Source of the DNA: a virus
DNA length: 24,186 nt
Virus record (IMG/VR): IMGVR_UViG_3300012954_004168
Span: 1-24,186 of that record
Direction: 5' to 3' (one strand)
The notes under the pieces were generated by a model, which saw nothing but the letters and a program-made list of their open reading frames with translations, made no database searches and had not been told where the DNA came from. This document shows positions 1 through 24,186 of the stretch, one piece after another (positions within the stretch are counted from its first letter, which is position 1; each line of letters begins with the position of its first letter). The translations under genes were made by a program, and so were the position numbers.

Positions 1-84
1 ATTGACGATATAATTAACTACGCATGTGAACGACACAAACTAAGACTGTTGCGGACGCGGGTTCGACTCCCGCCGGCTCCACCA
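1..84 (+). ncRNA. ssrA: tmRNA (ssrA), 3' end only
   Basis: This is the 3' portion of a transfer-messenger RNA, which rescues stalled ribosomes and tags the unfinished peptide for proteolysis. The T arm is visible: stem GCGGG (57-61), loop TTCGACT (62-68), stem CCCGC (69-73). It is followed by an acceptor strand CGGCTCC and an encoded ACCA (81-84). The upstream block ACTACGCATGTGA matches the conserved segment that precedes the tRNA-like end in one-piece bacterial tmRNAs (E. coli has CTAAGCATGTAG). GCGGACGCGGGTTCGACTCCC is also typical of tmRNA 3' ends. No anticodon arm can be folded at the spacing a tRNA requires. The 5' half, including the tag reading frame, lies upstream of the window. The next gene starts 16 nt later with no terminator between them, so the RNA is probably released by processing. 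Confidence 0.82.
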
Positions 85-100
85 CTTAAGAGGATATAAG

Positions 101-388
101 ATGAAAATTACAAAGAAACAACTTAGGAAAATTATTCAAGAAGAGAAGGCAAAGTTAATAGAAGGAAGAATGAACTCGACAGTAAACATTTCCTCCTCTC
201 GAGATGAACTCCTTTCCTTAGCAACATACGCGGACAGAGCTTTAACTTATTTTGAAGAACAGGTTGCACAATTTGATAGCGTCTTGGATGATGATGGCCC
301 CGATGGACTTGCAAGCCAAGTGGAAGACATCGCGTTTCGTCTGCAGGTTTTAGCTCGCAATGCTCGAGCTATGTCAAAAAATATGTGA
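101..388 (+). CDS. Small protein with basic N-terminal tag helix, unknown function
   Basis: A 95-residue protein of unknown function. The ATG follows an AAGAGGA ribosome site (89-94) by about six bases. The first 15 residues, MKITKKQLRKIIQEE, form a basic amphipathic helix. A related segment begins the unrelated protein at 14224, so this looks like a modular tag rather than part of the fold. The remainder is acidic and helical, with a DDDGPDG stretch near residue 62 and no cysteines. The gene sits 16 nt after the tmRNA and is probably read from the same transcript. No enzymatic motif is visible. The reading frame is supported by its ribosome site and position; the function is not known. Confidence 0.7.
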   Translation: MKITKKQLRKIIQEEKAKLIEGRMNSTVNISSSRDELLSLATYADRALTYFEEQVAQFDSVLDDDGPDGLASQVEDIAFRLQVLARNARAMSKNM

Positions 389-411
389 AACAGAATTAGA
401 TTAAAAAATAT

Positions 412-440
412 TTGTAAACTTACTGTAGTACCTCTATAAT
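412..440 (+). promoter_or_regulatory. Sigma-70-like promoter for gene at 484
   Basis: TTGTAA (412-417), a 17-nt spacer, then TATAAT (435-440). The same -35 hexamer and spacing recur at 2969 and 10773, each time with a C-rich CCTC or CCCT just before the -10 box. It lies in the only sizeable gap (389-483) before the next gene. Confidence 0.65.
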
Positions 441-483
441 AAAAACACTGGGTTAATCCAGCTGTGTAAATTAAGGAGAACAC

Positions 484-723
484 ATGAACAGAAGTAAAAA
501 CACAAAGCGCTTTAACTTCCGCGCGACAACAAACGATTCATCACACCAAGCCGGTGCAAACACTGTAAGTATTTCTATCAAGGACTACGATACAAGTAAC
601 ACCAAGGGATATTCAACATCAGTTGGAACCGTACAACCAGGGCAAAGTGTTGTGATGACAGTCAAGGAAGCAAAAGCATTTCAAAACTTTCTCAATAAGT
701 GTTTTGCACCAGCTAACGACTAA
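484..723 (+). CDS. Small hypothetical protein (79 aa)
   Basis: A 79-residue protein with no recognised family. The ATG is preceded by a strong AAGGAG site (473-478), and the gene has its own promoter (412-440) and terminator (752-778), so it is a single-gene transcription unit. The sequence is basic at the N-terminus (MNRSKNTKRFNFRA) and then rich in Ser, Thr and Val in alternating patterns (NTVSISIKDY, SVVMTVKEA). This suggests a small beta structure ending in a short helix (KAFQNFLNKCF). There is a single cysteine near the C-terminus and no signal peptide or membrane segment. The monocistronic layout implies independent, possibly high, expression. Function unknown. Confidence 0.72.
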   Translation: MNRSKNTKRFNFRATTNDSSHQAGANTVSISIKDYDTSNTKGYSTSVGTVQPGQSVVMTVKEAKAFQNFLNKCFAPAND

Positions 724-751
724 ATTTTTTAAAAGCAAATAATTTTGCACG

Positions 752-778
752 AAGGCCCAACGAAAGTTGGGCCTTTTA
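752..778 (+). terminator. Rho-independent terminator with GAAA tetraloop
   Basis: A perfect 10-bp stem, AAGGCCCAAC (752-761) with GTTGGGCCTT (766-775), closes a GAAA tetraloop (762-765) and runs into a T-rich tail (774-777). It ends the transcription unit of the gene at 484. The tail overlaps a TATAAT box (777-782). Confidence 0.88.
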
Positions 779-782
779 TAAT
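777..782 (+). promoter_or_regulatory. Possible -10 box just upstream of HAD gene
   Basis: TATAAT directly follows the terminator stem. The -35 position falls inside the hairpin and does not resemble a consensus hexamer. A start of transcription about seven bases downstream would be at the ATG (792), giving a leaderless message. Confidence 0.4.
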
Positions 783-791
783 TAGTATATT

Positions 792-1367
792 ATGAGCACA
801 ATTTATATATTTGATTTTGATGATACCCTTGCAATGACAAACAGCCACGTTAGAATCGTTGCAAAAGATGGTTCTATAGCGCAGAGACTTGATAGTCGTG
901 AATTTGCAAAGTATCGTCAAAAGCCTGGCGAGACTCTTGACTTTAGTGAGTTTAACACAGCGTCTGGAACGTTAATCTCTGACACTGTTACAGAAATGGA
1001 AAAAGCAATAACAGACTACGGTGTCGGAAATGTATTTATTGTGACAGCAAGAGCCGAGGCAAAACCAGTTGAAGTGTTTTTGCAATCAATGGGCGTTTCA
1101 GTTCCAGAAGTTGTTGCTACAGCAGGATCAGAAGGTAAGGCAACGTGGTTGACAAGAAAACTACTAACTAAACAATATACATCCGTTAAGGTCTACGAGG
1201 ACTGCAAGAAAAACATAAAGATGCTAAAGGATGTAGTGGAAACATACAACGAAGAGCTTGGCATGAATGTAGAGTATTCTGCTGTATGCATTCTTGCTGA
1301 TGGTTCACAGCACATGGTTGAAGCGCTAATTAGAAAATATGTGAAAAATATTTTATACAACCTTTAA
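792..1367 (+). CDS. HAD-superfamily hydrolase
   Basis: A 191-residue haloacid-dehalogenase-fold protein, predicted to be a phosphohydrolase of unknown substrate. Motif I is FDFDDTL with nucleophile Asp8 and acid/base Asp10. Motif II is the Thr in VFIVTARAE, and a motif IV-like acidic pair appears in KVYEDCKKN. There is no large cap domain. It resembles the HAD protein at 13294 in overall layout (shared IFDFD(D/E)TL, a DFS(E/N)F segment, (V/T)(T/G)(A/G)R, and YED), so the two are probably paralogues. The ATG at 792 has no Shine-Dalgarno sequence upstream, and a TATAAT box ends only nine bases before it. This raises the possibility of leaderless translation. Family membership is firm; the substrate is not known. 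Confidence 0.85.
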   Translation: MSTIYIFDFDDTLAMTNSHVRIVAKDGSIAQRLDSREFAKYRQKPGETLDFSEFNTASGTLISDTVTEMEKAITDYGVGNVFIVTARAEAKPVEVFLQSMGVSVPEVVATAGSEGKATWLTRKLLTKQYTSVKVYEDCKKNIKMLKDVVETYNEELGMNVEYSAVCILADGSQHMVEALIRKYVKNILYNL

Positions 1368-1381
1368 GCTGTTTCTATAAT
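1353..1381 (+). promoter_or_regulatory. Putative promoter for hsp20
   Basis: TTATAC (1353-1358), a 17-nt spacer, then TATAAT (1376-1381). It overlaps the end of the HAD gene and would give a leader of about 65 nt before the Hsp20 start. The -35 match is weak. Confidence 0.45.
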
Positions 1382-1452
1382 CATACATGTCGAGAGATTG
1401 CCACTAAGGGATCTCAAGACTAGTGTAACAACTCGCTAAAAGGAGAAACAAC

Positions 1453-1911
1453 ATGGGTAATCTTGCACGATACAATCATAACATCGCACGGCCAGGGCTT
1501 CTTGGTGGTACTATCTTTGACAACTTCTTCAACGACTTTTTTGCGCCTGATGCATTTAACACGCATTTGACGAAAACTGTCGCTGGTTATCCAGTAGCCG
1601 ACATATACTATGGTGAAGACGGATCAACTATTATGGAATTTGCTCTCGCTGGCTTTTCAAAAGAAGAGTTAGTGATTGATGTACAGCCAGAAAAAAGAAG
1701 TATAACAGTCAGCGCAAATACTACGACTTCTGATAACTCGGACTGCTCACAAAATAGACGAATCGCACGTCGCAGCTTTTCGAAGACGTATGTAAATTAC
1801 GACGACAACCTGGATCTTTCGGCATCAAACGCATCGTTTGAAAATGGACTACTAACTGTTGTAGTACCAAAACGTCCTGAGACTGAGCCTGTGCAGATTG
1901 AGATTCGGTAA
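1453..1911 (+). CDS. Small heat-shock protein, Hsp20/alpha-crystallin family
   Basis: A 152-residue ATP-independent holdase that should bind unfolding proteins as part of an oligomer. After a variable N-terminus (residues 1-45), the alpha-crystallin domain runs from GYPVADIYY through IMEFALAGFSKEEL and RRIARRSFSKTY to ASFENGLLTVVVPKR. This last segment is the signature of the final beta strands. The C-terminus, VQIEIR, contains the I-x-I motif used for oligomer assembly. Length is normal for the family. The ATG is preceded by AAGGAG (1440-1445). The gene is bounded by a putative promoter (1353-1381) and a strong terminator (1941-1970), so it is transcribed alone. Hsp20 genes are known from T4-like marine phages. 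Family assignment is secure. Confidence 0.95.
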   Translation: MGNLARYNHNIARPGLLGGTIFDNFFNDFFAPDAFNTHLTKTVAGYPVADIYYGEDGSTIMEFALAGFSKEELVIDVQPEKRSITVSANTTTSDNSDCSQNRRIARRSFSKTYVNYDDNLDLSASNASFENGLLTVVVPKRPETEPVQIEIR

Positions 1912-1940
1912 GTTTACTCTTTGTAACTTACTTGAGTTGG

Positions 1941-1970
1941 AGGAGCAAACTTTGTTTGCTCCTTTTTTTT
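1941..1970 (+). terminator. Rho-independent terminator after hsp20
   Basis: A perfect 10-bp stem, AGGAGCAAAC (1941-1950) with GTTTGCTCCT (1954-1963), has a TTT loop and is followed by eight Ts (1963-1970). Confidence 0.93.
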
Positions 1971-1984
1971 ATTTTCTGTATAAT
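1956..1984 (+). promoter_or_regulatory. Putative promoter overlapping the terminator
   Basis: TTGCTC (1956-1961), a 17-nt spacer, then TATAAT (1979-1984). The -35 box lies within the 3' arm of the hsp20 terminator, so termination of one unit and initiation of the next share bases. It would drive the genes at 2004 and 2681. Confidence 0.5.
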
Positions 1985-2003
1985 TATCTTTGTGAGGTGC
2001 ACT

Positions 2004-2684
2004 ATGTGGTTTTTATTATTTCTATCAGGTATTCTATTTGCAAATGAACCTGAAAACCTTGACGACGTCGATACTATTGTCGTGGAAGCGTATAGAGACA
2101 TTCAGGTATATGTAGCCGATATAAAAATAGTAGATCAGACAAGCGATGAAACGAATATCGAAACTGTTATTGATAGAGAAGCTGCTTATACGTATAGCGG
2201 ACAATATTGGCGGTCGGCAAAGGTGCCTGCAGGAATAAACAGTTGGCAACCTGTAGAACTTGGCGAACGAGATTTGTTGGTCTATAATGACCGAACAATC
2301 GGCATAGTATGGGATAACTGTAATTACAGAAGGAATCCACTGATGTGTTCGATTAAGAACGACCATTATTTTATTGAAACTGTTGTACACGTAGATGACA
2401 ACCAACTTGTCGTAAAGTCGACGCTCTATGATTCTCGAGGTCAAATCGTCCATTCATCAAGAAGGGAAAATGATAAGATAGTCAGGTGGATCAGGCAACA
2501 GGAAATTACTATTCGGCAGGAACAACAACAACCAGGGTTGCTCGGCGGTGGTGGTCAGGCAACTACAATACATAAGCCAAAAGAAGAACTTCCCCTAAAG
2601 TGGGAAATACCACACAGCCTAACAAACGGCCTGCTTCAGCAAACTATGCTTGGGTTATGGGTTGGAGTAAGGTTAAAACAATGA
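2004..2684 (+). CDS. Secreted protein of unknown function
   Basis: A 226-residue exported protein. The frame is open further upstream to 1932, but that region is the hsp20 terminator and promoter. The ATG at 2004 has a GAGG site (1994-1997) and begins a typical signal peptide, MWFLLFLSGILFANEPEN, with likely cleavage after the Ala of LFA. The mature part is predicted to be beta-rich, with alternating hydrophobic residues (YVADIKIV, LVVKSTLYD). The C-terminal third is low-complexity (EQQQPGLLGGGGQ). No catalytic motif is seen. Its stop codon overlaps the next start (ATGA), so the two genes are coupled. A periplasmic or envelope role during infection is inferred only from the signal sequence. 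Confidence 0.72.
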   Translation: MWFLLFLSGILFANEPENLDDVDTIVVEAYRDIQVYVADIKIVDQTSDETNIETVIDREAAYTYSGQYWRSAKVPAGINSWQPVELGERDLLVYNDRTIGIVWDNCNYRRNPLMCSIKNDHYFIETVVHVDDNQLVVKSTLYDSRGQIVHSSRRENDKIVRWIRQQEITIRQEQQQPGLLGGGGQATTIHKPKEELPLKWEIPHSLTNGLLQQTMLGLWVGVRLKQ

Positions 2685-2974
2685 AAAAGATAAAAGAAGA
2701 AATTGGCAGAAATTATCACACATTAGACCCGGTATCAATACCGTATGACTTTGACGACAACGTTAATGTTTCAACCATTGCTACACCAGCTGGTAAATGG
2801 CAGGTTACAATCAAGGTTGATAGTCATCCAGCAATGTCTCTGCCAACTCGTGTATTTGATGAAGAAATGCAGGCAGATCATTATGCAAGAAGCATGGTCT
2901 CTAAAATAAAAACAAAAATAGGCAACACTTTGGTTCGAGAGTGTGTTCAAAAAATACTTAAAGATTTTTTGTAA
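2681..2974 (+). CDS. Small hypothetical protein (97 aa)
   Basis: A 97-residue protein with no recognised family. The frame is open upstream to 2600, but the ATG at 2681 fits better. It overlaps the previous stop as ATGA and has GGAGTAAGG eight bases upstream. The protein starts with a basic helix (MKKIKEEIGRNYH), has a central beta-like section (GKWQVTIKVD) and ends with a hydrophobic and basic helix (VRECVQKILKDFL). Its stop codon TAA forms part of the -35 box of the following promoter. Translational coupling suggests it works with the secreted protein upstream, although it has no signal peptide itself. Confidence 0.68.
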   Translation: MKKIKEEIGRNYHTLDPVSIPYDFDDNVNVSTIATPAGKWQVTIKVDSHPAMSLPTRVFDEEMQADHYARSMVSKIKTKIGNTLVRECVQKILKDFL

Positions 2975-2997
2975 ATATACAATCATTCCTCTACAAT
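2969..2997 (+). promoter_or_regulatory. Sigma-70-like promoter for gene at 3014
   Basis: TTGTAA (2969-2974), a 17-nt spacer, then TACAAT (2992-2997). CCTC precedes the -10 box, as in the promoter at 412-440. The -35 box includes the stop codon of the preceding gene. Confidence 0.65.
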
Positions 2998-3013
2998 ATA
3001 CTTGGAGGACGTT

Positions 3014-3544
3014 ATGCCGCAATTTAAAAGATCAAGACTATTTACAAACATTAGCACGTTAACACCCGAAAACATTATTTATGATGAGGTTTGGGTCTAT
3101 AAACTTGTAACAGATAACGGCGCGCGTAAAGAAAAGTACCGTATTAGGTACCATAAAACAGACGCACCGACAGAACTTTCTGGAATCACGGAAGAAGAAG
3201 CAGAAATCATCGGTCAAATGTTAGATCAGTATGGCCCGGCAATTAGCTGCACTTTGGATGTGTGGAAACCTAGTGGATGGGTAAGATGTCTTGATTGGAT
3301 GGGCGATCCGTCACTTCCAATGGATCTTGCATGTATGGAATTAAACGATCAGTTTAAGGCCTTTATAACAGGTATACCCTGCTCAAGTTCTTATGGCACA
3401 TGGACCCCGCCGGCTCCTCCTAAAAAACCAAAGAAGAAAGACGTTCCTTGGAAAAAGTCTGACAAGATTAATATATCGGATATTGACACTACAAAACGAA
3501 ACGACATTCCAGATGGCGATCCTCCGGATTTTGATTGGATTTAA
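3014..3544 (+). CDS. Hypothetical protein with Pro/Lys-rich tail
   Basis: A 176-residue protein of unknown function. A TTG at 3002 is in frame, but the ATG at 3014 has GGAGG (3004-3008) at correct spacing and is preferred. The first 130 residues seem globular, with a beta-rich start (DEVWVYKLVTDNGARKEKYR) and two cysteine-containing segments. The tail from about residue 132 is disordered: PPAPPKKPKKK, followed by an acidic end (DGDPPDFDWI). Such a mixed-charge tail could bind a partner protein, but nothing more specific can be said. Its own promoter lies just upstream at 2969-2997. No terminator is seen before the next promoter element at 3575. Confidence 0.72.
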   Translation: MPQFKRSRLFTNISTLTPENIIYDEVWVYKLVTDNGARKEKYRIRYHKTDAPTELSGITEEEAEIIGQMLDQYGPAISCTLDVWKPSGWVRCLDWMGDPSLPMDLACMELNDQFKAFITGIPCSSSYGTWTPPAPPKKPKKKDVPWKKSDKINISDIDTTKRNDIPDGDPPDFDWI

Positions 3545-3574
3545 ATTCCAAAAAAAATTAAGATAGATGGCCAA

Positions 3575-3602
3575 ATAAGTTACATTATATATGTAAGAAA
3601 AA
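3575..3602 (+). promoter_or_regulatory. Palindromic promoter-like element, copy 1
   Basis: The dyad TTACATTATATATGTAA (arms TTACAT and ATGTAA) is embedded in a 28-base block that is identical to copy 2 at 4029-4056 and shares its core with copy 3 at 5225. TTAAGA (3558-3563) lies 17 nt before TACATT. It is located 19 nt before the start of the gene at 3621. Confidence 0.7.
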
Positions 3603-3620
3603 CCAAACCAAGGAGTCATC

Positions 3621-3995
3621 ATGTCAAGAATTAATAAAGCGTTGTTGCGAAAAGCAAAACAGCAAGTTCGAAGGGCTGCAGAAGAAGGCAGTCAAGATGC
3701 AAGCAATTTGTTGGCTAGAAAAAAAGAAAGAAAAGCCGCGCGTCGTGTAGCAGCAAATGACAATACGGTTAGCCAGCCACGCGAAACAATTGCCTGGAAC
3801 TTTCAACCTGGTGAACTTGTTGGTTTTAAGCGTAATAAAGCTTACCGTTATAATTCTAGAGACGAAGATCTTTATATTGTTATTGGAACAATTGATCAAT
3901 CTTATCACCGCTCTGATGAGACAGCATCTTATTTGGAAATTACTGGACCTCTTGGGATTATTACTGTTCGTTCTGCGGATATGAAAAAGATTTAA
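3621..3995 (+). CDS. Basic protein with C-terminal SH3-like barrel, unknown
   Basis: A 124-residue protein with two visible parts. Residues 1-48 are strongly basic and helical (LLRKAKQQVRRAAEEG, ARKKERKAARRVA). Residues 58-124 look like a small beta barrel (FQPGELVGFKRNK, LYIVIGTID, YLEITGPLGIITVRSADM), similar in pattern to SH3/KOW-like folds. A nucleic-acid-binding role is possible from the charge but not shown. The ATG follows AAGGAG (3610-3615) and the first palindromic promoter element. Two further copies of that element precede the next two genes, so the three may be expressed at the same time. Confidence 0.72.
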   Translation: MSRINKALLRKAKQQVRRAAEEGSQDASNLLARKKERKAARRVAANDNTVSQPRETIAWNFQPGELVGFKRNKAYRYNSRDEDLYIVIGTIDQSYHRSDETASYLEITGPLGIITVRSADMKKI

Positions 3996-4028
3996 TTTAC
4001 TTCCAAGAAAACTTAAAACAATCACCAC

Positions 4029-4056
4029 ATAAGTTACATTATATATGTAAGAAAAA
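4029..4056 (+). promoter_or_regulatory. Palindromic promoter-like element, copy 2
   Basis: The same 28 bases as copy 1, including the TTACAT...ATGTAA dyad. TTAAAA (4013-4018) lies 16 nt before TACATT. The MoxR-like gene starts 42 nt downstream. Confidence 0.72.
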
Positions 4057-4098
4057 ACAAAAACTTACTTTTCAACCAACAACCTCTAAGGAGAATTT

Positions 4099-5184
4099 AT
4101 GGATATCTCAACCTTCAAAGTAGTAGCACCGAAACTTCCGGCCCACATTGCAATTCTGATGCGTGGTCCAACCGGTGTTGGTAAATCTCATCTCGCTCGT
4201 CAAATTGCTGATGAGCACAAGCTTCCTTTCATCGATGTTCGTGGTTCTACCATGTCTGAAGGTGATGTTGGTGGTTACCCTGATCTCGAAGGAATGAAGG
4301 AAAGCGGAGTTATGACATTCTGCATGCCTTCTTGGTTCATGCGTGCCTGCAATGAACCTTGCGTTCTTATGTTAGATGAACTTAACCGTTCTCTTCCTGG
4401 CGTTCAACAGTCTTTCTTCCAGCTCGTTCTTGATCGTGAACTTGGTAATGATAAGAATGGTGTTCCTTATCGCTTGCATCCAGAGACACGAGTTGTCGCT
4501 GCTGTAAACCATGGTTCAGAATATGATGTCAATGAAATGGACCCTGCTTTGCTTCGACGCTTCTGGGTTTGTGACATTGTTCCTACTGCAGCCGACTGGA
4601 TTGATTGGGCTAAGAATAATGATATTGACTCTGTCCTTATTGACTTTATTCGTCAAAACCCCGCTCATCTTCGAGTTGACCCTTCAACTGTTGAGCCTGG
4701 CACTGTTTGTCCAAACCCTGCCTCTTGGCATCGTATCAATGAGTGTTTGTCTCACATGAATATGCTGCCTAGCGATGTGGCTGGTAAGCCTAGTCCGGAA
4801 GGCATGTATGCTCTTTCGCTTGGCCTTGTCGGTACCGAAGCTGCGATTGCCTTCTGTGCGTTTGTAAAGGATTACGAAATGCAGATTAGTGCTGAAGATA
4901 TTCTTGATGGTAAACTTAAGAAGAAAGACATCGAGAAGACTGCTATCTCTATGTTGAATAACGTTATTGACAAACTTGCTGACAACGCAGGAGTAAACGA
5001 CTGGAGTGAGAAGCAGTGTAAAAATGTCGATAAGTTTGCTCGAGCTATCTCTGGCGAAATGATGGTAGTTCTTTGGAATAAGATTGCTGCAGCCGGGAAT
5101 ATTAAGAATATTCAAAAGATGCATCAGCTGCTTGGTCAAGAAGTTGTCAAGGCTGTTCAAGCTTCACGTAACCTCGACAAATAA
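4099..5184 (+). CDS. MoxR-family AAA+ ATPase
   Basis: A 361-residue AAA+ ATPase of the MoxR/NorQ type, thought to act as a remodelling chaperone with a VWA-domain partner. Walker A is GPTGVGKS (23-30), Walker B is CVLMLDE (88-94), and sensor 1 includes Asn137 in AAVNHG. The arginine-finger region is LLRRF (151-155). The C-terminal 200 residues are helical and more variable. The next gene encodes a VWA/metallopeptidase protein, the classic partner arrangement. AAGGAG (4088-4093) precedes the ATG. All 15 arginines use CGN codons (9 CGT, 4 CGA, 2 CGC, no AGA or AGG), unlike most of the window. This suggests selection for strong expression or a different origin. The family call is secure; the client is unknown. 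Confidence 0.93.
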   Translation: MDISTFKVVAPKLPAHIAILMRGPTGVGKSHLARQIADEHKLPFIDVRGSTMSEGDVGGYPDLEGMKESGVMTFCMPSWFMRACNEPCVLMLDELNRSLPGVQQSFFQLVLDRELGNDKNGVPYRLHPETRVVAAVNHGSEYDVNEMDPALLRRFWVCDIVPTAADWIDWAKNNDIDSVLIDFIRQNPAHLRVDPSTVEPGTVCPNPASWHRINECLSHMNMLPSDVAGKPSPEGMYALSLGLVGTEAAIAFCAFVKDYEMQISAEDILDGKLKKKDIEKTAISMLNNVIDKLADNAGVNDWSEKQCKNVDKFARAISGEMMVVLWNKIAAAGNIKNIQKMHQLLGQEVVKAVQASRNLDK

Positions 5185-5200
5185 TGTCGGGGTTATCCCC
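5170..5200 (+). terminator. Hairpin at the end of the MoxR gene
   Basis: AACCTCGACA (5170-5179) pairs with TGTCGGGGTT (5185-5194) with one T-G wobble. The loop AATAA contains part of the stop codon. An alternative GGGG-TTAT-CCCC hairpin (5189-5200) overlaps it. The downstream bases (AGGTTTATTT) are only moderately T-rich, so this could be a weak terminator or an mRNA-stabilising structure. Confidence 0.45.
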
Positions 5201-5224
5201 AGGTTTATTTAAGAATGCCATACA

Positions 5225-5246
5225 ATAAGATACATTATATATGTAA
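5225..5246 (+). promoter_or_regulatory. Palindromic promoter-like element, copy 3
   Basis: It matches copies 1 and 2 over 22 bases with one change (AAGATACATT instead of AAGTTACATT), preserving the central TATAT and the ATGTAA arm. TTAAGA (5209-5214) lies 16 nt before TACATT. The gene at 5264 follows after 17 nt. Confidence 0.7.
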
Positions 5247-5263
5247 TCACCAACGGAGGTAAC

Positions 5264-6661
5264 ATGTCAAAAAACAATACCGCAAACGATGCTCTCGTAT
5301 CACAGAAAGTTTCTCAGGCTGAAGTTGATGCATTTGAGCTGTCACCACACCTTATTCACCTGATGATGGAAGAGCCATTCTTTGCTCACGTTCTTCGAGG
5401 CATTGAAAAGATTAAGACCAAGAAAATTCCAACAGCTGGTGTATCTGCATCAACTGGTGATGTAAAGTTTTGGTGGAACCCTGAGTTCCTCGCAGGCCTT
5501 CCAGCAATGGAAGTTAAGGGTCTACTTAAGCATGAATGTTATCATCTTGTCTTTGAACACACGACCACTCGTCGTCATGAACCTCACATCATCTGGAATT
5601 ACGCAACTGACCTTGCTATCAATTCACTAATCAATGAACGTGAGTTGCCAGAAGGCGGACTTATTCCTGGCAAGGCATTTACACCTCTGACTGCAGAACA
5701 AGTTGCACAAATGGGTGAAAAAGCTGCGCAGCGTTATAATATGGTCAGCGCTAAGATTGCCAGTTTTCCAAAGAGCAAGCATTCTGAATGGTATTTTGCT
5801 GAGTTGATGAAAGACCCAGAAGTTAAGGAGGCAATCGAGTCTGGCGAAAAGATGGGCGGTAAGTCACTCGCTCAAGCATTGGCTGACGGTGATGTTGAAA
5901 TCGACGAAGATGGTAACCTTGTAGACAAAGATGGAAACCCTGTCACTCTTGTTCCTGGCACATCGGATGAACACAGCGAATGGGATCAACTTTCGGAAGA
6001 AGAACGCGAGCTTGTCAATGGTAAAATTAAGCAAGCCCTTGAAAACGCCGTTAAAGAATGTGACTCTCGAAACTCTTGGGGTTCTGTCGGCGCCGAAATG
6101 CGTGGCAAGCTTCGAGAAATGATTACTAGAGAAATCCCATGGCAATCCGTTCTTAAGCAATTCTGCGGAATGTCTAGACGTGCTGATCGGGCTTCATCTA
6201 TTCGGCGCATCAACCGAAAGTATGCAGGCATTCACCCTGGTAACTACAGAGACTATAAAGCAAATATTGCTGTTTATTTAGATCAGTCGGGCTCAGTATC
6301 AGATAGTGACTTGGAGTTGTTGTCTGGCGAGCTCGCAGGTCTTGCCAAAAGAGTTGAGTTCACGTTGTTTAACTTCGATACAAGCGTTGATGAAAAGTCA
6401 GAAAGGGTCCTCAAGAAAGGACGTCCGGTACGTCTTGAACGTACTCGTTGTGGCGGCACAGATTTTCGCTGTGTTCAAAACCATGCAAACAAAAATGCAG
6501 GTCGATTTGACGGCTACTTAGTTCTTACAGACGGTTATGCACCAGACCCTGGTGGTGCTAATAGACTGAAGCGTGGGTGGGTAATTGTACCTACTGGCGA
6601 ACTTCAGTTTAAAAAATCAAACAGGGATTTCCTTATTCAAATGAAAACCCCGGCTAAATAG
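5264..6661 (+). CDS. VWA-like/metallopeptidase-like protein (COG3864 type), partner of MoxR
   Basis: A 465-residue protein with two domains. The N-terminal domain has an HExxH zinc-binding motif (HECYH, residues 90-94), followed by WNYATDLAIN (111-120), which offers a likely further ligand. The C-terminal domain is VWA-like, with the MIDAS motif DQSGS (340-344) and a later LVLTDGY strand. The region between (about 190-260) is acidic and low in complexity. Proteins of this build are encoded beside MoxR AAA+ ATPases in bacteria, as here, and are thought to recognise clients that the ATPase remodels. GGAGG (5255-5259) sets the ATG. The gene is preceded by its own copy of the palindromic promoter. 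Whether the HECYH site is catalytically active cannot be told from the sequence. Confidence 0.9.
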   Translation: MSKNNTANDALVSQKVSQAEVDAFELSPHLIHLMMEEPFFAHVLRGIEKIKTKKIPTAGVSASTGDVKFWWNPEFLAGLPAMEVKGLLKHECYHLVFEHTTTRRHEPHIIWNYATDLAINSLINERELPEGGLIPGKAFTPLTAEQVAQMGEKAAQRYNMVSAKIASFPKSKHSEWYFAELMKDPEVKEAIESGEKMGGKSLAQALADGDVEIDEDGNLVDKDGNPVTLVPGTSDEHSEWDQLSEEERELVNGKIKQALENAVKECDSRNSWGSVGAEMRGKLREMITREIPWQSVLKQFCGMSRRADRASSIRRINRKYAGIHPGNYRDYKANIAVYLDQSGSVSDSDLELLSGELAGLAKRVEFTLFNFDTSVDEKSERVLKKGRPVRLERTRCGGTDFRCVQNHANKNAGRFDGYLVLTDGYAPDPGGANRLKRGWVIVPTGELQFKKSNRDFLIQMKTPAK

Positions 6662-6672
6662 GAGGAAGAAAA

Positions 6673-6900
6673 ATGTCGGTTTTTGACGCAATGGTAAAGA
6701 TGAAACGGTATATTAAAAATTGCCCAACAGAACAAATGAAGGATGCAGCAAAAGATGATTTTGCCGCAGCCATAAAGGAGTTAATTGACGTTGGTTACAC
6801 TTGGGGCCGTAGGCATCCTTTGCCTGTAGATGTCCAAATGCTACGTAAGTTGCCTAAAAGAGATTTGCGAAAACTAGTTAACATGATTCTAAATGCATAA
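6673..6900 (+). CDS. Small hypothetical protein (75 aa)
   Basis: A 75-residue basic protein with no recognised family. It follows the VWA gene by 11 nt and has a strong TAGGAGGAAG ribosome site, so it belongs to the same transcript. It is predicted to be mostly helical (VFDAMVKMKRYIKNC, DDFAAAIKELIDVGY, MLRKLPKRDLRKLVNMIL). The conserved-looking WGRRHPLP turn separates the helices. Given its position it may be an accessory to the MoxR/VWA pair, but this is inferred only from gene order. Confidence 0.7.
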   Translation: MSVFDAMVKMKRYIKNCPTEQMKDAAKDDFAAAIKELIDVGYTWGRRHPLPVDVQMLRKLPKRDLRKLVNMILNA

Positions 6901-7087
6901 ACTAGCTTGTTCTCTTTTTCTTGAGGAGCTCAGTTACTCAGGCTCTTTGCACATAAGACATGTGCGAATTTCGCCGTCCCTTAAATGGGAAGTAATTGAG
7001 TTCCTCTCGATAATTGGAGTAATTAAAATAAGCAAAAATGGTTTAATCACTTTTGCAGATAGCCTACATCACTTAAAAAGTCAATGA
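6893..7087 (+). CDS. Possible small winged-helix-like protein (64 aa)
   Basis: A 64-residue frame that overlaps the previous gene by 8 nt. No Shine-Dalgarno sequence is visible, so it would depend on translational coupling. The sequence pattern WEVIEFLSIIGVIKISKNGLI, a helix followed by a beta hairpin, is reminiscent of a winged helix. Its last 41 nt overlap the end of the minus-strand protease gene, which is unusual in this window. It fills an otherwise empty 150-bp stretch, but it may not be expressed. Confidence 0.42.
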   Translation: MHKLACSLFLEELSYSGSLHIRHVRISPSLKWEVIEFLSIIGVIKISKNGLITFADSLHHLKSQ

Positions 7088-7763
7088 TGTTTGCATTTCC
7101 TGTGGCAAAAGTCATCTCTTCAAACTCTATCATTACTGCTGATATAATACCGGTAATTTCACCGCGTTGATTATATACGGGAGAACCAGATGAACCACCT
7201 GTAGCAGGAACATTATATAGATGGTCACCAGCAGCATCAACACCAGCCATGTATCCATCAAAGTGACTTAAAACGTTCGGCAAATAGTAACCTGTTGGGT
7301 AACCAGAATAGTAAACCTTTTCGCCAGACTCAGGTGCTTTAGTTGCAATAGTTGCTGCCGGCAACGGCGCGCTGACCTCAATTGTGCATAGATCAAAGTT
7401 TTTGCTAATCGCTGTTATGGCAGCATAGTGTAAATCACCAGCTTTATTAAAGACTATAACCTTGCTATCTACAACTGATGGGTCTTTTGCAAACCAACAT
7501 ATATGCCCAGCCGTTAAGATAACAGACGAATCTTTTCTTTTACTACTGGTTATAGTTACTCCAGTACCGGTTACCGAAGCTTCTACATCTTCTTCTCTTG
7601 AAGTTTTAACTACTATAAAAACAACTGCATCTTTTGCATGCACAGACTTTACTATTTCACCACCTATCTTTATTCTCTTTGGTACGTGACCATGACAGCA
7701 ACTAACCATGAATATACAGAACAAGAACCCTACAAATATTGTAACTATTTTACTTTTTAACAT
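7047..7763 (-). CDS. Trypsin-like serine protease, probable lipoprotein
   Basis: A 238-residue secreted serine protease. The N-terminus has a hydrophobic stretch ending in a lipobox-like FMVSC (Cys22), so it is likely anchored to a membrane as a lipoprotein. The chymotrypsin-fold triad is visible: His87 in LTAGHIC, Asp124 in NFDLCTI, and Ser192 in GGSSGSPVYN. The oxyanion-forming GxSGSP motif is intact, so the enzyme should be active. The ATG has a GGGGGAAG ribosome site. It is one of only two minus-strand genes here. It is divergent from the phosphomannomutase gene across a 74-bp gap and convergent with the gene at 6893. The isolated, opposite orientation and envelope targeting resemble a moron-type gene that alters the infected cell. 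The substrate is unknown. Confidence 0.88.
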   Translation of the reverse strand: MLKSKIVTIFVGFLFCIFMVSCCHGHVPKRIKIGGEIVKSVHAKDAVVFIVVKTSREEDVEASVTGTGVTITSSKRKDSSVILTAGHICWFAKDPSVVDSKVIVFNKAGDLHYAAITAISKNFDLCTIEVSAPLPAATIATKAPESGEKVYYSGYPTGYYLPNVLSHFDGYMAGVDAAGDHLYNVPATGGSSGSPVYNQRGEITGIISAVMIEFEEMTFATGNANIIDFLSDVGYLQK

Positions 7764-7782
7764 AGCTTCCCCCGACTATTTT

Positions 7783-7811
7783 TTATAAAACCCACCAATT
7801 CTAAGTATGAT
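7783..7811 (+). promoter_or_regulatory. Putative promoter for phosphomannomutase operon
   Basis: TTATAA (7783-7788), a 17-nt spacer, then TATGAT (7806-7811). It lies in the gap between the two divergent genes. The match to consensus is moderate. Confidence 0.42.
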
Positions 7812-7837
7812 AATTTACTAGTAAATTGGAGCAACAA

Positions 7838-8614
7838 ATGAAAAAAATAGTATTGTTTGATATGGATGGAACACTAACAGAGCCAAGAAAACGTATGAAA
7901 TGGGAAATTGTCAATGTATTACATGATCTGCAAAAAAGCGGTATTGAAATTGGCATTGTTACTGGTTCTGACTTGAATTACGTTAAACAACAATGCGAAA
8001 TATTGTTTGATGTATGCCCAGTGAACTGCTTTGATATTCATTATCTTCCTTGCAATGGTACCAAATATTATAAAATGACTGCCTCAGGTTTTCAACCCGT
8101 ATATGAAAATGATATGCGAAACAAAGTAGCCGAAGGTCCTTGGCGAGATCTAAATAAATTGTTGTTACAAATGCAGTCGACTATTGCTTTGAGTTATGAC
8201 ATTCCACTAGCAGGAAATTATATATCCTATCGAGGATCAATGATAAATTGGTGTCCTATTGGAAGATCGGCAGTTGAATCTGATCGAGAACTTTGGGTCG
8301 AGCTTGACAAAAGCCAAGGCATAAGAGAACAATGGTTTAAAATTGCCAGGCATTCTTTAAACAACAAAGGCCTGTCAGATATAGTTATAAAGTTTGGAGG
8401 CGAAACTTCATTTGACATTTATCCCCGGGGATGGGATAAGACTTATGCTTTCAATAATTTCAAAGACTATGACAAAATATATTTTATCGGAGATCGCTGC
8501 GGGCCCTTAGGGAACGACAAAGAAGCATACGACTTAGCTGGCTCGCTAGGCTATCACACAAACGGTCCGAGCCAAACAGTAGAAATAATTAAAAACATAA
8601 TCAAGGAGGCATAA
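7838..8614 (+). CDS. Eukaryotic-type phosphomannomutase (HAD fold)
   Basis: A 258-residue enzyme predicted to interconvert mannose 6-phosphate and mannose 1-phosphate for GDP-mannose formation. It is the HAD-fold type (PMM1/PMM2-like), not the alpha-D-phosphohexomutase type usual in bacteria. Motif I is FDMDGTLTEPRK with Asp8 and Asp10. It is followed by GIVTGSD, the cap-domain CPIGRSA segment, TSFDIYPRGWDKTYAF, and the IYFIGDRCGPLGND motif that binds magnesium. All of these correspond to landmarks of eukaryotic PMM. A TTG at 7826 is in frame, but the ATG at 7838 is correctly spaced from TTGGAG. The stop overlaps the next ATG by one base. A related sugar phosphatase cannot be excluded, but the match to PMM is extensive. 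Confidence 0.9.
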   Translation: MKKIVLFDMDGTLTEPRKRMKWEIVNVLHDLQKSGIEIGIVTGSDLNYVKQQCEILFDVCPVNCFDIHYLPCNGTKYYKMTASGFQPVYENDMRNKVAEGPWRDLNKLLLQMQSTIALSYDIPLAGNYISYRGSMINWCPIGRSAVESDRELWVELDKSQGIREQWFKIARHSLNNKGLSDIVIKFGGETSFDIYPRGWDKTYAFNNFKDYDKIYFIGDRCGPLGNDKEAYDLAGSLGYHTNGPSQTVEIIKNIIKEA

Positions 8615-8886
8615 TGCCTAAAAAGAAAAATAACAAAGTACAGCAAGAAGTTGAAGAAAACCAAGTTGACTTTGCAGTCTTAGACCCAGCAATTGCTGAG
8701 GTCTTGCAAGCACAACAGTCCAATAGTCATTCTGATATTAAGATACAAATGATTGCTATAGCAAAAGACGTATTAGAAAGGAACGCTGCTCTTCAATGGG
8801 AGCAAGATAAGACAAGAGGTTTAACTATCACGGTGGATGAAATAATTAACGAAGCAGATAAACTAGTAAAGTATGTAGCAGAGTGA
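8614..8886 (+). CDS. Small hypothetical protein (90 aa)
   Basis: A 90-residue acidic-to-neutral protein without a recognised family. AAGGAGG lies just before the ATG, which overlaps the stop of the phosphomannomutase gene. The first ten residues are highly basic (MPKKKNNKVQ). The remainder is predicted helical (DFAVLDPAIAEVLQAQQ, KIQMIAIAKDVLERN, TVDEIINEADKLVKYV) and has no cysteine. The C-terminal TVDEIINEADKLVKYV pattern is common in small phage proteins. It is coupled to the next gene by a GTGA overlap. Function unknown. Confidence 0.7.
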   Translation: MPKKKNNKVQQEVEENQVDFAVLDPAIAEVLQAQQSNSHSDIKIQMIAIAKDVLERNAALQWEQDKTRGLTITVDEIINEADKLVKYVAE

Positions 8887-9260
8887 ACGAGGAAAAGTAC
8901 CGCGCGGATCCATTATTTGATGGCTGTATTTCAGTAAATTGTCCTGATGCATACGAGTGTTTTCTTGATGAAATTATTTTGTTTCTTAGAAAACACAACA
9001 TGGCAAATGGAAAATTTAATTTAATCAGTATTGCACAAGTTAAAATGAAGTTTGATATTTTTACAGTTTATGTTACTTCAACAGACGATAATTATAATAT
9101 ACCTGATAACGTCTATGAAACATTAAGAGAGATTCAAGCGAAAGCGCTTAACTATTGTAAGCATTGCGGTAAGAAGAAAACAGAAATGGTTATTGATTCA
9201 CGTATAAGAAAAGTTTGTTTTGATCACTTTCCAACAAGGCCATCAAGACATGGAAGCTAG
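8883..9260 (+). CDS. Small zinc-finger-like protein (125 aa)
   Basis: A 125-residue protein starting at a GTG that overlaps the previous stop (GTGA). The N-terminal part is mixed alpha/beta (AYECFLDEIILFLRKHN, FDIFTVYVTSTDDN). The C-terminal part has CKHC followed by C and H (YCKHCGKKK, VCFDHF), suggesting a small zinc-binding knuckle. No Shine-Dalgarno sequence is clear, which fits translational re-initiation. The last 11 nt overlap the next gene. No family is recognised; a nucleic-acid or protein-binding role for the zinc knuckle is conjecture. Confidence 0.65.
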   Translation: MNEEKYRADPLFDGCISVNCPDAYECFLDEIILFLRKHNMANGKFNLISIAQVKMKFDIFTVYVTSTDDNYNIPDNVYETLREIQAKALNYCKHCGKKKTEMVIDSRIRKVCFDHFPTRPSRHGS

Positions 9261-9465
9261 CTTTAAGATTGGCATGTTAGTTGAGTCAAAACCTAAATTT
9301 GATCTAGGCACTCGACAAATAGGGCCGAAAGTCGTCACAGATTTTCAAGGCGTCGGCATAATAATTGATTTAGAATGGCCAGCAAGGGCGCATATTTTGA
9401 CAAATAAGGGAGATCATCTATGGGTGAAAACAAGCTCGATAGTGCAAGTCAGCAACGTAGAATAG
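9250..9465 (+). CDS. Small SH3-like beta-barrel protein (71 aa)
   Basis: A 71-residue protein. An in-frame TTG at 9220 exists, but the ATG at 9250 is a better start and gives a compact domain: FKIGMLVES, GVGIIIDLEWPARAHILTNKGDHLWVKTSSIVQV. The order of a short strand with G-x-L-V, a strand with G-x-G-x-I-x-D, and a final strand of the V-x-x-x-x-I type fits an SH3/KOW-like barrel. It overlaps both neighbours (11 nt upstream, 46 nt downstream). It is the first of a local series of such small barrels (also 9420, 10364 and 10545). Function unknown. Confidence 0.6.
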   Translation: MEASFKIGMLVESKPKFDLGTRQIGPKVVTDFQGVGIIIDLEWPARAHILTNKGDHLWVKTSSIVQVSNVE

Positions 9466-9701
9466 AAGAAGGAGCGCTGGTCATACTAGAACCTTCAATT
9501 GATACGAAAGTAAGAATCCAGGATCCTGAAGTTGGACATTTATTGGATGTGCATCTTTGTGGTGAACCAATAGTTGGTGTCATCACTAAATTATGGGGAT
9601 CAGGAATGGGAATTCGTGAATTTGAACTTTTTAGCTCCGGAGAATTTCTATTAATAACAACAAATAACGGATTATCAGAACTAGAGGTGTTATCATGTTA
9701 A
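9420..9701 (+). CDS. Small beta-rich protein (93 aa)
   Basis: A 93-residue protein with AAGGGAG upstream of the ATG. It overlaps the preceding gene by 46 nt and the following one by 7 nt. Residues 15-93 are predicted to be all-beta (EGALVILEP, PIVGVITKLWGSGMGIREFELFSSGEFLLITTNNGLSELEVL). The pattern is like the neighbouring barrel at 9250, though the sequences are not clearly related. No catalytic motif is visible. The long overlap with the preceding frame is unusual, but both have sensible ribosome sites. Confidence 0.6.
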   Translation: MGENKLDSASQQRRIEEGALVILEPSIDTKVRIQDPEVGHLLDVHLCGEPIVGVITKLWGSGMGIREFELFSSGEFLLITTNNGLSELEVLSC

Positions 9702-10324
9702 CAGCAATGGGCGATGTGATGCGAAGAGCGTACGAGAAAGGATGGATAACAACAAGAGATGGCAATATCTCGTTACGCAGAGCTGGAAAAAATACACTGT
9801 ATATTACTCCATCAGGATGGCGAAAAACAATTATTCATCCTGAACATATCATAAAAATAAAGATGGAAAGAAACGAGTTGTTAATTCCTGAAGGATCTGC
9901 TCCTTCTGGTGAACTAGAAATGCATCACCTAATTCAAAACCTCAACAGAAGCAAAACACAAGCCGTTGTGCATCTCCATCCTACAAACATTATTGCTGCG
10001 TGTTTTGCCGGTTGGGACATGCAATCATTGGCCAATCACTTCCCGGAAGTTTCTAGATATACTAGGGTTGGCCCTACAGTACCGGTTCTTCCTGTTACAT
10101 CATCAGAACTAGCCGCGGCAACTTTTAATGCCATGACATCGTCTACCGACCCCTCAGAACTTGCGCCCTTTTTTCCGAAAAAAATCTGTTATGATATAGT
10201 TGCTCAGGCTAATCACGGTGTATGTGCTGTTGCGCAAAACCCATGGGACGCTTATGAACATATAGAGAGATTAGAACATATATGCGAAATAGCACTTAAA
10301 TCTGGTGTGCAACCAAACAATTAA
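9695..10324 (+). CDS. Class II aldolase/MtnB-type protein
   Basis: A 209-residue protein of the class II aldolase/adducin family, which includes fuculose-phosphate aldolase and methylthioribulose-1-phosphate dehydratase (MtnB). The phosphate-binding DGNIS (22-26) and PSG (39-41) segments are present. The catalytic Glu73 lies in SGELEMH. Zinc ligands His93 and His95 lie in VVHLHPTN, and the third, His174, lies in QANHGV. Length is normal. GAGGTG precedes the ATG. Its sugar-phosphate substrate cannot be read from sequence; nearby phosphomannomutase, isomerase and nucleotidyltransferase genes make a sugar-phosphate role more likely than methionine salvage. The fold assignment is secure. Confidence 0.9.
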   Translation: MLTAMGDVMRRAYEKGWITTRDGNISLRRAGKNTLYITPSGWRKTIIHPEHIIKIKMERNELLIPEGSAPSGELEMHHLIQNLNRSKTQAVVHLHPTNIIAACFAGWDMQSLANHFPEVSRYTRVGPTVPVLPVTSSELAAATFNAMTSSTDPSELAPFFPKKICYDIVAQANHGVCAVAQNPWDAYEHIERLEHICEIALKSGVQPNN

Positions 10325-10328
10325 ATCG

Positions 10329-10357
10329 TCTCTCATACTTAATAAAGTGGTGGGAGA
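10329..10357 (+). promoter_or_regulatory. RNA hairpin that could hide the ribosome site of the gene at 10364
   Basis: TCTCTCATACTT (10329-10340) can pair with AAGTGGTGGGAGA (10345-10357), giving twelve pairs with one bulged G and a four-base AATA loop. The 3' arm contains GGGAG (10352-10356), the ribosome site for the frame starting at 10364. No T run follows, so a terminator is unlikely. Confidence 0.5.
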
Positions 10358-10363
10358 AAAACA

Positions 10364-10561
10364 ATTGACTGTAAAGATTATCAAAGACCAGAGATAGGTG
10401 ACCTAGTCTGGGTAATGGAAGGTATTAGGCACGAACTAGGAATAGTTGTTGCTGTAGACGGCTCTGTTTGGCATAAACATATCCAGGATTGGAGTTATTA
10501 TATTCTTATGCCAAACAATAAGATCATTAAAAAAAGGGGATGGCGTGTCGAACGTGTCTAG
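10364..10561 (+). CDS. Small SH3-like protein (65 aa) with apparent ATT start
   Basis: A 65-residue frame in the gap between the aldolase gene and the gene at 10545. In this frame there is no ATG, GTG or TTG between the upstream stop (10342-10344) and the start of the domain. The ATT at 10364 has GGGAG exactly seven bases before it. The product, starting IDCKDYQRPEIGDLVWVM, resembles the next protein (VDIKECKVGDVCWMF): both have a CK, then (I/V)GD(L/V)xW, then GI/GE and a strand. This argues that the frame is real and a tandem relative. It would be a small beta barrel of unknown function. It overlaps the next gene by 17 nt. Confidence 0.58.
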   Translation: MDCKDYQRPEIGDLVWVMEGIRHELGIVVAVDGSVWHKHIQDWSYYILMPNNKIIKKRGWRVERV

Positions 10562-10772
10562 TGTGGATATAAAAGAATGCAAGGTTGGTGACGTTTGTTG
10601 GATGTTTCTAAAACAATTTAGAAGACCGATCTATGGTGAAATAACAGCCATACTCGAATCTGAAAATGCCATTCAGATATTAACAAGTACAGATGGCTTT
10701 AGATTAGCTCCAGCTAGTCATTGTTTCTGGGAAGAAAAAGACGCAAAGGCATTCAAGAAAAAAAATAAATAG
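10545..10772 (+). CDS. Small SH3-like protein (75 aa)
   Basis: A 75-residue protein starting at a GTG with GGGGA five bases upstream; GTGs at 10554 and 10563 are alternatives. The core ECKVGDVCWMFLKQFRRPIYGEITAILE, followed by AIQILTSTDGFRLAPASHCFW, fits a small SH3-like barrel. The N-terminal motif (ECK..GDVCW) is shared with the protein encoded just upstream at 10364, suggesting a tandem duplication. The C-terminus is lysine-rich. Its stop codon lies directly before the -35 box of the helicase promoter, so it closes this gene run. Function unknown. Confidence 0.68.
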   Translation: MSNVSSVDIKECKVGDVCWMFLKQFRRPIYGEITAILESENAIQILTSTDGFRLAPASHCFWEEKDAKAFKKKNK

Positions 10773-10801
10773 TTGTAAAAATATAGTTTTTCCCTTATAA
10801 T
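10773..10801 (+). promoter_or_regulatory. Sigma-70-like promoter for helicase operon
   Basis: TTGTAA (10773-10778), a 17-nt spacer, then TATAAT (10796-10801). CCCT precedes the -10 box, as in the promoters at 412 and 2969. The helicase ATG is 15 nt downstream with AGGGAGG between. Confidence 0.72.
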
Positions 10802-10816
10802 AAGAAGGGAGGAACT

Positions 10817-12394
10817 ATGATCAACTACATAAATAATTTTCCATACGAAAAGATAAGAAAAGAACAGACCTCGGCAATCGATTTTTCCTTAGAGGAATTT
10901 AAAACAAAAAGGTTTGTTGTTGTCGAGGCCGGTACAGGCGTTGGTAAATCTGCAATTGGTTTAACGATTGCGAAGACTATGGCCGAAAGCGCTTACTTTA
11001 TTACCACTCAAAAGATTTTGCAGCATCAGTATATTGATGACTTTTCGCAGCACGGAATGCTTTCCTTAAAATCTTCAACTAATTTTAGATGTAAGTTCTA
11101 TAAAGGCAAAGACTGCTCACAAGCTTTGCGCGAGTTAAAAGTATCCCAAAACAAAGCTTTTAAATCTTGTTGTGGCGGTGGATGCGTATACAAGGTTGCA
11201 AAAAGAAAGTTTATAGAAGGTTCTTTAGGAATTACAAATTTTGCATATTTTATGGCAGAAACAAATTATTCTCAACAACTAGAGCCACGAGATCTTTTGG
11301 TTGTTGATGAAGCACACAATATCGAAACACAATTATCGAGCTTTGTAGAAGTTGCCATTACGGAAAATTTTGCAAAAAAAGTTTTAAAGCTTGCAGTGCC
11401 AGACAACCTTACCACAATTAAAAGAGTTGTTGATTGGACGAAATCTGTTTACTATCCAAAACTAGTACGTATGCGTACTCACATGGAACAGCAGATAGAA
11501 AAGTTTAGCCTTAAGTCTAAGATGAATGAATTTATTACTCTATCAAAAAGATTCGAATTAATTGACAAACATGAATGTAAGGTTGCAAGGTTTTTAAAAG
11601 AATATGATAAAGACAATTGGGTAATGAATATTTCAAACACGGATGTTACTAATGACCGTAGGTTTGAATTTAAGCCGATTGATGTGGCACCTTTTGCAGA
11701 AGATTATTTATTTAAGTCTGGCAAAAAGATTTTAATGATGTCTGCAACCATCATCAACAAAGACGCGTTCTGCGAAGTGCTCGGTATACCAAAGAGTGAA
11801 TGTGCTTTTATTTCAATACCGTCACCATTTCCTATTAAAAACAGGCCTATCTTTGTTAGTCCGATTGGTTCAATGTCTATGAAAAACATCGATCGTTCTT
11901 TGCCTAAGCTTGCACAAGCAGTAAAAGCTATTCTTGCAGAACACAAAAATGAAAAAGGTATTATACATTGCCATTCATACAAGGTTGCAAATTACCTTAA
12001 AAGAAATATAAGAAGTACCAGACTACTAAGTCATGATTCTTCAAACAGGGACAAGGTTTTATTTGATCACATGAATGGAAAAAAACCAACCGTATTATTA
12101 TCTCCTTCAATGACCGAAGGAGTTGATCTTAAAGGTGATGCAAGCAGATTCCAGATAATCTGTAAAGTCCCTTATCCTTATCTCGGAGATAAACTAATTC
12201 GTAAGAGAATGAACAAGTGGAGTTGGTGGTATCCTTTACAAACGTTGAAAGTTATCATACAATCCGTTGGTCGATCCGTAAGATCAAGTGATGATACTGC
12301 AATCACGTATATACTAGATAGTGACTGGGAGAGATTCTACAGCCGTAATAGCAATTTGTTTCCAGACGACTTCCGCAATTCAATTCTTAGGTAG
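10817..12394 (+). CDS. DinG/XPD-type superfamily 2 DNA helicase with Fe-S cysteines
   Basis: A 525-residue 5'-3' helicase of the Rad3/XPD/DinG group, expected to unwind DNA during repair or replication. Walker A is EAGTGVGKS (37-45) and the DEAH box is at 164-167. Between them are Cys92, Cys100, Cys118/119 and Cys123, placed like the iron-sulfur cluster ligands of this family. The second RecA domain includes MSAT, a late HCHSYKVANYL strand, the TEGVDLKG motif and motif VI QSVGRSVRS (482-490). The protein is shorter than bacterial DinG (about 700 residues) and has no exonuclease domain. AGGGAGG (10806-10812) precedes the ATG. It is the first gene after a consensus promoter. The assignment is secure. 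Confidence 0.94.
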   Translation: MINYINNFPYEKIRKEQTSAIDFSLEEFKTKRFVVVEAGTGVGKSAIGLTIAKTMAESAYFITTQKILQHQYIDDFSQHGMLSLKSSTNFRCKFYKGKDCSQALRELKVSQNKAFKSCCGGGCVYKVAKRKFIEGSLGITNFAYFMAETNYSQQLEPRDLLVVDEAHNIETQLSSFVEVAITENFAKKVLKLAVPDNLTTIKRVVDWTKSVYYPKLVRMRTHMEQQIEKFSLKSKMNEFITLSKRFELIDKHECKVARFLKEYDKDNWVMNISNTDVTNDRRFEFKPIDVAPFAEDYLFKSGKKILMMSATIINKDAFCEVLGIPKSECAFISIPSPFPIKNRPIFVSPIGSMSMKNIDRSLPKLAQAVKAILAEHKNEKGIIHCHSYKVANYLKRNIRSTRLLSHDSSNRDKVLFDHMNGKKPTVLLSPSMTEGVDLKGDASRFQIICKVPYPYLGDKLIRKRMNKWSWWYPLQTLKVIIQSVGRSVRSSDDTAITYILDSDWERFYSRNSNLFPDDFRNSILR

Positions 12395-12401
12395 GTGATA
12401 T

Positions 12402-12746
12402 ATGGTTCGTATTTTATTAGGGGCTTTGTTATTTTCTATTGCGCAGATCTTAGCATGGTTTCAAAGCAATTCTGGCATCCTTGGTGGAAAGCTTGCAGAG
12501 AATTTTTTATGGATTGCACTAGTCTTTGGTCCGATCGTAAGCGTTCTATTTGCTTATGGTACAAAGATAATGTATGCAGAAATAGATTCGCTTTGGGCAA
12601 TTAGGTTTCTAACATTTGGAATAGGGTACTTGGTTTTTATTCCATTAACATGGCATTTTTTAGGAGAAGAGATTTTTACCTTAAAAAACATTTTATCATT
12701 TTGTTTATGTCTTACATTAATCACGATACAATTCATAATGAAATAG
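12402..12746 (+). CDS. Four-helix membrane protein, DMT/EmrE-like size
   Basis: A 114-residue integral membrane protein. Four hydrophobic helices are apparent, near residues 2-20, 35-54, 66-84 and 92-112, with short loops. Size and topology resemble small multidrug-resistance/DMT proteins such as EmrE. However, the Glu in the first helix that is essential for EmrE transport is absent; helix 1 has Gln instead (FSIAQILAW). The start follows GGTAGGTG, seven bases after the helicase stop. The role is unknown. A holin is conceivable from size, but four helices and the position beside a helicase do not favour it. Confidence 0.72.
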   Translation: MVRILLGALLFSIAQILAWFQSNSGILGGKLAENFLWIALVFGPIVSVLFAYGTKIMYAEIDSLWAIRFLTFGIGYLVFIPLTWHFLGEEIFTLKNILSFCLCLTLITIQFIMK

Positions 12747-12761
12747 TAACTAGGAGAATTT

Positions 12762-13313
12762 ATGGCTATAGCACAGAGCATAACGTCACTCAGGCAATTT
12801 TTTACTGAGCGAAGCAATCAAAGACCAATTTATATGACATCAGGAGGGTTTGATCCATTACATGTTGGCCACGTAAGGTGCATTGAAGGTACTGTTACGA
12901 GAGCATCGAATCCAGACATTCACCCATGGCAAATGAAAGGACTAGTAGTAGTTGTCGTCAATGCAGACTCTTTTCTTGTTAGGAAGAAGGGCTATGCATT
13001 TATGCCGCTTGAAGAAAGAATGGAAATTATAGACTCCATAGCAGGAGTTGATTATGTTGTACCTTGGGAGACAGATGGTGATCAAACAGTTTGTGGGGCT
13101 ATTGAGATTTTAAGGCCAAGCTACTTTACAAAAGGAGGCGATAGATTCGATGCATCGACGATACCGGAATGGGATATCTGCCAAAAAATCAACTGTGAAA
13201 TTATTACAGGTGTTGGAAAAGGTGGAAAAATACAGAGCTCTTCAGAACTTATTTCAAGAGCAAAAGACTTTGAACTCTTGGGAGGATACACTGATGAATT
13301 TACCAAAGAATAA
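12762..13313 (+). CDS. Nucleotidyltransferase of the cytidylyltransferase/HldE-C family
   Basis: A 183-residue enzyme that should activate a sugar or alcohol phosphate with CTP or ATP. The signature GGFDPLHVGH (28-37) contains the HxGH catalytic motif. The second signature region, FTKGGDR, and the SSS motif near residue 158 (KIQSSSELI, where the family usually has ISSTxIR) are also present. It resembles the nucleotidyltransferase domain of HldE (heptose) and TagD-type cytidylyltransferases. TAGGAG precedes the ATG. Its end overlaps the next gene by 20 nt. The neighbouring HAD and isomerase-type genes suggest a shared sugar-nucleotide pathway. The substrate cannot be decided from sequence. Confidence 0.88.
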   Translation: MAIAQSITSLRQFFTERSNQRPIYMTSGGFDPLHVGHVRCIEGTVTRASNPDIHPWQMKGLVVVVVNADSFLVRKKGYAFMPLEERMEIIDSIAGVDYVVPWETDGDQTVCGAIEILRPSYFTKGGDRFDASTIPEWDICQKINCEIITGVGKGGKIQSSSELISRAKDFELLGGYTDEFTKE

Positions 13314-13830
13314 ACACGTACACATTTTTGACTTTGATGAAACCCTATGCAAAACAAATGCAGAAATTAAGATTGTAGATACAGAACAAGAAATTACAAT
13401 GATGATGCATCCAACTAATTACCCTGAATGGAGAGCAGAGGGATGGGTTGAAAGATATCCAGGCAGATATGAAATGGACTTCAGTAATTTTCAAGGTTAC
13501 CCAATGTACGGAACTCCAATAAATGGAACAGTCACACTGTTGAAAGTACTGCTTACTTCAGAAGAAGACTTATGCGTATTGGTCACAGGTCGGGATGAAC
13601 TGTCTGGTCCAAGAGCATGGCTTCTTAACAATAATGTCGATGCTGATAAAATGATCTTGATGTGTTCAGGCGATCCAAATAAAAGAATGTGTTACGAATC
13701 AGTCATTAACACATTACAACCAAAACAGATAACCTTGTATGAAGACACGGAACTCTATATAGAACAATGTACCGAGATCTGTAAAAAATATGAAGTTCCT
13801 TTTACATATAAACTAATATACGAAAAATAA
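13294..13830 (+). CDS. HAD-superfamily hydrolase, paralogue of the protein at 792
   Basis: A 178-residue HAD-fold protein. The frame is open upstream to 13150, but that part overlaps the nucleotidyltransferase gene. The ATG at 13294 has GGGAGG (13280-13285) eight bases upstream. Motif I is FDFDETL with Asp13 and Asp15. A motif II-like Thr lies in VLVTGRDEL, and an acidic pair appears in TLYEDTELY. Shared order and spacing with the protein at 792, including the DFSNF segment, point to paralogy. Position beside a nucleotidyltransferase and a mannose-6-phosphate isomerase-type cupin suggests a sugar-phosphate phosphatase role. This is inferred. Confidence 0.84.
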   Translation: MNLPKNKHVHIFDFDETLCKTNAEIKIVDTEQEITMMMHPTNYPEWRAEGWVERYPGRYEMDFSNFQGYPMYGTPINGTVTLLKVLLTSEEDLCVLVTGRDELSGPRAWLLNNNVDADKMILMCSGDPNKRMCYESVINTLQPKQITLYEDTELYIEQCTEICKKYEVPFTYKLIYEK

Positions 13831-13844
13831 TTGGAGATTTTTTA

Positions 13845-14189
13845 ATGCGAATTGTAGAAAAGCCTTGGGGCCACGAAAAAATTTGGGCAGAAACAAGCAA
13901 GTATGTTGGCAAAATTTTAACGATTGATACCGGACACCGACTCAGTCTACAATACCATGAGATCAAAGAAGAAACAATCATGGTGCTCACAGGTACTTTA
14001 AGAATCTGGGTCAGTGATTCAGATAGAGATTTCTTCGACTTGACTCAAGGTGAAGTCTATCATGTCAGGCCAAAACAAATACACAGGTTTGGAGCAACAA
14101 GCTTTGGGCCTGTTTCTATTATTGAGGTAAGCAGTCCAGAAATTGATGACGTTGTAAGATTATCAGACGATTATAAACGTGACGCATAA
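13845..14189 (+). CDS. Mannose-6-phosphate isomerase type II-like cupin
   Basis: A 114-residue single-domain cupin that matches the C-terminal isomerase domain of bifunctional GDP-mannose pyrophosphorylase/phosphomannose isomerases. The protein begins with EKPWGHEKIW, the characteristic KPWG motif. The cupin core follows: YHEIKEET supplies metal ligands, and QIHRFGA holds the conserved His near residue 79 and the adjacent Arg. It would interconvert fructose 6-phosphate and mannose 6-phosphate. With the phosphomannomutase at 7838 it would supply mannose 1-phosphate. The start follows TTGGAG at 13831-13836. As stand-alone domains also act on other sugars, the exact substrate is less certain than the fold. 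Confidence 0.86.
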   Translation: MRIVEKPWGHEKIWAETSKYVGKILTIDTGHRLSLQYHEIKEETIMVLTGTLRIWVSDSDRDFFDLTQGEVYHVRPKQIHRFGATSFGPVSIIEVSSPEIDDVVRLSDDYKRDA

Positions 14190-14223
14190 TTATTAATCGT
14201 AACCTGCTGATAGGAGCCAGAAA

Positions 14224-14973
14224 ATGAAAAACAAGAATCCTAAGATAAGGCTAAAAGAAAGCAAATTGCGAAGAATCATAAGGAAAACCCTAAAAGAAAA
14301 CATGAAGTTTTCGCAGCTTCCAGGATATGCAAAAAATACAGAAATGGACATATATGATTATTTTCCCGATAACAAAGCGTTACGAGACGAAGTGTTTGAA
14401 CTTATTGACGATACGTACTTTTATATGGGTGGCAATCTAGACATTCGAACTGCAGAAGATCTGGCAGATCCAGGGCAGAACGATTATGTTATTTTTAAGG
14501 GATGGGATATCGATAATGATCCTGAACCTGACGTTGTTCGAGGAATGAAACCAAAGGCTGGAAAAATTAAATTATCTTTGTCTGCGACTGATGGCAGTGA
14601 AGCAGCAACAAACTACTCTATCGCAGATACAAGTGCGCGATTGGCTGCAGGTGGCCACTATGCTGAAATGAGTGGAAAAGCCGCTACTGTTCAAATGAAA
14701 GCAAGTGTTCCTGCTTTTACAGATGAGAGTGCCGTGATCGGTCTACTTCCAGGCAAAAACATTACTTGGTTTGGAGAACATCCATACTTTTATACAGGTT
14801 CGGATCCTTCAAAACAAGCGATTGCCGAAAAATTTAAAGATCGAGGATCACAGATTGAGGCAGAAAAGTCAAAAGAATACGGCCCGAAAGGACAGTATGA
14901 TGGCTGGTATGTAAGACAACTAGGCGGTGGTGAGAACGCGAAGATAAAAGCGAAACTAATGTTTGGAAAATAA
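14224..14973 (+). CDS. Hypothetical protein with basic tag helix (249 aa)
   Basis: A 249-residue protein of unknown function. Residues 8-25, IRLKESKLRRIIRKTLKE, resemble the N-terminal tag of the protein at 101 (shared pattern I-x-x-x-K-x-x-L-R-x-I-I). The rest is a separate domain, with an acidic first part (PDNKALRDEVFELIDDTYFYMGG) and a mid-section KIKLSLSATDGSEAA. The end, GQYDGWYVRQLGGG, looks like a conserved strand-turn. No catalytic motif was identified; a GNAT-like fold was considered but the acetyl-CoA loop is not evident. TAGGAG precedes the ATG. The stop is one base before the next start codon. Confidence 0.72.
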   Translation: MKNKNPKIRLKESKLRRIIRKTLKENMKFSQLPGYAKNTEMDIYDYFPDNKALRDEVFELIDDTYFYMGGNLDIRTAEDLADPGQNDYVIFKGWDIDNDPEPDVVRGMKPKAGKIKLSLSATDGSEAATNYSIADTSARLAAGGHYAEMSGKAATVQMKASVPAFTDESAVIGLLPGKNITWFGEHPYFYTGSDPSKQAIAEKFKDRGSQIEAEKSKEYGPKGQYDGWYVRQLGGGENAKIKAKLMFGK

Positions 14974-14974
14974 A

Positions 14975-15388
14975 ATGGCAGGATCTGGCTTTGTTGTGTT
15001 TCGTAGATTTAGTGATGGGATTAAATTTCTCGGTCTCGTAGGTCCTGATTTTCATCGTGAAAGATGCAAAGGAACATACGATATTCCTAAGGGTACCATA
15101 GATTTAGGAGAGACTCCTTATCAAACAGCGGTGCGTGAGTGTAGCGAAGAAGCCGGTTATAACATCGCCAACAATAATGTTCACGCTGGTCCCTATAAGG
15201 ATGGTTTGCTTACTATATGGTTAGCAGAGGTATATACTGATCCTGTGCTTATAGCAAATCCTGAAAACGGAATCATTGAACACGAAGGATTTAAGTGGCT
15301 GGATCCAGAATTATTATTAACAGATTGCTATGATTATTTAAGGCCAAGTATTAGTTGGGCCATGGAGAAAATTAATGACATCACTTAA
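14975..15388 (+). CDS. NUDIX hydrolase, Ap4A-hydrolase-like
   Basis: A 137-residue nucleoside-diphosphate-linked hydrolase. The complete Nudix box GTIDLGETPYQTAVRECSEEAGY lies at residues 40-62 and matches G-x5-E-x7-R-E-U-x-E-E-x-G-U in every position; the glutamates bind magnesium. The start MAGSGFVVFRR and the KGTYDIPKG segment are like those of Ap4A (bis-nucleosyl tetraphosphate) hydrolases. A TTG at 14963 is in frame, but it overlaps the preceding gene; the ATG at 14975 is preferred although its ribosome site (TGGA) is weak. Its last 14 nt overlap the next gene. Substrates could include alarmones such as Ap4A or mRNA caps. Confidence 0.92.
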   Translation: MAGSGFVVFRRFSDGIKFLGLVGPDFHRERCKGTYDIPKGTIDLGETPYQTAVRECSEEAGYNIANNNVHAGPYKDGLLTIWLAEVYTDPVLIANPENGIIEHEGFKWLDPELLLTDCYDYLRPSISWAMEKINDIT

Positions 15389-15755
15389 AGAAGGTTTTAA
15401 AAGCGGCTTTGTAATTACCAATAGTAAAATCCCACAATTGTTATCTTGGGTTATTCAAATCCGCGCGATAACTCTGTATCCATTTATTATCTTTAGAGAC
15501 GAAGCAGACGAGGTTACAATCAACCACGAGCGCATCCATATCGCACAGCAGAAAGAGTTGTTTGTGATTCCATTCTATATTCTCTATGTTTGGTACTGGT
15601 TAGTTAACCGTATTAAATATTATGATTTAGGCCCTGATGCTTACTACAATCTTCCATTCGAGCGCGAGGCATACAGGTGGGATAACGACTTTACTTACTT
15701 AGAAAATAGACCAGCTTACGCCTGGAGGAAATATTTCCATCCCAGAGTCTATTAA
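15375..15755 (+). CDS. Small HExxH protein, putative metallopeptidase with membrane segment
   Basis: A 126-residue protein with the zinc motif HERIH (51-55). A hydrophobic helix (LFVIPFYILYVWYWLV, about 62-77) follows, then an EREAY segment (96-100) that could give the third zinc ligand. This order (HExxH, hydrophobic helix, downstream Glu) is that of small gluzincin-like proteins. The gene overlaps the NUDIX gene by 14 nt, so it is coupled. It closes the operon that begins at the helicase. Family membership rests on the motif alone; whether it is an active protease is open. Confidence 0.6.
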   Translation: MTSLKEGFKSGFVITNSKIPQLLSWVIQIRAITLYPFIIFRDEADEVTINHERIHIAQQKELFVIPFYILYVWYWLVNRIKYYDLGPDAYYNLPFEREAYRWDNDFTYLENRPAYAWRKYFHPRVY

Positions 15756-15774
15756 CAAAAATTAATTTGCCCAT

Positions 15775-15803
15775 ATTATACTAATAAAAGGTTTTGCTAT
15801 AAT
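15775..15803 (+). promoter_or_regulatory. Putative promoter for the YeaH-SpoVR-PrkA operon
   Basis: ATTATA (15775-15780), a 17-nt spacer, then TATAAT (15798-15803). The -10 is good and the -35 is poor. It falls in the 69-bp gap before the YeaH gene. Confidence 0.45.
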
Positions 15804-15824
15804 TATAGATTGAACGGAGAGATC

Positions 15825-17000
15825 ATGGGCAGCGTGTTTAGTCACCACAATACAAACGCAGATAGGTCAGCCGGCGATCGTCGCCGACATAAACAAAAGA
15901 TTGAAAAGGCTATCCGAGAAGGCATTCACGACATAGTTGCCGAAGAAAGCATTATTGGTCAAAATGGCAAGAAAAAGATCCGCATTCCTGTTAAGGGAAT
16001 TAAAGAGTATAAATTTGTCTACGGTAACAACAAGCAAAAAGCTGGTGCCGGCGGAGACGCAGATATTCAAAAAGGAAAAAAATATGCCAAAGGATCTAAA
16101 AAGAAAAAGAAGGGTGACGGTCAGAAAGCCGGCAATAAAAAAGGTGAAGAGTTCTATGAAGTTGAAGTGACTTTAGAGGAACTAACAGAATACCTCTTCA
16201 AAGATTTAAATCTGCCAGAGCTTGAAAAAAAGCAGATGCGCGAAATCATGTCGGCCAAATTTCGAAGAAAAGGTTATCGAAACGAAGGTATTAGGCCAAG
16301 ATTATCTAAGAAAGAAACAGCAAAAAGAAGAATAAAAAGAAAAAAGGCTGCCGAAAGAGCCGGTACTTACGATCCAGAATCAGACGAAAACTTTTCGTTT
16401 ATTGAAAATGACCTAAGATACAAACACATAAAGCTAGACACAAAATACGCGACAAACGCATGCATATTTTTTGTAATGGATGTGTCTGGATCTATGAGTA
16501 CAAGTAAGAAATATCTTGCTAGATCTTTTTTCTTTCTTCTATATCACTTTATTAGAAGCAAATATGAAAAAACTGAAATAGTATTTGTTTCGCACGATAC
16601 TCAACCGTACGAAGTAGAGGAAGATAAGTTTTTTAACCGTGGTAGCTCAGGCGGAACGCTTGTTTCCCCCGCATTGAATTACGTAATAGAGCAGGCAGAG
16701 AAAAGATATAACCCAAAATCTTGGAACATTTATACTTTTCATTGTTCCGATGGTGACAATTGGCTTTCGGACATGGATGCAACAGTTGAAGCAAGTAATA
16801 AATTAAAAGATATGTGTCAACTATACGGTTACTGCCAAATCGAACCAGCCCTTGATGATATTAAGTGGGTTTCAGATCATACAAACACTCTTGCTGGTGT
16901 TCTTGAATGGATGACCGATGATGAATTTAAAATTGTTAAGATTACAAAAAAAGATGACGTTTGGAATGCATTTAAATCTTTCTTTGGAGGTCAACTATGA
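15825..17000 (+). CDS. yeaH: YeaH/YhbH-family protein (DUF444) with VWA domain
   Basis: A 391-residue member of the DUF444 family, encoded in bacteria beside the PrkA kinase and SpoVR. The N-terminus, SAGDRRRHKQKIEKAIREGIHDIVAEESI, is the family signature (compare DRR...R.K..I..AI). A lysine-rich low-complexity spacer (about 70-110) replaces the usual glycine-rich region. The C-terminal VWA domain starts at ACIFFVMDVSGSM with MIDAS residues DVSGS (219-223), and includes SSGGTLVSPAL and the HCSDGDNW strand. A TTG at 15810 is in frame, but the ATG at 15825 is correctly spaced from ACGGAGA. The stop overlaps the SpoVR start (ATGA). In enterobacteria and Bacillus the trio responds to stress or starvation; its biochemical role is poorly known. 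Confidence 0.94.
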   Translation: MGSVFSHHNTNADRSAGDRRRHKQKIEKAIREGIHDIVAEESIIGQNGKKKIRIPVKGIKEYKFVYGNNKQKAGAGGDADIQKGKKYAKGSKKKKKGDGQKAGNKKGEEFYEVEVTLEELTEYLFKDLNLPELEKKQMREIMSAKFRRKGYRNEGIRPRLSKKETAKRRIKRKKAAERAGTYDPESDENFSFIENDLRYKHIKLDTKYATNACIFFVMDVSGSMSTSKKYLARSFFFLLYHFIRSKYEKTEIVFVSHDTQPYEVEEDKFFNRGSSGGTLVSPALNYVIEQAEKRYNPKSWNIYTFHCSDGDNWLSDMDATVEASNKLKDMCQLYGYCQIEPALDDIKWVSDHTNTLAGVLEWMTDDEFKIVKITKKDDVWNAFKSFFGGQL

Positions 17001-18307
17001 GTGACTGGTCTTTGCACGACTTACAAGAATGGGATGACAAAATTTGTGACTTAGCAAAAAAGCACAATTTAGACTGGTATCCTATTACATACGAAACTTG
17101 TGACTATTTTGAAATGATAGGTAACATGGCTTATCATGGCATGCCTACTCATTACGGACACTGGTCTTATGGTAAATCTTTTGAAGTACAACACCAAAGA
17201 TATCAGCTAGGAATGACCGGACTTCCTTATGAACTTATTATCAATTCTAATCCGTGCATTAGCTATTTGATGAAAGAGAATCCTTTGTATTTACAGATTC
17301 TTATTATGGCCCACTGTGTCGGCCACAGCGACTTCTTTAAAAACAATCGTACGTTTGGATATACTAGAGCCGACACGGTTGTACCTAGGATGAGAAACGC
17401 AAAAAAAAGGATTCAATCTTATATTGAAGATCCAAGCATTGGGATTGCAAAAGTAGAAAAACTAATCGATGCTGCACACGCACTTAGTTATCAAGTACCT
17501 AGATTGCCACACGACATAAGAGATATTAGAGAAGAAAGAGTGGCGTGGCAAAAAAATAATAAAGCTGCTTTAGATAACGGTGACATTACAGAAAGACGTT
17601 TTAATCAATTGCCTATCGAAGCTGAGTATGATATACTAGGGTTTATAAATGCTTACGCAAGAGGTCTCAAAGATTGGGAAAAAGACATTATTGAAATAGT
17701 TCGTGATGAAGCCCACTATTTTATGCCGCAGATTAGAACAAAAATTATGAATGAAGGATGGGCTTGTTTTTGGCACTTTAAGATTTTAAACGAACTTGAG
17801 TTGCCTCAAAAATACCATATCCCTTTCTTGAAGTCTCACAACCAGGTTGTTAGACCACATATCGCGAACATTAATCCTTACCACATTGGGTTTCATCTTT
17901 TTAATAAAATTTACGAACGCCATGGAATTGATGAGTGTTTTATTGCCAGGGAAGTTCATAACGATGAATCATTTCTTAGACAATATCTGACTAGAGAAGA
18001 CTGCGAAGAATTAAATTTATTTTCCTATTCTGATAGTGATGATATGATAGAAATAGATGAGGTGTCTGATGAAGATGGTTGGAAGCAAGTGAAGCAAACT
18101 TTACTACAGCAAATTGGTGCAAACTCTATCCCAGTTATTTACGTTGACTTTGTAGAAGATGACACCTTGATACTATACCACGAGCACGACGGTGTCCGAG
18201 ACTTAGAAATCAACCATGCAGAAAAGGTTGTAAAACATACAAGGGCTCTGTGGAAAAACGATGTTAAACTTATAACCATGGTAGACAATGCACCATTTGA
18301 AATTTAG
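16997..18307 (+). CDS. spoVR: SpoVR family protein (YcgB-like)
   Basis: A 436-residue member of the SpoVR family, named for a Bacillus protein needed for spore cortex formation and widespread in non-sporulating bacteria next to PrkA and YeaH. The family core is easy to recognise: THYGHWSYGKSFEVQ (51-65), LPYELIINSNPCISYLM (76-92) and HCVGHSDFFKNN (106-117), and later EGWACFWHF and NPYHIGF. The C-terminal part (from about 345) is more acidic and variable, ending with a domain that may be separate (SIPVIYVDFVEDDTLILYHEHDG). Length is slightly below the usual 470-510 residues. It overlaps YeaH by 4 nt and precedes prkA by 12 nt. The biochemical function is not established. Confidence 0.95.
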   Translation: MSDWSLHDLQEWDDKICDLAKKHNLDWYPITYETCDYFEMIGNMAYHGMPTHYGHWSYGKSFEVQHQRYQLGMTGLPYELIINSNPCISYLMKENPLYLQILIMAHCVGHSDFFKNNRTFGYTRADTVVPRMRNAKKRIQSYIEDPSIGIAKVEKLIDAAHALSYQVPRLPHDIRDIREERVAWQKNNKAALDNGDITERRFNQLPIEAEYDILGFINAYARGLKDWEKDIIEIVRDEAHYFMPQIRTKIMNEGWACFWHFKILNELELPQKYHIPFLKSHNQVVRPHIANINPYHIGFHLFNKIYERHGIDECFIAREVHNDESFLRQYLTREDCEELNLFSYSDSDDMIEIDEVSDEDGWKQVKQTLLQQIGANSIPVIYVDFVEDDTLILYHEHDGVRDLEINHAEKVVKHTRALWKNDVKLITMVDNAPFEI

Positions 18308-18319
18308 GAGAAAAACACA

Positions 18320-20248
18320 ATGAATAAAAAAGATTTCCTTAAGCTGATTAACCAACAGCGCGGACAGAAAAAAGATGAGAAATTCAGCGGTACGCTAATT
18401 GACTATGTAGAACTAGTACAAAATGACCCGAGCATTTCTAAGCTTTCTCATAGACGTCTTTACGATGCAATCGTCGATGCCGGTGTTCAAGAAATGTCAG
18501 CAGATAACCCTAGAAAAAGAAAGATTTTCAACGGTGATTCAATTAAGGTTTATGACTATTTCAAAGATGAATTTTTTGGGATGGAAAACGTCATTGAAAA
18601 GTTGATGAGGTTTTTAAAAGGTGCAGCGCTTCGTGGCGAGGAATCACGCCAGGTTCTTCTTTTAATGGGTCCGGTTGGTGCTGGTAAATCTGCATTAACG
18701 GAACACATCAAAAGCGCTCTGGACGGTTTAAAATACTACCATCTTGAAGGAGACCCTCAAAGAGGAGAACCACTTCAGCTTATACCTCGATCCCTAAGAC
18801 AAGATTTTGAAAAGGCTCTCGGAGTAAAAATTGAAGGAGACTTATCTCCCGTTGCTAGATACACGTTGTTGGAGGAGTATGATGGTAAATATGAAAATTT
18901 TAAGGTTGTGGAATCTACATTCTCACAACGTGGTCGTAGGGGAATTGCTTCTGTGCCTCCTATGGATGCTAACTCACAAGACGTTTCAGTTCTAATTGGA
19001 TCTGAAGATATTTCAAAACTAGACAAGTATTCTGAGGATGATCCTCGTGTTTTAAATCTGACTGGTGCTTTTAACATTGGTAACCGCGGTATTGTAGAGC
19101 TTATCGAAGTATTCAAAAACGAAATTGAGTTTTTGCATACAATTATTACTGCAACCCAAGAAAAGCGTGTTCCTTCACCAGGCAAACATGACATGTTATT
19201 CTTTGACGGTGTAATACTTGCACACTGCAATGAGTCTGAGTGGAACAGGTTTAAATCAGAGCATACAAACGAGGCTATTCTCGACCGCGTTGTAAAAATA
19301 AACGTACCATATATTTTAGAGCTTGACCAAGAATGTAGAATCTATGAAAAAATACTTTCTAGATCTGATTTTGATGCACATATTGCACCACATACAATTA
19401 AAGTTGCTTCGATGTTTTCTGTCATGAGCCGTCTAAAACCATCGCAAAAGTGTGATCTTCTCACTAAGATGAAAATTTACAACGGCGAAGAAGTAATCGA
19501 AAAGGGCAGAGTAAAAGCAATTGACGTGAACGATCTTAGAGAAGAACATCGTGAAGAAGGAATGACCGGTATCTCTACTCGATTTATTATGAAATCAATT
19601 GACTATGCTTTGTGTGACTCAGACAAGGGTTGTGTAACTCCAATCGGTGTCATAAAGTCAATAACAAAAATGGTTAAAGAACAAATTGTTGATAATGACT
19701 TTAGGGAAAGATGTTTAGAATTAATTCAGCAAACGATTAGGGAAGAGTATCTTAGAATTCTTGAAACAGAAATTGCAAAGGCTTTTATTACAGCGTACGA
19801 AGAACAGGCACAAGCACTTTTTGACACGTATCTAGACAATGCAGAGGCGTATACAACAAAATCAAAAATGAAGGACTCCATAACAAAAGAAGAAAGGGCT
19901 CCTGACGAAAAGTTTATGAAGTCTATTGAAGAAGTTATTGGCATTACAGGTTCTGCAAAACAAGGTTTTAGATCTGACGTAACTGCATATATGTTTGCAA
20001 AGCTCAGAAGAAAAGAAAGAGTAGACTACACCTGTTATGAACCCCTTAAAGAAGCAATCGAATCTTACCTAATTAATTCTGTAAAGGATATGGCCAGAAT
20101 CGTTACTAAATCTAAGACCAGAGACGACGAGCAACAAAAAAAGTATTCTGATATGATACAAACCCTTATGGACGATTATGGTTATAATGAAGAATCCGCT
20201 GAAGAGATTCTTACTTACGCCTCAAATAATCTGTGGAGAGACAGTTGA
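18320..20248 (+). CDS. prkA: PrkA/YeaG-family AAA+ serine protein kinase
   Basis: A 642-residue PrkA protein: an AAA+ ATPase domain with a C-terminal kinase-like region, reported to phosphorylate protein substrates and, in Bacillus, suggested to act in proteolysis. Walker A is GPVGAGKS (117-124). A typical PrkA stretch follows (GDPQRGEPLQLIPRSLR). The Walker B-like MLFFDG (292-297) and the AHCNESEW segment are intact, as are TGAFNIGNRGIVE and the GISTRFIMKSID motif. The start is ATG with GGAG upstream. It is 12 nt after spoVR and overlaps the next gene as TTGA. Length is close to the bacterial norm. All landmarks are preserved, so it should be functional. Confidence 0.95.
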   Translation: MNKKDFLKLINQQRGQKKDEKFSGTLIDYVELVQNDPSISKLSHRRLYDAIVDAGVQEMSADNPRKRKIFNGDSIKVYDYFKDEFFGMENVIEKLMRFLKGAALRGEESRQVLLLMGPVGAGKSALTEHIKSALDGLKYYHLEGDPQRGEPLQLIPRSLRQDFEKALGVKIEGDLSPVARYTLLEEYDGKYENFKVVESTFSQRGRRGIASVPPMDANSQDVSVLIGSEDISKLDKYSEDDPRVLNLTGAFNIGNRGIVELIEVFKNEIEFLHTIITATQEKRVPSPGKHDMLFFDGVILAHCNESEWNRFKSEHTNEAILDRVVKINVPYILELDQECRIYEKILSRSDFDAHIAPHTIKVASMFSVMSRLKPSQKCDLLTKMKIYNGEEVIEKGRVKAIDVNDLREEHREEGMTGISTRFIMKSIDYALCDSDKGCVTPIGVIKSITKMVKEQIVDNDFRERCLELIQQTIREEYLRILETEIAKAFITAYEEQAQALFDTYLDNAEAYTTKSKMKDSITKEERAPDEKFMKSIEEVIGITGSAKQGFRSDVTAYMFAKLRRKERVDYTCYEPLKEAIESYLINSVKDMARIVTKSKTRDDEQQKKYSDMIQTLMDDYGYNEESAEEILTYASNNLWRDS

Positions 20249-20502
20249 AAATAACTTTTGGAACGTCTGAAATATTAATCATTGGATCGGTAGCAATTCA
20301 CAATTTTGCATTCTGGTATTCAATATCTCTTTTGGTGCTTGGCATTTTTGGGAAATTTTGTGCCTATGCTATTGAGTTGCAACAGAAAAAAGAGTCGGCA
20401 GAAAATGCGTCTGAAATAACGCAAAATCTTGTCGACACTATATCTAACGCGATCGCACTGAGCGGCATCGTTGGCAGCAGAGAAAAAAATGGGTTTCACT
20501 GA
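20245..20502 (+). CDS. Small membrane protein (85 aa)
   Basis: An 85-residue protein with one or two membrane helices near residues 9-42 (ILIIGSVAIHNFAFWYSISLLVLGIFGKFCAYAI), followed by a polar helix (ELQQKKESAENASEITQNLVDTISNAI). The TTG at 20245 overlaps the prkA stop (TTGA) with GGAGAG five bases upstream; the GTG at 20233 is in frame but closer to the ribosome site. It ends 14 nt inside the next gene. It could tether the PrkA group to the membrane, but this rests on gene order only. Confidence 0.66.
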   Translation: MKITFGTSEILIIGSVAIHNFAFWYSISLLVLGIFGKFCAYAIELQQKKESAENASEITQNLVDTISNAIALSGIVGSREKNGFH

Positions 20503-21691
20503 CATAGTTGAACCTGATCAAGTTAGGTTAGATTTTGTTAGGTGCTGTGATTTTTTTGTAAAGACAGATAAATTTATAGTTGGCAATGCAATCAAGACAA
20601 ACCAGTTATGGAACATTCCTTCAATTGTAAAAGACATTGTGCCGAACGAGGCAAACAGAGCAATTCTTGAAAATGTTTTTCAAAACATTTGTAACTACGA
20701 AAAAACTTACAGCGGAATCGGGTATTTTTTTCTAAATTTAGTTATAAAAAATTATGAATACGAGAGAAGCAAAAAATTTCGACTGTCGTCATCCGTAATA
20801 TTAAGCCATGTTTCAAAAAACATCAGGTGTAATTATACGGACGTTGTTTTAAAAAACGTTCGTAAACACGGCAACCCACAGTTGTCTATATCAGTTACAA
20901 GAGAACCACTTTTAAAACCAATTATTAAATTCAAAAGCAATCCTAGCGTTAGACTTCGGGTTTGCCCAGAGTTTACGCAGGTTCGTGGCAACTTTAAAAA
21001 TTGTAAGTTCTTCATGGTTAATGGAGCAGTTTCTAAGCCGTCTGAAATTATGAAGCTATTGAATGCTAGTTTTGAGTCGAAGGAAACTACTTATTTTTTG
21101 CTTTGCAGATCCTTCAATAGCGACGTTGTTTTTACTTTAAAAGAGAATTTTGATAGAGGTATAACAAATGTTATACCAATCGAATTTGGTTTCGATCTAG
21201 ACTCAGTTAACAGCATTGCTGATTTGGTAAGCGTTGTAGGTGGTCTGCCAATGTCTTCAGATCTAGGTGATATACTGTCTGCGTATGACGACGATCGGCT
21301 TGGGATTTCCGACTCTGTCACGATTCAAGAAAATCTATTTACGATTACACCTTCAAAAGATCCGTCGAACCAAATTAAAAAACTTTACGAAAAGATAGAT
21401 CAATCTGAAGATGAAAAAAGAAAGCTGCTTGCAAAACGATTAATTTGTTTAAAAGGTAACTCGTGCGAAGTTAAACTTCCTAATTCAGAAGATTGGAACG
21501 AAGTTGAAATAAACGTACGTCATGCGGTTAAGATATTCGGTGATATGACTAAAAAAGGAGCGGTTGCCATGACAACTGGCAACAATAAATTTTATATTCC
21601 TGCACATAGCGATACAATCATAACAAAGCTAATCGATGATGTAGAAAATCTTTTAGCCACAAAATTATATCTACCAAGGAGAGAAAAATGA
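20489..21691 (+). CDS. Divergent, truncated GroEL-like chaperonin
   Basis: A 400-residue protein that appears to be a very divergent type I chaperonin. By eye, residues 117-138 (VVLKNVRKHGNPQLSISVTRE) align with the GroEL intermediate segment before the apical domain. Residues 172-263 align with the apical domain (FFMVNGAVSKPSEIMKLL to VVGGLPMSSDLGDIL). Residues 271-330 follow GroEL through VTIQENLFTITP and KRKLLAKRLICLKG, and 340-364 align with the second intermediate segment (VEINVRHAVKIFGDMTKKGAV). The ATP-site GDGTTT is replaced by SGIGYF (75-80), the catalytic Asp398 position is His345, and about 130 C-terminal residues are absent. The protein would lack ATPase activity. The ATG at 20489 is used; a TTG at 20471 is also in frame. 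Confidence 0.62.
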   Translation: MGFTDIVEPDQVRLDFVRCCDFFVKTDKFIVGNAIKTNQLWNIPSIVKDIVPNEANRAILENVFQNICNYEKTYSGIGYFFLNLVIKNYEYERSKKFRLSSSVILSHVSKNIRCNYTDVVLKNVRKHGNPQLSISVTREPLLKPIIKFKSNPSVRLRVCPEFTQVRGNFKNCKFFMVNGAVSKPSEIMKLLNASFESKETTYFLLCRSFNSDVVFTLKENFDRGITNVIPIEFGFDLDSVNSIADLVSVVGGLPMSSDLGDILSAYDDDRLGISDSVTIQENLFTITPSKDPSNQIKKLYEKIDQSEDEKRKLLAKRLICLKGNSCEVKLPNSEDWNEVEINVRHAVKIFGDMTKKGAVAMTTGNNKFYIPAHSDTIITKLIDDVENLLATKLYLPRREK

Positions 21692-21879
21692 GTAAAGGAC
21701 TCAATAAACAAGAGCTTTTAGATCTCATGCAGTTTGTCTGCGATCAAAACAAAACAAATCTTTTTGAAATTCTAAAAAAGACGGATGCTGAAGTAGGTGA
21801 ACGAGACATTAGGGCAATCCTTAATGTTCTTGAAGAGACCACAAAAGGATGTTTCTTTCGTTTTATTGAAAAGTTATAA
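21688..21879 (+). CDS. Small hypothetical protein (63 aa)
   Basis: A 63-residue protein starting with an ATGA overlap on the previous stop and an AGGAGAG ribosome site inside the GroEL-like gene. It is predicted to be helical (KQELLDLMQFVCDQN, NLFEILKKTDAEVG, IRAILNVLEETTKG), with a C-terminal aromatic run (CFFRFIEKL). No family is recognised. Its stop shares one base with the next ATG. The tight overlap with the chaperonin-like gene suggests matched expression. Confidence 0.64.
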   Translation: MSKGLNKQELLDLMQFVCDQNKTNLFEILKKTDAEVGERDIRAILNVLEETTKGCFFRFIEKL

Positions 21880-22340
21880 TGAAAAAGGGGATCAAGCACA
21901 ATATACAATGTCTGTGTGTTCTGCCCCAGTATAGAAATAAACCTGATGCACCTGCGCATGAGTTTGTGGTTTTTTCTGTTCTTGATGAATCAGACACGCT
22001 AGAAGAAAAGTATGCACAATGCAATAACTGTGGAGTTATTCACAAGATTGTCGATATATGCCGATCTGAGATAGCTACCAATAGAGCAGAAATTACGGTA
22101 CTGTCAAAAGAAGATATCAAGATGATGCTTCCTAGCCCTGTAGTTACTACTCTTGAAAACTATAATTGTGACACCCCTAGTTGGGAGCATGCGCAATTTA
22201 TCTTACAGGAAAGGCAGTGGGAACAGTTTATAGTGCTTGAAAAAAATGTAATTGACGAAGGATTCGAAGGAAAACTTTTAAGGTTTAAAGGCGATAACAA
22301 ATATGCTATTGAACCGTTTATAGATAGGAGAGCGTTTTGA
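21879..22340 (+). CDS. Zinc-ribbon-like hypothetical protein (153 aa)
   Basis: A 153-residue protein with an N-terminal CLC (residues 11-13) and a later CNNCG at about 48-52, which together could form a zinc ribbon. The central and C-terminal parts are mixed (ICRSEIATNRAEITVLSKEDI, SWEHAQFILQERQWEQFIVLEKNVID). The ending, GKLLRFKGDNKYAIEPF, looks like a beta hairpin. It starts at an ATG sharing one base with the previous stop and no Shine-Dalgarno sequence is clear, so it is probably translated by re-initiation. I recall similar proteins in large marine phages, with no known function. The zinc site is inferred. Confidence 0.68.
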   Translation: MKKGIKHNIQCLCVLPQYRNKPDAPAHEFVVFSVLDESDTLEEKYAQCNNCGVIHKIVDICRSEIATNRAEITVLSKEDIKMMLPSPVVTTLENYNCDTPSWEHAQFILQERQWEQFIVLEKNVIDEGFEGKLLRFKGDNKYAIEPFIDRRAF

Positions 22341-22561
22341 GTGAAAAAGATAAATTAAACATTGATGAAAATGAACAAAATAGATTACTTGGTAATGCTG
22401 CAGCTAGGGAAATCGTACAAGAAATTATGAACTTTGGTGTGTCACAGCAGCAAATTTTGCACATTATTAATTTACTTGCTTTAGAATTAGAGGATAATAA
22501 CATGATGAGAAAAATAAATAATCTCATAAATTCAAATAAAACGGAGAAGCTACATGTCTAA
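22337..22561 (+). CDS. Small hypothetical protein (74 aa)
   Basis: A 74-residue helical protein starting at a TTG that overlaps the preceding stop (TTGA), with AGGAGAG (22326-22332) upstream. It is acidic in the first 20 residues (DKLNIDENEQNRLLGNAAAREIVQEIM) and then has NFGVSQQQILHIINLLALELED, which has the look of a small helical bundle. The C-terminus is basic. It overlaps the next gene by 8 nt. No family is recognised. Confidence 0.62.
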   Translation: MSEKDKLNIDENEQNRLLGNAAAREIVQEIMNFGVSQQQILHIINLLALELEDNNMMRKINNLINSNKTEKLHV

Positions 22562-22751
22562 TATTGCTGATAAATGGGCCGAGATTAAGGTCCTAATTGA
22601 ATCTATCGACCTAGATGTACATAAGAATGCCGGAGGAAATGCTTCAGCTGGTGTTCGTGCACGTAAGGGTCTAAGACTATTAAAAAAGGAAGCTGCAGAT
22701 CTTGTCAAGATGACAGTCGAGGCAGACAAGGCAAGAAAAACAGAGAAATAA
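22554..22751 (+). CDS. Histone H1-like DNA-binding peptide (Hc1 type)
   Basis: A 65-residue basic protein. The segment HKNAGGNASAGVRARKGLRL is followed by LKKEAADLVK, a pattern like that of the bacterial histone H1-like (Hc1) family, which binds DNA. The first helix (KWAEIKVLIESIDLDV) and the C-terminal helix (MTVEADKARKTEK) fit a compact helical hairpin. It starts at an ATG with GGAG nine bases upstream and is the last gene of the operon, just before a strong terminator. It could bind phage or host DNA and affect packing or transcription. Length is short for the family, and the call relies on the conserved pattern. Confidence 0.7.
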   Translation: MSNIADKWAEIKVLIESIDLDVHKNAGGNASAGVRARKGLRLLKKEAADLVKMTVEADKARKTEK

Positions 22752-22774
22752 TTATTTGTCTGTTGCAAAGATAC

Positions 22775-22802
22775 AAAAGGGTTCATGAAGAACCCTTTTT
22801 TT
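22775..22802 (+). terminator. Rho-independent terminator, possibly bidirectional
   Basis: A perfect 10-bp stem, AAAAGGGTTC (22775-22784) with GAACCCTTTT (22790-22799), has loop ATGAA and is followed by a run of Ts (to 22802). On the opposite strand it would end transcription of the gene at 22814-23056, with a shorter T run. Confidence 0.9.
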
Positions 22803-22813
22803 CGTATATTTAT

Positions 22814-23056
22814 CTATGTAATCATATCTCGAATTTTTGAGATAGCATTTTTCTCGATCTGGCATATACGCATGCGAGTAAGCTTAAATAAATCACCAAT
22901 ATTCTGCAAGGTCATCGGGCCTTCTTCGGATGCTATTATTGTACAATTTCGATATTTGCCTGATTTAAACCATGCTCTGCATTTATCATTGGCGCACTTA
23001 AGGTCGTCTTTTTTGCACGTTGCAAAGCAAGTTAAATCACTGTTTTCGTTTTTCAT
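22814..23056 (-). CDS. Small protein with sigma-70 region-4-like helix-turn-helix and cysteine-rich start
   Basis: An 80-residue protein on the minus strand. Residues 48-80, MTLQNIGDLFKLTRMRICQIEK and the following AISKIRDMIT, match the region-4 helix-turn-helix of sigma-70 factors (compare TLQEIG...GVSRERVRQIE..AL.KLR), the part that contacts the -35 element. The N-terminal half has five cysteines (10, 14, 21, 26, 38) that may bind zinc. No region 2 is present, so it cannot be a full sigma factor. It more likely binds promoters or RNA polymerase as a regulator. GGAGG is placed before the ATG. It diverges from the PhoH gene and converges on the operon terminator, so it could control either. 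Confidence 0.85.
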   Translation of the reverse strand: MKNENSDLTCFATCKKDDLKCANDKCRAWFKSGKYRNCTIIASEEGPMTLQNIGDLFKLTRMRICQIEKNAISKIRDMIT

Positions 23057-23119
23057 TGTTTATGTTTCCTCCAATAAATGTAATAATAACATAGTAACCT
23101 AAAATGTACGGAGTATATT

Positions 23120-24186
23120 TTGTCTAGAAAAATATTTGTCCTTGATACCAGCGTTCTTTTATACGATAAAAATTCTATTGCAGCCTTTTCAGGCAACGAT
23201 GTCGTCCTTTCTATGCCTGTTCTTGAAGAGTTAGATAGATTTAAAGAAAAGCCGGGAGTCATTGGTGAGGCGGCACGTTATGTAAATCGATTCTTAGATG
23301 AGTTGAGGTTTGCAAAAACAGATGGCGTATGGAAAATCGTCGAAGAAAATGATCTTCGCATAACTTTCGATGTAGAGGCGCTGCAAGTTAATGAAAAAAT
23401 AGAGCTTGACATATCAAGAAACGATAACAAGATTATTGCGTGTGCTGTTCGGCTTCAAAATACCTATCCAGATCGAAAGGTTTCAGTAATCACTAAGGAC
23501 ATTAATCTTCGTGTAAAGTGCGATGCTCTTGGAGTTTGGGCCGAAGATTATTACAAAGATCATATCGCACCAGAGCTTGGGCAATTTAAAGGCGTTGAAA
23601 CGTTTGATATAAATAAAAATTTAGTTGATGAGTTCTATGCGCAAAAACATATAGATATAGATGACTTAAATCTTGAAGATGGAATTGAAATCTACGAAAA
23701 CATGTGCGTTGTAGGAAGAAGTCAATCATCTAGTTTTTTGGCAACGAATAAAAATGGTAAGTTAACGGCACTAAGAAACACTAGTATTCAAAATCCTGCA
23801 ATCGAGCCAAGAAATGCAGAACAAACATTTGCAATCGATGCTCTTTTAGATCCAGAAATTTCGCTTGTTACACTGACCGGTTTGGCAGGTTCCGGAAAAA
23901 CTTTCCTTGCCTTAATGGCAGGACTTTGCCAGACAAACAGAAATGAATTTTCAGAACAACTGGAAAAGCACGGTTTCACTAAGGAAAAAAGAATCATTGT
24001 TACAAGATCTTTGCAACATGTCGGATCTAGAGATTTAGGTTATCTTCCTGGGAATATGCAAGACAAGATGGCACCATGGCTTGCTCCAATAGTAGACAAT
24101 GTCAGGCAGGCATTTAACGATGCATCTGTCTTTGAAACCATGGTTGAATCTGGCCTTATTGAAGTTGCGCCGATACCGTACATACG
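23120..24186 (+). CDS. phoH: PIN-PhoH fusion protein (PhoH2 type), incomplete at window end
   Basis: At least 355 residues of a two-domain protein that runs off the window. The N-terminal PIN ribonuclease domain starts KIFVLDTSVLLYD (Asp9) and continues with MPVLEELDRFKE, SRNDNKIIACA and VITKDINLRVKCDALG, with all the acidic residues expected. The C-terminal PhoH ATPase domain has the Walker A GLAGSGKT (254-261). Such PhoH2 proteins are reported to be RNA-degrading helicases. The start is a TTG with TACGGAG seven bases upstream; no ATG is in frame nearby. The gene diverges from the sigma-like gene by 63 nt. PhoH is common in phages, but the PIN fusion is the less usual form. Confidence 0.92.
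   Translation, partial: MSRKIFVLDTSVLLYDKNSIAAFSGNDVVLSMPVLEELDRFKEKPGVIGEAARYVNRFLDELRFAKTDGVWKIVEENDLRITFDVEALQVNEKIELDISRNDNKIIACAVRLQNTYPDRKVSVITKDINLRVKCDALGVWAEDYYKDHIAPELGQFKGVETFDINKNLVDEFYAQKHIDIDDLNLEDGIEIYENMCVVGRSQSSSFLATNKNGKLTALRNTSIQNPAIEPRNAEQTFAIDALLDPEISLVTLTGLAGSGKTFLALMAGLCQTNRNEFSEQLEKHGFTKEKRIIVTRSLQHVGSRDLGYLPGNMQDKMAPWLAPIVDNVRQAFNDASVFETMVESGLIEVAPIPYI

Follow-up and report, generated by a model that had tools for sequence, protein, structure and literature searches.

Introduction

In bacteria, PrkA, YeaH and SpoVR are tied to sporulation and stress. The three proteins are YeaG-YeaH-YcgB in Escherichia coli and PrkA-YhbH-SpoVR in Bacillus, and the biochemistry of both SpoVR and PrkA is unsettled. 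The chemistry of PrkA is disputed; in vitro, protease and kinase activities of the B. anthracis protein were negligible (PMC13001217). E. coli needs yeaG to adapt when nitrogen starvation is sustained (PMC4664914). A phage-borne PrkA-YeaH-SpoVR trio is not new, since Thermus phages and 600-kb phages already have it. The Thermus phages phiYS40/TMA, phiLo, MN1 and Lalka8 carry it in the order VWA-SpoVR-PrkA, the 600-kb uncultured phages LR745206, LR756502, LR756504 and LR756511 encode all three proteins, in the order PrkA-YeaH-SpoVR where the genes are linked, and the annotation of Ralstonia phage RsoM2USA includes SpoVR and PrkA (PMC8504454). Another AAA+ system, the MoxR-vWA pair found in jumbo phages, has been proposed to act in virion assembly (Iyer et al. 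2021, PMC7824862).

The locus described here lies in a 24,186-base virus record; "the window" denotes this whole stretch of DNA. Its trio has all three proteins, with intact domains, in common with the bacterial system. Unlike that system it is phage-borne and linked to a second gene module (module B), and its order is YeaH-SpoVR-PrkA, whereas the nearest Bacillota relatives have PrkA-YeaH-SpoVR. The order is that of the Thermus phages, but their PrkA is only about 30-34% identical to that of the window and has another tree position, and module B was not found within the stretches of these phages that were examined. The window system resembles the MoxR-vWA pairs in joining an AAA+ motor to a VWA partner, and differs from them in the PrkA family of its motor and in its third partner SpoVR, which is absent from the discussion in PMC7824862.

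Phage Identity and Gene Organization

The window is only a 24-kb fragment, and its phage type was read from a syntenic relative of 288 kb (G001), in which T4-type terminase, portal, major capsid, sheath and prohead-protease genes (homologs of gp17, gp18, gp20, gp21 and gp23) identify a jumbo myophage. The virus record and the phage structural genes in relatives rule out a bacterial chromosome segment, in agreement with the preliminary description, which had treated the contig as phage DNA. The block of the window also occurs in three near-identical MAG contigs, of which one has 305 kb; they look like misbinned phage DNA. The MAG labels (Methylococcaceae, Legionellales, Halobacteriovorax) contradict each other and were dropped as an indication of the host. 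A search for a cultured relative with module B found none; the carriers are large uncultured, mostly marine phages, often with the trio directly ahead of module B. The locus collections used below comprise the best 80 matches per scan, and their contigs are fragments, of which related ones are not independent counts.

The features of the region are as follows:

15752..15779, + strand, weak candidate promoter 5' of YeaH; such sites are no commoner than chance in the region
15825..17000, + strand, YeaH/YhbH (DUF444), VWA protein with MIDAS, module A (PF04285, 1e-104)
16997..18307, + strand, SpoVR, module A (PF04293, 3e-121; SpoVR_C, 9e-8)
18320..20248, + strand, PrkA/YeaG AAA+ ATPase, module A (PF08298, 1e-136; PF06798, 4e-77)
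20233..20502, + strand, membrane peptide with a single TM segment, present in many relatives but not in all (hydropathy over 19 residues peaks at 1.81; alignment A6)
20471..21691, + strand, pseudo-GroEL, module B (profile against PDB GroEL, 4e-39; AlphaFold pLDDT 90; Foldseek 1e-19); an alternative start, ATG at 20489, is possible
21688..21879, + strand, p34, small ORF, recognised by position only
21879..22340, + strand, p35, probable zinc-binding protein, module B (invariant Cys/His; pLDDT 93)
22337..22561, + strand, p36, small conserved protein, module B (54 relatives; alignment A5)
22554..22751, + strand, Hc1, histone H1-like domain, module B (PF07432, 4e-8; 52 relatives)
22775..22799, + strand, intrinsic terminator of the run (10-bp stem, T-run)
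22814..23056, - strand, sigma-70 region-4-like protein, a conserved neighbour (PF04545, 2e-8; 49 relatives)
23120..24186, + strand, PIN-PhoH ATPase, flanking, running off the contig (PIN_4, 4e-30; PhoH, 2e-18)

The nine genes are two modules: A, the trio, and B, consisting of [single-TM protein]-pseudo-GroEL-small ORF-p35-p36-Hc1. The preliminary description had nearly every start overlapping the stop before it, and this is correct, YeaH and SpoVR for example overlapping by 4 nt; the exception is the 12-nt gap between SpoVR and PrkA. PhoH and genes of sugar/nucleotide-sugar type lie near the run.

The Trio and Its Origin in Phages

The trio was said to be intact and adjacent on one strand, which the Pfam matches bear out. 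PrkA has the AAA+ and C-terminal domains with a Walker A motif ('GPVGAGKS', kept in 76/81 relatives), the DUF444 protein YeaH has a MIDAS ('DVSGSMS', with D.SGSM in 76/76 relatives), and SpoVR is adjacent. The closest NCBIfam model for YeaH was TIGR02877 spore_yhbH, at 401 bits, under its cut-off of 468.

The window PrkA has relatives encoded on 149 viral contigs; the best 80 are 68-84% identical to it, and YeaH and SpoVR go with PrkA wherever the extent of the contig permits. Identity to cellular PrkA was 54-57% for Bacillota, 37% for Bdellovibrionota and 33% for Pseudomonadota. In the PrkA tree, some branches of which are long and of unsure placement, all jumbo-phage copies form a single clade (100/100) whose neighbour is a PrkA subfamily of Bacillota, while three of the 600-kb phages branch with Pseudomonadota, one branches with Bdellovibrionota, and the Thermus-phage copies stand elsewhere. 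The separate positions of the phage copies, with which the identities agree, imply that the trio was captured by phages at least three separate times. Enterobacter phage LAU1 was discarded as an additional trio phage, its YeaG-YeaH lying at the record edge in what is probably host flank. Together with the tight conservation in the jumbo group, the captures suggest that the trio is useful inside the infected cell, and a small set of partners is now on hand for functional testing.

Linkage and Separability of the Two Modules

Sixty-one loci at which the contig extends 4.5 kb or more beyond PrkA, drawn from the best 80 of the 149 contigs, were compared. Pseudo-GroEL, p35, p36 and Hc1 stand straight behind PrkA in 45 of them, and none of the four stands there in the other 16; the neighbours do not vary freely. 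Within the jumbo PrkA clade the block-positive loci are basal, and the trio-only loci, ten plus one of them, are nested as a group. Loss of module B at the 16 trio-only loci was considered and rejected, as whole-record searches placed the module about 140 kb from the trio in two of the four large trio-only records.

Module B was also approached from p35, which had matches in 218 viral contigs. Pseudo-GroEL was present at all 78 new p35 loci from the best-matching subset of these contigs, and PrkA was missing upstream at 18 of 67 module-B loci with sufficient upstream sequence. Two trio-less records, of 340 and 324 kb, were searched over their whole length for PrkA and had none. The gene 5' of pseudo-GroEL at trio-less loci usually encodes a coiled-coil protein that has a TM segment at its C terminus; the trio-less clusters also contain a helicase related to that at 10817-12394 of the window. 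A single-TM protein precedes pseudo-GroEL in both clades, and a TM-type ORF lies between PrkA and pseudo-GroEL in 31/57 relatives, with no fitting ORF in 20/57.

An obligate nine-gene unit is ruled out by these data, each module occurring also alone or about 140 kb from the other. The constant association of the trio with the membrane peptide and with an adjacent GroEL-like gene, raised in the preliminary description, fails likewise: the trio sits ahead of module B in many members, not in all. Since the modules are found apart, neither needs the other, and the trio-less and distant copies of module B mark it as the more widespread core. The two look like protein-handling systems that are usually neighbours rather than a single fixed unit. 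Neither the co-conserved pseudo-chaperonin module nor its frequent pairing with the trio was found in the open-access papers covered, an absence that is weak evidence; a word search of a few jumbo-phage papers gave no mention of the pseudo-chaperonin.

A Chaperonin-Like Protein without ATPase Motifs

The GroEL-like ORF was detected by chaperonin profiles only, and over the intermediate and apical domains only. A single-sequence search with it returned no viral relative, and its alignment has no stretch conserved enough for searching; the family was gathered via the PrkA and p35 loci instead. When 51 aligned pseudo-GroELs were compared with nine true GroELs of related phages, hhalign gave a probability of 99.3% (1.5e-20), and the profile matched PDB GroELs with E=4e-39. 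The AlphaFold model (pLDDT 90) has the apical and intermediate domain fold of Group I chaperonins, and Foldseek matched it to GroEL at about 1e-19, with TM up to 0.61.

GDGTT and GPxGK are present in 9/9 true phage GroELs and in 0/51 pseudo-GroELs, and GDGTT is in 0/78 pseudo-GroELs of the further p35-derived loci. In comparison with GroEL/Cpn60, which has the intermediate and apical domains in common with it, pseudo-GroEL is without GDGTTT and GPxGK, and its C-terminal equatorial domain is incomplete, being short by about 80 residues. Conservation is highest in the apical part, where pairwise identity averages 27%, as against 16-17% elsewhere. Residues 193, 196, 197, 219 and 223 are hydrophobic in essentially all pseudo-GroELs and fall on two helices that align with the client-binding helices of GroEL; N226 is invariant, and G185 and G266 are nearly so. 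Pseudo-GroELs of trio-less loci retain the same conserved residues. Although the mean identity to the window protein is about 18%, dN/dS was 0.13-0.33, indicating purifying selection, and in most pairs dN was several-fold, about 5-10 times, the value for PrkA. By these measures, pseudo-GroEL is a working, fast-evolving gene.

Judged from its sequence, pseudo-GroEL is a degenerate chaperonin that has lost the ATPase and kept the client-binding apical domain. The preliminary name "GroEL-like" therefore holds for the intermediate and apical domains, but not for the ATPase motifs and the deleted equatorial part, and because those motifs are lost, a GroEL-type folding machine is not to be expected. 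A full-length GroEL is also encoded in all four block-positive records (230-293 kb) and in five of seven further records. GroES was found in none of 16 virus records; that of the host could serve. It appears that evolution kept the client-binding half of a chaperonin and dropped the engine; the complete chaperonin is still encoded in these genomes.

Small Proteins of Module B

No sequence match was obtained for p34, and small ORFs of about 70-90 aa occupy its position in many relatives. Among 50 sequences of p35, H7, C11, C13, H27, C48, C51 and H55 are invariant (CxC ... CNNC ... H), suggesting a zinc site, so that p35 is probably zinc-binding. The confident structure model of p35 (pLDDT 93) had no PDB match at E<=0.001, and the attempt to derive a function from its fold was abandoned.

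In chlamydiae, DNA is known to be compacted by Hc1-like proteins. The histone-like peptide noted earlier is confirmed in that the window protein has an N-terminal Hc1 domain above the curated cut-off for PF07432 (33.3 vs 23.5 bits), as in Hc1 histone H1-like proteins; its DNA binding is only predicted. It differs from them in having only 65 aa, presumably lacking the long basic tail that chlamydial Hc1 has.

Transcription Unit

A terminator-like site was defined as a stem of at least 9 bp followed by a T-run. The strong terminator that had been described behind the run recurs: such a site follows Hc1 in 27/52 relatives, as compared with 15/1040 (1.4%) random positions, and follows pseudo-GroEL, p35 and p36 in 0, 0 and 2 of 52. 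Since the stems differ in sequence, it is the position of the hairpin that is conserved and not the DNA. Behind PrkA, a terminator-like hairpin is present at 11/16 loci without an adjacent module B, and at 7/52 loci with one, where it splits the modules. The proposal that all nine genes form one transcript thus gains from the recurrent terminator after Hc1 and loses in those seven members; the pattern supports, and does not prove, one transcript in most members, and a conserved single transcription unit is plausible on these sequence features.

The promoter scan of the region gave 25 sites, against 26.8 expected. The T4-type late promoter motif (TATAAATA) was not enriched and was set aside as an uninformative clue to timing.

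Possible Roles of the Two Modules

We tentatively favour, at somewhat less than an even chance, the hypothesis that these are two head-to-tail phage protein-handling modules, which combine client holding by the pseudo-chaperonin with remodelling driven by PrkA. Module A would consist of an AAA+ ring formed by PrkA, of YeaH as a VWA adaptor with a MIDAS, and of SpoVR, and by analogy with the MoxR-vWA chaperones PrkA, steered by YeaH and SpoVR, may provide ATP-driven remodelling. Module B would have belonged to these jumbo myophages for a long time; in it, a membrane-tethered pseudo-chaperonin may hold or recruit clients near the membrane without ATP. The clients of the two may perhaps overlap and belong to phage replication or assembly, and both modules would be made from one transcript in most of these phages. 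The most likely role is protein remodelling or assembly during infection. The position of the Lalka8 trio between a minor head gene and TerL favours assembly or packaging; however, some 80-110 kb separate the trio of G001 from the structural genes, and this distance, with the lack of a timing signal, gives that stage no support.

A possible but rather unlikely alternative is that the trio is a bacterial stress or starvation auxiliary, keeping a nutrient-poor host productive in a long infection, and that its adjacency to module B is accidental co-transcription. The need for E. coli yeaG under sustained nitrogen starvation (PMC4664914), the PhoH and sugar/nucleotide-sugar type genes nearby and the separability of the modules are all consistent with this. 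However, Lalka8 retains the three genes within 72 kb, in its head/packaging cluster, and several captures by unrelated phages fit a shared phage need at least equally well.

The favoured hypothesis of two protein-handling modules has a stronger form, which we consider unlikely: a two-part viral chaperone, in which the captured PrkA-YeaH-SpoVR motor would replace the lost chaperonin ATPase of a membrane-tethered, ATP-independent client receptor. If true, an AAA+ ring stands in for the engine of a chaperonin, and many jumbo phages have plugged this motor in ahead of a core module.

It is also conceivable, but quite improbable, that pseudo-GroEL is a regulator or decoy that forms mixed rings with, or blocks, the GroEL of the host or the full-length GroEL of the phage. 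The same phages do encode the latter, pseudo-GroEL has kept the apical domain and its hydrophobic positions while losing the ATP site, and its evolution relative to PrkA is as fast as a conflict interface might show; yet the equatorial domain, which makes the ring contacts, is the most eroded part, and no GroES was found in the 16 records.

Takeover or dormancy, with the trio remodelling host proteins to halt growth or pause the phage and Hc1 compacting DNA, appears still more doubtful. The sporulation and stress connections of the trio in bacteria, the chlamydial precedent for compaction and the proximity of the phage YeaH to spore_yhbH are in its favour, but Hc1 is part of module B, which occurs without the trio, and annotation of the window brought up no gene for an integrase, a repressor or lysogeny.

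The view of the GroEL-like gene as a relic, a pseudogene in decay, is almost certainly wrong, since its large deletions and low identity to the window copy are accompanied by purifying selection, which refutes this reading, and by an ORF that is open in the relatives examined, strict co-occurrence with p35 (78/78) and the conserved N226, G185 and G266.

An anti-phage defence reading was rejected, as PADLOC models gave no specific defence-system match. The matches obtained were weak, and covered the ATPase parts of PrkA and MoxR and the protease parts of a trypsin-like ORF outside the nine-gene run; a MoxR AAA+-vWA pair is also present in the window, at 4099-6661.

Possible Exchange of the Pseudo-GroEL Gene and Occurrence of the Block on Contigs Binned as Bacterial

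Between two relatives, L039 and L077, the dS for pseudo-GroEL, the degenerate chaperonin without the ATPase motif, was 0.40, far below the 0.9-1.4 found for the neighbouring genes, which suggests that pseudo-GroEL alone was recently recombined. The whole block was also present on three MAG contigs (L082, L083 and L084) labelled Methylococcaceae, Legionellales and Halobacteriovorax; these are probably misbinned phage rather than bacterial.

Other Genes of the Window and Its Relatives

The following further features were assigned.

Window 1453-1911, Hsp20-like ORF (by eye)
Window 4099-6661, MoxR-like ATPase and DUF2201 metallopeptidase-VWA protein, a second AAA+-VWA pair
Window 7047-7763, opposite strand, trypsin-like peptidase with a signal-like N-terminus
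Window 7826-15388, sugar/nucleotide-type genes upstream of the trio
L086 3-355 (G001, the 288-kb relative), tmRNA gene at the contig edge, tag ANNNYFYDSERLAA

The Hsp20-like ORF is a further chaperone-type gene within the same 24 kb. Full-length GroEL was found in most near-complete members (G001, G002, G003, G008, G463 and other large records), and GroES was undetected in the records tested.

The MoxR/DUF2201-VWA pair, 75-78% identical to the G001 copies, agrees with the MoxR-vWA pair of jumbo phages (PMC7824862). The trypsin-like peptidase was kept in about 42 of 80 relatives (the best 80 of 149). Many of the sugar/nucleotide-type genes, which include a eukaryotic-type phosphomannomutase (PF03332), a class II aldolase and, by eye, cytidylyltransferase-, cupin- and Nudix-like genes, were likewise conserved among relatives. 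Approximately 50 bases were common to both ends of the G001 contig, suggesting that this genome may be circular or permuted.
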